From Carnobacterium alterfunditum DSM 5972 (GTDB taxonomy: Bacteria > Bacillota > Bacilli > Lactobacillales > Carnobacteriaceae): a stretch of 64,000 nt of DNA. Below, piece after piece: positions 1-64,000 of the stretch; position 1 is the first letter of the stretch; each line of letters starts with the position of its first letter. The stretch is taken from positions 1,489,001-1,553,000 of the forward strand of contig NZ_JQLG01000004.1 in NCBI RefSeq assembly GCF_000744115.1, written 5' to 3'. The position numbers were made by a program, and so were the translations under genes. A model generated the notes under the pieces. The model worked only from the letters and a program-made list of their open reading frames with translations, was not told the origin of the DNA and made no database searches.

Positions 1-344
1 AACAAGACATTACTAAACGCTTTATTCGTCAAGATGCAAATCCAGACAGTGAAGATACCGACATGATTTTTGAAGAATTGTTGGCAGAATATCCTGAAGG
101 AAAAATCGTTCACTTAACGTTCCACGGGCATCAAGCTAAGATGCCGATCATGTCAAAAATCGTTCGAGAAGATGGCGTCGATTTAAGCATCATTCAAGGA
201 AGTATCCACCAGACACAAGAGGGTGCGATTGGCTCACTGTATGTTCAACTAACCGGTGAGAATGAAAAAATCCAGGTAGCTATTGAAGAATTAAGAAAAT
301 TACAGGTAGAAGTTGAGGTGCTAGAACATGTTGTTGAAACTTAA
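1..344 (+). CDS. metN: Methionine ABC transporter ATP-binding protein, C-terminal part (partial)
   Basis: The reading frame is open from the first bases of the window to the stop at 344, so the 5' part of the gene lies outside. What remains is about 113 residues matching the C-terminal regulatory (NIL/ACT-like) domain of MetN, which senses methionine and inhibits import; the Walker motifs of the ATPase core are not in the window. Identification leans on the next two genes, a MetI-type permease overlapping by 17 bases and a MetQ-type lipoprotein. Together they form a D/L-methionine importer at the cytoplasmic membrane. Any S-box or T-box leader would lie upstream of the window. Confidence 0.88.
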   Translation, partial: QDITKRFIRQDANPDSEDTDMIFEELLAEYPEGKIVHLTFHGHQAKMPIMSKIVREDGVDLSIIQGSIHQTQEGAIGSLYVQLTGENEKIQVAIEELRKLQVEVEVLEHVVET

Positions 345-1032
345 TTTTGGGACCAGTGTTTTATCACAGTATCTTGACTTTGCAGAAGTCGATTGGGAAA
401 AAATGCAACAGGCAACCATAGAAACCATTTTCATGACAATTGGATCTGTTGTGATCATCTTCTTTGCTGGATTGCTACTAGGGCTATTATTGTATGAAAC
501 AAACGGGAAGAATACACTGTTCGCTAAAATACTATATCGAGTAGTGGCTATATTAGTCAATGTCTTCCGTTCTATTCCTTTTATCATTTTGATCGTACTA
601 CTTATTCCTATCACTAAAACACTTGTAGGATCCATTATTGGACCAACAGCTGCATTGCCGGCGCTGATCCTTTCGTCAGCACCATTCTTTGCAAGGCTAG
701 TCGAAATTGGTTTCAGAGAAATCGATAAGGGAGTCGTTGAAGCAGCTGAAGCTATGGGAGCTAGCAAATGGGAAATCATTTATAAAGTTTTGATTCCAGA
801 AAGTCTACCAGCCATTGTTTCAGGTATCACGGTCACAACGATTTCTTTAGTTGGAGCAACAGCGATGGCGGGAGTTATCGGAGCAGGCGGTTTAGGAAAC
901 TTAGCCTACCTGGATGGCTTCCAACGTAACCAACCGGCAGTAACTTTGGTCTCAACGTTGATTATTTTAGTGCTCGTATTCATCATTCAAGCTATTGGAG
1001 ATGTGATCGTTAAAAAAGTAGACAAACGTTAA
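328..1032 (+). CDS. metI: Methionine ABC transporter permease
   Basis: The 234-residue integral membrane protein has about five hydrophobic helices and the EAA-type loop that docks to the ATPase (EAAEAMGASKWEIIYKVLIPES, in two runs around residues 132-154). The GAGGLGNLAYLDGF stretch near residues 190-204 is typical of MetI. Length matches the family (about 220-235 residues). It starts inside the end of metN (17-base overlap), which implies translational coupling; a GAGGTG ribosome site precedes the ATG. It forms the membrane channel of the methionine importer with MetN and MetQ. Confidence 0.93.
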   Translation: MLLKLNFGTSVLSQYLDFAEVDWEKMQQATIETIFMTIGSVVIIFFAGLLLGLLLYETNGKNTLFAKILYRVVAILVNVFRSIPFIILIVLLIPITKTLVGSIIGPTAALPALILSSAPFFARLVEIGFREIDKGVVEAAEAMGASKWEIIYKVLIPESLPAIVSGITVTTISLVGATAMAGVIGAGGLGNLAYLDGFQRNQPAVTLVSTLIILVLVFIIQAIGDVIVKKVDKR

Positions 1033-1143
1033 AACAGCTAAATGAAAAGCAAGCGATAGTCATTAGCTGATAAAAAGTACCACCGTTTAAATAGGGGATT
1101 TAAATGCAATAAAAAACAGATCGAAAACAAGGGGGATTTAAAG

Positions 1144-1998
1144 ATGAAAAAGAAAACTATTTTATCAGCGTTAGTAACAACGGGCGTGCTATTGACTCTA
1201 ACAGCATGTGGCAGTGAAGGAAGCGATGAAGCAAGCAGTGAAACAGGCGGATCAGCAGCAGAAGAAACAACGATCAAAATTGGAGCAAGTAATGTTCCTC
1301 ATGCTGAGATCCTTGAATTTGTTGAACCGATCCTTGAAGAGGAAGGCATAACATTAGATATCACGACTTACAATGATTATGTTATCCCAAATGTCGCATT
1401 AGATGAAGGTGAAATTGATGCTAACTATTTCCAACATGTTCCATTCTTTGAGGCAGCAGTAAAAGAAAATGGGTATGATTTTGTTAATGCTGGAAGCATT
1501 CATATCGAACCGATAGCTATTTTTTCTCAACGCTACAAAAGTTTAGATGAGGTAAAAGATGGTGCAACGGTCTTGGTCAGTAACAACCAATCAGACTGGG
1601 GACGAATTCTTGCGATTTTTCAAGAAGCCGGCTTAGTAACAGTGAAAGATGGCGTAGATCTTACAACAGCCACATTTGATGATATCGACGAAAATCCTAA
1701 AAACTTAGTCTTTGAATACGATAATGACCCAGCATTGATGACAACATTGTACCAACAAGATGAAGCAGAATTAATTGCGATCAACTCAAACTTTGCAGTA
1801 GATCAAGACATCAGCCCAATTGACGATTCAGTTGCTCTTGAAAGCTCGTCTTCGCCTTATGGTAATATTATTGCCGTTCGTTCAGAAGATGCTGAAGATC
1901 CAGCTATTTTGAAATTGGTAGAAACATTGAAATCTAAAGAAGTACAAGAGTTCATCTTAGAAGAATGGGATGGAGCAGTTGTTCCGGTAACAGAATAA
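1144..1998 (+). CDS. metQ: Methionine-binding lipoprotein
   Basis: The 284-residue NlpA/MetQ family substrate-binding protein starts with a lipoprotein signal peptide: MKKK, a hydrophobic stretch, then LTAC, so Cys at about residue 21 becomes the lipidated N terminus. After a Ser/Glu-rich linker the family sequence begins (IKIGASNVPHAEILEF) and continues through DANYFQHVPFFEA, the conserved methionine-pocket region. A GGGGGA ribosome site sits 8-9 bases before the ATG. It follows metI by 111 bases and is closed by a strong terminator, so it ends the metNIQ operon. It delivers methionine to the MetI channel outside the membrane. Confidence 0.94.
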   Translation: MKKKTILSALVTTGVLLTLTACGSEGSDEASSETGGSAAEETTIKIGASNVPHAEILEFVEPILEEEGITLDITTYNDYVIPNVALDEGEIDANYFQHVPFFEAAVKENGYDFVNAGSIHIEPIAIFSQRYKSLDEVKDGATVLVSNNQSDWGRILAIFQEAGLVTVKDGVDLTTATFDDIDENPKNLVFEYDNDPALMTTLYQQDEAELIAINSNFAVDQDISPIDDSVALESSSSPYGNIIAVRSEDAEDPAILKLVETLKSKEVQEFILEEWDGAVVPVTE

Positions 1999-2010
1999 TA
2001 AAAGAAAAGT

Positions 2011-2048
2011 AAGAAGCAAATGAATGATTTTGCTTCTTGCTTTTTTTT
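2011..2048 (+). terminator. Rho-independent terminator of metNIQ
   Basis: A perfect 10-bp stem (AAGAAGCAAA pairing with TTTGCTTCTT) is followed by a run of T residues starting at 2041, 13 bases after the metQ stop. Confidence 0.85.
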
Positions 2049-2131
2049 GTGCTCTAAAGGTTGGTTAAGATAGTACTATTTTCAAGATAGTGCTACACTC
2101 AAAGTAAGATATTAGGTAAGGAGTGGGTGGT

Positions 2132-2614
2132 ATGTACAAAGAATTACCAGCAAAAAAATTAAATGAAAGTGCCATTCGATATGAACGAACAAAAGACAGC
2201 ATTGGAAGTTTCTTTACGTTAGTTTTTTTTGGGGTTTTAATGTTCTTAACACTTAAATTTGACTGGCCAAAAGGCTTAATGGTTATTTGGATCATTTTGC
2301 CGATCATTGATTTTTCATTGAGTTTGTATGTCCTTCCGTACTTGAAATTAAAATCGGTGCGCTATGAAGTGCATGCGCTTCATCTAGAAATTATGACTGG
2401 CATTTTTTTTAAAAAGAGAGTGTTGATCCCAGTTGAACGCATCCAGCATGTGTCAGTAAAAGAAGGTCCGCTAACTCGGCATTATGCCCTCCAGATCGTA
2501 GAAGTTTTTACAGCAGGAACAGTCCATGAGATCCCGTTGCTGATAAAAAAAGAGGCGGAAGAATTGAGGGTCCAATTATTAGAACGACTAAAGGCGGTGA
2601 AATTAGATGTATGA
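2132..2614 (+). CDS. Bacterial PH-domain membrane protein, YdbS-like
   Basis: A protein of 160 residues with two adjacent hydrophobic helices (about residues 28-70) followed by a bacterial PH-like (bPH2, YdbS) domain, including a VPVERIQHVSVKEGPLTRHYAL-like segment typical of the family. The ATG at 2132 is chosen because AAGGAG lies 8 bases before it; the in-frame GTG at 2123 overlaps that site. It is the first gene of a three-gene set that overlap by 8 and 19 bases and all carry the same domain type. YdbS/YdbT-type pairs are thought to act in envelope stress or resistance to membrane-active compounds in Bacillus; the function here is not shown by sequence. Confidence 0.8.
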   Translation: MYKELPAKKLNESAIRYERTKDSIGSFFTLVFFGVLMFLTLKFDWPKGLMVIWIILPIIDFSLSLYVLPYLKLKSVRYEVHALHLEIMTGIFFKKRVLIPVERIQHVSVKEGPLTRHYALQIVEVFTAGTVHEIPLLIKKEAEELRVQLLERLKAVKLDV

Positions 2615-4136
2615 TGAAAAAAAATTACACCCGTTAACGCTTATCACAGATGCCTACAATCGTTTGGTTTCATTTGTCATACCGATTCTTTTCTTTGCTT
2701 TTTCAAGTTCTAGATTGGAAGGCTTAGGCCTTATTTTGACACTGCTCTTCTTTACCATTTTTGGTTTAGTGTATCTAGTAGATGTTTTGAAATTTATACG
2801 GACATCGTACTGGATCGATAACAATCGATTTGTTGTAAAAAGCGGATTATTCATTCAAAAAGAAAAAGATGTCCAAATCAGCCGTATTCAAAGCATAGAT
2901 TACAGCGAAAATTTGATTCACCGGGTCTTTAACGTGACAAAAATTGAAATCAAGACACCGGGAAAAGGGATAGCTCTAGATGCTTTATCTAAAGAAAATG
3001 CGCTAAAGTTGGCTAACCAGCTGCATTATCTAAAAGAAACACAACGTGAAGGCTTCAGCCAGAGTGCTCAAGGAATGAGTGGAAAGCAAATTGATCGGCA
3101 TAAAGGATTCTCGCTGCAAGAAGAGGGAGTGACAAAAACCGTTTACGCAATGAGGTTAGTCGATATTTTAAAAATGAACCTGATGGGAGGATCCATTCTT
3201 AAAGGACTGATCGTTTTAGTAGGGGCTGTGAATGTCTTTGAAGAGTTGATTTCAGATGCTTTATTTGATCAAGCGGGAACGATTATTAGTCAAACATCGG
3301 TCGTATCACAGTTGATAATTGTTGGATTGCTGTTTATCATTTTATATGTTGTGGGTAGCGTTATTTCCGTTATCAAAAATTTTGATTATAAAGTTGAATT
3401 GACAAAAAATCATTTAACTATTGAAAAAGGGTTATTGGAAGTGAAAAGCCAAACAGTCGCTTTAGCGAATATTCAAAGTGTCTGGGAAGAACAAAATTGG
3501 CTGCAAAAATTATTTGGCTATACGACATTTTCAGTTGGGATCACAAGTGATGAAGAAGCAGCTAAGAAGGATGATACAGGCGAAAATAATGAAAAAGGTA
3601 AAATTATTTTGCTGCCGCTTATAAAGAAGAAGCAGCTTGCCTCGTTAAGAGCCGAGATCGTACCGCATTTCAACTTCCTGCCTACTCAACAAGTTGTTCC
3701 TATTCGCTCTTTGAGACGATTTGTTCAATGGCCGCTTTTATTCTGGATCAGTTTAACACTTTTAGCTTCCTACTTTTTATGGCCATTAGCTTGGACGATC
3801 GGGGCAGCAGGCAGTCTAGTGATTCTTCTGTATGGATACCGCAGTTATAAAAAAACCGGCTACGCTCTTTCAAAAGAAGAAGTAACGTTTCAACTGCCTA
3901 AATTGATCAGTACTGAAACGATTTACTTACGTAAAGACCGGATTTTAAATCTGACGGTCAAACAAAATCCTTTATTAAAAAGAAGCCGTTTAGGAAAAGT
4001 AGAAGTATTCAGTGCACTTGGAGATTCCGCTCAAAATAAAAAAGTGTCTTTTATTGAAGAAGCCGACTGCGAACGGTTATTTGATTGGTTTTTAGTGAAT
4101 GAGAGGAGTGTAGAGCCATGGGACCAAAAAACATGA
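2607..4136 (+). CDS. Bacterial PH-domain membrane protein, YdbT-like
   Basis: This 509-residue protein has several repeated units of two membrane helices followed by a bPH2 domain. Helices are visible around residues 18-50, 195-250 and 375-405, each followed by a beta-rich soluble part. The repeated phrase with I-R-I-Q-S (QISRIQSIDYSENLIHRVF; ANIQSVWEEQNWLQKLFGY; DRILNLTVKQNPLLKRSRLG) marks three PH-like domains. It starts 8 bases inside the preceding gene and ends 19 bases inside the next, so the trio is translated together. Likely works with its partners as a membrane complex; the substrate is unknown. Confidence 0.82.
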   Translation: MYDEKKLHPLTLITDAYNRLVSFVIPILFFAFSSSRLEGLGLILTLLFFTIFGLVYLVDVLKFIRTSYWIDNNRFVVKSGLFIQKEKDVQISRIQSIDYSENLIHRVFNVTKIEIKTPGKGIALDALSKENALKLANQLHYLKETQREGFSQSAQGMSGKQIDRHKGFSLQEEGVTKTVYAMRLVDILKMNLMGGSILKGLIVLVGAVNVFEELISDALFDQAGTIISQTSVVSQLIIVGLLFIILYVVGSVISVIKNFDYKVELTKNHLTIEKGLLEVKSQTVALANIQSVWEEQNWLQKLFGYTTFSVGITSDEEAAKKDDTGENNEKGKIILLPLIKKKQLASLRAEIVPHFNFLPTQQVVPIRSLRRFVQWPLLFWISLTLLASYFLWPLAWTIGAAGSLVILLYGYRSYKKTGYALSKEEVTFQLPKLISTETIYLRKDRILNLTVKQNPLLKRSRLGKVEVFSALGDSAQNKKVSFIEEADCERLFDWFLVNERSVEPWDQKT

Positions 4137-4591
4137 TCGATCCTCAAGTGTTGAAGTTGTGGCGTATCAGAGGATGTTTCAATAGTCTTCCTCTAGTGGG
4201 TGTCGCCTTAGTGTATAACTTTTTTATCCAAGTCATGCCAAATACCGGTTTACCTGATGTGGGCATTTACATCACTATTGGACTGGCACTTATTGGCGGA
4301 TATGTCTTTATCTACTTGTTGCCAACGTTAACTTATCAATCTTGGCGAGTAGATTACAATAAGGATGAAATTGATTTTATTTCAGGTATTTTAATCACAA
4401 AAAGGGTCACGATCCCGATCATCCGAGTTCAAAATGTTGAATCAAGTATTGGACCATTAGCCAAAAAAATGGGTATGATGTCTTTAACGATCTCGACAGC
4501 TGCGACAAGTCATAAGCTGCCGGAATTGCCTGAAGAAGAAGCTCTTGAAGTCCAAAAAAAGATTCGACGTTTGATTCGAAATAGTCTGTAA
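4118..4591 (+). CDS. Bacterial PH-domain membrane protein, second YdbS-like
   Basis: A 157-residue protein with two membrane helices (about residues 20-70) and one bPH2 domain containing VTIPIIRVQNVESSIGPLAKKMGM, the same pattern as the first gene of the operon. GAGGAG precedes the ATG by 9 bases, within the end of the YdbT-like gene. It closes the operon and is followed at once by a long hairpin terminator. Having two YdbS-like subunits around one YdbT-like protein is the usual arrangement of this family in lactic acid bacteria as far as I recall. Function unknown. Confidence 0.8.
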   Translation: MGPKNMIDPQVLKLWRIRGCFNSLPLVGVALVYNFFIQVMPNTGLPDVGIYITIGLALIGGYVFIYLLPTLTYQSWRVDYNKDEIDFISGILITKRVTIPIIRVQNVESSIGPLAKKMGMMSLTISTAATSHKLPELPEEEALEVQKKIRRLIRNSL

Positions 4592-4670
4592 AAAAAAGCT
4601 GATTCTTGATCTTATCCTCAACTAGTAGTTTATCTACTATTGAGGGCAAGAAACAAAATCAGCTTTTTTT
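4591..4670. terminator. Bidirectional terminator between convergent genes
   Basis: The arms AAAAAAAGCTGATT and AATCAGCTTTTTTT enclose an inner hairpin (CTCAACTAGTAGTTTATC..TATTGAGG region). It has A-runs on one side and T-runs on the other, so it can end both the PH-domain operon and the minus-strand hydrolase gene. Confidence 0.85.
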
Positions 4671-5397
4671 AAATCATTTTTTTTATGACTCGCTTAACAA
4701 AATCCGTAAATAAACGCTGCATCATTAAATCGTACGGGATCATCAATTCAGGATGCCATTGCACAGCTACGATACTTTGATGGGGTGATTTTGCTTCAAA
4801 GGCTTCAATCAAGCCATCTTTACTCCAAGCCACAGCTCTAAATGGCTCAGCCAATTCCTTGATTGCTTGGTGATGGTACGTATTGACAACATATTGATTA
4901 CCAAAAATCTTGCCGATCGTACTATCAGGCTCGATATCAATCGTATGAGCGCCTGTTTCAAAATGAGTTAATTGAACATGTTGGACAGCTAAATTGGGAT
5001 AGTCTGAGACATCTTGATAAAGAGTTCCGCCGTAAGCGACATTCACTAATTGCAGTCCACGACAAACCGCAAAAATCGGTTTAGCTTGATGGATCGCTTC
5101 TTTGACAAGTGCAATCTCAAAAGCATCGCGAGCTGGATTAGTGGCGCCTAGTTTCAAGCTTGGTTCTTCGCCAAACAATAATGGCGATACATCTTGTCCG
5201 CCAGCTAATAAAACGCCATCTACTTTTGATAAGTAATCTTTGGCCTCAGTCGGGTCACTGATCGGAAAAACAACTGGGATGGCGTCAGCTTGCCGAACGC
5301 CATTAACAAATCCTTGAGGTGTATACGTGATCGGCAAGCCATTTACATCGGCATTATTTAATAAAACATTGCCGGCAATTCCAATTAAAGGTTTCAT
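4669..5397 (-). CDS. Gamma-glutamyl-gamma-aminobutyrate hydrolase family protein (class I amidotransferase fold)
   Basis: This 242-residue protein belongs to the peptidase C26/PuuD family. The nucleophile elbow is FAVCRGLQ (Cys about residue 110), and the catalytic His-Glu pair is in VQWHPE near residue 215. The YGGTLYQD motif follows the elbow as in PuuD homologues. Such enzymes cleave gamma-glutamyl amides in the cytoplasm, for example gamma-glutamyl-GABA in putrescine breakdown, but no putrescine genes adjoin it and the true substrate is unclear. ATG 5397 is preferred over the upstream in-frame GTG at 5406, which sits only 2 bases from the AAAGGA site. Confidence 0.85.
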   Translation of the reverse strand: MKPLIGIAGNVLLNNADVNGLPITYTPQGFVNGVRQADAIPVVFPISDPTEAKDYLSKVDGVLLAGGQDVSPLLFGEEPSLKLGATNPARDAFEIALVKEAIHQAKPIFAVCRGLQLVNVAYGGTLYQDVSDYPNLAVQHVQLTHFETGAHTIDIEPDSTIGKIFGNQYVVNTYHHQAIKELAEPFRAVAWSKDGLIEAFEAKSPHQSIVAVQWHPELMIPYDLMMQRLFTDFVKRVIKKMI

Positions 5398-5642
5398 AAA
5401 TATCACATTCCTTTCATCAATAAAATCAAACTAAATAAAATACAGAATAGTAGGTGTTGTTGATTTATTTGACGGGGTAAAATCTTTATTCTTAGTTTAC
5501 CTGATTTTAGTAGAAAAGTAACCCCTGAAACAATTGGCAATAAGGTTAGTGTAAAATAATTGTTGGAAAATAAAAAAAAGAAACAACTCCTGTGTTAAAC
5601 TGTTTTTACCTACTAAAAACATAGAACAGGAGTTGTTCCTTA

Positions 5643-7028
5643 ATGGATATTATACAGCATGTCATGACAGAAATCAGCAAAATGATGAGTAGAAATATTG
5701 AATTGACCCAAAATAAACAATTGCCTTTTAATGAATTGATTTCAAACGTTCAAGAAACAATGAATCAAGTAGGGATTGCATTGGTAGAAGATTATATTGT
5801 CCAACTGGACACTATTTTGAGAAAAGACACGACACGAAAAGAGTTGTATCATGTCCAACGGAACAAGGATCAGAAACTAATTGCGACTACTATGGGAGAT
5901 ATCATTCTAGACAGAACGTATTACAAAAACAAGCAAACAGGTGAGTTTTCTTATCTAGTGGATGATTATTTAGAACTCGAACCGCATGCCCGGATGGATT
6001 TAGGATTAACAGCTGCCATCTTAGAAAAAGCGAAAGATTTGTCGTATCAAAAAACAATCGATAGCTTTAAAAACATTTCAATCCATAGTCGGAGTTCAGT
6101 TATGAACGTTGTTCATAAACATTTAGTAGAGCCTACAGAAGCAGATTTACCAGCGCATAAGAAGTCCATCGACCGATTATATATTGAAGCAGATGAAGAT
6201 CACGTGGCTTATCAAGATGGCACCAATCGCTTCATGAAATTGGTTTATGTCTATGAAGGACGGAAAGAATCCACGGGAATCACTAAAAGAGTTGAGTTAC
6301 AGGGGAAACGCTACTTTACCGGTCTTTATCCAGATAATGATGACTTATGGGAAACTGTACTCGATTACTTGGAAGAAGCGTATGATTTAAATCAAGTAAA
6401 GAAAATCTACATTTCTGGCGATGGAGCAGCTTGGATTAAATCCGGTACGAAAATGATACCCAAAAGCGAATTTGTCTTAGATTATTTTCACTTATCAAAA
6501 TACATTAAAAAAGCCTGTATAGGGCATCATGAATGGATTTCTAATCTCTATAGGTGGATTTATAGTAACGAAAAAGAGTTGCTTAAATTGTACTTTAAAA
6601 CACGTTTAGATGATGATTTAAGAGAATCTGAAAGAAAAGCTTTAGAAGAATCAAGACGCTATATTCTAAGGCACTGGGAAGCCATCCAAAAGCAAAAAGA
6701 TCCCAATTATTATGGTTGTAGTGCCGAAGGGCATATTAGTCACATTCTATCTGCTCGACTTAGCTCCCGACCATTAGGCTGGAGTTTAACCGGTGCAGAA
6801 CATATTGCGAAATTGAGAGCCTACACTTTTAATGGTGGAGACATAAAAACAGCTTTAAAAAGAGAAAATAAAACACGTATTCGTCAACTAGCGATTAAAA
6901 AATTAGATAAACGAGTCAATCGGAAATACACCCAACAATTCCAACCAGTGTATGGAGGGCTTCCCGCGCTGACTCAGTATAAAAAAAGTCCGTTATCATT
7001 TGTATTAAAAGGAATACGTGGAAAATAG
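5643..7028 (+). CDS. ISLre2-family transposase
   Basis: The 461-residue protein matches the UPF0236/ISLre2 transposase family across its length. N-terminal helices are followed by a region with TMGDIILDRTYYKNKQTGE, then YIEADEDHVAYQ and a YISGDGAAWIKSG segment carrying acidic residues expected in the catalytic core, then VLDYFHLSKYI. The C terminus is basic. No frameshift is seen and the length equals that of intact relatives (about 460), so it may be active. The ATG follows AGGAG by a few bases inside the left end region. Its function is cutting and joining the element ends. Confidence 0.9.
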   Translation: MDIIQHVMTEISKMMSRNIELTQNKQLPFNELISNVQETMNQVGIALVEDYIVQLDTILRKDTTRKELYHVQRNKDQKLIATTMGDIILDRTYYKNKQTGEFSYLVDDYLELEPHARMDLGLTAAILEKAKDLSYQKTIDSFKNISIHSRSSVMNVVHKHLVEPTEADLPAHKKSIDRLYIEADEDHVAYQDGTNRFMKLVYVYEGRKESTGITKRVELQGKRYFTGLYPDNDDLWETVLDYLEEAYDLNQVKKIYISGDGAAWIKSGTKMIPKSEFVLDYFHLSKYIKKACIGHHEWISNLYRWIYSNEKELLKLYFKTRLDDDLRESERKALEESRRYILRHWEAIQKQKDPNYYGCSAEGHISHILSARLSSRPLGWSLTGAEHIAKLRAYTFNGGDIKTALKRENKTRIRQLAIKKLDKRVNRKYTQQFQPVYGGLPALTQYKKSPLSFVLKGIRGK

Positions 7029-7040
7029 ATTTTTAATGTG

Positions 7041-7089
7041 ATTCCCTTCAAAGCTAAAAGGAATTTTTCCTTTTAGCTTTGAAGGGAAT
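7041..7089. repeat. Long perfect palindrome after the ISLre2 transposase
   Basis: Two perfect 23-base arms, beginning ATTCCCTTCAAAG, are separated by a 3-base loop. There is no T-run after it. It lies inside the element between the transposase stop and the right end, and could form a very stable hairpin that blocks transcription in either direction. Confidence 0.85.
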
Positions 7090-7190
7090 GAACCAAGCGG
7101 AGCGCGGTAGGCGATTCCTTAAGATAAAAAAGAACGATTTAGCTAGGAGAATTTTTTTCCAACAATAAATTGACACTATCGGCAATAAGT

Positions 7191-7219
7191 TTGCGAAAGC
7201 ATAAAGGTTAGTCTAAAAT
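7191..7219 (+). promoter_or_regulatory. Probable sigma-A promoter of the suf operon
   Basis: TTGCGA (7191-7196), a 17-base spacer and TAAAAT (7214-7219) fit a sigma-A promoter 73 bases before sufC. It lies just outside the right end of the ISLre2 element, so the insertion has separated the promoter from any upstream operator but not from the genes. Confidence 0.55.
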
Positions 7220-7291
7220 AAAAGGTAGCAAGACCATTAGCTCTACCAGTAGTGATTTTAAAAATTTAAAGCATAGGGGCGAAACTAAGCT

Positions 7292-8065
7292 ATGTCCATA
7301 TTAGAAGTAAAAAACTTGCATGTATCTATTGAAGACAAAGAAATTTTAAAAGGTGTCAATTTACAGATGAAAACCGATGAGATCCATGCCATCATGGGAC
7401 CAAATGGAACTGGAAAGTCAACTCTTTCAGCAGCCATTATGGGACATCCCAGCTATATCGTTACTGAAGGCGAAATTTTATTGGATGGACAAAATGTTTT
7501 AGAAATGGCCGTCGATGAACGCGCAAGAGCTGGATTGTTTTTAGCTGTCCAATACCCAAGCGAAATTGCCGGCATTACCAATGCCGAATTTATGCGTGCA
7601 GCAATCAATGCTCGTCGACCAGAAGACGATAAAATCCCGGTCATGAAATTCATCAAAAAATTGGATGAAAAAATGGCTGTTTTAGATATGGCAGAAGAAA
7701 TGGCAGAACGTTACTTAAATGAAGGTTTTTCGGGCGGTGAGAAAAAGCGCAATGAAATCTTGCAATTGATGATGATCGAACCGACATTTGCTATTCTGGA
7801 TGAAATCGATTCAGGTTTAGACATTGATGCCTTAAAAGTAGTATCAAAAGGGATCAATGCGATGCGCGGCGAAAAATTTGGCGCATTGATCATTACCCAT
7901 TACCAACGTTTATTGAATTATGTGACACCCGATGTCGTGCATGTCATGATGAATGGTATCATCGTAAAAACAGGCGGAGCTGAATTAGCTAAAAGGCTTG
8001 AGGCTGAAGGCTATAAAGGCATCCGTGATGAATTAGGCTTAGATTTTGTTTTAGAAGACGATTAA
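7292..8065 (+). CDS. sufC: Fe-S cluster assembly ATPase SufC
   Basis: The 257-residue ABC-type ATPase has Walker A GPNGTGKST near residue 36, the signature FSGGEKKR near residue 147, Walker B FAILDEIDSGLD near residue 168 and the switch His in IITHY. These are the hallmarks of SufC, the cytosolic ATPase that drives the SufBCD scaffold during iron-sulfur cluster building. It is the first gene of sufC-D-S-U-B, the standard Firmicutes order, with sufD following after 11 bases behind a GGAGG site. Confidence 0.97.
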   Translation: MSILEVKNLHVSIEDKEILKGVNLQMKTDEIHAIMGPNGTGKSTLSAAIMGHPSYIVTEGEILLDGQNVLEMAVDERARAGLFLAVQYPSEIAGITNAEFMRAAINARRPEDDKIPVMKFIKKLDEKMAVLDMAEEMAERYLNEGFSGGEKKRNEILQLMMIEPTFAILDEIDSGLDIDALKVVSKGINAMRGEKFGALIITHYQRLLNYVTPDVVHVMMNGIIVKTGGAELAKRLEAEGYKGIRDELGLDFVLEDD

Positions 8066-8076
8066 GGAGGATCAAG

Positions 8077-11013
<2,937 letters not shown>

Positions 11014-11049
11014 ACCGTTTAAATGAGTAAAAGCAAGGAGTGAAGAATT

Positions 11050-12444
11050 ATGGGAAAATTACCAGAACGCGAGAATTATCAATTCGGCTTTCATGATGAA
11101 GTGGAATCAGTCTTTACGACTGGAAAAGGGGTTTCTGAAGCAACCGTCAGAGAGATTTCCAACCGGAAAAAAGAACCCGACTGGATGCTGGATTACCGTT
11201 TAAGAGCCTATGATCACTTTACCAAACGGCCGATGCCGGAATGGGGAGCGGATCTTTCAGAAATCGATTTTGATGACATTACCTACTATAAAACCGTCAG
11301 TAATCAGCCCGAACGTAGCTGGGAAGACGTACCGGATAAAATCAAAGAAACCTTTGAACGCATCGGGATCCCGGAAGCTGAGCGCAAATACCTAGCCGGA
11401 GCCGGAGCGCAATACGAATCCGAAGTGGTTTACCATAACATGAAAGAAGAATTTGAAAAGCTGGGTATCGTGTTTACCGATACCGATTCAGCCTTAAAAG
11501 AATATCCTGAGATTTTCAAAGAATATTTTGGAAGCATCGTACCTGCGACAGATAATAAATTAGCTGCTCTGAATTCAGCGGTCTGGTCTGGTGGAACCTT
11601 TATTTATGTTCCAAAAGGGGTACGTTGTGATGTGCCGCTACAAATGTATTTCCGGATCAACGATGAAGCGATGGGCCAATTCGAGCGCACCTTGATCGTC
11701 GTCGATGAAGGCGCAAGTGTGCATTACGTCGAAGGCTGTACGGCACCAACCTTTTCATCCAGCAGCTTGCACGCTGCTATAGTTGAGATCGTCGTCAAAA
11801 AAGACGCATACTGCCGCTACACGACGATCCAAAACTGGTCCAACAATGTCTACAACTTGGTCACCAAACGTGCTGTAGCCGAAGAAGGCGCTACGATGGA
11901 GTGGATCGACGGCAACCTTGGAGCGAAAACAACGATGAAATACCCAAGTATCCTATTAAATGGACGCGGAGCCAGAGGAACGATGTTGTCGATTGCAATG
12001 GCCGGAGCCGGACAAAACCAAGATACCGGTGCTAAAATGATTCATAATGCACCAAACACGTCCAGTTCGATCGTCTCAAAATCGATTGCTAAAGACGGTG
12101 GCGAAGTCAATTACCGCGGACAAGTCACGTTTAGCAAAAACTCCGGCGGATCAATCTCACATATCGAATGCGATACGATCATTATGGATGATCTATCCAA
12201 GTCAGATACGATTCCGTTCAATGAGATACACAACGGAAACGTCTCGCTCGAACACGAAGCCAAAGTCTCTAAAATCTCAGAAGAGCAACTCTATTACCTA
12301 ATGAGCCGCGGCTTGACTGAACAACAAGCCACCGAAATGATCGTCATGGGCTTCGTCGAACCCTTCTCCAAAGAACTCCCAATGGAATATGCAGTGGAAT
12401 TGAACCGATTGATTGCATATGAGATGGAAGGCAGTGTGGGGTAG
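11050..12444 (+). CDS. sufB: Fe-S cluster assembly protein SufB
   Basis: The 464-residue scaffold protein is close to the full family length. Visible SufB features include [25 protein letters not shown] with the conserved Cys, and [20 protein letters not shown], then the C-terminal [24 protein letters not shown]. With SufC and SufD it forms the complex on which clusters are assembled. It ends the operon. The last third uses many GC-ending codons compared with neighbouring genes. No clear hairpin terminator was found in the following 100 bases. Confidence 0.96.
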
Positions 12445-12544
12445 TGACAGTACAGTAGGTGATAATAACTTTTTTAAAAGAGAGTAACTATTTTAGTGAA
12501 GATATCAGTCTTAAGTCAAATTGTGTATGCTGGATTGTAGAATG

Positions 12545-13847
12545 AAGTTAGCCACTGCTAACTAAAAAACGCCACGTGAATTTCATGTTATATTGAAGTT
12601 ACCACTAACTCTCAATAGACAAGGATGAATTCACATGACGCAAACTAAGAATAACATAGATTCACATAAGGGAAAACACCTTTCGTATGCAGAGCGCTGT
12701 AAAATTGCTGTTCTCAAAAAAGAAAATTACACCAACCGACAGGTTGCTACGGTCTTAAATCGAGCACCACAAACGATTAATAATGAAATCAAGCGTGGAA
12801 CAATCACAAACTTAAAACGCCAAGTACAGAAAGAAAAAACCTATGACTACTACACTTCAATTTATGACGCTGATGCTGGACAAACATTTTATGAAGAGCA
12901 ACGAATGAATTGTGGTCGGCGCCCTAAATGGACAGATACAGACACTTTTATTGAATGGGCTGATGATAAAATGTTAATTGAGAAATGGTCGCCAGACGTT
13001 CTTATCGGATTTGCTTTGAAACAAGAGCTGTTTGATAAATCTATTATCCCGTGTACTTCTACTCTCTATCAGTGGATAGATCGAGGAGTTATGAGAACAA
13101 AAAATATGGATTTACTTGAAAAATTAACTCGGAAAATAAAGTTACCTAAGCACGGGAATCCTCCAAATAAAAGGGTGCTAGGAGTATCTATCGAAAAACG
13201 TCCAGAGATAATCGATTCAAGAAAGACCTTCGGCCATTGGGAAATTGATACAGTTGTAGGCCGAATAACAAAATGTGATGCCGTATTATTAACTTTAGTA
13301 GAACGACAAACACGTTTTGAAGTTATTTTCAAATTAGATGGCAAAGATGCAAAGTCGGTCGACAAGGCTATTGAGAATTTAAGAAAACGATCAGGCGATT
13401 ATTTTACAAAGCTTTTTAAGACCGTAACGTCTGACAACGGTTCTGAATTTTCAGGGTTACATGAAGCCTTACAAGATGCAGTAGATGTGTACTTTAGCCA
13501 CCCCTATGCTTCTTGGGAACGAGGAACCAGCGAAAATCAACATAAACTAATTCGACGATTTATTCCCAAAGGAAGTCCGATTAGCAATGTAAGTGAAGAG
13601 CAATTAATAAGAATACAACAATGGATGAACGACTACCCTAGAAAAATTCTTAATTATCAGACACCACATAACTGCCTGGCAAAAGCGTTCCGAGAGGAAT
13701 GTCTTGTTGCTTAGAATCTAGGGTGAAATTCTAGCTCTTGACTAAAAGGTAGTTGATACTAGAAAACGATTAATTTAGCCCGTAGGGATAGGGATCTGCT
13801 TAGTTAACAGATATTCATATTTTATGTTTTAACCAAGTGGCTAACTT
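12545..13847 (+). mobile_element. IS30-family insertion sequence (copy A)
   Basis: Inverted ends AAGTTAGCCACT (12545-12556) and AGTGGCTAACTT (13836-13847) enclose one intact IS30-type transposase gene. About 120 bases lie between the stop codon and the right end. No target duplication is obvious. It sits directly downstream of sufB and does not interrupt a recognisable gene. Confidence 0.75.
12635..13714 (+). CDS. IS30-family transposase
   Basis: The 359-residue transposase begins with the IS30 helix-turn-helix (HLSYAERCKIAVLKKENYTNRQVATVLNRA, split across residues 15-44). The catalytic DDE core follows: FGHWEIDTVVGR (first Asp), TSDNGSEFSG (second Asp) and GTSENQHKLIRRFIPKGS (Glu). All three acidic residues are present, so the enzyme looks functional. 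AAGGAT precedes the ATG by about 8 bases. Confidence 0.93.
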   Translation: MTQTKNNIDSHKGKHLSYAERCKIAVLKKENYTNRQVATVLNRAPQTINNEIKRGTITNLKRQVQKEKTYDYYTSIYDADAGQTFYEEQRMNCGRRPKWTDTDTFIEWADDKMLIEKWSPDVLIGFALKQELFDKSIIPCTSTLYQWIDRGVMRTKNMDLLEKLTRKIKLPKHGNPPNKRVLGVSIEKRPEIIDSRKTFGHWEIDTVVGRITKCDAVLLTLVERQTRFEVIFKLDGKDAKSVDKAIENLRKRSGDYFTKLFKTVTSDNGSEFSGLHEALQDAVDVYFSHPYASWERGTSENQHKLIRRFIPKGSPISNVSEEQLIRIQQWMNDYPRKILNYQTPHNCLAKAFREECLVA

Positions 13848-14088
13848 AAACTTGAAATTTACGCAAATTTTTGCAGAAAAAATATTAACGAGGAAAAATA
13901 ATTAATTCGAATAGGGTCTACCAAAAATTGACACTTACCAAGTATTGATCTGATTGATTTTTCGCTGTCTATTATAAGTGTCGATTAAAATATTCAGGTT
14001 TCCTAACTTAAAAACCATGTATATATACCCTTGATTTAATAAGGTTTTATATACACGACTTTAAGCATTTTCATGTATTCATATCGTT

Positions 14089-14117
14089 TTGACGTACTTG
14101 AATAAGTACGTTATAAT
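14089..14117 (+). promoter_or_regulatory. Promoter and built-in operator of the YefM/YoeB-type pair
   Basis: TTGACG (14089-14094), a 17-base spacer and TATAAT (14112-14117) form a strong sigma-A promoter. The spacer is itself a perfect inverted repeat, ACGTACTT-GAAT-AAGTACGT (14092-14111), so a repressor bound there would cover the polymerase site. This fits autoregulation by the antitoxin or the toxin-antitoxin complex. Confidence 0.75.
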
Positions 14118-14144
14118 AAAAGAAACTAAAAGGAGGAATAGTTT

Positions 14145-14399
14145 ATGTCGATCGTAAACCCTAGTCAAGCTAGAAAAGTCTTTTACCAATTATTGAAAGA
14201 CGTTAATAAAACTAATGAACCCGTTTATATCTCAGGAAAAAATGAAGAAAGTGAAGCGGTTATGGTCAGTAAAAAAGACTGGGATGCTATTCAAGAAACC
14301 TTGTACCTTCATTCTTATGGAGTAGCTGATGTGATTCACCAGCGTGAACAAGAAAATGAATTTGTTGCATTGGAGGATACCGATTGGGATACTCTGTAA
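14145..14399 (+). CDS. Antitoxin, Phd/YefM family
   Basis: An 84-residue protein with the YefM/Phd N-terminal DNA-binding fold (SIVNPSQARKVFYQLLKDVNKTNEPVYISG, about residues 2-31). The following AVMVSKKDWDAIQETLYL stretch is typical of YefM/Axe antitoxins. The acidic C terminus would bind and neutralise the toxin. AAAGGAGG precedes the ATG. Its last 16 bases overlap the toxin gene, the usual coupling in such modules. It likely represses its own promoter through the palindrome upstream. Confidence 0.9.
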   Translation: MSIVNPSQARKVFYQLLKDVNKTNEPVYISGKNEESEAVMVSKKDWDAIQETLYLHSYGVADVIHQREQENEFVALEDTDWDTL

Positions 14400-14650
14400 A
14401 ATTAGCAAAATCAACTATGAAAGACCTTAAAAATTTAAAATCTGCTCATTTAGATCAAAAATTTAAAGATTTAATGGACGTATTAAAAGAGAATCCTTTT
14501 CAAAATCCGCCGCCTTATGAGAAATTAGTTGGTAATTTAAAAGATAAATATTCACGCCGTTTAAATATCCAACACCGGTTGGTTTATTCGGTAGATAATG
14601 ACGCAAAAGAAGTCATTATTTGGTCTGCTTGGACGCACTATGAAAGATAG
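14384..14650 (+). CDS. Toxin, YoeB/Txe family mRNA interferase
   Basis: This 88-residue RelE-fold protein has the YoeB/Txe features: PYEKLVGNLKDKYSRRLNIQHRLVYSV with the conserved Glu and Arg residues, and a C-terminal His-Tyr pair (WTHYER). YoeB-type toxins cut mRNA at the ribosomal A site and stop growth when the antitoxin is lost. It overlaps the antitoxin gene by 16 bases and is followed immediately by a terminator. Confidence 0.92.
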   Translation: MGYSVKLAKSTMKDLKNLKSAHLDQKFKDLMDVLKENPFQNPPPYEKLVGNLKDKYSRRLNIQHRLVYSVDNDAKEVIIWSAWTHYER

Positions 14651-14685
14651 AAACTTATTTTTTAAAGTAAGTTTCTATCTTTTTT
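14646..14685 (+). terminator. Terminator of the toxin-antitoxin operon
   Basis: GATAGAAACTTA pairs with TAAGTTTCTATC around a short loop, followed by a T-run. The first arm includes the toxin stop codon. Confidence 0.85.
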
Positions 14686-14793
14686 GATTAAAATGATGAG
14701 AAAAAACCTTGTCAAAGTAAGTTCTTCGATACATTATTTTATCTAATTTCATGAATTCATTTTTTGGAGTAAAATATAAATATTAATAGTATT

Positions 14794-15845
14794 GACGGTT
14801 TGTCAAATTAAGTGCAACACCTTTTCCATAAACGCTTCGTAGGGTGTTTTCCAGTCCAGGCATTTTCTGGGCCGATTATTAATCAAGGAAAGAGCTTCTT
14901 CAACTTCCTCTGTGAGAATGGTATCAAAATTCGTTCGTTTTGGGAAAAACTCCCTGAAAAGGCCATTACTATTTTCATTACTTCCTCTCTGCCAAGCAGC
15001 GTACGCATCAGCGAAGTACATTGGAATGTTCAACTCTGATTCAATCACGGTATAACAGGCAAATTCTTTTCCTCTATCCGTTGTAAAGCTTTGAAAGGCT
15101 TCTCGTGGATAAAGAGCATGAAGAGTTCGAATGGCTCGCTCCATTGACTTTGCGGAACGATCCGGTATAAGAATGGCTTTATACCAACGGGTTTGACGTT
15201 CTACAAAGGTGGCAACACAGCCCTTCGCTTGACCACGACCTGAGACAACAGTATCCAACTCCCAATGACCAAAAGTCGTGCGTTTTCTGATTTCTTTTGG
15301 CCGTTTGGAAATCGGTGTGCCGACAACAAATCGACCTCTTGTTTCCTTTGGTTTTTGACGCTTCCCTTTCTGGCGCAAGACCGTCAAAGGCACGTCAAGC
15401 AAACCGGCATAAATCCAGCGGTAAATGGTTTTGAAGGTCAAGGATCCTTGAAGTAAACGGCCACTAATTTGTTCTAGAGACCACGTTTGATCCAACTTTT
15501 CTTGGATAACTATTTTTAGCGAGGCTGTTAGTTTAGAATGAGCCCCGCAGGCAGCTTTCCTTTGATTATAAGATGTTTGAGCTTTTTCCGCTTGGTAGTT
15601 TGGGTTTCGTTGGCATTCTCTAGAAACGGACGAGGGAGAGCGATTTAGCTTTTTCGCAATTGTACGAATGGACATCTTAAGTTCAAGATAGACTTCTATT
15701 TTGGAACGTTCGGTTATGGTAAAATGAGTGTAGCTCATGACAACTCCTCCAATCGAATGGTAGTGTGGTAACTTCATTCTATACGAGGACGTCATGGGTT
15801 TCTTTTATTTCGTCTTGGGTGATGCACTTAATTTGACAAACCGTC
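14794..15845 (-). mobile_element. IS30-family insertion sequence (copy B, ISLpl1-like)
   Basis: Perfect 23-base inverted repeats begin GACGGTTTGTCAAATTAAG at 14794 and end in the reverse complement at 15845, enclosing one IS30-type transposase. The 1052-base size is like ISLpl1-type elements of lactobacilli. The right end cuts the GGDEF gene. No target duplication matches and the rest of the GGDEF gene is absent from the other side, so a deletion accompanied or followed insertion. Confidence 0.88.
14803..15738 (-). CDS. IS30-family transposase (ISLpl1-like)
   Basis: A 311-residue transposase starting MSYTHFTITERSKIEVYLE, with the helix-turn-helix SIRTIAKKLNRSPSSVSRE. The DDE core is FGHWELDTVVSG, TTDRGKEFAC and GSNENSNGLFREFFPK. 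All catalytic acids are present. GGAGGAG lies 5-6 bases before ATG 15738, which is preferred over the longer upstream reading starting in the IS end region. It is the only gene of the element. Confidence 0.93.
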   Translation of the reverse strand: MSYTHFTITERSKIEVYLELKMSIRTIAKKLNRSPSSVSRECQRNPNYQAEKAQTSYNQRKAACGAHSKLTASLKIVIQEKLDQTWSLEQISGRLLQGSLTFKTIYRWIYAGLLDVPLTVLRQKGKRQKPKETRGRFVVGTPISKRPKEIRKRTTFGHWELDTVVSGRGQAKGCVATFVERQTRWYKAILIPDRSAKSMERAIRTLHALYPREAFQSFTTDRGKEFACYTVIESELNIPMYFADAYAAWQRGSNENSNGLFREFFPKRTNFDTILTEEVEEALSLINNRPRKCLDWKTPYEAFMEKVLHLI

Positions 15846-16774
15846 ATGATAAAAAATAAATTTTCCATTATTTTTCTTAAAGCATCGGCTTTTTCATATG
15901 CTTCATTGTGGCTACAGTTATTGAGCAACACTGAAAATTCTTCTCCACCATTTCTAGAAATAATATCCTCAGGATCTTGACTCATCTTTAAAATGGCAGC
16001 TACTTTTTTCAGTACTAAATTGCCTTCTAAGTGACCGTAAGTATCATTCACCTGTTTAAAATGATCAATATCTAAGATCATAATAGAAATACTTTCATTC
16101 GATTTTTCAAGTTTGCTTTTTGCTTTATTAAACGCCAAGTTAAAACTACGAACATTATTCAGGCCTGTCATTGAATCTGTAAAGGCATACTTGCTGTTTC
16201 TTTTAAATGCAATCTTAGTTTCATTCAAGTAATCCATCATATAAACAGCGATAAGTCCTCCTAAAATACAACTGATCCAATAGGTTGCTATTAAAGATAT
16301 ATTGAGACCTTTACCTGCTGAAAGAATAGCAGTCAATACGGTATAAACAGTATTGCTTAAAGTAAGCATAACTATAATAGAAATCCATCGATTTTTAATT
16401 TTTTTAAAGCAATAACAGAAGATCATCCATGAAGCAAGGATAAAAATAATATTAATAGCTGAATAAATATGTACACCCATCATAAACCGAATAGAAATAA
16501 TTAAAGCAGCCGTTATAGAAGTTGATAACCAATTCCCATAAAGAATAACTAACATGAAGGGAATAATTCGAAGATCAATTAAAGCATTCGCACTAGTTTC
16601 AATATTAAAGTGCATTAAAATAGCCGCTAGAAGGCCACCTAATAAACCATTTATAATAGTTATCCTTATAGTTTGTATTTCGAAAGAATTCTTTTTTACG
16701 AGTTCTTCATACACAAATAGTGATGCAATCAACACACATAGATTAAGAAAAAAACCATCATAAAACGATAACAT
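15846..16774 (-). pseudogene. Diguanylate cyclase (5TM membrane sensor + GGDEF), 3' end removed by IS30
   Basis: Roughly 310 codons remain. The N terminus has five to six membrane helices resembling the 5TMR-LYT sensor type (about residues 8-205). A GGDEF domain follows from KYAFTDSMTGLNNVRSF, including DIDHFKQVNDTYGH and the active-site loop SRNGGEEFSV. The sequence is stopped by the IS30 right end, losing the last part of the GGDEF fold (the SIGV-type strand and final helix). No RxxD inhibition site is seen before the GGEEF loop. The 14.7-kb side of the element does not continue the frame. The residual 331-residue reading frame takes its last 20 or so residues from the IS. It likely no longer makes c-di-GMP. 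Confidence 0.85.
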
Positions 16775-16881
16775 CTTGATTCTCTCCCTTCCGTTCTTTT
16801 AACTTTTTTTGTAAATAAGACTTTATATTCATCCAAATTATAGTACCTTTATTTAACCTGAATGATTAATCATACCCATAT

Positions 16882-16922
16882 AAAAAAGTAGCAAATCAAA
16901 ATTAGATTTGCTGCTTTTTTTA
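16882..16922. terminator. Hairpin terminator upstream of the GGDEF gene
   Basis: AAAAAAGTAGCAAATC pairs with GATTTGCTGCTTTTTT (one mismatch) across a 7-base loop, with A and T runs on the two sides, so it works in both directions. It separates the GGDEF gene from whatever lay to the right before the IS3 insertion. An IS1380-end-like stretch, CCTGAATGATTAATCATA, lies shortly before it at 16857-16874. Confidence 0.7.
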
Positions 16923-17018
16923 ATACATGAATCTATATAAAAATATGTATCTAGAACCTCGTTAAATCAAGGCTATTTTCAAGTAATCATAACCTAATCT
17001 TGCTGTTTGGTACGTAGA

Positions 17019-18664
17019 TGATATCCGCCACTATGAATTACCACTAGGAGATGCGGACAAATACTTGGACTCAAATTGAGTCAGGAGGATGTTAATGTAC
17101 TCTCATGAGGAACGATTGAAAGCCGTAAAATTATATATAAAATATGAACACTCACTAGCAGCTACTATTCAAAAACTTGGATACCCTTCTCCAAAAGCTT
17201 TATATAATTGGCATCAGGAATATTGTGAAAATGGAGAACTTCGTGATTCATCTATTAGAGGTACTAAATTTACTCTAAAAGAAAAAAAGATAGCTGTTGA
17301 GCATTACTTTGAATATGGTCGGAATTATTCTCGGACAGTTCGAATGCTTGGCTATCCAGGCAGGGAAACATTAAGACAATGGTGTGAAGAATTAGCCCCA
17401 GAAGCTCGTAAAATTCGACGGAGTGCGCTAAACTATACGCAAGAGCAGAAAAAAGAGGCTGTAATCAGGCTCTTTAGCCGAAATACTTCTGCCAAAAAAA
17501 TCGCAGAACAGACAGGTGTTGGTAGAAAGACGCTCTATGACTGGAAAAGTGATTTAGTCGGAAGGGATTTTCCTCTAACCATGCTAAAACAACCTATTGA
17601 ACAAACGGTAGATACACTGAATTCAGAAGTCGATGATCTGCAAAAACAAGTCTACCAGTTACGAATGGAAAAAGAGATTCTTGAAAGAGCAGCTGTTCTA
17701 ATAAAAAAAGAAACAGGCATTAATCCAATAAACTTAACAAATAGAGAAAAGACTATTTTGGTTAATGCCTTACGTACCAATTTTCCTTTAAAGAGCTTAT
17801 TTCAACAATTAGAGCTACCAAAAAGCAGTTATTTTTATCACAGAAATCAATTAACTTTGACAGATAAATATGAAGAAAAACGTCTTTTACTAACAGAGAT
17901 TTTCAATGAAAACGATGCAAGATATGGCTACCGTAGACTGCATGCAGAAATGAAAAATAAGGGTGTCCTATTGTCAGAAAAGGTTGTTAGAAGGCTGATG
18001 AGAGAAGAAAATCTTTCTGTTAGAATAGCGCGGAAAAAGAAATATAGTTCTTATGCTGGCGAGATTACACAAGCAGCCCCAAATCTTTTGCAACGAAATT
18101 TTAAGGCAGAAAAGCCGAATATGAAATGGCTGACTGATATTACAGAATTTCGCATGCCTGCTGGAAAGGTCTATTTGTCACCTATTATTGACTGTTTTGA
18201 CGGAGCAGTCGTAAGTTGGACAATTAGTACTGAACTGAACGCAAAGTTAGTCAATACAATGTTCGATAACGCTGCAGAAACACTAGGAGTTAATGAGCAT
18301 CCAATTATTCATTCTGATCGTGGCGCGCATTACCGATGGCCAGGATGGATAGAGCGAATAAAAACCTCCGGTTTGACACAATCCATGTCCAAGAAAGGTT
18401 GTTCTCCAGACAATTCTGCCTGTGAAGGCTTCTTTGGGCGCTTGAAGAATGAATGGTTTTACGGGGTATCCTGGAAGGACATCAGCATAGACGAATTCAT
18501 GGAACGTCTAGACCATTATATTCATTGGTATAATGAAAAGAGAATCAAAATGTCATTAGGTGGAATAAGTCCTCTTCAGTATAGACGAAGTTTAGGATTA
18601 GCTGCTTAAACAGTCCAAGAAAACATCCGCATCCCCTGTTGGTAATTTACGGTGGCGGATATCA
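17019..18664 (+). mobile_element. IS3-family insertion sequence (copy A) with target duplication
   Basis: The ends are long imperfect inverted repeats of about 40 bases beginning TGATATCCGCCAC, with TG and CA termini as in the IS3 family. The flanks repeat CGTAGA (17013-17018 and 18665-18670), a 6-base direct repeat consistent with target duplication. The element carries a single uninterrupted transposase gene. It split a small membrane-protein gene (see the next entries). Confidence 0.9.
17095..18609 (+). CDS. IS3-family transposase (single fused frame)
   Basis: A 504-residue protein that joins in one frame what most IS3 elements make by frameshifting. The N-terminal third holds three successive helix-turn-helix segments (YSHEERLKAVKLY, FTLKEKKIAVEHY and YTQEQKKEAVIRL). 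A leucine-zipper-like coiled coil follows near residues 180-200. The rve integrase core comes next: MKWLTDITEFRMPAG, HSDRGAHYRW and CSPDNSACEGFFGRLKNEWF (D, D, E). ATG 17095 has AGGAGG 6 bases upstream; the ATG at 17089 abuts that site. Confidence 0.92.
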   Translation: MYSHEERLKAVKLYIKYEHSLAATIQKLGYPSPKALYNWHQEYCENGELRDSSIRGTKFTLKEKKIAVEHYFEYGRNYSRTVRMLGYPGRETLRQWCEELAPEARKIRRSALNYTQEQKKEAVIRLFSRNTSAKKIAEQTGVGRKTLYDWKSDLVGRDFPLTMLKQPIEQTVDTLNSEVDDLQKQVYQLRMEKEILERAAVLIKKETGINPINLTNREKTILVNALRTNFPLKSLFQQLELPKSSYFYHRNQLTLTDKYEEKRLLLTEIFNENDARYGYRRLHAEMKNKGVLLSEKVVRRLMREENLSVRIARKKKYSSYAGEITQAAPNLLQRNFKAEKPNMKWLTDITEFRMPAGKVYLSPIIDCFDGAVVSWTISTELNAKLVNTMFDNAAETLGVNEHPIIHSDRGAHYRWPGWIERIKTSGLTQSMSKKGCSPDNSACEGFFGRLKNEWFYGVSWKDISIDEFMERLDHYIHWYNEKRIKMSLGGISPLQYRRSLGLAA

Positions 18665-18803
18665 CGTAGATAATAAATATAGGGTATAAGAACGCAAATA
18701 AAACATATTCCGCCTACGATTAATCCGTTTATTGAACCAGATTTACCCGTGAAGGGTACAAAAATCCAACTGCAATAGAAATAAGTGCAATAATAATGAA
18801 ACT
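18665..18803 (-). pseudogene. Remnant of a membrane-protein gene split by the IS3 element
   Basis: On the minus strand an open segment reads GKSGSINGLIVGGICFICVL followed by IPYIYYLR, running into the IS3 right end. Across the element, after removing one CGTAGA copy, it continues as RTKQQD and a stop near 16996. A preceding hydrophobic segment, SFIIIALISIAVGFLYP, is one frame off, so there is also a frameshift. These look like the last two helices of a multi-pass membrane protein. The family could not be identified. Confidence 0.45.
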
Positions 18804-18880
18804 AACTTATTCATTAAAAAAGCTATTAGAAGATTTTTTTGATTTAATAGGATCACTTTTATTTTATAGTTTCTGATTTG

Positions 18881-19066
18881 TCAAATTAAGTCAGCTAATA
18901 TTGTCCAATATTCTTTATTTCTAGACCTTGAAACAAAGCTATAACCATTTTTTTTTACCTCAGCAATATTATTTCCTTTAATTTGAATAATATTATCGTT
19001 AAAAGTTGCAACGTTATTAATAGTTTTAGGATACATAATAATAACTAATGCTTCCCCTTTATTTCG
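18881..19066 (-). pseudogene. Unidentified gene remnant ending in an IS30-like end
   Basis: A 61-codon open segment on the minus strand (containing GEALVIIMYPKTINNVATF and SFVSRSRNKEYWTILADLI) has no ribosome site or credible start. It ends within TTTGTCAAATTAAG, the same sequence as the inverted repeat of the IS30 copy B. It reads like real coding sequence that was cut by a past IS30 insertion. No family recognised. Confidence 0.3.
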
Positions 19067-19113
19067 TTAAAAATGAGATGCTACCTTTTTTTGATTTAGA
19101 GAAGAGTATAGTA

Positions 19114-20782
19114 CCTGAATAATTCATACTTTTTCTAAAACGCTCTGGAAAAGCTGTTATAACGCTAGTTTGAGTTAATTTTCTCAGCACCCTTTGGGTG
19201 TGCAAAAAGAACCCCAATCTGCTATGGTTAAAGCGACTAAACATAACCAAAGAAAGGGGTTCTCTCTATGGCAACTTTACATGAAAATCGTTTGCTTTTC
19301 AATTCAAACATTACGGTATCTCACTCTGGGGGTAATTTATCCTCAGATTCCGGATTGATATTAGTTAAGGAATTCATGCACACCATTAATTTCTCTAACA
19401 TTTTGAAACAAACCCTCACTATTAACGATGATCGACTTTACTATAACCATGCTAATCATTCAATTATTGAACAAATCCTTTTTCAATTGATTGCTGGATA
19501 TCAAACGGATTCTTCGGCTGACGTTTTATCAAAAGATCCCATTTTCCAGAGTCTATTAGCTAAAGAGCAACTCGCTTCACAACCGTCTATTTCTCGTTTA
19601 TGGGATCGGTTAAGTCAAGAAAACATTTCCCAATTACAAGAAGTCAATCAAATCCTGATTGATAAAGTACGTACTGCTCGTAATACAACTGAAATGATTT
19701 TTGATCTAGACTCAACACATTCGGATACCTTTGGCAATCAGGAGAAGTCGAATTATAATGCCCATTACCAAACGAATGGCTATCATCCACTTGTTGCCTT
19801 TGAAGGTCTGACTGGCGACTTTTTGAAAGCAGAACTTCGTTCTGGTAATGTGTACACATCCAATGGTGTTGCAGATTTTGTCCGACCACTTTTTGACCAT
19901 TACCAAGAAACCGTACCTGTAAGTTCTATTCTAGTGCGTGCAGATAGTGGTTTTGCAACTCCTGAATTATATGAACTGTGTGAAAAACGTCAAAATTTTT
20001 ATATTGTTCGATTGAAATCGAATCGCAACTTAGGAAAAATCGCTGAGCAATTTGTATCTATAAATGACCAGCAGGATTGGGATAAAAAAGAAGTTCACTA
20101 CGCTTCTACACTCTATCAAGCTAAGAGCTGGACACATCCACGAAGAATTTGTATTAAATCTACGCGCGAAGCAACCGAATTGATTGCTCGACATGAATTT
20201 ATCATAACCAATTTATCAGAGAACCTTTCTGCAGAAGCGGTCTTTCAAACCTATTCTAAAAGAGGCACCATGGAAAATTACATTAAAGAGGCCAAAAATG
20301 GATTTTATTTCGATAAAACCAACAGTCCTCGTTTTTTAGAAAATCATGCACGTATGATGGTGAGTGTACTAGCTTACAACATCGTCAATTTTATGCGTAC
20401 TCTTTGTTTTACGAAAGAAACCAAAGGTTTTCAAGTTTCAACTATTCGTTTGCTCTTATTTAAAGTAGCGGGTAAACTTGTTCATTCTGGACGAAAAACC
20501 TTTTTAAAACTCAGTTCCTATCACGTTTACCATGAACTCTTCCATAAAATCTTGCGGAATATTCAGCATTTCAAATGGCAGTAGCACTCACACCTAATGG
20601 AATAGTTTAAAAAAAAAGGCTAATTTCAAGGGGTTAGTATGCCTAAAAATCTTAATTTTCTGACAAAAAAATGAGTGACTTGGAAATTTGAAGTAAAATA
20701 AGTAAACCTAACAAACTAATGACCTGAAAGAAGTGAAAAATGCACCAATTATTATTTTTTTTAAAAGTATGAATCATTCAGG
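19114..20782 (+). mobile_element. IS1380-family insertion sequence (copy A)
   Basis: The ends are CCTGAATAATTCATACTTTT (from 19114) and the inverted AAAAGTATGAATCATTCAGG (20763-20782). One intact IS1380-type transposase lies between. The flanks do not repeat, unlike copy B, which suggests that one side was rearranged after insertion. The right end cuts directly into a DUF305 gene. Copy A and copy B are in opposite orientation and bracket the first half of the copper island. Confidence 0.88.
19268..20584 (+). CDS. IS1380-family transposase
   Basis: The 438-residue DDE transposase of group 1 (PF13701 type) begins with the family stretch VSHSGGNLSSDSGLILVKEF. Catalytic acids lie in FDLDSTHSDTFG, LVRADSGFATPELYE and the late YSKRGTMENYIKEAKNGF (Glu). 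A complete gene with AAAGGGG 8-10 bases upstream of the ATG. It differs from copy B at many residues (for example LTINDDRLYYNHANHS against LIINDNRLYHKHTNQA), so the two copies are not a recent duplication. Confidence 0.92.
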   Translation: MATLHENRLLFNSNITVSHSGGNLSSDSGLILVKEFMHTINFSNILKQTLTINDDRLYYNHANHSIIEQILFQLIAGYQTDSSADVLSKDPIFQSLLAKEQLASQPSISRLWDRLSQENISQLQEVNQILIDKVRTARNTTEMIFDLDSTHSDTFGNQEKSNYNAHYQTNGYHPLVAFEGLTGDFLKAELRSGNVYTSNGVADFVRPLFDHYQETVPVSSILVRADSGFATPELYELCEKRQNFYIVRLKSNRNLGKIAEQFVSINDQQDWDKKEVHYASTLYQAKSWTHPRRICIKSTREATELIARHEFIITNLSENLSAEAVFQTYSKRGTMENYIKEAKNGFYFDKTNSPRFLENHARMMVSVLAYNIVNFMRTLCFTKETKGFQVSTIRLLLFKVAGKLVHSGRKTFLKLSSYHVYHELFHKILRNIQHFKWQ

Positions 20783-21015
20783 TTTTAGTAAGTATTTTAA
20801 TTTTTACAGGTTCTTTCTTTTTGATGCGAAACCAAACTACGATAGATGAGGTTGATTATATGCAGGGAATGATTCCACATCATTCTATCGCTATACTAAC
20901 GAGTGAGAGAGCAGATATTGAAGATCCAAGAGTCAGAAAACTTGCAGATGATATTATTAAAGCTCAAAAGAAAGAAATTAAAGAAATGAAAGAATTGATT
21001 GAAGAACTTAAGTAG
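20783..21015 (+). pseudogene. DUF305 family protein, 5' end removed by IS1380
   Basis: The frame is open from the IS right end. It first reads LVSILIFTGSFFLMRNQTT (the end of an N-terminal membrane anchor), then EVDYMQGMIPHHSIAILTSE, the DUF305 signature with paired His and Met residues thought to bind metal, then a charged helix to the stop at 21015. An internal ATG at 20824 could give a 63-residue soluble product, but there is no ribosome site before it and the anchor would be lost. DUF305 proteins are common in copper and silver resistance regions, and this one opens the copper island. Confidence 0.75.
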
Positions 21016-21239
21016 CAGTTCTTTATTCAAATTAACTTGTTAAAGATATTAATAGCCGCAAAAGAATGAGTTACTATTAAGTAGTCCATTCGTTTATTTT
21101 TTGAATGGACTTTTTTATATTTAGATTATACCTAATCCAATATATTGAGGGATAATTTGATTGTACTAAAGATGTATACGATTACCTATAAGATGTAAGG
21201 CTCTTATATACTATGATTTTCAATAAAGGAGATGAAGTA

Positions 21240-21866
21240 ATGAGTAATGAAACTAAAAAAATTAAAGGGCGCTACAATCGTATTTCGAAAATTTACGATA
21301 TTTTAGAACAACCAATGGAAGTAATGACAATGAGCAAATGGAGAGAAAAATTAATTGAAAATATTGCGGGTCCGAAAATTTTGGAAGTCGGAGTTGGTAC
21401 TGGAAAAAATTTGCTTATTTACCCGAATAAATTAGAAATAACAGGTATAGATTTTAGTGAAAATATGTTAGAAAAAGCAAATCAAAAGATAAAAGGAAAA
21501 GAAAACATCACATTAATTGAGATGGATGCTCAGAAAATGAGCTTTGCGGACAATACATTTGATACGATAGTTACTTCTTGTGTATTTTGTTCAGTACCGG
21601 ACCCTGTAGAAGGACTTAAAGAAATGAGAAGAGTCTGTAGACCTGACGGTAAAATTATTATGCTAGAACATATGAGAAGTCATCATAATATAGTTGGTGA
21701 ATTTATGGATGTGGTGAATTTTATCCCATTACATACTTGGGGAGCCAATATTAATAGAGAAACAATTGCAAATATATTGAAAGCTGGATTTAAAGAAGAA
21801 GAAATAGAGACCCAAGATTTATGGAGTGATATTGTAAAATTAATAGAAATAAGAAATAAGAAATAA
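21240..21866 (+). CDS. Class I SAM-dependent methyltransferase
   Basis: A 208-residue methyltransferase. The SAM-binding motif I is ILEVGVGTGKN (near residue 49), the acidic post-I residue is in ITGIDFSENML, and the later motif is DTIVTSCVFCSVPDP. The overall layout resembles UbiE/COQ5-like enzymes (PF08241). The substrate is not evident. ATG 21240 has AAAGGAGAT about 6 bases upstream; the longer upstream reading would start without a site. The last codons lie inside a run of GAAATAA heptamers, so the C terminus (IEIRNKK) can vary with repeat number. It sits between the DUF305 remnant and the DUF1541 lipoprotein of the copper island. Confidence 0.85.
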   Translation: MSNETKKIKGRYNRISKIYDILEQPMEVMTMSKWREKLIENIAGPKILEVGVGTGKNLLIYPNKLEITGIDFSENMLEKANQKIKGKENITLIEMDAQKMSFADNTFDTIVTSCVFCSVPDPVEGLKEMRRVCRPDGKIIMLEHMRSHHNIVGEFMDVVNFIPLHTWGANINRETIANILKAGFKEEEIETQDLWSDIVKLIEIRNKK

Positions 21867-21887
21867 GAAATAAGAAATAAGAAATAA
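21846..21887 (+). repeat. Six tandem GAAATAA heptamers at the methyltransferase 3' end
   Basis: Six perfect copies of a 7-base unit span the last seven codons and the stop codon of the methyltransferase and continue 21 bases past it. Because 7 is not a multiple of 3, gain or loss of one unit upstream of the stop changes the last residues. A hairpin with TAGAGTCC/GGACTCTA arms follows at 21893-21920 and may be the terminator. Confidence 0.9.
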
Positions 21888-21985
21888 AGATGTAGAGTCC
21901 TTTATTAAAGAGGGACTCTAATTTACTTATGCTGGTTTAGGGTGTACTCATAATTGACTAGGTACACAATTTTACCCTAATGTAT

Positions 21986-22008
21986 TGCACTTAATTTGAC
22001 AAACTGTC
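21986..22008. repeat. Solo inverted-repeat end of the ISLpl1-like IS30 element
   Basis: A 23-base stretch beginning TGCACTTAATTTGACAAAC matches the right inverted repeat of IS30 copy B with a single mismatch. No transposase is nearby. It marks a former insertion or one-ended remnant just upstream of the DUF1541 gene. Confidence 0.75.
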
Positions 22009-22038
22009 GTTAAAAAAGTTAGACTCTAAGTATAAATT

Positions 22039-22048
22039 TACAGACGTA
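22039..22048. promoter_or_regulatory. CopY-type box upstream of the DUF1541 lipoprotein
   Basis: TTTACAGACGTAAAC surrounds a near-match (TACAGACGTA) to the cop box TACANNTGTA, with one mismatch. It agrees at 13 of 15 positions with the first box before copY (TTTACAAATGTAAAC). It lies 27 bases before the lipoprotein start, in promoter range, so copper-dependent derepression by CopY is likely. Confidence 0.6.
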
Positions 22049-22074
22049 AACAAACAAAGAAAGAAGGGTATATT

Positions 22075-22710
22075 ATGAATAAGAAGGCAATTATTAATGG
22101 GATAATAACCATATCCTCTTTAGCTCTGCTAGCGGCTTGCTCACCTCAAGATAGTGAAAACCAAGAGTCCGTTGATTCAAGTGTACAATCCAGTATTCCA
22201 GCTGCTGAAAGTAGTTCCGATTCTCAAATGATGAGTGAATCAGAAGATATGTATAATGAAATGGACGGCATGATTCCTGATGATTATGGGGAAATACCAG
22301 AAGGTTTGGAAGAGGCAGAAAATCCAACCTATTCAGTTGGAGACAGGGTGACTATCCAAACCGATCATATGAAAGGTATGAAAGGGGCTAACGGAACGAT
22401 CATGGGTGCATTTGATACAGTTGCCTATGAGGTGACTTATGAACCGACGAACGGGGATACCATAGTAGAAAATCATAAATGGGTCTTAAAAGAAGAAATA
22501 CCAGAGGCACGCAATCAAGAAGAACCTTTGAGCGAAGGAACAGAAGTAACGCTAGAGGCCAGCCATATGGAAGGCATGGAAGGTGTGACTGCTACTATAG
22601 ATTCTGCTAAAGAAACAACCGTTTATATGCTAGACTATCAACCAACTGATGGTGGGGAAATGGTTAAAAATCACAAGTGGGTTACAGAAGATGAATTAGC
22701 ACCAGAATAA
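22075..22710 (+). CDS. YdhK/DUF1541 family lipoprotein
   Basis: The 211-residue lipoprotein carries a signal peptide ending LLAAC (Cys about residue 22), a Ser/Glu/Met-rich linker (including SSDSQMMSESEDMYNEMDGM) and two DUF1541 repeats. Each repeat has a TDHMKGMKGANGTI or ASHMEGMEGVTATI motif, a YEPT/YQPT strand and an ending NHKWV. The repeated His-Met-x-Gly-Met pattern fits surface copper binding. DUF1541 proteins are regularly found beside copper ATPases in Firmicutes. A weaker, decayed homologue lies at 40852-41340. A cop-box-like site precedes it. Confidence 0.88.
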   Translation: MNKKAIINGIITISSLALLAACSPQDSENQESVDSSVQSSIPAAESSSDSQMMSESEDMYNEMDGMIPDDYGEIPEGLEEAENPTYSVGDRVTIQTDHMKGMKGANGTIMGAFDTVAYEVTYEPTNGDTIVENHKWVLKEEIPEARNQEEPLSEGTEVTLEASHMEGMEGVTATIDSAKETTVYMLDYQPTDGGEMVKNHKWVTEDELAPE

Positions 22711-22759
22711 AGGATAGATAAAGACTATTTTTACAATTAGTTAAGACTGTTCTAGTCCT

Positions 22760-22800
22760 AAAAGCTCTGCCTAATGTTTTCATTAGGTAGAGCTTTTTTT
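22760..22800 (+). terminator. Terminator of the DUF1541 gene
   Basis: AAAGCTCTGCCTAATG pairs with CATTAGGTAGAGCTTT around a TTTT loop, followed by a T-run. Confidence 0.85.
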
Positions 22801-22900
22801 CTTATGCGACAAAATAAATGGAGTACCTGATAGAAATAGTGAGAATGAATCAAATTTTTTGAAATATATAAATAATAAAAGTTGAAAGTTAATAAATTAC

Positions 22901-22957
22901 TTGACATATTTCGTTTACAAATGTAAACTATAAATATCAAGAAAGATTACATGTGTA
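22901..22957 (+). promoter_or_regulatory. copYA promoter with two cop boxes
   Basis: TTGACA (22901-22906), 17 bases and TAAACT (22924-22929) form the promoter. A perfect cop box TACAAATGTA (22916-22925) overlaps the -10 region, and a second, TACATGTGTA (22948-22957), lies about 32 bases downstream. This is the arrangement used by CopY-family repressors (two TACANNTGTA sites between promoter and copY), so copper releases repression of copY and copA. Confidence 0.9.
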
Positions 22958-22978
22958 AACGTAAAGGAGAGAAATAAT

Positions 22979-23404
22979 ATGGTGACAACTAATTCAATAA
23001 AAATAACAGATGCAGAATGGGAAGTCATGCGTGTAGCTTGGGCAAATGAAACGGTTACCAGTAGAGAAATCACGTCCATTCTCGAAAATAAAAAACAGTG
23101 GAAAGCACCTACTATCAAAACATTAATCGGTCGTTTAGTCGATAAAGGCGTCTTACAGACTATAAGAGAAGGGAACAAATTTATTTACTCTGCGGCGGTT
23201 ACTGAAGAAGAAAGTATGGATTCTTATACGAATGATGTCCTTTCTCGAGTCTGTCATAAGCAATCGGGTCATGTTATCAGTAACATGATAGCTGAAGCTA
23301 CTCTAAGCAAGGTAGATATTGCTATGCTAAAAAAACTATTGGAACAAAAAGAAAACACAGCATTGGATGAGGTGCCATGCGAATGCCATTTGCACCATCA
23401 CTAA
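22979..23404 (+). CDS. copY: Copper-responsive repressor CopY
   Basis: A 141-residue BlaI/MecI/CopY-type winged-helix repressor: [23 protein letters not shown] then [20 protein letters not shown] in the DNA-binding half, and a C-terminal dimerisation helix. Two cop boxes precede the gene. In the family, copper displaces zinc at a C-terminal CxCx4CxC site. Here the C terminus is only CECHLHHH (C134, C136, then four His), so one cysteine pair is replaced by histidines. It is followed by copA after 16 bases, one operon. Confidence 0.92.
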
Positions 23405-23420
23405 GAAAAAGAGGGATAAA

Positions 23421-25883
23421 ATGGAAAACAAAGTTTTTAGTATAGAGGGTATGACGTGCGCCTCTTGTGCACAAACAATTGAAAAAGCTACAAGTAAGTT
23501 ACCAGGTGTAAAAGCGGCAAATGTTAATTTGGCTACTGAAAAAATGACTATCCAATTTAATGAATTATCTTTGACAGAAGCAGATATTCAAAAAGCTGTA
23601 GCAGATGCTGGGTATACAGCGATAACCAATACGCTTAAAAAGACATTCATTATTGAAGGTATGACCTGTGCCTCTTGTGCACAGACGATTGAAAAGGCCA
23701 CACAAAAACTTTCCGGTATGAACCATTCGACTGTTAATCTGGCAACCGAAAAAATGAGTGTGCAATATGATCCAGTTGTACTGAATGTATCAGATATAAC
23801 AAAAGCAGTTGCAGATGCTGGATATGAAGCTCATGAGGAAGTTGGTTCTGCAGAATCAGTTGATTTGGATCGTGAAAAGAAACAACGGCATATTAAAGAG
23901 ATGTGGCACAGATTTTTAATGTCGACTATTTTCACACTACCATTATTATATATTGTCATGGGGCATATGTTGGGTTTACCACTACCAGAAATTGTTGATC
24001 CAATGATGTATCCTATAACCTTTTCTCTAACTCAATTAACATTAACACTTCCAGTCATGTATTATGGTCGCAGTTTCTTTACGGTTGGATTCAAAACCTT
24101 ATTTAAAGGACATCCAAATATGGATTCTCTTGTTGCACTAGGCACCAGTGCCGCATTTGTTTATAGCCTGTTTGGAACCTATATGATTTATTTGGGCGAT
24201 ACTAGCTTTACGACGGTTCTCTATTATGAATCTGCAGCTGTCATTTTAACGCTGATTACATTAGGAAAATATTTCGAAGCAGTTTCAAAAGGTAAAACGT
24301 CAGAAGCGATAAAAAAACTGATGGGTCTAGCACCAAAAACAGCACGTGTATTGCGCAACAATCAAGAAATGGAAATAGCGATTGATGAAGTTCAGGTTGA
24401 AGATATTATTGTTGTTCGACCAGGTGAAAAATTACCGGTTGATGGAATCGTAATGGAGGGAAATACCTCAATCGATGAGTCGATGTTGACAGGTGAAAGT
24501 ATGCCGGTGGAGAAGAAACCAAGCGACAACGTTATTGGTGCAAGCATTAATAAAAACGGAAGTTTCCAATACAAAGCAACAAAAGTTGGGAAAGATACTG
24601 CCTTATCTCAAATCATTAAATTGGTTGAAGATGCCCAAGGTTCAAAAGCTCCGATTGCAAAATTAGCTGACCAAATTTCTGGCATTTTTGTTCCAATTGT
24701 AATAGGTCTAGCTGTTCTAGCTGGTCTAGCCTGGTTCTTCTTAGGACAAGAATCTTGGATTTTTGCTTTAACTATTATGATTTCTGTACTGGTTATCGCT
24801 TGCCCATGTGCATTAGGCTTGGCAACACCAACAGCTATCATGGTTGGAACGGGTAAAGGGGCAGAAAATGGCGTTTTGATTAAAAGTGGTGGGGCTTTAG
24901 AAACCACTCATAAAATTGGGACAATTATTTTTGATAAAACAGGAACGATTACAGAAGGAAAACCAAAAGTAACCGATATCGTGACTACAAATGGTCTTTC
25001 TGAAACGGATCTATTGATTTTAGCGGCCTCTGCCGAAAAAGGTTCTGAGCATCCACTGGGTGAAGCCATTGTGAATGGAGCAAAAGAAAGAAGCCTAGCG
25101 TTAATTAAAACAGAATCATTTAATGCTATTCCTGGATTGGGTATTCAAGTAATTATTAACGGTCAACATTTATTACTGGGTAATAAAAAACTAATGACTG
25201 AAAGCCATATTTCGTTGGAAAATTTAGCTGCGGATTCAGATAGATTAGCTGATCAAGGTAAAACGCCTATGTATATTGCGAAGAATGGAAAAATTGCTGG
25301 TATTATTGCTGTTGCTGATACCGTTAAAGAAAATAGTTTGAAAGCTATTGAAAGATTGCACAGAATGGGTATTGAAGTAGCTATGATTACAGGAGACAAC
25401 AAACGAACTGCTGAAGCAATTGCTAAACAAGTTGGTATCGATCGTGTACTGAGTGAGGTATTGCCAGAAGATAAAGCTAATGAAGTGAAAAAGTTGCAAG
25501 CTGAAGGTAAAAAAGTTGCAATGGTTGGGGATGGTATCAATGATGCTCCGGCCTTAGCGCAAGCGGATACTGGTATTGCTATTGGTTCCGGTACAGATGT
25601 TGCAATGGAATCAGCTGATATTGTTTTGATGAGAAGTGATTTGATGGACGTTCCAACAGCTGTGGAATTAAGTAAAGCAACGATTAAAAATATCAAGGAA
25701 AATCTCTTTTGGGCATTTGCCTACAACATATTAGGTATTCCAGTGGCGATGGGTTTACTATATCTCTTTGGAGGCCCCTTATTGAGTCCAATTATTGCAG
25801 CGGCTGCAATGAGCTTTAGTTCAGTATCGGTGTTATTAAATGCATTACGCTTGAAGAGATTTAAACCATCTAATATAAAATAG
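23421..25883 (+). CDS. copA: Copper-exporting P1B-type ATPase CopA
   Basis: The 820-residue Cu(I) ATPase has two N-terminal heavy-metal-associated domains, each with GMTCASC (residues 10-16 and 80-86), then eight membrane helices. The transmembrane copper motif is [12 protein letters not shown], the phosphorylation site is [12 protein letters not shown], and the hinge motif is [13 protein letters not shown] plus two HMA domains mark a P1B-1 pump that exports Cu(I) from the cytoplasm. ATG 23421 is chosen for its GAGGGAT site; the longer upstream frame overlaps copY. Regulated by the CopY boxes before copY. Confidence 0.96.
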
Positions 25884-26019
25884 AAGATGAGATAAGAGTA
25901 ATTAGTAATAAGGCGTTCATCTAATTTATAGATTTTAATACTAGCTATAAAATAGCCTAGTATAGAAAGACAATGAGATTCATAGTTTTCAAGAGTTAAT
26001 AATAAAGGAGGAAATGAAT

Positions 26020-28101
26020 ATGGACAAAAAAAAGAATCATACGAGTAGTAAAGAGAAGCAGTCTTCTCATAACCATATGAACCATAATCATGAAGAAAAT
26101 AAGGAATCAGATTCTCTTCATGATTCTCACGAGGGCCATGAGGATCATGGTAGTCATGGTGGCTTGCATGAACACCACCACCACGGTAGTTTTAAAGAAA
26201 TATTTCTGAAATCGCTCCCCTTTGGAATTATTATTATGCTGTTGTCTCCAATGATGGGTGTTACTTTACCATTCCAATTTTCGTTTCCTTATTCAGACAT
26301 CCTTGTTTCTATACTCGCAACCATATTAATTATCTATGGAGGAAAACCTTTTTATATGGGAGCGATTGATGAATTTAAGAAAAAGGTACCAGGAATGATG
26401 GCCCTTGTAACTCTTGGGATTGGAGTTTCTTATTTTTATAGTCTTTATGCTGTTGTGGGTGGATACCTCACCGGTGAACATATAATGGATTTTTTCTTTG
26501 AGTTCGCTTCTTTACTTTTAATTATGTTACTGGGTCACTGGATTGAAATGAAAGCCGTTGGAGAAGCTGGAGACGCTCAAAAAGCACTTGCTGAATTAAT
26601 GCCAAAAGACGCTGATCTTGTTTTAGAAGATGATTCTATTGAGTCTCGTCCAGTATCACAGTTAAAGGTCGGAGACATAATTCGTGTTCAGGCTGGAGAA
26701 AATATTCCAGCAGACGGAGTGATCCAAAGAGGACAATCAAGAGTCAATGAGTCGTTATTAACCGGTGAATCAAAGCCGATTGAAAAAAATACTGGAGACA
26801 AAGTAATTGGTGGCTCAACAAATAATGAAGGGGTCTTGTATGTTGAAGTACAAGAAACGGGAGATAAATCTTTTATTTCTCAAGTACAAACGCTAATAAG
26901 TCAAGCGCAAGACCAACCTTCACGTGCTGAAAACCTTGCTAACAAGGTAGCGAGTTGGTTATTTTATATCGCAATAGCCGCAGCTGTCATTGCATTTACT
27001 GTTTGGCTATTCTTAACAGATGTACAAACCGCAGTACTGTTCACGGTAACTACTTTGGTTATCGCTTGTCCACATGCATTAGGTTTAGCTATTCCTCTTG
27101 TTACTGCACGGAGTACTAGTTTAGGTGCGAGTCGTGGATTATTAGTAAAAGATCGTGAAGCGTTAGAACTAGCAACAAAAGCAGATGTAATGATTTTAGA
27201 TAAAACCGGAACCTTAACTACTGGGGAATTTAAGGTTTTGAATGCAGAAACAGTAAGTGAAATTTATAGCACAAACGAAATTCTAGCATTAATGGCTGGA
27301 ATTGAAGGTGGATCTAGTCACCCTATTGCTCAATCTATCGTGGGTTATGCTGAAAATGAAGGAGTAAAACCAATTAACTTTGATTCCATTGATGTGGTAT
27401 CGGGCGCTGGAGTTGAAGGGGAAGCAAATGGGCATCGTTATGAATTAATCAGTCAAAAAGCATTTGGACAGAATATTGAATTTGATGTTCCAAAAGGAGC
27501 AACAGTTAGTTATTTAGTGGAAAAAGGAAAAGCAATTGGTGCGGTTGCTTTGGGAGATGAATTAAAATCAACTAGCAGAGAGCTAATGAATGTACTAAAA
27601 TCTCAAGGAATCAAGCCTATTATGGCAACTGGGGATAATGAAAAAGCAGCTAAAGGTGTTGCAGAAGAATTAGGGATTGAATATAGAGCGAATCAATCTC
27701 CACAAGACAAGTATGATTTAGTAGAATCACTAAAAAATGAAGGGAAAACTGTCATTATGGTAGGAGATGGAGTAAATGATGCACCTTCTCTTGCTCTAGC
27801 CGATGTCGGGGTAGCTATAGGAGCAGGTACACAAGTAGCACTTGATTCAGCCGATGTCATTTTAACGCAATCGGATCCAGGCGATATTGAGTCCTTTATT
27901 GAGTTAGCTAATAAAACAACACGTAAGATGAGACAGAACTTAATCTGGGGAGCTGGCTATAACTTTATTGCAATCCCAATAGCTGCGGGGATTTTAGCCC
28001 CTATTGGGATTACCTTAGCTCCAGCTATAGGAGCTGTGCTAATGTCAGTTTCAACGGTCATCGTAGCTATCAATGCAATGACTTTGAAATTGAAAAATTA
28101 A
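26020..28101 (+). CDS. copB: Copper-translocating P-type ATPase CopB (CPH type)
   Basis: This 693-residue P1B-type ATPase carries, instead of HMA domains, a His-rich N terminus (about 20 His in residues 1-55, including HEHHHHG). The membrane metal motif is IACPHALGLAIP (CPH, P1B-3 type), the phosphorylation site LDKTGTLTTG, the hinge GDGVNDAPSL. CopB-type pumps expel copper or silver. ATG 26020 is preferred because AAGGAGG is 8 bases upstream; the ATG at 26014 is only 2 bases from it. No cop box was found in the 130-base gap after copA, so it is probably read through from the copYA promoter. Confidence 0.95.
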   Translation: MDKKKNHTSSKEKQSSHNHMNHNHEENKESDSLHDSHEGHEDHGSHGGLHEHHHHGSFKEIFLKSLPFGIIIMLLSPMMGVTLPFQFSFPYSDILVSILATILIIYGGKPFYMGAIDEFKKKVPGMMALVTLGIGVSYFYSLYAVVGGYLTGEHIMDFFFEFASLLLIMLLGHWIEMKAVGEAGDAQKALAELMPKDADLVLEDDSIESRPVSQLKVGDIIRVQAGENIPADGVIQRGQSRVNESLLTGESKPIEKNTGDKVIGGSTNNEGVLYVEVQETGDKSFISQVQTLISQAQDQPSRAENLANKVASWLFYIAIAAAVIAFTVWLFLTDVQTAVLFTVTTLVIACPHALGLAIPLVTARSTSLGASRGLLVKDREALELATKADVMILDKTGTLTTGEFKVLNAETVSEIYSTNEILALMAGIEGGSSHPIAQSIVGYAENEGVKPINFDSIDVVSGAGVEGEANGHRYELISQKAFGQNIEFDVPKGATVSYLVEKGKAIGAVALGDELKSTSRELMNVLKSQGIKPIMATGDNEKAAKGVAEELGIEYRANQSPQDKYDLVESLKNEGKTVIMVGDGVNDAPSLALADVGVAIGAGTQVALDSADVILTQSDPGDIESFIELANKTTRKMRQNLIWGAGYNFIAIPIAAGILAPIGITLAPAIGAVLMSVSTVIVAINAMTLKLKN

Positions 28102-28342
28102 TAAATTCTAAAGTATAGGCTAAAGATAAAAATACGGGCAGTGTGTTCTTGAACAATTTAATTTACTTTGAATATAAGGACACATTGCATTATTAATACA
28201 CTGAAAATTTTTTATAGTCTACTCCAATATTTATAACTAATTTTTTGAAAAGAACACCTATTCAATTTATCTGTTTTAGTTACAAAGGATCCCATTAACA
28301 TACTTTATTTTTAAATAGATACAAAAGGAGGATGCAATAGTT

Positions 28343-29344
28343 ATGACAATAAAAGTAGCAATTAACGGGTTTGGTCGCATTGGGCGATTAGCATACCGTC
28401 GAATCAAAGAATTAAATAGTACAGAATTAGAGGTCGTTGCGGTTAATGATTTAGCTGACATTGAAGACTTGGCTTACTTGCTAAAATATGATACTGCACA
28501 AGGACGTTTCCCATACGATGTAGAGGCTAAGGATAATGTGATTACAGTAGATGGAAAAGAAATCAAAGCTTATAAAGAAAAAGATGCGAGTAAATTGCCA
28601 TGGGGCGAGCTAGATATTGATATTGTACTTGAGTGTACTGGTTTTTATGTGTCTTCAGAAAAATCCAACGCTCATTTAGAGGCAGGAGCTAAAAAAGTGA
28701 TGATATCTGCTCCCACTAAAGATGATGTCACAAAAATTGGCGTATATGGAGTCAACGAGAAATCATTGACGGGGAATGACCGTATCGTTTCCGCCGCTTC
28801 CTGTACAACGAATGCACTAGCATTGATGACAAAAGTATTAGTCGATGAATTTGGTGTTCAAAGAGGACTAATGACAGGTTCGCGTGCCTACACAGCCTCA
28901 CAATCTCTTCAAGATGCTCCTGGTGGCCGCAAGAAACGTGCAGGCGCACAAAATGTTATTCCAACAACAACTGGTGCTGCTAAAGCATTAGGAAAGGTTA
29001 TACCAGAAGTGGATGGAATAATAACAGGGACTTCAACTCGCGTTCCGGTTATTACAGCAGGTTTTGTCGAACTTTATTCAGTACTTGACCAGAATGTGAC
29101 GATTGATGAGATAAATAAAGCTATGAAAGCCGCTTCGAGTGAGGCCTATGGTTATACTCAAGATGAAGTGGTGTCTTCGGATATAGTTGGCGACACTCAC
29201 GGATCTACTTTTGATGCAACTTTGACTGAAGTAATGGATGCAAACGGTGGTCAGCTGGTGAAAACAGTTGCCTGGTATGATAACGAGTATGGGTTTGTTT
29301 CAAATACGATTCGACTACTGGAATATTTTGCGAAACTTGACTAA
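28343..29344 (+). CDS. GAPDH-family paralogue with substituted catalytic His
   Basis: A 333-residue protein aligned end to end with type I glyceraldehyde-3-phosphate dehydrogenase. It has the Rossmann motif INGFGRIGR, the catalytic Cys154 in SAASCTTNA, phosphate-site residues in TTTGAAKA, and the C-terminal WYDNEYGF. The catalytic base His of the HAYT motif is replaced: GSRAYT, Arg181 (codon CGT at 28883-28885). The Arg-containing RVPV motif is in GTSTRVPV rather than GAAQRVPV. It lies between copB and copZ. GAPDH is a known target of copper poisoning in staphylococci, which makes a special paralogue here notable. Whether it is still a dehydrogenase is uncertain. Confidence 0.85.
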   Translation: MTIKVAINGFGRIGRLAYRRIKELNSTELEVVAVNDLADIEDLAYLLKYDTAQGRFPYDVEAKDNVITVDGKEIKAYKEKDASKLPWGELDIDIVLECTGFYVSSEKSNAHLEAGAKKVMISAPTKDDVTKIGVYGVNEKSLTGNDRIVSAASCTTNALALMTKVLVDEFGVQRGLMTGSRAYTASQSLQDAPGGRKKRAGAQNVIPTTTGAAKALGKVIPEVDGIITGTSTRVPVITAGFVELYSVLDQNVTIDEINKAMKAASSEAYGYTQDEVVSSDIVGDTHGSTFDATLTEVMDANGGQLVKTVAWYDNEYGFVSNTIRLLEYFAKLD

Positions 29345-29386
29345 TTCAACAGATGAGGCCCTAAATCTCACGTTAGGGGTATAGAG

Positions 29387-29587
29387 ATGAAAACGTGGAT
29401 AACTATTGCAGGGATAGAGTGTGCAGCCTGTTCAGAAGAAATTGAGGCAGAACTCCTAGCTACACATACCGTAGAAGACGTATTTAATGGCCTACACAAA
29501 AAAATACTCTTTGTTCATTTGAAAAAGGGTGTCACTAAAGAAATATTTTTGAATTCGATGAGCAGGATACCCGTAATGTTAAACTGA
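29387..29587 (+). CDS. Small HMA-like protein with CxxC
   Basis: The 66-residue protein starts like a heavy-metal-associated domain (WITIAGIECAACSEEIEAEL, with the CAAC pair at residues 15-18 in the place of GMxCxxC). The rest is compatible with the HMA fold but diverges, with LHKKILFVHLKKGVTKEIF as the later strand-helix. It lies 43 bases after the GAPDH paralogue and before copZ, behind a weak GGGGTATAG site. Probably a metal-binding chaperone-like protein distinct from CopZ, or a decaying HMA duplicate. Confidence 0.6.
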   Translation: MKTWITIAGIECAACSEEIEAELLATHTVEDVFNGLHKKILFVHLKKGVTKEIFLNSMSRIPVMLN

Positions 29588-29593
29588 GTTATA

Positions 29594-29656
29594 ATGAAGT
29601 ATGAGTGTACCTGCCAGTGTTGTGCAGATATACAGATTGATCTTTCATTGGATTAA
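29594..29656 (+). CDS. Putative 20-residue Cys-rich peptide
   Basis: A short frame starting ATG 29594 and ending TAA 29656 encodes 20 residues, with four Cys in the first ten (CTCQCC at residues 5-10) and an acidic tail. It starts 6 bases after the preceding small gene stops and precedes copZ. The ribosome site is weak (CTGAG). CxCxxC clusters bind Cu(I) in metallothionein-like peptides. It may be a real microprotein or a chance frame. Confidence 0.3.
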   Translation: MKYECTCQCCADIQIDLSLD

Positions 29657-29713
29657 GAAGCTTACTCAAGTTAGAAATTAACTAAAAAATTAAAACGAAA
29701 AGAGGAAGAAATT

Positions 29714-29917
29714 ATGAGAAAAGAAGTATTGGTAGAAGGTATGAAGTGTAAAGGTTGCGCTAATACGGTTCAAGAAAAATTTGAAGCAATAGAAGGTGTA
29801 GAATCAGTAGAAATAAACTTAGAAAGTAAAAAAGTTATTGTAGAAAGCAAAACAAAAATTGACGCAGAAACATTTAGATCTGCTTTGTCAGGAACAAAAT
29901 ACTCTGTAGTTGACTAA
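29714..29917 (+). CDS. copZ: Copper chaperone CopZ
   Basis: A 67-residue single heavy-metal-associated domain with the metal site GMKCKGCANTV (Cys pair about residues 12 and 15) and the family beta-alpha-beta pattern ending VESKTKIDAETFRSAL. It carries Cu(I) in the cytoplasm, passing it to CopA or to CopY. AAGAGGAAG precedes the ATG by a few bases. It is the last plus-strand gene of the copYAB-type cluster; an A/T-flanked weak hairpin (AAGATAAAA to TTTTATCTT) follows at about 29916-29967. Confidence 0.9.
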   Translation: MRKEVLVEGMKCKGCANTVQEKFEAIEGVESVEINLESKKVIVESKTKIDAETFRSALSGTKYSVVD

Positions 29918-30126
29918 GATAAAAATGGACGCTACTATTTTCTGAAAGTAACTACTTTTATCTTTTAAATCTAATGTAATTTGAACAAGAATTGGACATA
30001 TGAATTTTCTTTTCTAGTGAGTTGTCGTGACTTTATTCTAACTGGAAAATTCATTTGTTTCTATTTTTTTGCACAAAAATAGGTGCGAATGAATTTCTTC
30101 ATCCACACCAAAAATTATACAGCCAT

Positions 30127-30194
30127 AAAAAAGACTCCTTGAATGAAATGGACCCTGTGTCAAGGACATTTTAGAATATCAAGGAGTCTTTTTT
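30127..30194. terminator. Bidirectional terminator carrying an IS3 end in its loop
   Basis: Perfect 16-base arms AAAAAAGACTCCTTGA (30127-30142) and TCAAGGAGTCTTTTTT (30179-30194) enclose a 36-base loop. The loop sequence AAATGGACCCTGTGTCAAGG (from 30146) matches the end of the IS3 copy C element with two mismatches. The right arm also encodes the last residues of the neighbouring minus-strand gene. Confidence 0.8.
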
Positions 30195-30826
30195 TCTTGT
30201 TTTACCCATTGTTTCTTTGAAATGAAATACCCTATTATTAACAGAAATTCAATTACTCCAAATACCAATATAAAACTATGCATAAAGAATGCTTCGGGCA
30301 AAGCTAATATAATCGAATCGTTGCTAGGATTGAATAACCAAGCATCATTGTTAAAAAATATTTTATGGAACAAGACAAATAGTGTATCAAAATTGATAAA
30401 CAAAGTGACAATCAATAGTGGCGGTATGATGAATCCCCATTGAAAGAAATGAACAAGTTTCCACATTCCTTTTTTTCTTTTTAGATAGTTTAGAAATAAA
30501 ATAGATCCGATACCGGAGATTACTAAGGTAACGTAATCAAGCAGGAACAACTTTTTCACTTCGAAAAAATGAAATAAGCCTCTTTCAGAGCTTGGAAAGT
30601 CAGACATTTTAAGCTCCGTTATCCAAGGGAAATTTAAGTAATTCATTAATACACTGTAATTCTTTAATATAACCTCTTTTGTCATTCCAATTTCATCTGC
30701 TATGTTCAGATAAGTGATATCAAATGTGTATAGCGGTGTAAAGTTGATGGTAATGGCAATTGATACTGAAAGAATGAAAAAGAATAGACAAAAAAATCCC
30801 AATAAGTAAATGACTTTTGATTTCAT
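30179..30826 (-). CDS. TIGR01906/DUF1461 family integral membrane protein
   Basis: The 215-residue protein has four or five membrane helices (about residues 5-30, 95-112, 122-145, 180-203). An extracytoplasmic loop between the first two contains LYTFDITYLNIADEIGMTKEVILKNYSVLMNYLNFPW, the hallmark of this family. The role of TIGR01906 proteins is not established. It is the second gene after a small His/Met-rich membrane protein, 22 bases apart, and both probably share the promoter region with the paired 20-bp motif at 31150-31207. Its end overlaps the terminator arm. Confidence 0.8.
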   Translation of the reverse strand: MKSKVIYLLGFFCLFFFILSVSIAITINFTPLYTFDITYLNIADEIGMTKEVILKNYSVLMNYLNFPWITELKMSDFPSSERGLFHFFEVKKLFLLDYVTLVISGIGSILFLNYLKRKKGMWKLVHFFQWGFIIPPLLIVTLFINFDTLFVLFHKIFFNNDAWLFNPSNDSIILALPEAFFMHSFILVFGVIEFLLIIGYFISKKQWVKQEKKTP

Positions 30827-30848
30827 GGTTAGTATACCTCGTATCTAA

Positions 30849-31046
30849 TTATCTGTTTAATTTTGATTTCACTGCATGCAGTTCTTCTTTTAATTCTTCG
30901 TTTTTTGTTTTTAATAGTTCTACATCATCTGAAGAGTTCCCACTATGATTATGTTTTTTCCCATGCCCCCCATGCATCCCGGGCATCATAAACATCATTA
31001 ATCCATGCCCAACAATCATAATGATAAAAAATAGAAGAATTTCCAT
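30849..31046 (-). CDS. Small membrane protein with Met/His-rich segment
   Basis: A 65-residue protein with one N-terminal helix (MEILLFFIIMIVGHGLMMFM) running into MPGMHGGHGKKHNHSG and a charged coiled-coil tail (ELLKTKNEELKEELHAVKSK). The Met and His side chains at the membrane surface suggest copper binding. Comparable small proteins occur in Firmicutes copper operons (DUF2933-like; not certain). ATG 31046 has AAAGGATGA 8-9 bases upstream; the longer upstream frame lacks a site and crosses the promoter. First gene of a two-gene minus-strand operon. Confidence 0.75.
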   Translation of the reverse strand: MEILLFFIIMIVGHGLMMFMMPGMHGGHGKKHNHSGNSSDDVELLKTKNEELKEELHAVKSKLNR

Positions 31047-31149
31047 TAAAATCATCCTTTCCTTTATTAAGTAGGTTAGATAAAGAGCTAAACCGTATAT
31101 TTTGACCTTTAGGTACGGTAAACTCTTAACAATTACAGAATAACAAATC

Positions 31150-31207
31150 ATTGTGTGGAAGTTATGTAGAGAGAAAATTTATAGTAACTACATAAAATCC
31201 ACACAAT
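31150..31207. promoter_or_regulatory. Convergent pair of 20-bp motifs, likely response-regulator sites
   Basis: ATTGTGTGGAAGTTATGTAG (31150-31169, plus strand) and ATTGTGTGGATTTTATGTAG (31188-31207, minus strand) face each other 18 bases apart and differ at only two positions. They lie about 105-160 bases upstream of the minus-strand small His/Met-rich gene. The same motif pair occurs before the multicopper oxidase operon at 40512-40649. Confidence 0.7.
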
Positions 31208-31614
31208 TGAATTGTATAGTAGTGAAGTAGGAAACCATATCAATAAAGGGTTCACCAGGATAAACTATTTTATGACTACAACAGGAAAGGTGAGGGAGTG
31301 AATAATTTTCATGGTAATTTTTAGTTGTCGTAATCAATTTTTTTGAAAGCTTCTTTTTTAATTATAATCAAATAAAAAAAGACGTACTTAATCTGGAAAA
31401 TTCCAATAGCTAGTCTCTACTGTAAGAACTTTTAAACTACAATAGAAGACTACTTTAAATAGAGGAAATAGACAGGAATACCCATTGGCATAAGAATACG
31501 GTTTAAAATAATGATAAATAATTTATAAAGGCTATTTGTATAATCTTGGCACAATACATAATATTAAGCCTATGATCGAAAATGAAACCACAAAAATACT
31601 TAATGGAGGAACAT
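31208..31614. other. Intergenic region before the M23 peptidase gene
   Basis: About 400 bases of AT-rich DNA between divergent genes. I see no open frame with a ribosome site. No clear promoter could be fixed, and no cop box is present. The plus-strand peptidase gene starts at its right edge behind a GGAGG site. Confidence 0.5.
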
Positions 31615-32973
31615 ATGCAAAAAAGACTATTAGCCAGTGTGTTTGTTGCTGTTTTAATGATAAATTCAAGTTATTTACCTCTTACAGTAAATGCAGAAAC
31701 GACAGAGGAATTAGAACAGAAAAGACAAACACTTGAAACGCAGTCAACTCAGATAAATAGAGACATCCAAGAAAAAGAAGATCAACTGGGCAGTTTAGAA
31801 ATAGAAAAAGAAACTTTTACGGAAGATACGCAACAATTACAGCTGAAAATTGATGGATTTATTCTACAATTACAAAAAGAAGAAAAAAATTTAGAAGAAT
31901 CGAAAATGAAAATTAAAAAGTTGCAAACAGAAATTGATTCCTTGAAAGAACTTATTTTACAACGTGAAAAAAAATTGAAGTCTCAGGCACGTGCAGTACA
32001 AACAGACGGTAATGTCTCCAATCTAGTAGATGTTGTATTTTCTTCTGGAACCTTCACAGAGTTGGTTGGTCGTATAGGCATTGTTAACCAATTGGTAACT
32101 GCTAATAAAGAAATCGTTATTGTCCAAAAAAATGATGAAAAACTTCTGGAAAAAAATGAAAAAAAAGCAGAAGAAGAGAAATTGGCAATTGAAAAATTAA
32201 AAAGTAGTATTGAAATAAATAAAAGTAATCTCGTAGCTCAAAAATCAGAACTAGATGACAAAATTACTAAAGTGGCTGCAGCTTATGATCTGACAGCATT
32301 AGAAAAAACAGCATTTGTCAAAGAGCAACAAGCAGTTGCTGCCCAAACTAGTATGTTATCAGGCGAATTAGAAGAAAAGCGTGAGAAAATTATTGAAGAA
32401 GAAAATACGAAACAAGCAGCGGCTCAAAAAGCAGCTGAAGATTCTGCTGGTGAAATCATGTCTGAAGAGTTTGAAGAAGAAAGTATAGTCGTTAACAAAC
32501 AAGATAGCTCCATCAGCTCTAATAAGTCTTCACTTGCTGGTTCTAAGAATCCTTCATCTAATGAAATACCTTTGAAAACCAGTAATACTGATTTTATTCG
32601 CCCGAGCAATGGCTATACTACCTCACCATTTGGCTATCGAATCCACCCGATTACTGGCGAGCGTAAGTTACATGGTGGAATTGATTTTGCTGGGGGCGGT
32701 CAAATCGTAGCTGCTAAAAGTGGCACAGTGCTAGTAGCTGGGTACCATAGCTCATTTGGATACTACGTGAAAATTGATCATGGGAATGGGTTTCAAACTC
32801 TTTATGCTCATATGAAGGCAGGTAGTTTGTTAGTTTCCCCTGGACAACTAGTATCACAAGGTCAGCAGATAGGAACAATGGGGACAACAGGAGCCTCCAC
32901 AGGCGTTCATTTACACTTTGAAGTTTACGACAACAACATACGAGTAGATCCTGCGCCGTACTTAGGCTTATAG
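31615..32973 (+). CDS. Secreted M23 metallopeptidase with coiled-coil domain
   Basis: The 452-residue protein has a signal peptide (MQKRLLASVFVAVLMINSSY through VNA-ET, cut after about residue 29). A long coiled coil like PcsB/EnvC follows (about residues 30-270, Glu/Lys/Leu heptads), then a Ser-rich linker and a C-terminal M23 domain. Zinc ligands are visible: His and Asp in HGGIDFA, His in LYAHM and HLHFEVY. Such enzymes cut peptidoglycan cross-bridges or act in cell separation. ATG 31615 has GGAGG 6-7 bases before it. It follows the copper genes and precedes lgt, giving the island an envelope component. Confidence 0.9.
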   Translation: MQKRLLASVFVAVLMINSSYLPLTVNAETTEELEQKRQTLETQSTQINRDIQEKEDQLGSLEIEKETFTEDTQQLQLKIDGFILQLQKEEKNLEESKMKIKKLQTEIDSLKELILQREKKLKSQARAVQTDGNVSNLVDVVFSSGTFTELVGRIGIVNQLVTANKEIVIVQKNDEKLLEKNEKKAEEEKLAIEKLKSSIEINKSNLVAQKSELDDKITKVAAAYDLTALEKTAFVKEQQAVAAQTSMLSGELEEKREKIIEEENTKQAAAQKAAEDSAGEIMSEEFEEESIVVNKQDSSISSNKSSLAGSKNPSSNEIPLKTSNTDFIRPSNGYTTSPFGYRIHPITGERKLHGGIDFAGGGQIVAAKSGTVLVAGYHSSFGYYVKIDHGNGFQTLYAHMKAGSLLVSPGQLVSQGQQIGTMGTTGASTGVHLHFEVYDNNIRVDPAPYLGL

Positions 32974-33086
32974 ATTTAGGCTAAAAGCACTAAAAGTAGC
33001 TCTCAATTATGTAGGTGATTAGCTGTAAATAAGTTTTCCTAAATAGTTGAACATTAGAAAGTAATTTATAAAAAGGAGATTTAAGA

Positions 33087-33953
33087 ATGAATGTATTACT
33101 TGGTGTAATTGATCCTATTGCTATCTCAGTTGGACCGTTTCAGATCTACTGGTATGGTATTATCATTGCTGTAGCAATGTTTGTAGCTATTTCTTTAGCT
33201 ACAAGAGAAGCAAAAAAAAGAGGGCTTAAAGAGGATACAATTATTGATATAGCTTTATGGGCCATTCCGATTGGTTTCGTAGGTGCTCGTCTCTACTATG
33301 TTTTATTTGAATGGGATTATTACCTGCAAAATCCAGGCGAAATCATAGCCATCTGGAATGGCGGAATTGCGATTTATGGCGGCTTGATTGCAGGTGGACT
33401 TACCGTATATTGGTATACAAAGAAAAATGGAATTCCTTTAGCTCTTCTGTTAGATATCTTAGCACCTAGCGTGCTACTGGCTCAATCTATTGGTCGATGG
33501 GGAAACTTTATGAACCAGGAAGCACATGGAGGACCTGTCAGCCGTCAATTTTTGGAAAATCTCTATTTGCCTGAATTTATCATTGAACAAATGAATATTA
33601 ATGGCACTTATTATCACCCGACATTTTTGTACGAATCATTATGGAGCCTATCAGGATTTGTGATCATCATCATTCTACGGAATCGTAAAAATTTGTTACG
33701 ACAAGGGGAAGTAGCGTTAAGTTACATGATCTGGTACTCAACTGGAAGGTTCTTTATTGAAGGCATGAGAACGGATAGTCTATGGATTGGTGATTTTTTA
33801 CGTGTTTCACAAGCTTTGTCTCTTGTCCTCTTCATTGGAGCCATCCTTATAGGGTATCTCCGTAGACAAGTTTATCCCTCAAAACTCTATTATCTAGAAG
33901 GAATGACGGATCTAAGAACTAGTAAAAAGCTTGAATCAGATAAAAAAGTTTAA
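33087..33953 (+). CDS. lgt: Prolipoprotein diacylglyceryl transferase
   Basis: A 288-residue seven-helix membrane enzyme with the Lgt signature GRWGNFMNQEAHG (residues 136-148), the earlier YWYGIIIAVA and NGGIAIYGGLIAG segments, and the later GRFFIEGMRTDSLW. Lgt attaches diacylglycerol to the lipobox Cys, the first step in lipoprotein maturation. A chromosomal housekeeping lgt is expected elsewhere, normally near hprK. This copy sits among copper genes, as in several Gram-positive copper islands, and may serve lipoproteins such as DUF1541. AAAGGAG is 8 bases before the ATG. Confidence 0.93.
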   Translation: MNVLLGVIDPIAISVGPFQIYWYGIIIAVAMFVAISLATREAKKRGLKEDTIIDIALWAIPIGFVGARLYYVLFEWDYYLQNPGEIIAIWNGGIAIYGGLIAGGLTVYWYTKKNGIPLALLLDILAPSVLLAQSIGRWGNFMNQEAHGGPVSRQFLENLYLPEFIIEQMNINGTYYHPTFLYESLWSLSGFVIIIILRNRKNLLRQGEVALSYMIWYSTGRFFIEGMRTDSLWIGDFLRVSQALSLVLFIGAILIGYLRRQVYPSKLYYLEGMTDLRTSKKLESDKKV

Positions 33954-33974
33954 TAAAGAAAAGGAGGAACAGTC

Positions 33975-34208
33975 ATGTCTGAGTGTCTAAATCTTTTTAA
34001 TAGAGGAGGAGTGGGATCTATGATGTTTATGGGATTTTTTTGGATTCTATTGTTGGTTGTGGTAGTGGTTCTGATTGGGAAATTATTTTTCAATCAATCA
34101 AATCAAAGTTTTAATAGGGAAACACCTTTGGAAATTCTTCAGAAAGAATATGCGAAAGGAAATATTTCTGAGGAAGACTATTTGGAAAGAAAGAAACATC
34201 TACAATAA
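33975..34208 (+). CDS. SHOCT-domain small membrane protein
   Basis: A 77-residue protein with one strongly hydrophobic helix (MMFMGFFWILLLVVVVVLIG, about residues 16-35) and a C-terminal SHOCT motif (PLEILQKEYAKGNISEEDYLERKKHL). AAGGAGG precedes the ATG. It lies 21 bases after lgt and is likely co-transcribed. SHOCT proteins of this size are frequent next to copper genes in Firmicutes; function unknown. Confidence 0.82.
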   Translation: MSECLNLFNRGGVGSMMFMGFFWILLLVVVVVLIGKLFFNQSNQSFNRETPLEILQKEYAKGNISEEDYLERKKHLQ

Positions 34209-34224
34209 TATGGTTATAAATAAA

Positions 34225-35893
34225 CCTGAATGATTCATACTTTTTTCAAAAAATAAAAATTAGTGTGTTTTTCACTTCATTCAGGACAGTAGCTTGTTTG
34301 GTTTACTGATTTTACTTCAAATTTACAAAGCACTCATTTTTTTGTCAGGCAATTAAGATTTTTGGGCATACTGACCCCTTGGAATGAGCCATTTTTTTTA
34401 ACTATTGTATTGAGTATGAGTGCTACTCCCATTTAAAATGCTGGATATTCCACAAGATTTTACGAAAGAGTTTCTGATAAACGTGGGAGGAACTGAGTTT
34501 CAAAGAGGTTTTCCTTCCCGAATGAACAAGCTTACCTGCCACTTTAAATAAGAACAAGCGAATGGTTGATACTTGAAAACCTTTGGTTTCTTTCGTAAAA
34601 CAAAGAGTACGCATAAAATTGACCATGTTATAAGCTAGTACGCTCACCATCATGCGTGCATGATTTTCTAAGAAACGAGGGCTGTCGGTTTTATCGAAAT
34701 AAAACCCATTTTTGGCCTCTTTAATATAATTTTCCATGGTTCCTCTTTTAGAATAAGTTTGAAAGACCGCTTCTGCAGAAATATCTTCTGATAAATTAGT
34801 TACGATAAATTCATGTCGAGCAATCAATTCTGTTGCTTCACGCGTAGATTTAATACAAACTCTTCGTGAATGTGACCAGCTCTTCGCTTGATAGAGTACA
34901 GAAGCGTAGTGAACTTCTTTTCTATACCAATCGTGTTGATCATCTATAGAGATAAATTGCTCAGCGATTTTGCCTAATTTGCGATTCGATTTCAATCGAA
35001 TAACATAAAAATTTCGACGTTCTTCACATAGCTCATATAATTCAGGAGTTGCAAAACCACTATCGGCACGCACTAGAATAGAACTTACAGGTACGGTTTC
35101 TTGATAATGGTCAAAAAGTGGTTGGACAAAATCTGCCACACCATTGGATGTGTACACGTTACCAGAACGAAGTTCTGCTTTCAATAAATCACCGGTCAAG
35201 CCTTCAAAGGCAACTAGCGGATGATAGCCATTCGTTTGGTAATGAGCGTTATAATTCGAATTTTCTTGATTCCCGAAGGTATCCGAATGAGTTGAGTCTA
35301 AATCAAAAATCATCTCAGTTGTATTACGTGCAGTCCGTACTTTATCAAGCAGGATTTGATTGACTTCTTGCAATTGGAAAATATTTTCTTGATTTAACCG
35401 ATCCCAAAAGCGAGAAATAGACGGTTGTGAAGCAAGTTGTTCTTTAGCTAATAGGCTCTGGAAAATGGGATCTTTTGATAAAATGTCAGCCGAAGAATCT
35501 GTTTGATAGCCACCAATCAATTGAAAAATAATTTGTTCAATTATCGCCTGATTAGTATGTTTATGATAAAGTCGATTATCATTAATGATGAGGTTTTGTT
35601 TTAAAATATTAGAAAAATTAATGGTGTGCATAAACTCCTTAACTAATATTAACCCGGAATCTGAGGATAAATTACCACCAGAATGTGATACCGAAATGTT
35701 TGAATTGAAAAGTAACCGATTTTCATGTAAAATTGCCATAGAGAGAACCCCTTTCTTTGGTTACGTTTAGGTGATTTAACCATAACAGATTGGGGTTTTT
35801 TTTGCACACCCAAAGGGTGTTGAGAAATCCAGCTTAAACTAGCGCTAGAACAGTTTTTCCAGAGCATTTCAAAAAAAGTATGAATTATTCAGG
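34225..35893 (-). mobile_element. IS1380-family insertion sequence (copy B) with target duplication
   Basis: Ends CCTGAATGATTCATACTTTT (from 34225) and AAAAGTATGAATTATTCAGG (to 35893) enclose an intact IS1380 transposase on the minus strand. The flanks repeat ATAAA (34220-34224 and 35894-35898), a 5-base target duplication, showing a simple insertion. It lies 16 bases after the SHOCT gene stop. Confidence 0.92.
34423..35739 (-). CDS. IS1380-family transposase
   Basis: The 438-residue DDE transposase is the same length as copy A and about 93-95% similar by eye, with intact catalytic segments FDLDSTHSDTFG, LVRADSGFATPELYE and YSKRGTMENYIKEAKNGF. It has the same AAAGGGG ribosome site. No frameshift seen, so it may be active. 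Confidence 0.92.
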   Translation of the reverse strand: MAILHENRLLFNSNISVSHSGGNLSSDSGLILVKEFMHTINFSNILKQNLIINDNRLYHKHTNQAIIEQIIFQLIGGYQTDSSADILSKDPIFQSLLAKEQLASQPSISRFWDRLNQENIFQLQEVNQILLDKVRTARNTTEMIFDLDSTHSDTFGNQENSNYNAHYQTNGYHPLVAFEGLTGDLLKAELRSGNVYTSNGVADFVQPLFDHYQETVPVSSILVRADSGFATPELYELCEERRNFYVIRLKSNRKLGKIAEQFISIDDQHDWYRKEVHYASVLYQAKSWSHSRRVCIKSTREATELIARHEFIVTNLSEDISAEAVFQTYSKRGTMENYIKEAKNGFYFDKTDSPRFLENHARMMVSVLAYNMVNFMRTLCFTKETKGFQVSTIRLFLFKVAGKLVHSGRKTSLKLSSSHVYQKLFRKILWNIQHFKWE

Positions 35894-35930
35894 ATAAAGA
35901 TTATTTAATAAAGTTAATATCTGCTATTAG

Positions 35931-35945
35931 CCTGAATTATTCATA
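35931..35945 (+). repeat. Solo IS1380-type end
   Basis: CCTGAATTATTCATA repeats the terminal 15 bases of the IS1380 elements, 37 bases beyond the right end of copy B and in the other orientation. No transposase follows; the region to 36088 otherwise holds only AT-rich non-coding DNA. Confidence 0.6.
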
Positions 35946-36088
35946 GGTCAAAAATAGCGGTTGTATATTCTTTATTAACTCTCCATTTTGGACAAAAAGG
36001 GTTCTTGCCAGAATTTTTTGTACTTTTCGTGATGAAATGATATTGCCACAATCTTTTCAGAGATCTGTAGTAAAAAAGGGAATATTAA

Positions 36089-36667
36089 AATAAAAAAATC
36101 ACTTTAATAATATCGTCATCAGTGAGTCTCTTGCTTGCATCTTGTAGTCAAGAAGATTCAACAAGTAGTCAAAATTCTTCTCAACAAGAAATTGTATCAA
36201 CGTCACAAGAATCTAGTGAGTCTCAATCTAGTTCTAAAGAAGAAAATAAGGAACAAACAGAATCCTATTACACTTCCGATACCGGAAGTGTAACCAAAGT
36301 AGATGCTCAAACACACTAAGTTGTGGATACGATTGCCATCGATGGCTCCACGCATAATGTACAAATTTCACCTGATGAAAAAATCATTGGTGTAACACAT
36401 GATGATCAATATGCAGTTGTGGCAAATAAAGGTACAGAAGAAAATCCTTCCAATACTGTTTCAAAAGTTGATTTAAATAGTAATGAAGTGGTCGAAACGA
36501 TCGAAGTGGGTAGCGGTACACATGGAATTATCATTAGCAAAGATGATCAATACATCTTTGTCACAAATGCATTCGATGATACGGTCAATGTTATTGAGAA
36601 TGAAACCAGTGAAGTTATTGCCACGGTTGAGGTTGGGGAAACACCAAATGGGATTACTCTGAAATAA
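36089..36667 (+). pseudogene. Decayed lipoprotein with YVTN/YncE-type beta-propeller repeats
   Basis: The sequence reads as a lipoprotein gene with several lesions. The expected start is ATA (36090 region, before AAAAAATCACTT), and one base is missing in the signal-peptide stretch. The frame then resumes as SVSLLLASCSQED with a lipobox, a Ser/Gln/Glu-rich linker and SYYTSDTGSVTKVDAQTH. An in-frame TAA at 36317-36319 (where GAA is expected) interrupts it, and propeller repeats continue (VVDTIAIDGSTHNVQISPDE; VVETIEVGSGTHGIIISKDD; VIATVEVGETPNGITLK). The frame before and after the stop is the same. With only about three repeats it is also shorter than usual propellers. Confidence 0.7.
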
Positions 36668-36786
36668 TTACTATGGTTAAGTTAAACTAAAAAATCAACT
36701 TAAGGATTTCTGAAAAGGGATAAAATAGTCTAACGTTTAAAAATCTTAATTAGTCCTAAATTAAATGAAAAACTTTAGCATGAAGC

Positions 36787-36829
36787 TAAAAAGCGGTTCA
36801 CTTTTATGTAAAGTGAACCGCTTTTTTTG
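36787..36829. terminator. Bidirectional terminator, end of the sensor kinase operon
   Basis: AAAAAGCGGTTCACTTT pairs with AAAGTGAACCGCTTTTT around a short loop with A and T runs on both sides, 8 bases from the kinase stop. Confidence 0.88.
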
Positions 36830-36836
36830 ATGAGTA

Positions 36837-38231
36837 TTATCTTTTGACAGGAAGAATAACGGTAAAAGTAGAACCTTTTCCATAATCACTTTTGACTGTT
36901 ATAGTTCCCTTATGGGCCTTAATAATGGTTTTTACGATCGATAGACCAATACCTTGACCGCCTAGAAGACTATTTCTTGAAAAGTCAGACATATAAAATC
37001 TCTCAAAAATATGATTGATTTCTTTTGGGGAAATGCCTTCTCCAGTATCGGTTACACTCAGTAAAGCTTGATTTTTTTCTTGACTGATTTTTAGTGTTAT
37101 TTTCCCCTCAGAAGGTGTGAATTTAATAGCATTTGATAAAAGATTGGTGATGACCTGACTTATTTTATCCTTATCAGCGGTAATGAATAGGGAGTTACCA
37201 TCTAATGAATAATGAATATTTTTCTTAGCAAAAAGAGCTTCAAAATTAGAAAAAATAGTTTCTGCAAGGACATATAAATCGAAAGATGATTTGTTTAACA
37301 TATCCTGATGATTTTCTATTTCATTAATTTTATCAATGCTTCCTATAAGGCGAGTGATACGGTTCACTTCATCATAACTGCTTTGAAGTCGCTCATCGGT
37401 TACTTCCCATATGCCATCTATCATGGCTTCCAGATTTCCTTTTAATGTCGTCAATGGGGTTCTGATTTCGTGAGAAATATCAGAGGATAATTGATTTCTG
37501 ATAGCTTGTTGATTTTCAAGTTGAATGGAGAGATCATTTACCGATACAATAAGTTCATCTATTTCTTTGATATTCGTTTTTTCAGGAGACGAACTTGAGT
37601 AATCTCCTTTAGCAATTTCTCTTGTAAAGTCTTTTACTCTCACTATAGGCCGACTTATTTTTTTAGCAACCAAAGCAGCAAAAAAGAAAGAAAAAACTAA
37701 CGCTACCATTGCTACTATGATAAAATTGTTTTTCATATCTGCAATAAATGAAGCATCATATTCTGAATAGGCAGTTGGCCCCATATAACTGATAAGAGCT
37801 TCTCCAATTTTTTGCTCATCATTAAATAAAGGAACTGTTTTTTCTATAGGGGTATTTTCTATCGCTCCCATCATGTTCCCCGTATTCGGAGCGTTTCCCT
37901 GCATGTTTTGTTCATTTCCCATCATATCTGAAGACGAAGGACTCCAGAGTAAATTCTTTTCATTGTCATATACTTTCAAGGTAATTGAATTGTGTAATGA
38001 CTCTAAGCCGATGGGATCAAAAGCAGCAGTAGTTGGCCATTCCCCCTTTTCTTCGTAAAGTCTTTCTAAACCAGTGGTATATTCTATTAAATCAGACTCT
38101 TGTCTCTCAGCAACATATTTTGCAAAGTGATTATCCATTAGACTTAGTGTCATCACACTAAATGCGCCAATTATAATGAAAGAAATAGAAACAAAGGAAA
38201 ATATAAACTGCCACTTAATTGTATGATTCAT
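36837..38231 (-). CDS. Sensor histidine kinase with Met-rich extracellular loop (CopS-like)
   Basis: A 464-residue kinase: an N-terminal membrane helix (about residues 6-30), an extracellular domain, a second helix (about 170-190), a HAMP linker (KKISRPIVRVKDFTREIAKGD), then HisKA with the phospho-His in SHEIRTPLTTLKGNLE. The HATPase motifs are N (NLLSNAIKF), G1 (DTGEGISP) and G2 (GGQGIGLSI). The extracellular domain holds MMGNEQNMQGNAPNTGNMMG (about residues 103-122), rich in Met pairs suited to Cu(I). ATG 38231 is chosen for the GGCGGGG site; TTG 38246 is an alternative. It overlaps the response regulator gene by 17 bases. Confidence 0.9.
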   Translation of the reverse strand: MNHTIKWQFIFSFVSISFIIIGAFSVMTLSLMDNHFAKYVAERQESDLIEYTTGLERLYEEKGEWPTTAAFDPIGLESLHNSITLKVYDNEKNLLWSPSSSDMMGNEQNMQGNAPNTGNMMGAIENTPIEKTVPLFNDEQKIGEALISYMGPTAYSEYDASFIADMKNNFIIVAMVALVFSFFFAALVAKKISRPIVRVKDFTREIAKGDYSSSSPEKTNIKEIDELIVSVNDLSIQLENQQAIRNQLSSDISHEIRTPLTTLKGNLEAMIDGIWEVTDERLQSSYDEVNRITRLIGSIDKINEIENHQDMLNKSSFDLYVLAETIFSNFEALFAKKNIHYSLDGNSLFITADKDKISQVITNLLSNAIKFTPSEGKITLKISQEKNQALLSVTDTGEGISPKEINHIFERFYMSDFSRNSLLGGQGIGLSIVKTIIKAHKGTITVKSDYGKGSTFTVILPVKR

Positions 38232-38916
38232 CTTTTTCCCCGCCAAATCGATAGCCCATGCCGTACACTGTCAAGATAAAAAAGGGCTGTCTTGTATTAT
38301 CCTCAATTTTTTGTCGTAAGTTTTTGATATGAGAATCAATGATACGATCAAGAACGTTAAATTCAAGTCCTTTCACGTTTTTTAATAATTGTTCTCGAGA
38401 AAATATTTGTTTTGGATAGGAAGCTAATAGTGTCAATAGTTCAAATTCAGTAGGCGTCAAGATGACTTCATTCTGATTTTTAAAAGCCTGTTTGTTCTCA
38501 GGATAATTTATTAACATTCCTTTATCAAATGACCCCTTAGTTTCAGTTACAACAGGCGAAGCTGAGCGACGCAGAACGGTTTCTACACGTGAAACCAATT
38601 CTTTAGGACTGAATGGTTTTACTATATAGTCATCAGCCCCCATCTGTAGAACGTTTAGAATATTATTTTCTGTAGACTTCGCAGTTAGCATAATAATGGG
38701 TAAGTCAGAAATTTTTCTTATTTTTTGACAAATAACTGTGTCAGATATATCCGGTAACATGTGATCTAGCACGATTAAATTTGGCTGCACCAATTCAAAT
38801 TTTTTCATCGCTTCCGTTCCGTTAAAAGCACGGAATACTTGAAACTTTTTTATAGTGAGATAAGCTTCCACAATATCCAAAATCTTTGGTTCATCATCTA
38901 CAATTAATATTTTCAA
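38215..38916 (-). CDS. OmpR-family response regulator (CopR-like)
   Basis: The 233-residue regulator starts LKILIVDDEPKILD with a TTG start codon at 38916, 7-9 bases behind GGAGGC. The longer ATG reading from 38964 overlaps the oxidase stop and lacks a site. The receiver domain has the acidic pair in VDDE, the phospho-Asp in NLIVLDHMLPD and the Lys in DYIVKPF. The winged-helix domain includes ILTPTEFELLTLLASYP and DSHIKNLRQKIE. It is the middle gene of oxidase-regulator-kinase. Likely target: the paired 20-bp motifs at 31150-31207 and 40512-40649. Confidence 0.9.
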   Translation of the reverse strand: MKILIVDDEPKILDIVEAYLTIKKFQVFRAFNGTEAMKKFELVQPNLIVLDHMLPDISDTVICQKIRKISDLPIIMLTAKSTENNILNVLQMGADDYIVKPFSPKELVSRVETVLRRSASPVVTETKGSFDKGMLINYPENKQAFKNQNEVILTPTEFELLTLLASYPKQIFSREQLLKNVKGLEFNVLDRIIDSHIKNLRQKIEDNTRQPFFILTVYGMGYRFGGEKDESYN

Positions 38917-38960
38917 AATCCTTGCCTCCGTTAATTTGTCTGTAACAATTATTGGAAATT

Positions 38961-40466
38961 TCATTCTACAATTATTTGTCCCATCATCCCATTGTCCTCA
39001 TGTTCAAGAATATGGCAATGGTACATGAAAATTCCCTTTTCTGGAAATTCAACTTCAATCTGAACTTTTTCTCCAGGATATAATGCTATCGTATCTTTCC
39101 ATCCTTGTTCGTTTGCAGGTGGAACTTTTCCATTCCGATCTAGTACTTTGAACTGAACGCCATGTAGATGGAAAGGATGTATCATTCCACCCATCATATC
39201 ATTTGAATTATTTATTTCCCATATTTCTGTGGTACCTGTTTTTGCCTGTAGATCTATCCGTTCCATATCAAATTGTTTTCCATTAATAGCAACCATATTT
39301 CCCATACCGCTGAAGGTTAATTCTTTATCTGGAACAGAAACGCTATTAAAACTAGTTGAAATTTTATTTAAAGTTTCCGGTAATGATTTAATCTCTGGAT
39401 TTATTCCTTCCACAACATTTATGGAAAGGACTTCAGCATTTCCGTTCATTAATTTTACATTATCTCCTTTTTTATAGTCGCTTACATCTACTACAATTTC
39501 AGCTCTTTCACCAGGAACTAATTGAAGAGTATCCATCTGTACTGGTTCATTCAGAAAACCTCCATCAGAGGCAATCTGATAAAAACTTTCCTTACTCGAC
39601 AGATTAAATTGATAATTACGTGCATTTGAGCCATTGACCAGACGTAACCTTATTTTTTCGTTTTTCACCTCTATATAAGGATTGATTGTTCCATTTACTA
39701 ACAGAGTATCTCCTTGTGTACCATCCATATTTTGGATGTCTTGATAATTAAATTGGTTGTCTTCGTCAAAAAAACGGTCTTGAACAATGATTGGAAAATC
39801 ATTGATACCATAATCTTTGGGAAGATCCAATGAATCAGAGTTTTCGTCTTCAACATAAATTAATCCAGCCAATCCGTTATAAACTTGTTCACCAGTACGA
39901 CCTTCAGGATGGGGATGAAACCATAAAGTAGCAGCTTCCTGCATTACTGTGAAATCAACGGTGGCTGTTCCATTTGGTTTAATAGGGCTGTGAGGGCCAC
40001 CGTCAACATTAGAGGGTATTTTTAAACCATGCCAATGAAAAGAAGTATTCTCTTCCAATTTATTTACGGTAGTGAGATGTACATTCTGACCTTTTCGAAT
40101 ACGAATGATTGGGCCAAGGTAAGATCCATTATAGCCGAATGTTTGCGTAGCGTTGCCTTCTTTAAATTGTGTGCCTCCTTCTTGTGTGGCAATAGTATAG
40201 GAGATGCTACCATCTGAGGAAAGGGTGCCTTCCAGCAAAGGAGGCAATGCTAGTTCCTTCGTCTCTTGTTTAGAAGGAACTAATTCCATAGTCACTTCTC
40301 CACCCATGCCCATGTTGGGATTCATTCCCATCAGAGGCGTTCCATTATCTTGGTTAGTGAAAGGATTTGGCGACTGCGTAGAGATTTGGCGGAATAAAAG
40401 GACAGATACAATGGCAAGTAAGAGTAAGGAAATTCCCAAAATAATGGATATAACCGGCTTTTTCAT
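38961..40466 (-). CDS. Membrane-anchored multicopper oxidase
   Basis: A 501-residue oxidase with an N-terminal signal anchor (about residues 4-26) and a Met-rich leader (PLMGMNPNMGMGGEVTM). Three cupredoxin domains follow. All copper-ligand motifs are present: FHWHGLKI, LWFHPHPEGRT, HPFHLHGVQF and MYHCHILEHEDNGMMG (type 1 Cys-His plus Met). Enzymes of the CueO/CotA type oxidise Cu(I) to the less toxic Cu(II) outside the membrane. ATG 40466 has AAGGAGG 8 bases before it. First gene of the operon with the two-component system; two copies of the 20-bp motif lie upstream. Confidence 0.94.
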   Translation of the reverse strand: MKKPVISIILGISLLLLAIVSVLLFRQISTQSPNPFTNQDNGTPLMGMNPNMGMGGEVTMELVPSKQETKELALPPLLEGTLSSDGSISYTIATQEGGTQFKEGNATQTFGYNGSYLGPIIRIRKGQNVHLTTVNKLEENTSFHWHGLKIPSNVDGGPHSPIKPNGTATVDFTVMQEAATLWFHPHPEGRTGEQVYNGLAGLIYVEDENSDSLDLPKDYGINDFPIIVQDRFFDEDNQFNYQDIQNMDGTQGDTLLVNGTINPYIEVKNEKIRLRLVNGSNARNYQFNLSSKESFYQIASDGGFLNEPVQMDTLQLVPGERAEIVVDVSDYKKGDNVKLMNGNAEVLSINVVEGINPEIKSLPETLNKISTSFNSVSVPDKELTFSGMGNMVAINGKQFDMERIDLQAKTGTTEIWEINNSNDMMGGMIHPFHLHGVQFKVLDRNGKVPPANEQGWKDTIALYPGEKVQIEVEFPEKGIFMYHCHILEHEDNGMMGQIIVE

Positions 40467-40511
40467 AATGCTTCCTCCTTGATTTTCTTGTTTGATATAG
40501 TTTATCATTTA

Positions 40512-40649
40512 ATTGTGTAGGTTTTATGGATATGGAGAGGAGCCTTATTTTTTTAAATAGGCAGAAGACCGATTTCTTTAGGAATACTAATTAAAGCCTT
40601 CAAAAAAACTAGTATAAACTATTTGTTTTCTCCATATTGTCTACACAAT
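40512..40649. promoter_or_regulatory. Second convergent pair of the 20-bp motif, before the oxidase operon
   Basis: ATTGTGTAGGTTTTATGGAT (40512-40531, plus strand) and ATTGTGTAGACAATATGGAG (40630-40649, minus strand). They match the pair at 31150-31207 at ATTGTGTRGRNNTTATGKAG with one or two differences. The first lies 46 bases before the oxidase start codon; the second may serve the oxidase or the divergent, decayed DUF1541 gene. Confidence 0.68.
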
Positions 40650-40851
40650 GATGCGTTATCTTGATAGTATAGATTTATAGAATTGGAGGTATGCCGAGTA
40701 GTAAAAAGTAGTAGGTGCTATTTTTTCGTTCAGCGTGCCAATCGACAATTCGCAAGCTCTATAAGGCAAAAATAACTAAAAAAGGATAGCTTTTGCTAAC
40801 TTTGCTTATCTCTTAATCAAGTTAGAAGAATTAGAAAGAATGTAAGAAAAA

Positions 40852-41340
40852 ATGAATAAAAAAATAATTGGAACTGGAATACTTTCCTTTGTTTCTCTAA
40901 CGATGCTCTCCGCGTATACTCCGGTTCAAGTAGAGGTAAAATCGGAGGCCTCTGTTCAGGCACATCAAATGAGACATCATGAAAATCATGGTCAACATAT
41001 CAGCGAATATGCATCTCAAAATAAGGGAAGTCGTACTAACCATCACGGTTTAGCTGTCAGCAATTACAACAAATTATACAATTATGAAATTGTACCCGCA
41101 GACATAGAGCCAGCAATGGATTCAACGTACAATCCTGGTGAAGAAGCAATCATTACGAAAGACCATATGCCTGGAATGATAGGTGTGGTGTTCACTCATA
41201 AATTGTAGGGGACTTTTTATACCCATGCGTATTCCGTAACCTACTATCCTACCGATGGCGGAGAGGTGGCCCGAAATCACAAGTGGGTGACTGACCACGA
41301 ATTAGCACCTGTTGCTGATGAAACGGACATGAAGGAGTAA
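40852..41340 (+). pseudogene. Decayed YdhK/DUF1541 gene
   Basis: The frame starts MNKKIIGTGILSFVSLTMLS with AYTP where a lipobox Cys would be expected (TAC for TGC). A His-rich linker follows (HQMRHHENHGQH, NHHG), then the DUF1541 motif TKDHMPGMIGVVFTHKL and an in-frame TAG at 41206-41208. The same frame continues with YSVTYYPTDGGEVARNHKWV and ELAPVADETDMKE to TAA at 41340. Thus the lipobox is lost and a nonsense codon splits the domain. A truncated 118-residue product could be made. It diverges from the oxidase operon; the intact paralogue is at 22075-22710. Confidence 0.78.
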
Positions 41341-41523
41341 CACGCCGGTTAATGTAGGGAGAAATAGATGCACATAGGCTACTTTATAGGCGAAGGGACT
41401 ATGTGCATTTCTTTGATAAATGGACCTTAGAGGGAAAATTTTTTTGGTTAACGAATTGCAAAAATTGTAGAAACTCCTTCAAACGATTCGTAAGAGGGTG
41501 TAAGATAGATAGGAGGGTTACAA

Positions 41524-42135
41524 CTGAATATTATTGTAATGGGCATGCCAGGCTCGGGTAAGGGAACGCAAGCGGAGAGAACCGCAGCTACCTATCAGAT
41601 TCCGCATATCTCTACAGGAGATATCTTCCGTTCCCTCGCTCAGAGTAAGAGTCCGATTGGTTTAGAAGCCCAAACATATATGGATAAGGGTAATCTGGTA
41701 CCAGATGGATTGGTGAATAAGATTCTATGGGATCGGCTGGGAGAGAAGGACACGGTAAAAGGCTTCGTTTTGGATGGGTATCCGCGAACCTTGTCACAAG
41801 CAGAAGCGCTGGAAGTATACTTGCAGAGCAAGGGAGTACCATTGGATGCTGCCCTTTATCTCGCAGTTGGAAAGCAGGAATTACGGAAAAGGTTAGAGAA
41901 ACGACTCCATTCCCCTTCCGTCTCTCCTGATTTCCCTGAGAGGGGTGAGAGTCATTCCTCCCGCGTTGATGACCAATCAGAAGTCGTGGAAAGACGGCTA
42001 AAAGTGAGTGAGTCTGAAGTAGAAGCACTCTTACACTTCTATCAGGGATTGGGAATCGTTTCTATCGTAGATGGGGAGAAGGAACCTGACATTGTGTTTG
42101 CAAAGATACAAGAATCCCTTCAATTCCATTCTTGA
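41524..42135 (+). CDS. Adenylate kinase paralogue with shortened LID
   Basis: A 203-residue kinase if translation begins at CTG 41524 (reading NIIVMGMPGSGKGTQ), 6 bases after AGGAGGG. The first ATG (41539) would remove the first beta strand before the P-loop GMPGSGKGT. Other motifs: ISTGDIFRS, GFVLDGYPRTLSQAEAL and the DDQSEVVERRL of the LID/core hinge. The LID is about 20 residues shorter than usual and has neither the four-Cys zinc site nor the common HPxSGRxYH pattern. Nucleotide use is clearly more GC-rich than that of the neighbours, a sign of transfer. A housekeeping adk is expected in the ribosomal-protein operon elsewhere. Its role in a copper island is unclear. Confidence 0.75.
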   Translation: MNIIVMGMPGSGKGTQAERTAATYQIPHISTGDIFRSLAQSKSPIGLEAQTYMDKGNLVPDGLVNKILWDRLGEKDTVKGFVLDGYPRTLSQAEALEVYLQSKGVPLDAALYLAVGKQELRKRLEKRLHSPSVSPDFPERGESHSSRVDDQSEVVERRLKVSESEVEALLHFYQGLGIVSIVDGEKEPDIVFAKIQESLQFHS

Positions 42136-42212
42136 TGCTGGTTTTCTAAGTGCTAGCGATCGTTTTTACCCCTGTCCTTAGAGTGTGCGTCACGGTATAG
42201 AGTATTAAATAA

Positions 42213-42629
<417 letters not shown>

Positions 42630-42753
42630 ATATAAAAAAAGACTTTCTCGTGAAATAAAATGGACCCTATAGAATGGACACTAAAAAAAGTGCCCTCTAT
42701 GGTAGCGACCCCCAAAAGTTAGAGTGAAATCTAAACTTTTGGGGGTTGTTTTT

Positions 42754-43320
42754 ATGACAAAATATAGTGAAGAATTTAAGTTACAAGTTGTTCAAGAGTA
42801 TCTAAACGGCCCTTTGGGCTTTCAATTACTAGCGAAGAAATATGCTCTTTCCTCTACAACTCCCCTTAATAATTGGGTAAAGGCATACCGAAAACTTGGT
42901 TTGGACGGTTTAAAAAGGAAACAGACGAAAGCAGCTTACTCTGTTCAATTTAAGGTAGATGTATTACACTTTATAAAACAGACAGGCACTTCTTATTCAG
43001 ATACAGCCATTACCTTCGGCATGAATAATCCTTCCCTTATCGCAAATTGGAATCAAGCTTTCCAAGGCAAGGGAATTGAAGGCCTAAAACCACACCCAAA
43101 GGGGCGTCCTTCAATGACTAAAAAACCAAAAAAACAGCAACTGAAACCAGGCACATCAGCAGATTGTTCTAGACAAGAATTAGAACGAGAAATTGAACTA
43201 CTGAAATTGGAGAATGCCTATTTAAAAAAGTTGAAAGCTTTTCAGAAGAATCCCGACGTCTTTCTCGAAAAGCACAAGCAGCAGTGGCATACGAACTTAA
43301 AGAAGAAGGATTCAAACTAA
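42754..43320 (+). CDS. IS3-family OrfA (helix-turn-helix protein)
   Basis: A 188-residue protein with two helix-turn-helix regions (YSEEFKLQVVQEYLNGPLGF and YSVQFKVDVLHFIKQTGTSY) and a C-terminal leucine-zipper helix (LEREIELLKLENAYLKKLK). Start ATG 42754 follows a GGGGGT site. In the zipper, A AAA AAG at 43224-43230 is a classic -1 slippery site. Shifting there gives KKVESFSEESRRLSRKAQAA and continues open into OrfB, making the fused OrfAB transposase. Without shifting, OrfA alone is made and regulates transposition. Confidence 0.88.
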   Translation: MTKYSEEFKLQVVQEYLNGPLGFQLLAKKYALSSTTPLNNWVKAYRKLGLDGLKRKQTKAAYSVQFKVDVLHFIKQTGTSYSDTAITFGMNNPSLIANWNQAFQGKGIEGLKPHPKGRPSMTKKPKKQQLKPGTSADCSRQELEREIELLKLENAYLKKLKAFQKNPDVFLEKHKQQWHTNLKKKDSN

Positions 43321-44150
43321 AAGATATCCTTCTGGTGGTGGGTATTCCAGAGTCAACCTATCACTATTACGTAAAGCAATTAAAAAAAATAGATAGTAAT
43401 CAGCGACTAAAAGAACAGATTGAACAACTTTTCTTTCAGTTCAAAGAGCGATTTGGATACAAACGCATTACAAATGAACTGAAGAAACTAGGTTATAGTG
43501 TCAATCACAAGAAAGTTTATCGTCTCATGAAAGAAATGGGTTTGAAGTGTGTTAAATTTATTAGAAAATCTCGGAAATATAACTCTTATAAAGGAAAAGT
43601 AGGCACTATTGCCAAGAATAAGTTAAATAGACGCTTCTCTACATCCATCACTTTACAGAAGCTCGTCACCGACGTGACAGAGTTTAAATGTACAGGCGGA
43701 GAAAAGCTCTACCTTAGTCCTATTCTAGATCTATTTAATAGTGAAGTGATAGCTTATGGAATAAATAAACGACCTATCCTGGACTTAGTGATGAAACCTT
43801 TAGAAGAAGCCATCGGCATGCTTAAAGAATACGCCACGGTTCGTACCACTCTTCATTCTGATCAAGGTTGGCAGTATCAGCATAATCATTGGGTCAAAAC
43901 ACTAAAGAAAAATAACGTTTTTCAGAGTATGTCTCGCAAGGCGACTTGTGCAGATAATGCGGCAATAGAAAATTTCTTCGGCATCCTAAAACAAGAAATG
44001 TATCATGGGGAGAAATTAGTCAGTTATGAGGAATTGAAATCAAGAATTGAAGAATATATCGAATGGTATAATCATGTTCGATCAAAAGCAAAATTGGCTG
44101 GCTTAAGTCCGGTAGAATACCGAATTCAAACCAGCCAATCAGCTGAATAA
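43284..44150 (+). CDS. IS3-family OrfB (integrase core)
   Basis: The 288-residue catalytic half is made chiefly as the OrfAB fusion through the -1 shift at 43224-43230; the ATG at 43284 is only the first internal one. It has the HTH_21 segment (RFGYKRITNELKKLGYSV) and the rve core LVTDVTEFKCTGGEKLYLS, HSDQGWQYQ and CADNAAIENFFGILKQEMY (D, D, E), all intact. The element therefore appears active. Confidence 0.9.
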   Translation: MAYELKEEGFKLKDILLVVGIPESTYHYYVKQLKKIDSNQRLKEQIEQLFFQFKERFGYKRITNELKKLGYSVNHKKVYRLMKEMGLKCVKFIRKSRKYNSYKGKVGTIAKNKLNRRFSTSITLQKLVTDVTEFKCTGGEKLYLSPILDLFNSEVIAYGINKRPILDLVMKPLEEAIGMLKEYATVRTTLHSDQGWQYQHNHWVKTLKKNNVFQSMSRKATCADNAAIENFFGILKQEMYHGEKLVSYEELKSRIEEYIEWYNHVRSKAKLAGLSPVEYRIQTSQSAE

Positions 44151-44300
44151 TAAAAACTCTAACTTTTAGGGGTCAGCACCTATAGGGTCTATTTTTGTAT
44201 ACTTATATAGAAAAATATAAGTATAGTTGATTTAAGATTATTCAGTCCATTAAAATCGTATTCCACATTAACTGCACTACGTGCAGAAAGGAGCTGCTAA

Positions 44301-45625
44301 ATGTCAAAGTTAACATTTACACCAAAACAAATCCAATTTTTAAAGACAAACCCTTATGTAAAAAATGTATCTGAAAAAAGCATTACTTATTCCGATGAAT
44401 TCAAACGCCATTTTGTTTCAGAACATTGGACTCAAAAACGACTAAACAACTATTTTTTGAAGCAGGATTTGATTTGGAAATGCTTGGTGAAAGCAGGATA
44501 AAAGCATTCTCTAAGAAATGGCGAAAAAGATATCGGGACAATGGTGTTTTGGCGTTGAAAGACACTCGACAGGGCCATTCAGGCAGAGTTCGAAAGACAG
44601 AACTAACACCTGAGCAACAAATTGAAAAGTTACAAGCCAAAATTTCATTGTTAGAACAAGAAAATGAATTGTTAAAAAAATCAGAATGGAGCGAAAGGAG
44701 GCTAGAAAAAAACGAAAAGACTAGCGAAATCTTCGCAAGAATCCATAAATTGAAAACAGATGGTTCCTACACAGGAACGATTGTAGATGCATGTGATGTG
44801 TTGGAGGTTTCCCGTTCCGGTTACTACAATTATTTGAAGAGTTCAGGCACTAGGAATGTACGAGATGAGGAAGATCAGGCTTGGAGAACCAAAATTGAAA
44901 AAGCTTATAGTTATCGTGGTTACGAGAAAGGCTCTCGAAGCATTGTCATGTATTTCAAGAATATTCTGGGTATCACAATCAATCGTAAAAAGGTACAGCG
45001 TTTGATGAGGAAATTTAATATTTTCTGCCCCATTCGTAAAGCGAATCCCTATAAAAGAATGGCAAAAGCTACCAAAGAACATCGCACTGTTGAAAACAAG
45101 CTGGAACGTCAATTTGATCAAGGGATGGCTCACAAAGTTCTATTAACAGATATTACTTACCTGCCTGGAGCTGATGGTTTCCTGGGTTATTTATCAACCA
45201 TTAAAGATGGTACGACGAAAGAAATTTTAGCTCATTATGTATCTGATAATCTAAAACTTGATATTTCGCTAAACACCGTAGATGTTTTAATGAGCGCCCA
45301 CGGTGCAACGTTACATAAAGATGCTTTTATCCATTCAGATCAAGGCGTACATTACACTAGCCCTAAATTTCATAAGAAGTTGATAGAGAATCATTTAGGT
45401 CAGTCCATGTCCAGAAGAGGTAACTGTTGGGATAACGCTCCCCAGGAGTCATTCTTCGGACATTTGAAGGATGAAATGAACTATAAAAATTGTACGAACT
45501 TAGAAGAATTGCGAGTAACTGTGAGTGATTACATTGACTATTATAATAATGAACGTGGGCAATGGAACCTAAAAAAATTGCCCCCTGTTCATTACAGGGA
45601 ACAATTTTTATCAGGTATTGCATAA
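44301..45625 (+). pseudogene. IS3-family transposase (copy C), frame broken near its start
   Basis: The first part (from ATG 44301, MSKLTFTPKQIQFLKTNPYV to about residue 43, FVSEHW) and the rest (from about 44430, KTTKQLFFEAGFDLEMLGES) lie in different frames. A 1-base change near 44425-44435 thus separates the DNA-binding start from the long second frame. The second frame of 399 residues contains the leucine-zipper segment (EKLQAKISLLEQENELLKK) and an intact integrase core: VLLTDITYLPGADGFLG, HSDQGVHYTS and CWDNAPQESFFGHLKDEM. The shift is upstream of the normal OrfA/OrfB slip point, so I read it as damage rather than programmed shifting. Confidence 0.7.
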
Positions 45626-45665
45626 GGTCTCTTTTTTTAAATGTCTTTGACATAGGGTCCATTTT

Positions 45666-46072
45666 AATTTGTGATACATCCTTTTTTAAGAAGTTGATGA
45701 TGGTGCAAATGGGTATTCTTAGTTATTTTAAAAAGGTAATTATTCAATCAGTAGATAGATGCATCCGCAATCATTTCTATGCTTTCTTTAAGTCGAAATT
45801 ATATTTTGAAGGTACTATGAATAGCTTTTTTTATTTGATCTTTTCTTAATACTTTACTTGAAATTTTGTAAGCGTTATTATATGTGTGAGAAGGTTAATG
45901 GATAAGCAATCGCTATATCACAGGTAATATTTTTTTTAAAAGAATTCTGTTATCATAGAAGCAATTATTTTATAGTGAAAGGTGGCATTGGATTTTATCT
46001 AGCCAAAGTCGTTTGATGGGCACATAGTTAACTATATTCAACAATGCTAGTAAATTAGGGAGGAAAACAAAA
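45666..46072. other. Intergenic region with a cre-like site
   Basis: About 400 bases before the dipeptidase gene. TGTAAGCGTTATTA (45867-45880) differs from the CcpA cre consensus TGWAANCGNTNWCA at one conserved base, so catabolite control of the peptidase is possible but weak. Open stretches here have no ribosome sites. Confidence 0.35.
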
Positions 46073-47545
46073 ATGAAAAAAAAAGCATTATATAAAAGCA
46101 CCTTCGTCCTTGTGACAACCGGTATATTATTCATGACTAGTTATACGACAGCTGAGGCTTGTACAACTGTTTTGGTAGGGAAAGATGCTTCGAAAGACGG
46201 ATCAACTATGATTGCAAGAAATGAAGATATGGGAACAGCCTGGGCCAAACATTTTTTTGTGAGAGAAGCAAATAAGAATAAAAGAAATTTTGTATCAGAT
46301 GGAAATGGATTCTCCATCGAGTTACCTAAAAAACATTTAAAATATACTGCTACTCCCGAGTGGGATGTCTCAGATGGTTTATATGAAGAATCAGGAATCA
46401 ATAGTAATAATATTGCGATGAGTGGAACAGAATCTACTACAGCTAAGGAGAATGTTTTAGAACTCGATCCTTTAGTAGAAAAAGGAATCGCAGAAGATGC
46501 AATGGTGACTGTCGTATTGCCATATATTGATTCGGCTGAAGAAGGAATTGAGAGATTAGGTAAGATTGTTGAAGAAAAAGGTGCTGCAGAAACAAACGGA
46601 ATCATTTTTTCTGATAATAACGATATCTGGTATATGGAAATACTTACTGGGCATCAATGGGTAGCGGCAAGAGTACCAGATGATAGTTATGCAGTCATTG
46701 CAAACACAATTTCAATTCAAAATTTTGATTGGGATGATTCAGATAATTTTCTTTATTCTAAAAACTTACAAGAGTTTATCAGCGATAATAAGCTAACAGA
46801 CGATCTAGAAAATACATCCATCAGAGCTATCTTTGCAGACACTAAAGAAGATGCTCAGTATAATACTCCTCGAGTATGGTACGGCCAGAAAATGCTAACA
46901 GAATCTGACAAAAAAGTTGACGACACGGATTTTGAACTTTTTGTTAAAGCAGATGAACTAATTACGACACAAGCAATCGCTGACATATTAGGTTCACATT
47001 ACAATGATACAGACTATGATACTTTCGGGGAAAAGGAATCAGATAAATACCGCCCAATAAGCGTACCGAACACGATGGAATCTCATATTCTACAAATCAG
47101 AAACAATGTTCCAGATGAAATAAGCGCCATTCACTGGTTAGCTCTTGGTGTAGTAGATACAAGCAACTATATTCCATTCTACAGCGGAATAACAGAAACA
47201 CCTAAAGAGTATCAGATAGGTAGTGATGAACCTGATGAAAAATCAGCCTATTGGACTTACCGAACAACTAATGCTTTGACTAATCCGTACCATGACGAAT
47301 TTAAAACTGAAGTGGTTGCACCTGTACAAGAAAAGGTCTGGGAGCATATGACTAAAGCAGTAGAAGAAATAGACAAAGAAGCAGGAGAAATAGCTGAAAA
47401 GAATCCTAAAAAATTAGATTCATATTTAAATAAAAAAACAAAAGAATTATCTGATTACTCATTAAAAGAATACAAACAAGTAAATAAGAACCTTATTAAA
47501 AAATTGACTGAAAAAACTAATGTCCAACACAATGCTGATCTATAA
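46073..47545 (+). CDS. Secreted C69-family dipeptidase
   Basis: A 490-residue peptidase of the PepD/C69 family. The signal peptide (MKKKALYKSTFVLVTTGILF through TTAEA) is followed directly by the N-terminal nucleophile Cys in ACTTVLVGKDASKDGSTMIARNEDMG. The family has this Cys as the autocatalytically exposed residue after removal of a propeptide. Later motifs NGIIFSDNNDIWYMEILTGHQWVAARVPDD are typical. It would hydrolyse dipeptides outside the cell or at the surface. AGGGAGGA lies 8-10 bases before the ATG. A single-gene unit; a cre-like site lies 190 bases upstream. Confidence 0.88.
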   Translation: MKKKALYKSTFVLVTTGILFMTSYTTAEACTTVLVGKDASKDGSTMIARNEDMGTAWAKHFFVREANKNKRNFVSDGNGFSIELPKKHLKYTATPEWDVSDGLYEESGINSNNIAMSGTESTTAKENVLELDPLVEKGIAEDAMVTVVLPYIDSAEEGIERLGKIVEEKGAAETNGIIFSDNNDIWYMEILTGHQWVAARVPDDSYAVIANTISIQNFDWDDSDNFLYSKNLQEFISDNKLTDDLENTSIRAIFADTKEDAQYNTPRVWYGQKMLTESDKKVDDTDFELFVKADELITTQAIADILGSHYNDTDYDTFGEKESDKYRPISVPNTMESHILQIRNNVPDEISAIHWLALGVVDTSNYIPFYSGITETPKEYQIGSDEPDEKSAYWTYRTTNALTNPYHDEFKTEVVAPVQEKVWEHMTKAVEEIDKEAGEIAEKNPKKLDSYLNKKTKELSDYSLKEYKQVNKNLIKKLTEKTNVQHNADL

Positions 47546-47941
47546 ATAAAGACTCTTTATAAGTAAATTATTTCTGTAAACATAGGTAATAGCAACGCCG
47601 ATTGAAAAATTAAGCTAGACAAATAAAAAAAGCCATCCGTGGTACAAAATGGACCCTATAGGATAGACGAATAGACGCGAGTCCAATAATCGATATATAC
47701 AGGTCTGTTTTTCCATAAACAATAGAATTTTGATTGACGTTTGAATAATCTATTAATATACCGTTATTGTCTACATCTCTAATTCTACACGCTAGTTCGG
47801 GCTTTTGTGGTATTTTATTACCCTGATTTTAGAAACTGAATCAGTTCGTTGCAGGATGGCTAGTGGAAAAGTAGGGGCTAGCATGATAAAAAGTAGAGGG
47901 AGAAAGGTGATTTCTCTGTTTATATAGAAAGGATGAGGGAA
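47546..47941. other. Intergenic region with a solo IS3 end and a possible promoter
   Basis: AAAATGGACCCTATAGGATAG (from 47646) matches the left end of IS3 copy C with few differences, with no transposase attached. TTGACG (47734-47739), 17 bases, TATACC (47757-47762) is a plausible sigma-A promoter for the flavoprotein gene, about 180 bases before it. Confidence 0.45.
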
Positions 47942-49291
47942 GTGGAAGAGAAATTTGATTTGATTGTTATTGGGACGGGTTCGGGCGGTTCCGCTGCTGC
48001 TTTCAATTGTAATAAAGCAGGATGGAAAGTCGCAATAGTCGATTCACGGCCTTTTGGCGGTACTTGTGCTCTCCGAGGATGCGATCCGAAAAAAGTACTT
48101 GTGGGAGCTGCAGAAATGGTTGATGGTATTAATAGAATGAAAGGGAAGGGCATCAGTTCTGATTCCAGCATTAATTGGCCAGAATTGATGGCCTTCAAGC
48201 GTACCTTTACCGAACCCGTACCGGATAACAGGGTGAAAAACTTTCAAGAAGCAGGAATTCACACCTTTCATGGACGCGCTTCTTTTTTGAGCGAAGATAA
48301 AATTCAAGTAGGCGAAAACGTTTTAACCGGAAAGCATATTTTGATCGCAAGCGGATCTAAACCTGCCCCTTTGCCAATTGAAGGGACGGAATACCTCACA
48401 TATAGCGATGAATTCTTGGAATTGGACGAGCTCCCAGCAAAAATGGTGTTTATTGGTGGCGGATATATCTCTTTCGAATTTGCCCATATCGCTGCAAGAG
48501 CCGGATCGGAAGTGCATATCATTCATCAAGGAAAATGTCCGCTTGAGAACTTCGAACCGGATTTAGTGGAACTGCTGATGGAAAAATCGAAAGAAATTGG
48601 AATTCATCTCCATCTCAATACAGAAGTAAAATCGATTGAAAAAAAAGGATTTTCTTACATCGTAAATGGAGTTAATAATGGCCAACAGGTTTACTGGGAA
48701 GCTGATCTGGTTGTACATGGTGCAGGACGTATACCCGATTTAGAAGATATGCAACTTGAAAAAGGGAACGTAGAGTGCGAAAAAGGAGGCATATCCGTCA
48801 ATGAATTTCTTCAAAGCCGCACCAATCCAAGAGTATACGCAGCCGGGGATGCAGCCGCAACCGAAGGACTTCCGTTAACCCCGATTGCATCGATGGAGTC
48901 GCATGTAGTGGCATCAAATCTGCTTAAAGGAAATCACCGGTCACCTAATTACAAAGTGATGCCGACTGTGGTGTTCACTCTTCCCAAACTGGCATCTGTT
49001 GGATTATCTGAAGATCAGGCGAGGGAAAAGGGCCATCAAATCAAAGTGAATAAAATGGGGACATCTGATTGGTACACCTACAAGCGCACAAATGAAAAAT
49101 TTACAATGGTGAAAGTCATCATCAATGAAGAGACTGGTAAAATACTTGGCGCCCACTTAATCAGCCACGGAGCGGATGAATTAATCAATCATTTTGCGAT
49201 AGCCATTCAGTTTGATTTAGCGGTCAAGGATCTCAAACAGATGATCTATGCTTATCCAACGGCAGCTTCTGATTTAGGATATATGCTGTAG
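47942..49291 (+). CDS. Pyridine nucleotide-disulfide oxidoreductase (glutathione/mercuric reductase family)
   Basis: A 449-residue flavoprotein. The FAD-binding GxGxxG is in VIGTGSGGSAAA, the redox-active disulfide is GGTCALRGCDPKK (note Cys-x4-Cys with ALRG), the NAD(P) motif is FIGGGYISFEFAHIAARAGS, and the later FAD motif is VYAAGDAAAT. The C-terminal dimerisation domain ends YAYPTAASDLGYML, lacking the HxxxxE pair in its classic form. Proteins like this are annotated as glutathione reductase-like; the substrate is uncertain. Start GTG 47942 has AAAGGA 8 bases upstream; ATG 47933 abuts that site. Its DNA is more GC-rich than the flanks, which suggests acquisition. Confidence 0.85.
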   Translation: MEEKFDLIVIGTGSGGSAAAFNCNKAGWKVAIVDSRPFGGTCALRGCDPKKVLVGAAEMVDGINRMKGKGISSDSSINWPELMAFKRTFTEPVPDNRVKNFQEAGIHTFHGRASFLSEDKIQVGENVLTGKHILIASGSKPAPLPIEGTEYLTYSDEFLELDELPAKMVFIGGGYISFEFAHIAARAGSEVHIIHQGKCPLENFEPDLVELLMEKSKEIGIHLHLNTEVKSIEKKGFSYIVNGVNNGQQVYWEADLVVHGAGRIPDLEDMQLEKGNVECEKGGISVNEFLQSRTNPRVYAAGDAAATEGLPLTPIASMESHVVASNLLKGNHRSPNYKVMPTVVFTLPKLASVGLSEDQAREKGHQIKVNKMGTSDWYTYKRTNEKFTMVKVIINEETGKILGAHLISHGADELINHFAIAIQFDLAVKDLKQMIYAYPTAASDLGYML

Positions 49292-49477
49292 GAACAATTG
49301 AAGATTCAGTTTAATAAAATATGGACAATAGTGCAGTACTGCAGCCAATAATCAGGGATTGGACACTTTTGATTTCCAGAAATACTTGTTGTCAAAAGCG
49401 GCATTGAATGATTTTGAATATAAAACAGTATTAGAACAAAGAAGAAAACATTAAATGAATTGAAGGGGAGTAATTAG

Positions 49478-50101
49478 ATGCAACCATTAAAAGTGTTATT
49501 CTTAAATACTTCATTAAAAAGCACAGGCGAAATGTCCCATACAGAAGGATTTATGAACGATGTGCAAGTTCATTACAAACAGTTGGGAGTCGAATCTGAA
49601 ATTATCAGACTGGCTGATTATAAAATTGCGCTTGGCGTGCAAGAGGATATGGGTGGAGAGGATGAATGGCCAGAAATTTATGAAAAAGTCCAAGCAGCAG
49701 ATATTCTCATTATTGGAACTCCGCTATGGCTGGGAGAGAAAAGCTCATTAGCTACCCAAGTTATTGAGAGACTCTATGGCAGCAGCAGCAAAACCAATGA
49801 TAAAGGACAAGCTGTTTTCTATAACAAAGTCGGAGGAGTAGTAGTGACGGGTAATGAAGACGGTGCCAAGCATGCGTCTGCATCTTTATTATATGGATTG
49901 TCTCATATCGGATTCGTGGTTCCACCGAATGTGGATGCATATTGGGTTGGAGAAGCCGGTCCAGGAGCTTCCTATATGGATGCTGGACGGGAAAATGAAT
50001 TTACGAAAGCTGCTATTAAAAGGCTCGCTTACAACACATATCACCTTGCAAGTATGCTGAAGAACACACCTATTCCTGCAGAAGGAAATACACTGAACTG
50101 A
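49478..50101 (+). CDS. NADPH-dependent FMN reductase/flavodoxin-fold protein
   Basis: The 207-residue protein begins with the flavin phosphate loop LKVLFLNTSLKSTGEMSHTEGF and has IIGTPLWLGEKSSLATQVIERL and GGVVVTGNEDGAKHASASLLYGL, as in the NADPH-dependent FMN reductase (PF03358) family. A quinone or azo reductase-type role is typical. AAGGGGAG precedes the ATG. It sits 186 bases after the disulfide reductase-like flavoprotein, so the two may form one redox unit. A hairpin terminator follows. Confidence 0.85.
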   Translation: MQPLKVLFLNTSLKSTGEMSHTEGFMNDVQVHYKQLGVESEIIRLADYKIALGVQEDMGGEDEWPEIYEKVQAADILIIGTPLWLGEKSSLATQVIERLYGSSSKTNDKGQAVFYNKVGGVVVTGNEDGAKHASASLLYGLSHIGFVVPPNVDAYWVGEAGPGASYMDAGRENEFTKAAIKRLAYNTYHLASMLKNTPIPAEGNTLN

Positions 50102-50105
50102 AAAA

Positions 50106-50146
50106 AGATGTCTGCCGGACTACTAGAAAATCTTGGCAGACATTTA
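50106..50146 (+). terminator. Terminator of the FMN reductase gene
   Basis: GATGTCTGCC pairs with GGCAGACATT a few bases after the stop codon, with a short AT-rich tail. Confidence 0.6.
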
Positions 50147-50217
50147 TATAATGTTGGAAAAGGAGCTGTATATACGGACAAACAGATTAAAGCTTCTGTT
50201 TCCGATGTTTATGGTAA

Positions 50218-50280
50218 CACAGCCAAAGGGGCGTCCTTCAATATCTAAAAAACCAAAAAATCAAAAAAACAGCAACAGAG
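50218..50280 (+). repeat. Remnant of IS3 copy B orfA and other IS scraps
   Basis: About 60 bases match the middle of orfA of IS3 copy B (coding PKGRPSISKKPKNQK against PKGRPSMTKKPKKQQ). Nearby, GTCTAGCTTAATTT occurs twice (50332 and 50419 regions), the second running into CTTAATTTGACAA, the IS30 copy B end. A hairpin AAAAAGCAGACC..GGCCTGCTTTTT at about 50384-50416 could terminate the chemotaxis receptor gene from the other side. Otherwise no gene in 50102-50449. Confidence 0.65.
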
Positions 50281-50449
50281 ACCAAACACCATTGGAAGTA
50301 TTTTTGAGCTACATGAGTGAAGATATTTTGTCTAGCTTAATTTTACAAATCAGACGACTAAAAATTATGGACCGAAGATATCAAAAAGCAGACCAGATTA
50401 GAGGCCTGCTTTTTGATTTGTCTAGCTTAATTTGACAATCTGCGTAATG

Positions 50450-52498
50450 CTAGGACAATTTAAAGTGTCCAGCAGATTCTTTTAATTTTTCTGCTATTCC
50501 TTCTAGTTGAGAAATGTTAGATGAGAACTCTTCCATTGTTGCTAAAATTTCTTCAGCATTAGCAGAAACTTCTTCTGTCCCAGCAGAAATTTCTTCAGCA
50601 GAAGCCGCGATGTTTTCTAAAGATACTACTACATTATCTTTATTTTTATTGATTTCTTGACTGCTTTGAGAGGCTAATACAATAGTTTCAACTAATTGCT
50701 TCACTTGATCAACTACTTCTTCATTAGAATTGATTGCTTGTCGAATCATCTCAGTTTGTTTCTCGCTACCGGTTGAAGCTGTATTTAATGTTGATACCAT
50801 AGCAGTAGATTTCCCCTGAATCGTTTGAATAATTTTGTTGATATTTTGTGATGATGCATTGCTTTTTTCAGCTAATTTACGTATTTCTTCCGCTACTACA
50901 GAGAAACCTTTTCCAGCTTCACCTGCGCGTGCAGCTTCTATAGAAGCATTTAAAGCGAGTAAGTTGGTTTGTTCAGAGATACTTTTAATAACTTGTGTGA
51001 TTCCTTCAATACTTTGGATTTCCGTATCCACTTCTTTAATGTCACTTTTTAAATTATCTAAAATTCCACTTGTTTCATCCCAATTATGACTCACTTCTTG
51101 CATGGAAGTATTATTATTTCCACTTGCTACTATTGTCTTATCTGCCATTTTACCCATTTTACCCATTTCAGATTTAATGGTCGAAATTGAATCTGCTAAA
51201 TGATTCATAAGGTCCAATGTGTTTTCTGTATCTTGTGTTTGTGATCCAGTACTTTGAGCAATTTCATTTATGGTTTCTGAAACTCCTTCTGTAGCTGAGT
51301 TTGTCTGGTCGCCAATCTCGTTTAACGTTTTAGACATATCTAAAATTGTTTGGCTATTCCCTTGGATCATGGAAACCGTATTATAGAAACTATCCATCGT
51401 ATCATTAAATCCAATGGCAATTTGATGAAATTCATCGCCATTATGATTCAATTCTTTTTCTTTATAATTTTGATCACCACTTTTTTTCCTTGAACTAAAT
51501 AAATCATTACCGGTTAAACGTATGGATAAATCTCCAAGTTTAGCTTTTTCTAAGGCATTTTCAATTCCACTTGTGATTGTAGTTAAATATTTAGTAAGTA
51601 TATAAGCAGCGACTATGGCTAATAATAACGAAATACCTAAGACCAGCAATGCGATAGTTAAAAATGAGCGTATTTCATTTCGCATTTCTGTCTCATCAAC
51701 TGTTCCGTAGACAGTAAAACCTAAAGCTGGCTCAGTTTCATAGTAATCTGCGAAGCCACCATGTTCATCCGCATTGTTCAAGTACCCCACTTCATCAGTA
51801 GTTTCCGTAAAAATCGCTTCTTTACTTATATCGGTACCTATCCATTCATCATTTTTTGACATTTGAACGTAGCCATCTTCTGAAATAACATACACTTCTC
51901 CAGTATTCCCGAAACTAACTTCAGCCACTTTAGCAGCAACTTTTCCTAAACCGATATCTAACCCAATGACTCCCATATCTCCAATAGCTTGCGAAGCCGT
52001 GACTGTTACTTCTCCTGTTCCAGCATCTGTATAAGGTAATGACCAATACGTTGAGCCGTTTTCATCCATCGCATCTATATACCAATCACGACTCGTTCCA
52101 TCATAATCGGAAGGGATACCTTCTGTGCTCCCTACCATTCCAGTTTCTGGTGCATAATAATATGTATATAAAAATTGAGGATTGCTATCTCTAACTATAT
52201 CCAGTTTGTCATCTAAAATAGCTAAATTATCACTATTATTCGCATCTAGAGTACTTTCATTTGCCGCCATGATACTGACTGACTGCTCTGCTGTTTCTAC
52301 CGTCTCATTTAACATCGTCACAACCGCAGAAGTTGCTTGTTTCTGACCTGTTATTACTCTGTTTTCGAGTAAATTCATCGTTTCATTATAAGACAAAAGC
52401 AGGCCTATTATAACAGGTGTCATAGCTAATCCTATAAACAAAGGAAATAATCGAGTCCTTATAGATTTTTTGTTGTTTTTTTTCTTTTGTAGTGACAT
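50450..52498 (-). CDS. Methyl-accepting chemotaxis protein with dCache-type sensor
   Basis: The 682-residue receptor has an N-terminal helix (about residues 13-32), a large extracellular sensor domain of the dCache type (about 40-280; [24 protein letters not shown] is typical) and a second helix (about 285-305). A HAMP domain and the cytoplasmic signalling domain follow, with the tip [20 protein letters not shown] and [19 protein letters not shown]. Intact and full length. It implies a working chemotaxis system elsewhere in the genome. AGAGGG is 9 bases before the ATG. No flagellar or che genes are in the window; the ligand is unknown. Confidence 0.93.
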
Positions 52499-52900
52499 TC
52501 ATTTCATCCCTCTCTATTTTCGGTATAAAGTTTTATAAAAATCATCTGATACTAATTAAAAAATCAGTCAATTTGTTTATGATAAAGTAGATGAAATCAA
52601 ATCCACATTTCATTCCTGCTACGCTTATATATAGATTATAATCGGTAATTTCATTGTGAAGTTAAGTTTATTTTTTTTATGTTTTATTTACTCTTGTATT
52701 TAAAGAGAACGCTTTTAATTTGAAAATGTTCACAGGTATTCTATTGTTTTTCTATTTATGGAAAATTCATTTCTAAAAAAAGCAAATCCGGTAAAATAAC
52801 ATACTTTGATAAAAGTGACATGCTCAAACATCTAAAAGAATAAGTTCTAAGTAAGAGCACAGAAAGATTCTGATTTTCTAAGTGTTTATATGATTTTTTT
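52499..52900. other. Intergenic region with a possible gene remnant
   Basis: About 400 AT-rich bases before the receptor gene. On the plus strand a stretch ending in TAA 52841-52843 reads SKKSKSGKITYFDKSDMLKH and LKE, which looks like the end of a small DNA-binding protein of the excisionase type, but no start or ribosome site precedes it. Nothing else recognised. Confidence 0.25.
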
Positions 52901-53155
52901 ATGATAGTCTTAAAAATATGGGAAGGAGATTCCAAATATAAGAGAGATACGCTGGGTAAGAAGCAACCCAAAAGAGCTCAAACGGTAGTAGATAGTTTAA
53001 TACCGTTTGGAATGATAATTGGTTGTATTATGGCCATAATTCTTAGTTTACTTTTAGCAACTGCTTTACTAAATATGATAGTTTTAGGTTCTATAGTTGG
53101 CTTATTATTTGGGTACTTTGTTTATGAAATTTATAGTAAAACGGAAGAAAAGTAA
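52901..53155 (+). CDS. Small membrane protein of unknown function
   Basis: Up to 84 residues: a charged N terminus, then two closely spaced helices rich in Gly and small residues (IPFGMIIGCIMAIILSLLLA and NMIVLGSIVGLLFGYFVYEI, with glycine-zipper-like spacing). The start is uncertain. ATG 52901 has no good ribosome site, while AAGGAG at 52922 lies inside the frame and may serve a shorter form with a non-ATG start. No family recognised. It stands alone between the chemotaxis receptor and the acetyltransferase. Confidence 0.5.
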   Translation: MIVLKIWEGDSKYKRDTLGKKQPKRAQTVVDSLIPFGMIIGCIMAIILSLLLATALLNMIVLGSIVGLLFGYFVYEIYSKTEEK

Positions 53156-53182
53156 TGCTAGAAAGAATAGAATTAACTACAC

Positions 53183-53352
53183 ATGAGCAATTATGATGAA
53201 TCAGTTGAAATTTTGCTTCAAAAATATGGTCCTGCGCAGAATGATTATTTAGAGAAAAATCATATCAGAGGTTTATGAATCAAAAAATAAAAAATATTAC
53301 AAAAGGAAAATTTTCAAGAACGAGTGAGAGTTTAAGGGGACTGGTTAGTTAA
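53183..53352 (+). pseudogene. Remnant of a small hypothetical protein (SRTSEG-type)
   Basis: The first frame (ATG 53183) reads MSNYDESVEILLQKYGPAQN and DYLEKN before stopping at 53278. In another frame the sequence continues as NITKGKFSRTSESL before a stop at 53352. From memory, Firmicutes hypothetical proteins have the same order (YGPAxxDYF, then NxxKGKxSRTSEGLYCHHIDE), so this looks like that gene with a deletion, a frameshift and a missing C-terminal half. Confidence 0.45.
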
Positions 53353-53381
53353 AATATAGGTAAAAAAAGGAGGAAAAAACT

Positions 53382-53828
53382 GTGGAGTGGAAAATAAAAA
53401 CATTTAACGAATTGAGTAACGATGAGTTATATGAAATTATAAAACTTAGAAGTGAAGTGTTTGTAATAGAGCAGCAGTGTATTTATGAAGAATGTGATGG
53501 TAAAGACAAAAAAGCCTATCATTTATTTGGGGAAGAAGATGGAGAAATTCTGGTATATTTAAGGATACTCGAGAAGGGTGTTTCATTTAATGAGGTATCT
53601 ATAGGGAGAGTATTAGTTAATAAAAAATATCGCAGCAAGGGCCTTGCAAAAAAAATGATGTCACGTGCAATAGCATTTATTGAGGACAATTTAAATGAAA
53701 AAGTAATTAGAATATCTGCACAGGAGTATTTGCTGGAATTTTATTCGAGTTTAGGGTTTGTGAAGGTTTCGCAGGTGTATTTGGAAGATGGTATTCCACA
53801 TATGGAAATGTTATACAATAATCTTTAA
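53382..53828 (+). CDS. ElaA-like GNAT acetyltransferase
   Basis: The 148-residue acetyltransferase of the GNAT superfamily fits the ElaA type: ELYEIIKLRSEVFVIEQQCIYEECDGKD at the start and the acetyl-CoA loop SIGRVLVNKKYRSKGLAKKMM (R-x-x-G-x-A pattern). A late LLEFYSSLGFVKVSQVYLEDGIPHMEM strand matches the family end. The start is GTG 53382 with AAAGGAGG 7-8 bases upstream. The acceptor substrate is unknown. Alone in its transcription unit, with a shared terminator downstream. Confidence 0.88.
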   Translation: MEWKIKTFNELSNDELYEIIKLRSEVFVIEQQCIYEECDGKDKKAYHLFGEEDGEILVYLRILEKGVSFNEVSIGRVLVNKKYRSKGLAKKMMSRAIAFIEDNLNEKVIRISAQEYLLEFYSSLGFVKVSQVYLEDGIPHMEMLYNNL

Positions 53829-54002
53829 AAAATATGGAAAGTCAAAAAGATTATATTCAAACAGTTATATGAGGTGAATATTAAGCAATCAGCAAACGTA
53901 TATGTGCCAATCAATAACACTATCTTGTTACTTGTTGAAGAAATAAAAGAGTGTCTGAAAACGCAATTTTTAATTCAAGCCACTCAATAAGACAATATAA
54001 AT

Positions 54003-54041
54003 AAAAAAATTCTACCATTTAAAAAGTGGTAGAATTTTTTT
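54003..54041. terminator. Bidirectional terminator between the acetyltransferase and the toxin gene
   Basis: AAAAAAATTCTACCA pairs with TGGTAGAATTTTTTT around TTTAAAAAG, flanked by A and T runs, between convergent genes. Confidence 0.85.
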
Positions 54042-54072
54042 AGATTAACATGCTGTACTCAATTTTAATGGT

Positions 54073-54345
54073 TCATTTGTAAATACCTTTCTTATGGCTA
54101 ATCTCTAACATCAAAATAGTGACTGTCTCGTCATTAATATCAGCGATTAAGCGATAATTTCCAATGCTGTAACGCCATTCTCCTGAACGATTAGCGGTCA
54201 ATCCTTTGTCCTGTTTCCTAGGATCTGTACAGTTCACTAGATTCTTTTGGATCCAACCCATAATTAAAAGAGACTGGTGTTTATCCATTTTTTTTAAAGC
54301 CTTTTGAGCTCCTTTTTCAAACGCTACTTGATGACCTGAATTCAT
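54073..54345 (-). CDS. Toxin, RelE/ParE family
   Basis: A 90-residue RelE-fold protein with FEKGAQKALKKMDKHQSLLIMGWI (helical start), KGLTANRSGEWRYSIGNYRLIADIND (core strands with the conserved Arg residues) and a final ILMLEISHKKGIY, ending in the H-K-x-x-x-Y pattern of RelE mRNA interferases. It begins immediately after the antitoxin stop (TAA then ATG), so expression is coupled. Confidence 0.9.
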   Translation of the reverse strand: MNSGHQVAFEKGAQKALKKMDKHQSLLIMGWIQKNLVNCTDPRKQDKGLTANRSGEWRYSIGNYRLIADINDETVTILMLEISHKKGIYK

Positions 54346-54567
54346 TTAATCCGCTAACTTCTTTAGCATATCTTCAAAAGAAATACTTTTTGGATCTTCT
54401 TTGTGTTCAGACATCGCTTGGTTATATAAGCCCAAATCAATTTCATCTTCAATTTTTTCTAAAACAGCATTTCTAAATAAAGCTGAAACCGAGATATTAT
54501 TAGCTTTAGCATATTCTTTGATTAATTGTTCTTCTTGGGTATCAATTCTTAGGGATACTACAGTCAT
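54346..54567 (-). CDS. Antitoxin, RelB/DinJ-type ribbon-helix-helix protein
   Basis: A 73-residue protein with an N-terminal ribbon-helix-helix (VVSLRIDTQEEQLIKEYAKANNISVSALFRNAV) and an acidic toxin-binding tail (AMSEHKEDPKSISFEDMLKKLAD). ATG 54567 has AAGGAG about 8 bases upstream; an upstream in-frame TTG is less likely. First gene of the pair. It would repress its own promoter, which must lie in the 54568-54720 region, where I could not fix -35 and -10 boxes with confidence. Confidence 0.88.
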   Translation of the reverse strand: MTVVSLRIDTQEEQLIKEYAKANNISVSALFRNAVLEKIEDEIDLGLYNQAMSEHKEDPKSISFEDMLKKLAD

Positions 54568-54864
54568 TAGAATCAACTCCTTCTCTTTACCTTATAAAAT
54601 AGCGTAAAACACTCAAAAATCAACTCTTATTAACGAAAAAAGAACCTCGATATATAAAGGTTGTGAGTACACGATTCTTTGCAATTTCATGTATTGGGAT
54701 CTGATTTTGTTTTGACATTAAGAAAAATACGATGTACTGAAAGTATAGATTATAGAAGAACAAACTCCTTTTTTTGTTTCCTTTCCTTCATTTGCAACTG
54801 AAAGCCTGTCAAATAAAGGACAAAAATAGGATGATAAACAGTAACTCTGAGGAACGATTTGAAA

Positions 54865-56205
54865 CTACTCGCTGATACCTTTTTCGATGGCCAAAAGACG
54901 CTGATGCCTTTCATCGATATTTTGTTGGTCCAACCTCTCGGAAAAGTTTGGACTGGTCAAGTTATACAAATAATTGCTGTAGTCCTTGATATAGGCCAAT
55001 TTCTCGTTGTCTGCTTTATAGGCAATAGTCAGTAAATAATCGAACAGAGCAGATACTCCAGAAATATCTTCTTTCATGTAATGAATCAACTGCCAATTGC
55101 TTTCATATAAATCTTTCGGAAAATTATTAAAGTCATAAAAAACACAACCGATGTAACGCAAAGTCTCATCTTTTGTTATCTCCTGATTTTTTTCTTCTCC
55201 GAGCACAACAAACCTTCCAGCAATAGCAGCAAACTTCGCATCCAATAAAGCTTTGTATCGTAAAATATGGATTGCGGTGTTGGGATCATTGATTCCCGGC
55301 GAGACAGCCCGAAGTGCGACTTCTACTAATTTTTGTCGAGCAAAATTCGGATCATACATGATAGAAGGTTCGGTTTCATACGTCAACGTTCTATTGATTT
55401 TTCCGCTCAATTGATTATTCTCGTCTATACCGTTTTTGTGGTTTGTATAAAAGGTGCCTACTGGTTCATTCTGCGAAATAAACACACCAATTCGAATGTT
55501 TAATTCTAACACCCCTTCATATTCTTCGCTCAACGCTCTCAACCTATTGAAATTGATAGACTCTACATATCCGTTTCTATCTGCTCGAATCGGATATTGA
55601 TGCAACGTATGGATATCTGGCAAGTGATTGACCTTCGTTTCTTCTTGAAAAAAATTGATGGTGTCATTCATAACCGTGTTTGCTTCATTGTAAAGTTTGT
55701 TGACTAACGTTCCTAGCTGAATGGAAGTCGCCACATTGTAAACAAATTTTATGAAATAAACGACACAGGCCAGTGCATATCCCAGTGCAACAGATGCTGA
55801 TATAACTAAGTATTCATTTTCTGAACTACGCATAAAAAAAAGTGAAGATAGACAGTATATAAAACCACCTAGGAAAACCCCAAGTGTTTGTATGGAGGTT
55901 TTATGTAAAAGAAAGTTCTCCACCGTTCTCGGACTGAAGTTTGAAGAATAAAAAGAGATAACAGATAGCATCGTCGCAAAGGTAAAGGTAGCCACTGAAA
56001 AAAGAGACCCCGCTAAAAGACTAAGAATTTCTTTCGACAGATCCACGCTCGTCAACAAAAAAGACGGAGAATAATCCAGCAAATTAACCATACGGGTATC
56101 GAGTAAAATGACTCCAATCGCCAGTAAAAATGAAAAAAGGACACTCCCCCCTAAGGTAACCCAAATTCTTTTCTCTTCAAAAAATAATCGCAATGTTTGT
56201 ATCAT
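54865..56205 (-). CDS. DUF2254 family membrane protein
   Basis: The 446-residue protein has four N-terminal membrane helices (about residues 10-35, 55-82, 102-122, 128-152) and a soluble C-terminal half. Family traits are visible: LLAGSLFSVATFTFATMLSVISFYSSNFSPRTVENFL between helices, later DRNGYVESINFNRL and RAVSPGINDPNTAIHILRYK. DUF2254 proteins have no assigned biochemical function. ATG 56205 has AAAGGAG about 8 bases upstream; the longer upstream reading starts inside it. Single gene. Confidence 0.88.
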   Translation of the reverse strand: MIQTLRLFFEEKRIWVTLGGSVLFSFLLAIGVILLDTRMVNLLDYSPSFLLTSVDLSKEILSLLAGSLFSVATFTFATMLSVISFYSSNFSPRTVENFLLHKTSIQTLGVFLGGFIYCLSSLFFMRSSENEYLVISASVALGYALACVVYFIKFVYNVATSIQLGTLVNKLYNEANTVMNDTINFFQEETKVNHLPDIHTLHQYPIRADRNGYVESINFNRLRALSEEYEGVLELNIRIGVFISQNEPVGTFYTNHKNGIDENNQLSGKINRTLTYETEPSIMYDPNFARQKLVEVALRAVSPGINDPNTAIHILRYKALLDAKFAAIAGRFVVLGEEKNQEITKDETLRYIGCVFYDFNNFPKDLYESNWQLIHYMKEDISGVSALFDYLLTIAYKADNEKLAYIKDYSNYLYNLTSPNFSERLDQQNIDERHQRLLAIEKGISE

Positions 56206-56634
56206 TAAAGTTACTCCTTTCAAAAGCAATATTCGTATAAAAACTGCTTTCTTTTATTGTATTGTAGCATAATCCCAATAATTCCATTACAAGGAAACAC
56301 TCTGCTTACTGGTTTCTTTCTTGTCAGCAACACAACAAAAGGCATTAGCAAGTTTTCACTCGCCAATGCCAAACATTGTACTATATAGAATGAATTAATT
56401 TCCTACCAACGCTTTCGCAATGTAATAAAGAAAACTGGAAAGGACGATCTCTCATGGTTTCCAAAAACACATGCCATGAATTGAAGGAAACGATGGCTCA
56501 GCTGTCTTAGAAAAAATTGTGAAGAGAAAAAACATATATTAATAAACTGATAATATCAATAATAGAATATTTTTTATAATACCTCCTTTTCATTATTAGT
56601 TCACCTCGTTAAAATTTTTCCGAAGGGCGTTTGG
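56206..56634. other. Intergenic region upstream of the aco operon
   Basis: About 430 bases between the divergent DUF2254 gene and the dehydrogenase operon. It contains an 18-codon frame (ATG near 56455, behind AAAGGA) that I do not regard as a gene. No IS end or regulatory motif was found apart from the promoter described next. Confidence 0.4.
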
Positions 56635-56682
56635 TTGACAACATTTCCAAAGTACGTTATACCTACATTGTAAGCGTTATCA
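56635..56682 (+). promoter_or_regulatory. aco operon promoter with CcpA cre site
   Basis: TTGACA (56635-56640), 17 bases, TATACC (56658-56663) form the promoter. TGTAAGCGTTATCA (56669-56682) is a perfect match to the cre consensus TGWAANCGNTNWCA and overlaps the expected transcription start, a position where CcpA represses. This predicts that the operon is off while glucose is present. Confidence 0.85.
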
Positions 56683-56735
56683 TTATATTGAAATTCTTTA
56701 CAGGTTCCTAATATGGAAGGGAAGTGGTAAATAGA

Positions 56736-58085
56736 ATGGATATTTTTGATGTAGTCGTTATAGGTGCTGGTCCGGGTGGTTATTCAGCGGCTATCCGGTT
56801 GGCTCAGTATGGAAAAAAAGTAGCTATAGTGGAGAAAGGGAACATCGGAGGGACATGTCTAAACACGGGGTGTATCCCAACAAAAGTAATGATTGAACAT
56901 AGTCATTTGGTCAATCAAATTAAAAAAGCGAATCAATTAGGCATCGGTTCTGTAGAAGAACCTTTGAAAATCGATTTCGCAAAGTTGATGAAACGAAAAG
57001 AGCAAGTTGTCCAACAACTGACTTTCGGAGTGGAAAGTATTTTGAAAAAAAATCAAGTGAAGATTTTTAAAGGAGAAGCATCTGTAAACCCTGATTTGAC
57101 AGTTGCAGTAGGGTCTGAAATCCTTCAAACAAAAGATCTGTTGTTAGCTACTGGAGGAACTCCAAAGATACCAGACATTCCGGGAATTGAAGATGTGCCT
57201 TTCTTAACACATAAAAACTTTTTCGAATTGAAAGAACTGCCGATAAATTTAGTCATTATCGGCCAGGGGATCCATGCGGTTAATTTAGCCTTTACGCTTG
57301 GACCTTTAGGTACAGAAGTTACTATTGTTTCTGAACAGTCCTCTGTTTTAGGAAATATAGATGATGATGCAGCAAAAATTGTAAAACATTCAATGAAATC
57401 TAATAACATCCGAATGGTGACCAAAGCCAACTGGAAGAAAATTACCAATACTGAATTGGTATTGATGGATGAAACGATTCCGTTTGATCATGTGCTTTTA
57501 GCTGGACAGAACAATCCAAATACGGATGTTGTTCGTTCATTGAATTTGGAACGAGAACTATTTTTGAAAGTGAATGGAAATTACCAAACTTCCCATCCTC
57601 ATGTTTATGCCATTGGTGATGTAATCGGAGGATCCACATCCGCTGGTGCAGCGTTGCAAGAAGGACCTTATGTTGCTGCCCAAATTGCAGGAGAGATCGT
57701 ACCTTTTGTTCAATACGACGCTATCGCGGGCACGATGTATTCCAGCCCAGAAGTGGCATTTTTTGGATTGAATGAAAAATCAGCGAAAGAAGGAGGTCGG
57801 GAAATCAACGTTGCAAAATCACTATTATCAGGAAACGGAAAAGCATTGGCGATTGGAGAAACAGAGGGATATATCAAATTGATCTCGGATAAAGAATACG
57901 GAGAACTTCTAGGTGGAGTTGTAGTTGCACCAAATGCTACTGATTTAATTTCAAGTCTGTTGACCGTTAAGAAAAGTGAAGGAACGCTGTATGAATTGGC
58001 ACATATGTCGTTTCCTCATCCAAGTATTTCAGAAGCATTTTGGGAAGCCGCCAATTCAAACTGGAACCAAGCCATTCATATGTGA
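56736..58085 (+). CDS. acoL: Dihydrolipoyl dehydrogenase (E3) of the acetoin/pyruvate-type complex
   Basis: A 449-residue flavoprotein with FAD motif VVVIGAGPGGYSAAIRLAQYG, redox disulfide GGTCLNTGCIPTK (Cys-x4-Cys) and NAD motif LVIIGQGIHAVNLAFTLGPLG, where the usual GxGxxG third Gly is changed to His-Ala. The C-terminal catalytic His is in MSFPHPSISEAFWEA. It reoxidises the lipoyl group of E2 using NAD+. ATG 56736 chosen over GTG 56724, which is too near GGAAGGG. First of four genes with 13-19 base gaps. A housekeeping E3 for pyruvate dehydrogenase may exist elsewhere. Confidence 0.88.
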   Translation: MDIFDVVVIGAGPGGYSAAIRLAQYGKKVAIVEKGNIGGTCLNTGCIPTKVMIEHSHLVNQIKKANQLGIGSVEEPLKIDFAKLMKRKEQVVQQLTFGVESILKKNQVKIFKGEASVNPDLTVAVGSEILQTKDLLLATGGTPKIPDIPGIEDVPFLTHKNFFELKELPINLVIIGQGIHAVNLAFTLGPLGTEVTIVSEQSSVLGNIDDDAAKIVKHSMKSNNIRMVTKANWKKITNTELVLMDETIPFDHVLLAGQNNPNTDVVRSLNLERELFLKVNGNYQTSHPHVYAIGDVIGGSTSAGAALQEGPYVAAQIAGEIVPFVQYDAIAGTMYSSPEVAFFGLNEKSAKEGGREINVAKSLLSGNGKALAIGETEGYIKLISDKEYGELLGGVVVAPNATDLISSLLTVKKSEGTLYELAHMSFPHPSISEAFWEAANSNWNQAIHM

Positions 58086-58098
58086 AGGAGAGTTGACA

Positions 58099-59130
58099 AT
58101 GATAATAGAAAATGAATCTATAAAAGAAGTTATGCAGGAAGTCGAATCAACAGAACAAACAGTTGATAAACAGGTAACATTGGATAGAGGAAAAGCATTG
58201 TGGATTTACCAAAAGATGAATGAAATCCGTCACTTCGAAGATAAGATCCATGAAGTTTTTTCTACAGGAGCTATTCCGGGATTTGTTCACTTGTATGCCG
58301 GAGAAGAAGCGATTGCCACAGCGGTAATGGCTCAGTTAGATAAAGAGGATTCTATCACTAGTACCCACCGAGGACACGGGCACGCCATCGCTAAAGGTTG
58401 TAATATCAACGGTATGATGGCAGAAGTCATGGGGAAAAAAGATGGCTTGAATAAAGGGAAGGGCGGTTCAATGCATATTGCCGATTTAAGTACTGGTATG
58501 CTTGGGGCAAACGGAATTGTAGGCGGTGGAATTGCAATGGCGGCTGGGGCCGCATTAAGCCACAAAACCTTAGGTCGGAACAATGTTGCAGTATCGTTCT
58601 TTGGAGATGGGGCTTCCAATGAAGGGACGTTCCATGAAGGTTTAAACTTAGCTTCTATTCTCAAACTACCAGTCGTTTTCGTCTGTGAGAATAACCAGTT
58701 TGGCGAAGGAACACCTTTTGCCTATTCGAGCGCTTCTAAAACAGTCTCTGAACGGGCAAGTTCTTACAATATGCCTGGAGTGCGAGTAGACGGGAAAGAC
58801 GTCATCGCCATTTATAACGCTTTTGAAGAAGCTAAAAAACGTGCACTCAATGGTGAAGGTCCTACATTGATTGAATGCGACACTTACCGGAATTACGGAC
58901 ACTTTGAAGGGGACGAGCAGAAGTACAAATCTCCAGATGATTTAAATGCAAATCGAGACCCGATTCCATTGTTTAAGGAAGAAGCAATTACACAAGGTTG
59001 GTTCACTGAAGAAGAAGCCAAAAAAATTGAGCAAGAAGCACAAGAAACCATTGAAAAGGCAGAGGAATTTTCTAGAAACAGTCCTCTTCCTGACGAATCT
59101 GAATTGTACACTGATGTATTCGCAGACTGA
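58099..59130 (+). CDS. acoA: 2-oxoacid/acetoin dehydrogenase E1 component, alpha subunit
   Basis: The 343-residue thiamine diphosphate enzyme subunit carries the ThDP/Mg motif SFFGDGASNEGTFHEGLNLASILKLPVVFVCENN (GDG through NN). Before it lie RGHGHAIAKG and KGKGGSMHIADLSTGMLGANGIVGGGI, which match acetoin dehydrogenase E1alpha (AcoA) better than pyruvate dehydrogenase E1alpha. It decarboxylates the substrate with the beta subunit. ATG 58099 has AAGGAGAG 8 bases upstream; a longer overlapping frame back into acoL is not credible. Confidence 0.9.
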   Translation: MIIENESIKEVMQEVESTEQTVDKQVTLDRGKALWIYQKMNEIRHFEDKIHEVFSTGAIPGFVHLYAGEEAIATAVMAQLDKEDSITSTHRGHGHAIAKGCNINGMMAEVMGKKDGLNKGKGGSMHIADLSTGMLGANGIVGGGIAMAAGAALSHKTLGRNNVAVSFFGDGASNEGTFHEGLNLASILKLPVVFVCENNQFGEGTPFAYSSASKTVSERASSYNMPGVRVDGKDVIAIYNAFEEAKKRALNGEGPTLIECDTYRNYGHFEGDEQKYKSPDDLNANRDPIPLFKEEAITQGWFTEEEAKKIEQEAQETIEKAEEFSRNSPLPDESELYTDVFAD

Positions 59131-59149
59131 CAAAGGAGGACGAGATAAT

Positions 59150-60202
59150 ATGGCAGATAGAACTCTTACATTTATGGGTGCAATCACTGATGGAATGGTC
59201 ACAGCAATGAAAAAAGATGAATCGGTAGTACTTATTGGAACTGATGTGGCGGGTGGAGCCGGAGTTGATCACTTACATCATGATGATGGGCGCGACGAGG
59301 ATGGTTTTGGTGGTGTCTTCGGATTATCAAAAGGAATGGCCGGTGAATTTGGAAGAAATCGTGTCATTGATACTCCAATTGCCGAGCATGGGTATTTCAG
59401 TGCTGCGGTAGGAGCGGCGGCGACTGGATTGCGTCCAATCGCTGAACTCATGTTTAACGACTTTATTGGATTTATGCTCGATCCGATTCTCAACCAAGGA
59501 GCTAAAATGCGTTACATGTTTGGTGGAAAAGCGACAATTCCACTTACAGTAAGGACGGTTCACGGTGCAGGTGTAGGGGCAGCTGCTCAACACTCGCAAA
59601 CATTATATGGTATATGGGCATCTATTCCGGGTGTGAAAGTGGTTGTGCCGTCTAACCCATATGATGCGAAAGGATTATTGCTTGCGGCTATTGAAGACAA
59701 TAATGTAGTTGTGTTCTCTGAAGATAAATCACTTTATGGAATGAAAGGTGAGGTTCCTGAAGAATACTATACTGTTCCAATTGGAAAAGCAGCTATTGTC
59801 CAAGAAGGAGAGGATATTTCTATCGTCGCTATTGGAAAAATGGTTCAAGTGGCACAAAAAGTGGCAGATGCGTTGTCGAAAGACAACATTTCTGCAGAAG
59901 TCATTGACATGAGAACTCTTGCTCCGTGGGATGAAGAAACAATCCTTAATTCTGTAAAGAAAACTGGACGACTCGTATTGATTGATGAATCTAACCCACA
60001 TGTAAACATTATTGGAGATGTAGCAGCAACTGTTGCCGATAAAGCGTTTGATTATTTGGACGGACCAATTAAAAGAGTCTCCGCTCCAAATACGCCGGTG
60101 CCATTTGCCAGCAATTTAGAAAAAGCTTATATTCCCGATGAAAAGAAAGTATTGAAAATAGCGGAAGAATTGATTACTGATCTTAAAGAGCAAAAGCGAT
60201 GA
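59150..60202 (+). CDS. acoB: 2-oxoacid/acetoin dehydrogenase E1 component, beta subunit
   Basis: The 350-residue transketolase-like subunit has the central Glu region RVIDTPIAEHGYFSAAVGAAATGLRP, LTVRTVHGAGVGAAAQHSQTLYGIWASIPGVKVVVPSNPYDAKGLL and the C-terminal transketolase domain (VIDMRTLAPWDEETILNSVKKTGRLVLIDE). This matches AcoB/PdhB. AAAGGAGGA is 9-10 bases before ATG 59150. It pairs with E1alpha; gaps of 19 and 16 bases separate it from acoA and acoC. Confidence 0.9.
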   Translation: MADRTLTFMGAITDGMVTAMKKDESVVLIGTDVAGGAGVDHLHHDDGRDEDGFGGVFGLSKGMAGEFGRNRVIDTPIAEHGYFSAAVGAAATGLRPIAELMFNDFIGFMLDPILNQGAKMRYMFGGKATIPLTVRTVHGAGVGAAAQHSQTLYGIWASIPGVKVVVPSNPYDAKGLLLAAIEDNNVVVFSEDKSLYGMKGEVPEEYYTVPIGKAAIVQEGEDISIVAIGKMVQVAQKVADALSKDNISAEVIDMRTLAPWDEETILNSVKKTGRLVLIDESNPHVNIIGDVAATVADKAFDYLDGPIKRVSAPNTPVPFASNLEKAYIPDEKKVLKIAEELITDLKEQKR

Positions 60203-60218
60203 GGGAGGTGACGAACAT

Positions 60219-61526
60219 ATGAGTAAAGAAATTGTGATGCCAAAATTAGGAATGACGATGACAGAAGGAACTGTTGAGGTTTGGGATAAGCAAGTTGGAG
60301 AAACAGTCAAAAAAGGAGAAACGGTTTGTACAATCAGTTCAGAAAAATTAACACAAGACGTAGAATCTCCAATTGATGGTGTCGTTTTAAAAATTTTGGT
60401 TGACGAAGGTTCTCTGGCTAAGGTTGGAGAAGTCCTTGCGTTAGTTGGAGAAGAAGAAACAGAGGAAACGCAACAAGTAAGTAGTGAAATGGAAGTTCCG
60501 GTCGAGGCAGTAGTGAATCAATCAGCAGAAGAAGGCGTATCTGAAATTGATCAAGCCGCATCTGCAGGAATAAAAGCCGATATTTTTGAGATTACAGACA
60601 CTTCCGATAAATCACGTCAAGGAGTTACTTCCAGAAGTGCGTCAAAAGAAACCGGACGTCTTTTCATTACACCTTTAGCTAAAAAGATGGCAAAAGAAAA
60701 AGGCCTAGACATGAGTCAAATTCATGGGACTGGCGGCAACGGACGAATCACTAAATATGATGTATTAACAGCTGTACAAGCTCAAGCTGCTTTTGTTCCA
60801 TCAGGTCAAAAGATTGCTCCACAAACGCAAGAAACAGTAGGTGAAGGACTTAGCGGCATGCGTAAAGTCATTGCCCAAAATATGCGTCGTAGCCTTTCTC
60901 AAACTGCCCAGTTGACTCTGCACCGCAAAGTAGATGTAGAAAAATTGATGGAATTCCGGAGTATGTTGAAGAAAGAGTTGGCTGACTCAGGCTCGTATAC
61001 AAAAATAACAATTACTGCGCTTTTAGCTAAAGCTGTGGCTCAGGCATTGAAAGAAGACCACCGATTAAATACTCGTTATGACGGCCAACAATTAGAGCAA
61101 CCGAAGGAAGTCCATATAGGTATTGCTACCGCATTGGATGAAGGATTGGTTGTTCCGGTTATTCAAAATGCCGATACGAAATCCATAGGAAAGATTGCGG
61201 ATGAAATCAAAGACTTAAGTGAACGAGGACGTCAAGGCACTCTTTCAGCGGATGAAATGCATGGTAGTACGTTCAGTATCACCAATATGGGAGGCGGCGG
61301 AGTAGAGTACTTCACTCCAATATTGAACAACCCAGAAGTAGCAATACTGGGTGTCGGAGCTCTTCAAAAGGAATTGAAACTGGATGAAGAGGGTAACGTT
61401 AAAGAACATTCTATGATCCCGCTTAGTTTATCATTCGATCATCAAATTATTGATGGTTCTGTAGCAGGTGAATTCCTCATCACACTGGCACGATATATAG
61501 AACACCCTTACTTGCTAGTTTTGTAA
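60219..61526 (+). CDS. acoC: Dihydrolipoamide acetyltransferase (E2)
   Basis: The 435-residue E2 component has an N-terminal lipoyl domain (residues 1-77, lipoyl Lys in ISSEKLTQDVESP), a Glu/Ser-rich linker and a peripheral-subunit-binding domain (FITPLAKKMAKEKGLDMSQIHGTGGNGRITKYDVL, about 145-180). The C-terminal catalytic domain has the active-site SFDHQIIDGSVAGEFL. It forms the core of the complex and transfers the acetyl group to CoA. Last gene of the operon. No clear hairpin follows; the next bases are IS remnants. Confidence 0.92.
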   Translation: MSKEIVMPKLGMTMTEGTVEVWDKQVGETVKKGETVCTISSEKLTQDVESPIDGVVLKILVDEGSLAKVGEVLALVGEEETEETQQVSSEMEVPVEAVVNQSAEEGVSEIDQAASAGIKADIFEITDTSDKSRQGVTSRSASKETGRLFITPLAKKMAKEKGLDMSQIHGTGGNGRITKYDVLTAVQAQAAFVPSGQKIAPQTQETVGEGLSGMRKVIAQNMRRSLSQTAQLTLHRKVDVEKLMEFRSMLKKELADSGSYTKITITALLAKAVAQALKEDHRLNTRYDGQQLEQPKEVHIGIATALDEGLVVPVIQNADTKSIGKIADEIKDLSERGRQGTLSADEMHGSTFSITNMGGGGVEYFTPILNNPEVAILGVGALQKELKLDEEGNVKEHSMIPLSLSFDHQIIDGSVAGEFLITLARYIEHPYLLVL

Positions 61527-61583
61527 GTTTGCTTGTGTAAATTAGAGGAGACTGCCTCATTATAAAATGAACCTAATAATTAG

Positions 61584-61706
61584 CGACCCACAAAAGTTAG
61601 AGTAAAATCTAACCTTTGGAGGTCGCTTTTTCATGGCAAAATATAGTGAAGAATTTAATTGGCCTATATTCAATCAATAAATACCTGAATAATTCATACC
61701 TTTTTC
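61584..61706 (+). repeat. Remnants of IS3 copy B left end and of an IS1380 end
   Basis: 61584-61658 repeats the left end and first codons of IS3 copy B (GCGACCCACAAAAGTTAGAG to ATGGCAAAATATAGTGAAGA). It stops abruptly after GAATTTAA. At 61684-61706, CCTGAATAATTCATACCTTT is a solo IS1380-type end. Neither has a transposase. Confidence 0.75.
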
Positions 61707-61765
61707 AAAAAATAATAAAAATTATGTTTTTACCGCTAGTTTTACCTTAACTTTTGGCTTTCTAT

Positions 61766-62180
61766 TTTGAGATGATCGAACTAAGGCTTGTTGCATATAC
61801 TCAAACGGAAAAATGGTTCTGAGTTGACCGAACTAAGGCTAGTTGGGCATACTCAAACAGAAAAATGGTATTGAGTTGATTGAACAGAGGCTTGTTGCAT
61901 ATACTCAAACAGAAAAATGGTTTTGAGATTATCGAACTGAAGCCTGTTGGGCATACTCAAACGGAAAAATGAGTTTGAGATGACCGAACTAAGGCTTGTT
62001 GGGCATACTCAAACAGAAAAATGGTATTGAGTTGATTGAACAGAGGCTAGTTGGACATACTCAAACAGAAAAATGGTTTTGAGTTGATCGAACTAAGGCT
62101 TGTTCCACTAGCTCAAACAGAAAACGGTTCTGAGTTGATCGAACAAAGGATTATTGCATATACTCAAGCAGAAAAAGATA
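61766..62180. repeat. Eight tandem 52-bp repeats
   Basis: Eight head-to-tail units with a period of 52 bases (the last is 51). Each has the pattern GATCGAACTAAGGCTTGTTG, then CATATACTCAAACAGAAAAA and TGGTTTTGAGTT, with point differences between units. Each unit can form a hairpin from CTCAAAC and GTTTGAG-like arms. Since 52 is not a multiple of 3 and stops occur in all frames, it is not coding. It fills the space between the aco operon and the siderophore-type importer. Confidence 0.93.
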
Positions 62181-62393
62181 CTAAAATATGAAAGGGTATT
62201 CTAATGTTTTGTGAATATTTTAACATTGCTATTTACTTTAATAAAATTCAATCATATAATTAGAAATGAAAACTGTTCTGAATTAAAAAGCTTGATTCGC
62301 TTTAGCTAGTTCTAGATATTGTGTATAAGTAAAATAGTGAAAGAATAGGATTGAACGAATAAAAAAATAAATAGTATAAATGGAGTGAAAAAA

Positions 62394-63434
62394 ATGAATA
62401 CATTAAAAATGGCAAAATATATAGGACTTGTTACGGTTTCAAGCTTGTTGCTAGGTGCGTGTGGACAAGAGAATGCTGCAGAAGAGCAGGCAAATGTGGA
62501 TGAAAAGGCAACTGAACAGGCAGCGGAAACAACTTTTCCATTAACACTGAATAACTATACTGTATCGTCAGAAGGCGCAGTATTTTCTAAAAAAGAAATC
62601 ACTTACGAATCTAGTCCAAAATCGATTGTTGCTAATAATCAGGGAACAGCGGAGTTGCTGCTTCAAATTGGCTTAGCTGAGGATATCATTGGTGTAGCTG
62701 CATTATACGGTGAAGGTGACGAAACAGTAGCTGAGGATTTCGCTAGCATACCTGTTTTGGCAGAAGGATATGTTGGGAAAGAATTGGTCGTAGGTGCTGA
62801 TCCGGATATCGTTGTGGGACGAGGACAGCTGTTTGCAAGTACCGAGTGGGGAACGGGAACGGTTGAAGAATTGAACGAAGTGGATATTCAGACTTATGTT
62901 CAAGCGACATCAACGGCCGACGCAACTTTTGATGATTTATATACAGATATTGCTAATTTAGGGAAATTATTTACAGTTGAAGAGAAGGCACAACAATTTT
63001 CAACGGATGTGAAAATACGGATGGATGCGATAGTCTCAGGTATTCCTGCTAACCAGGAAGCACTTGAATATGCTTACTTATTTGGAGCAGAAGGTACTAA
63101 CGTAGAAATATATAGTGGTGCAGCAGACACTTACTTAAATGATGCTTTAAGTTATATGGACTTGAATAATACATTTGCAGATGCAACGGGAGAAATCAGT
63201 GCTGAAGCCTTATTGGAAGCTGATCCAGACGTGTTATTTCTGGTCAACTACACTGGTGGACGCGATCCCAAAGAAAGTTTAGCCGATTTGAAAGCAAATG
63301 ACGCACTGTCAAGTCTAACTGCGATCAAGGAAGACCGGATTTATACTATCGATTACAATCAGTTCTGGAGTTACGGTTACCAAATCTTAACCGGTATGGA
63401 ACAACTCAGTGCCGAATTGTATGGCGAAAATTAA
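62394..63434 (+). CDS. ABC transporter substrate-binding lipoprotein (iron-siderophore/cobalamin type)
   Basis: A 346-residue lipoprotein: signal peptide ending LLLGAC (Cys about residue 23), then a Glu/Ala-rich linker and a class III periplasmic-binding fold (PF01497). Family markers include SPKSIVANNQGTAELLLQIGLAEDIIGV, VVGADPDIVVGRGQLFAS and a final LSSLTAIKEDRIYTIDYNQFWSYG. ATG 62394 has GGAG 8-9 bases before it; GTG 62385 is too close. It is followed after 22 bases by a FecCD-type permease gene, so together they form an importer for ferric siderophore, haem or B12. The ligand cannot be told from sequence. Confidence 0.9.
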   Translation: MNTLKMAKYIGLVTVSSLLLGACGQENAAEEQANVDEKATEQAAETTFPLTLNNYTVSSEGAVFSKKEITYESSPKSIVANNQGTAELLLQIGLAEDIIGVAALYGEGDETVAEDFASIPVLAEGYVGKELVVGADPDIVVGRGQLFASTEWGTGTVEELNEVDIQTYVQATSTADATFDDLYTDIANLGKLFTVEEKAQQFSTDVKIRMDAIVSGIPANQEALEYAYLFGAEGTNVEIYSGAADTYLNDALSYMDLNNTFADATGEISAEALLEADPDVLFLVNYTGGRDPKESLADLKANDALSSLTAIKEDRIYTIDYNQFWSYGYQILTGMEQLSAELYGEN

Positions 63435-63456
63435 TTTATAGCTAGGAAGGAATAAA

Positions 63457-64000
63457 ATGATGAACCGCATCAACAAACAACGCCGATTATTCTATATAAG
63501 TTTGCTTCTATTTATCGTATTGATTGTTTTTTCAGTTGGGATCGGCGTCGCAGTCGGACAGGTCGCGGTACCTCTAAAAGAATCTTTTCAGATACTGCTT
63601 AAAAACTTGTCAGGTGGGATAGTTGATAATTTAGCTGGCGTTTCTTCTAGTGCTCATGAGAATATCATCTGGCAGATTCGGTTTCCAAGAGTACTTTTAG
63701 CGATGCTCACGGGTATGGGGTTATCATTAGCCGGTGCGGTCATGCAGACAACAGTCCAGAATCCACTCGCAGATCCTTATATCTTAGGTATCTCGTCGGG
63801 TGCATCTCTAGGTGCGACTTTTGCTATCATGATTGGCTTTGGCGGGACCAGTATATTGGCTCAACTTGGTTTATCTTTTTGGGCATTCCTAGGTGCTGTG
63901 ACAGCTGCGCTTCTGGTCTTACTTTTATCGAATGTGAATGGCCAAATGAATTCTACCAAACTGATTTTATCAGGGATGGTATTAAATGCCCTTTTTACAG
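63457..64000 (+). CDS. FecCD-family ABC transporter permease (partial, runs off the window)
   Basis: About 181 codons are present: a first helix ([20 protein letters not shown]), then [51 protein letters not shown], which is the FecCD/BtuC permease signature (RxPR, AxxQxxxxNPLAxPxxLGxxxGA). It stops at the window edge with no stop codon. ATG 63457 has AGGAAGG 6 bases upstream; a second ATG follows directly. It is the channel subunit for the preceding binding protein; an ATPase gene should follow. Confidence 0.92.

Follow-up and report, generated by a model that had tools for sequence, protein, structure and literature searches.

A direct-repeat promoter box predicted to serve an envelope copper regulon in Carnobacterium alterfunditum

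The copper-induced lit2 and lgt2 genes of Listeria and Enterococcus were reportedly described by Armbruster in 2019. In PhoB-type class II activation, a direct repeat with an 11-bp period replaces the -35 element and lies about 10 bp before the -10. According to the text available to us, the regulator of CopRS, a copper two-component system in Corynebacterium glutamicum, binds a direct repeat (11-bp period) that lies between divergent genes; the operons that it activates encode, among others, a multicopper oxidase and CopRS itself (PMC3140484). As far as the accessible part of its description goes, the Enterococcus faecalis island cueO-cusRS-tcrYAZB includes lgt, an integral membrane protein and an adenylate kinase, and the neighbouring two-component system was suggested as the probable regulator of cueO (PMC4511184). 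Lit2 and Lgt2 of Listeria and Enterococcus are placed on a mobile copper element and are induced by copper, which alters lipoprotein acylation and gives weaker TLR ligands, according to the portions of two papers at hand (PMC8275575, PMC8689077). The gene island and the copper-induced lit2 are already published; no report of the box described here was found in the literature searched.

The window, a 64,000-nt stretch of the C. alterfunditum genome, had been proposed to carry four copies of a 20-bp motif. A pattern search confirmed all four at the predicted positions and strands: 31150-31169 (+), 31188-31207 (-), 40512-40531 (+) and 40630-40649 (-). The match had been called strict, which holds for the first two sites (exact), but the last two carry one mismatch each. 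They are the only matches in the window at up to three mismatches, and the claim that such a match is improbable by chance was borne out by 100 dinucleotide shuffles of the window (mean 0.41 matches, maximum 3, none of the 100 reaching 4). By itself the 20-mer is unspecific, because at up to three mismatches it is found at 26 places in the whole genome (17 of them at three mismatches) compared with 7 for the backwards control. Three of these 17 places were inspected (L013, L014 and L015), and all lie inside open frames of 209-415 residues from stop to stop. The 20-mer was dropped as the unit, as its orientation masks the promoter geometry and it is unspecific at three mismatches. An Rfam search of positions 28000-42000 gave no match.

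Read outward, the box is a direct repeat, CTMCATA-N4-CYACAYA, with an 11-bp period, and 9 bp separate its end from a -10-like hexamer. Among 85 distinct sites at 67 loci, collected by a box search that made no use of the -10, 75 have a hexamer with at least four of six matches to TATAAT at gap 9 (next best gap, 23 of 85). The preference is seen both in exact sites (39 of 44; best other gap, 10) and in those with one mismatch (36 of 41; best other gap, 14). In part these sites share ancestry, being carried by a mobile island, and their loci were picked via regulator homology; when they are grouped by flank similarity, 37 of 43 groups have the -10 at gap 9, compared with 14 at the next best gap and 12% for shuffled flanks. 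No -35/-10 pairs using the four hexamers outward were found. The fixed spacing between site and -10 and the lack of a proper -35 are traits of PhoB-type class II promoters.

Each place does have one site per strand, as originally predicted, but the boxes read apart from their partners rather than towards them. Since each box reads outward into a -10 at a 9-bp gap, the supposed facing pairs are back-to-back divergent promoters, each box pointing to its own gene (Table 1). Box 1 points to the small His/Met-rich protein and lit2, and box 3 to the oxidase-regulator-kinase operon, the targets named in the original prediction; it had missed the two plus-strand targets, the M23-lgt-SHOCT genes (box 2) and the truncated YdhK-like gene (box 4).

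Table 1. Genes, predicted promoter boxes and cop-box features of the window
Feature	Position	Strand	Basis or remark
lit2, lipoprotein intramolecular transacylase, Lit/TIGR01906 family	30179..30826	-	PF07314, TIGR01906
Small His/Met-rich membrane protein	30849..31046	-	Start set at 31046, downstream of promoter
Promoter box 1	31137..31169	-	Repeat 31152-31169, 9-bp gap, TATTCT 31137-31142; exact box plus -10
Promoter box 2	31188..31220	+	Repeat 31188-31205, 9-bp gap, TATAGT 31215-31220; exact box plus -10
M23 peptidase with PcsB-like coiled coil	31582..32973	+	PF01551, PF24568; start may be 31615 (by eye)
lgt2, prolipoprotein diacylglyceryl transferase	33087..33953	+	TIGR00544 (233.3 bits), PF01790
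Small SHOCT-like membrane protein	33975..34208	+	Open reading frame
Sensor histidine kinase	36837..38246	-	PF00512, PF02518, PF00672
OmpR/PhoB-family response regulator, proposed binder	38215..38964	-	PF00072, PF00486
CueO-like multicopper oxidase	38961..40466	-	Profile matches; three Cu-oxidase Pfam domains
Promoter box 3	40499..40531	-	Repeat 40514-40531, one mismatch, 9-bp gap, TAAACT 40499-40504
Promoter box 4	40630..40662	+	Repeat 40630-40647, 9-bp gap, TATCTT 40657-40662; exact box plus -10
Truncated relative of YdhK-like (DUF1541) gene	40852..41208	+	No family match by itself
Two cop-box cores before copY, other copper circuit	22916..22957		TACANNTGTA search
copY	22979-23404		86% identical to annotated C. 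inhibens CopY/TcrY repressor

The TIGR01906 protein of the original prediction is, judging by its profile scores, a Lit-family lipoprotein transacylase: it exceeds the family cut-offs of PF07314 (181.4 bits vs 24) and TIGR01906 (169.5 vs 74.8), and its score against the Lit equivalog NF051877 (118.4 bits) is under the cut-off of 400. The small His/Met-rich protein has a 91% identical relative in C. inhibens. Neither this protein nor the one downstream of lgt2, which we take to be SHOCT-like, has a family match in profile searches. The start of the oxidase was set at 40466 and not at 40508 because of the predicted -10 of box 3; its score against the CueO equivalog NF008205 (443.4 bits) is under the cut-off of 525.

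The candidate binder is encoded in the oxidase operon. The regulator matches PF00072 (91.4 bits) and PF00486 (89.5 bits), both above cut-off, and a direct repeat with an 11-bp period is what is expected of the OmpR/PhoB family, so that a binder of this type is predicted. Its recognition helix, ID[STV]H[IV]KN, is present in 63 of 63 aligned relatives and in only two of the nine OmpR-type regulators of the genome. These two are the oxidase-linked ones, are about 85% identical and could both bind the boxes. The original prediction named a single regulator for four sites, whereas the genome has two such regulators and four more boxes outside the window.

The sites had also been said not to resemble cop boxes. 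In the window, TACANNTGTA cores are found at 22916 and 22948 (directly before copY), 11639 and 13249, and none at the four sites; a cop-box reading of them was rejected. The pump operon is preceded by CopY-type boxes, and CopY would control it apart from the two-component system.

In the 2.6-Mb genome, the box plus -10 is found at 6 places exactly, 9 with at most one mismatch and 11 with at most two (backwards control, 4 at up to two); the fixed -10 position gives the box its specificity. Many sites unrelated to copper genes had been named as grounds against the proposal, but 8 of the 9 extended sites (at most one mismatch) adjoin island-type genes or remnants. One of the four boxes outside the window precedes a second oxidase-regulator-kinase operon. 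The same genome holds a decayed island copy, and lgt and SHOCT remnants are present at locus L010. Box matches without a -10 (C4:2131943 and C4:43145, the latter in an open frame) were not taken as members.

The suggested scan of related genomes, which covered 395 Lactobacillales genomes, indicates that the box goes with the regulator. The core pattern, fixed after seeing the C. alterfunditum genome and seven plasmid loci, is detected in 21 of 51 regulator-positive and 6 of 344 regulator-negative genomes (Fisher p 5e-16), with 58 forward hits compared with 12 for the backwards control (control counted by eye). This count is the cleaner test because the extended pattern was fixed also after seeing regulator loci; the latter is detected in 25 of 51 and 3 of 344 genomes, respectively (28 in all). 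In two of the three regulator-negative genomes (G101 and G133) it precedes the same kind of M23/PcsB gene, and the exact extended box is missing in 26 of the 51 regulator-positive genomes. In Carnobacterium, the box is found in three of three genomes with the regulator and none of three without. Among DUF1541 carriers, the extended box is found in 21 of 32 genomes with the regulator and in 0 of 43 without, which rules out that the box merely follows DUF1541; regulator-positive genomes without DUF1541 have it in only 4 of 19 cases. Nor does it merely follow lit, whose relatives are present in 338 of the 395 genomes, and none of the extended-box places listed for the genome is near its second lit (C4:1599656). 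In other genera, the box recurs next to the same genes and also precedes other genes, e.g. DUF6803. Among the loci listed, variant half-sites accompany some regulator relatives of 48-55% identity, and at some loci there is no site. In a regulator search of genome contigs, the relatives did not exceed 49% identity, and a box (at most one mismatch) was present at 4 of 80 loci, three of them with a -10.

The 11-bp repeat, the recurrence beside the same genes, the core-pattern counts and the lack of a cop box all point to this regulator. The original proposal that a CopR-like regulator binds the sites, controlling its own operon and a distant membrane-protein pair, is therefore supported in substance, at the level of sequence inference. 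Very probably, the boxes are promoter boxes through which the OmpR/PhoB-family regulator at 38215-38964 runs an envelope copper regulon, with CopY separately controlling the pumps. We infer binding, activation, phosphorylation, the copper signal and box sharing by the two paralogs. The kinase would sense extracytoplasmic copper, and the regulator, presumably phosphorylated, would bind CTMCATA-N4-CYACAYA as a head-to-tail dimer. With the repeat standing in for the -35 and ending 9 bp before the -10, the regulator would bring in RNA polymerase in a PhoB-like manner, and back-to-back boxes would let one region serve two divergent operons. Control of the oxidase together with its own kinase-regulator pair would amount to positive feedback, and control of Lit2 and Lgt2 would alter lipoprotein acylation. 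Further members may be the M23 wall hydrolase, the small His/Met-rich and SHOCT-like membrane proteins and the YdhK/DUF1541 proteins.

Binding by a different factor, such as a repressor of CopY/BlaI type or any of the other seven OmpR-type regulators, is quite unlikely. A BlaI/MecI/CopY-type gene does sit between lit2 and the oxidase on E. faecalis and Listeria plasmids, but the boxes contain no TACANNTGTA core, the other seven regulators are without the shared recognition helix, and the box tracks the regulator across the 395 genomes, also among DUF1541 carriers. That the boxes are mere inherited island DNA without function is hard to credit: the boxes and their 9-bp spacing are conserved although the flanks fall into 43 divergent groups, and boxes precede other genes, such as DUF6803, in other genera. 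In favour of such a reading, the island is mobile, with copies on plasmids and, in this genome, both a second operon and a decayed copy, and one 33-base box plus -10 is identical in two genomes of different families (G065 and G153).

It is also unlikely that the regulator binds the boxes but answers to general envelope stress or another metal rather than copper itself, or that it represses. Copper as the signal is suggested by gene content, as the operon encodes a multicopper oxidase and adjoins copper pumps, and lit2 with lgt2 is reported as copper-induced in the text at hand (PMC8275575, PMC8689077). Leaning the other way, both proteins score under the cut-offs of the heavy-metal models (regulator, TIGR01387 of CopR/CusR/SilR type, 125.8 bits vs 279.2; kinase, TIGR01386 of CopS/CusS/SilS type, 195.3 vs 292.55), and the best-scoring solved relative is BaeR, by name an envelope-stress regulator. 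The kinase sensor has a Met-rich stretch (7 Met of 135) that is not conserved, and it was dropped as general proof of copper sensing. A box in place of the -35 fits activation rather than repression.

Beyond this genome, we lean with some reserve towards an envelope regulon devoted to copper that is carried by Listeria plasmids and, in Lactobacillales, by both chromosomes and mobile islands. Through a box of its own, a single two-component system would switch on the oxidase together with Lgt2/Lit2, as a second lipoprotein pathway, and a wall hydrolase, separately from CopY efflux. If true, copper at the surface would change lipoprotein chemistry together with wall processing in a single response, and efflux (CopY) and envelope protection (two-component) would be two circuits on one mobile island. 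With the box as pattern, the regulon can be searched for, and box and regulator together make the control of copper-induced lit2 and lgt2 directly testable.

Among known systems, C. glutamicum CopRS is close to the locus, which shares with it the direct repeat of 11-bp period, the divergent region and the oxidase with the regulator's own genes; in the available text, however, the CopRS half-site is TGAAGATTT, unlike CTMCATA/CYACAYA, one bound site is reported genome-wide compared with eight predicted boxes here, and Lgt/Lit enzymes are not mentioned among its targets (PMC3140484). The E. faecalis copper island shares its gene set with the present one, but the part of the report at hand mentions neither a binding site nor a promoter, and no regulon member other than cueO (PMC4511184). 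Listeria and Enterococcus have the same Lit2 and Lgt2 pair, with no regulator or box named in the portions available (PMC8275575, PMC8689077). CopY/TcrY regulation likewise serves the pump genes of the island, but its operator, TACANNTGTA, differs and is absent at the boxes. PhoB-type class II promoters resemble the boxes in repeat period and in replacing the -35, whereas the half-site differs, and the back-to-back arrangement for divergent operons is a feature of the present system.

The four sites of the 20-mer named in the original prediction are present in the window at 31150-31169 (+), 31188-31207 (-), 40512-40531 (+) and 40630-40649 (-), two of them exact and two with one mismatch. They are the only matches there at up to three mismatches, and four sites were reached in none of 100 shuffles of the window (mean 0.41), in line with the claim that such a match is unlikely by chance. 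The genome scan suggested as a check gave a mixed answer with this loose 20-mer: in the 2.6-Mb genome (G000, in which the window is C4:1489001-1553000) we found 26 matches at up to three mismatches, 17 of them at exactly three, and seven in a backwards control with the reversed pattern.

Read outward, the sites are a direct repeat with an 11-bp period, CTMCATA-N4-CYACAYA (hereafter the box). A -10-like hexamer lies 9 bp beyond the box, first noticed by eye in the window and in loci of the same genome. We searched for the box, with one mismatch allowed, in 67 loci (the window, L009-L011 from the same genome, seven plasmid regions and 56 genome regions), leaving the -10 out of the search and counting hexamers that match TATAAT in at least 4 of 6 positions as -10-like. 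Among the 85 distinct sites (44 exact, 41 with one mismatch), such a hexamer sits at the 9-bp gap in 39 of the 44 exact sites and in 36 of the 41 with one mismatch, compared with 10 and 14, respectively, at the best other gap (0 to 33 tested). The sites are partly related by descent and thus are not 85 independent events; grouped by flank similarity, they form 43 groups, 37 with a -10-like hexamer at gap 9 (next best gap, 14; shuffled flanks, 12% at a single gap).

A promoter scan of the window found no -35/-10 pair employing the four hexamers outward. A box at a fixed gap without a -35 is, as judged from sequence, the layout expected of an activator that replaces the -35. Given this geometry, the facing pairs would be back-to-back promoters (see table): one site per strand was correctly predicted, but the sites do not point at each other, since the predicted promoters read outward. 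The box before the oxidase would place its start codon at 40466 rather than 40508. About 390 untranslated bases (31221-31614) separate the predicted -10 from the M23 gene; the length is similar in C. inhibens and much shorter in other genera, and an Rfam search of this stretch gave no match.

The gene lit2 encodes the TIGR01906 protein, which belongs to the Lit family of lipoprotein intramolecular transacylases (PF07314, 181.4 bits; TIGR01906, 169.5 bits). Opposite lit2 at the first pair is a plus-strand set that the original prediction had left unconnected: an M23 peptidase whose coiled coil is PcsB-like, Lgt, and one small protein that we take to be SHOCT-like and that had no match in the family search. 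Opposite the oxidase at the second pair is a YdhK-like gene in truncated form (40852-41208, 118 residues), also without a family match, which adjoins an adenylate-kinase gene. An intact YdhK-like relative with its own box (L009 5969-6874) contains two DUF1541 stretches. The DNA probably comes from a Carnobacterium, the nearest named relative being a C. inhibens plasmid (regulator 89.7%, Lit 94% identity). Two adjoining short frames at 36122-36667 appear by eye to be remnants of a cytochrome D1-like gene, which C. inhibens retains in the corresponding position. DDE transposase copies (PF13701) lie by the copper genes (window 34423-35739 and 19268-20584; L009 8573-9889), those at 34423 and in L009 seemingly identical.

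Predicted boxes and associated genes (window positions unless a contig, C4, or locus, L, is given)
Feature	Position	Target or neighbourhood
Predicted promoter box	31152-31169	towards small His/Met protein and lit2
Predicted promoter box	31188-31205	towards M23-lgt-SHOCT
Predicted promoter box	40514-40531	towards oxidase-regulator-kinase
Predicted promoter box	40630-40647	towards YdhK-like remnant
copY, copA, copB, copZ	22979-29917	named from similarity to annotated C. inhibens genes
Extended box	C4:947062 (L009)	intact YdhK-like gene, then two small SHOCT-like genes
Extended box	C4:993475 (L010)	beside lgt and SHOCT remnants
Extended box	C4:1641463 (L011)	SHOCT-like gene
Extended box	C4:1645715 (L011)	second oxidase-regulator-kinase operon
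Boxes in another genus	L243 6408-6902, L245, L247, L248, L249; L242, L244, L246	DUF6803 or His-rich proteins
Variant boxes going with the 48-49% identical regulator paralogue	L144 11818, 14641; L194 9526; L195 2820; L196 193, 3149, 3885	

The oxidase operon codes for an OmpR/PhoB-type regulator and a kinase. Among the nine OmpR-type regulators of the genome, only the two linked to an oxidase carry the recognition-helix motif ID[STV]H[IV]KN, which is found in 63 of 63 aligned relatives. As had been stated, the four sites are not cop boxes: cop-box cores lie at 22916, 22948, 11639 and 13249, the first two preceding copY, and none at the four sites. Several observations count against the proposed reading. 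The kinase has a Met-rich stretch (7 Met in 135 residues), which is not conserved in nine relatives (1 to 10 Met, with one relative counted on a segment outside the sensor), and the cut-offs of heavy-metal models were not reached in profile scoring. A BlaI/MecI/CopY-type gene, moreover, occurs within the lit2 operon of E. faecalis and Listeria plasmids.

With the -10 included (CTMCATA-N4-CYMCAYA-N9-TANNNT), the genome holds 6 exact extended boxes; the count rises to 9 when one mismatch is allowed and to 11 when two are, at which level the backwards control gives 4. Eight of the nine bear out the expected link to related genes: the four window boxes and four beside related genes or remnants; the ninth (C4:43145) lies inside a 209-residue open frame. 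The second oxidase operon resembles that of the window (regulator about 85%, kinase 91% identical). L010 6476-6984 (from C4:993475) is a decayed second island copy, whose box has a good -10 and is followed by lgt and SHOCT remnants (pieces 72 and 63% identical). A second lit relative outside the island (C4:1599656-1600288, 57% identical to that of the window) has no extended box nearby among those listed for the genome. Between a HAD-like and an esterase-like gene, both named by eye, lies a good direct repeat that lacks a properly placed -10 (L012 6944-6961, C4:2131943).

The box pair before lit2 is kept on plasmids of C. inhibens, E. hirae, E. durans, E. lactis and Lc. raffinolactis. It is degenerate in E. 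faecalis (two mismatches each, the 9-bp gap kept in both), and a Listeria plasmid retains the lgt-facing box at the stringency applied. The Aerococcus plasmid pT4302, absent from the list of regulator-carrying plasmids, has lit2 with no box before it; a recombinase gene lies just upstream, so this is weak evidence. In another genus, some boxes precede DUF6803 membrane proteins and have a small membrane protein encoded divergently, and others precede small secreted proteins rich in His. Counting against the proposed reading, some loci with regulator relatives had no site in the box scan, and some regulators at 48-55% identity have variant half-sites (e.g. CTCCATT or CCCCATA). A regulator paralogue at 48-49% identity has a related box near DUF1541-like genes, with CCCCATA or CTCCATA as first half and often an ACTT-CCA spacer next; the two are perhaps a sister circuit.

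Across 395 Lactobacillales genomes, 51 were regulator-positive (E 1e-50 or better; four at 41-44% identity only). The core pattern, TRTGTRGNNNTTATGKAG, occurs in 27 genomes, 21 with the regulator and 6 without (Fisher p 5e-16); leaving out the window's own genome, these are 20/50 versus 6/344 (p 3e-15). By our count it has 58 forward versus 12 backwards matches. The extended pattern is found in 28 genomes, 25 with the regulator and 3 without (p 3e-22), with 2 backwards matches as counted from the match table. Two of these three (G101, G133) have it before an M23/PcsB gene like that of the window; in the third (G117) the -10 is weak. Against the link, the exact extended box is absent from 26 of the 51 regulator-positive genomes. 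DUF1541 is carried by 75 genomes, and among them the extended box is detected in 21/32 with the regulator versus 0/43 without (TRTGTRGNNNTTATGKAG: 18/32 versus 1/43); regulator-positive genomes lacking DUF1541 have it in only 4/19, which also counts against the link. Within the window's genus, the box is in 3/3 genomes with the regulator and 0/3 without, while DUF1541 and Lit are in all six. Lit alone was ruled out as a predictor of the box, as a Lit relative occurs in 338 of the 395 genomes.

In the portions of the papers available, the E. faecalis island is described with cueO, cusRS, lgt, an integral membrane protein, tcrYAZB and adenylate kinase, cueO being probably under the control of the neighbouring two-component system (PMC4511184), and lit2 with lgt2 is copper-induced (PMC8275575, PMC8689077). 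In the literature covered, at the level of search listings and outside which the original lit2 paper falls, we found no report of the box and none of a two-component system that controls lit2/lgt2. The target set of this box is unusual. The nearest worked example is CopRS of C. glutamicum, whose 11-bp direct repeat, in the part of that paper available, differs in sequence (PMC3140484).
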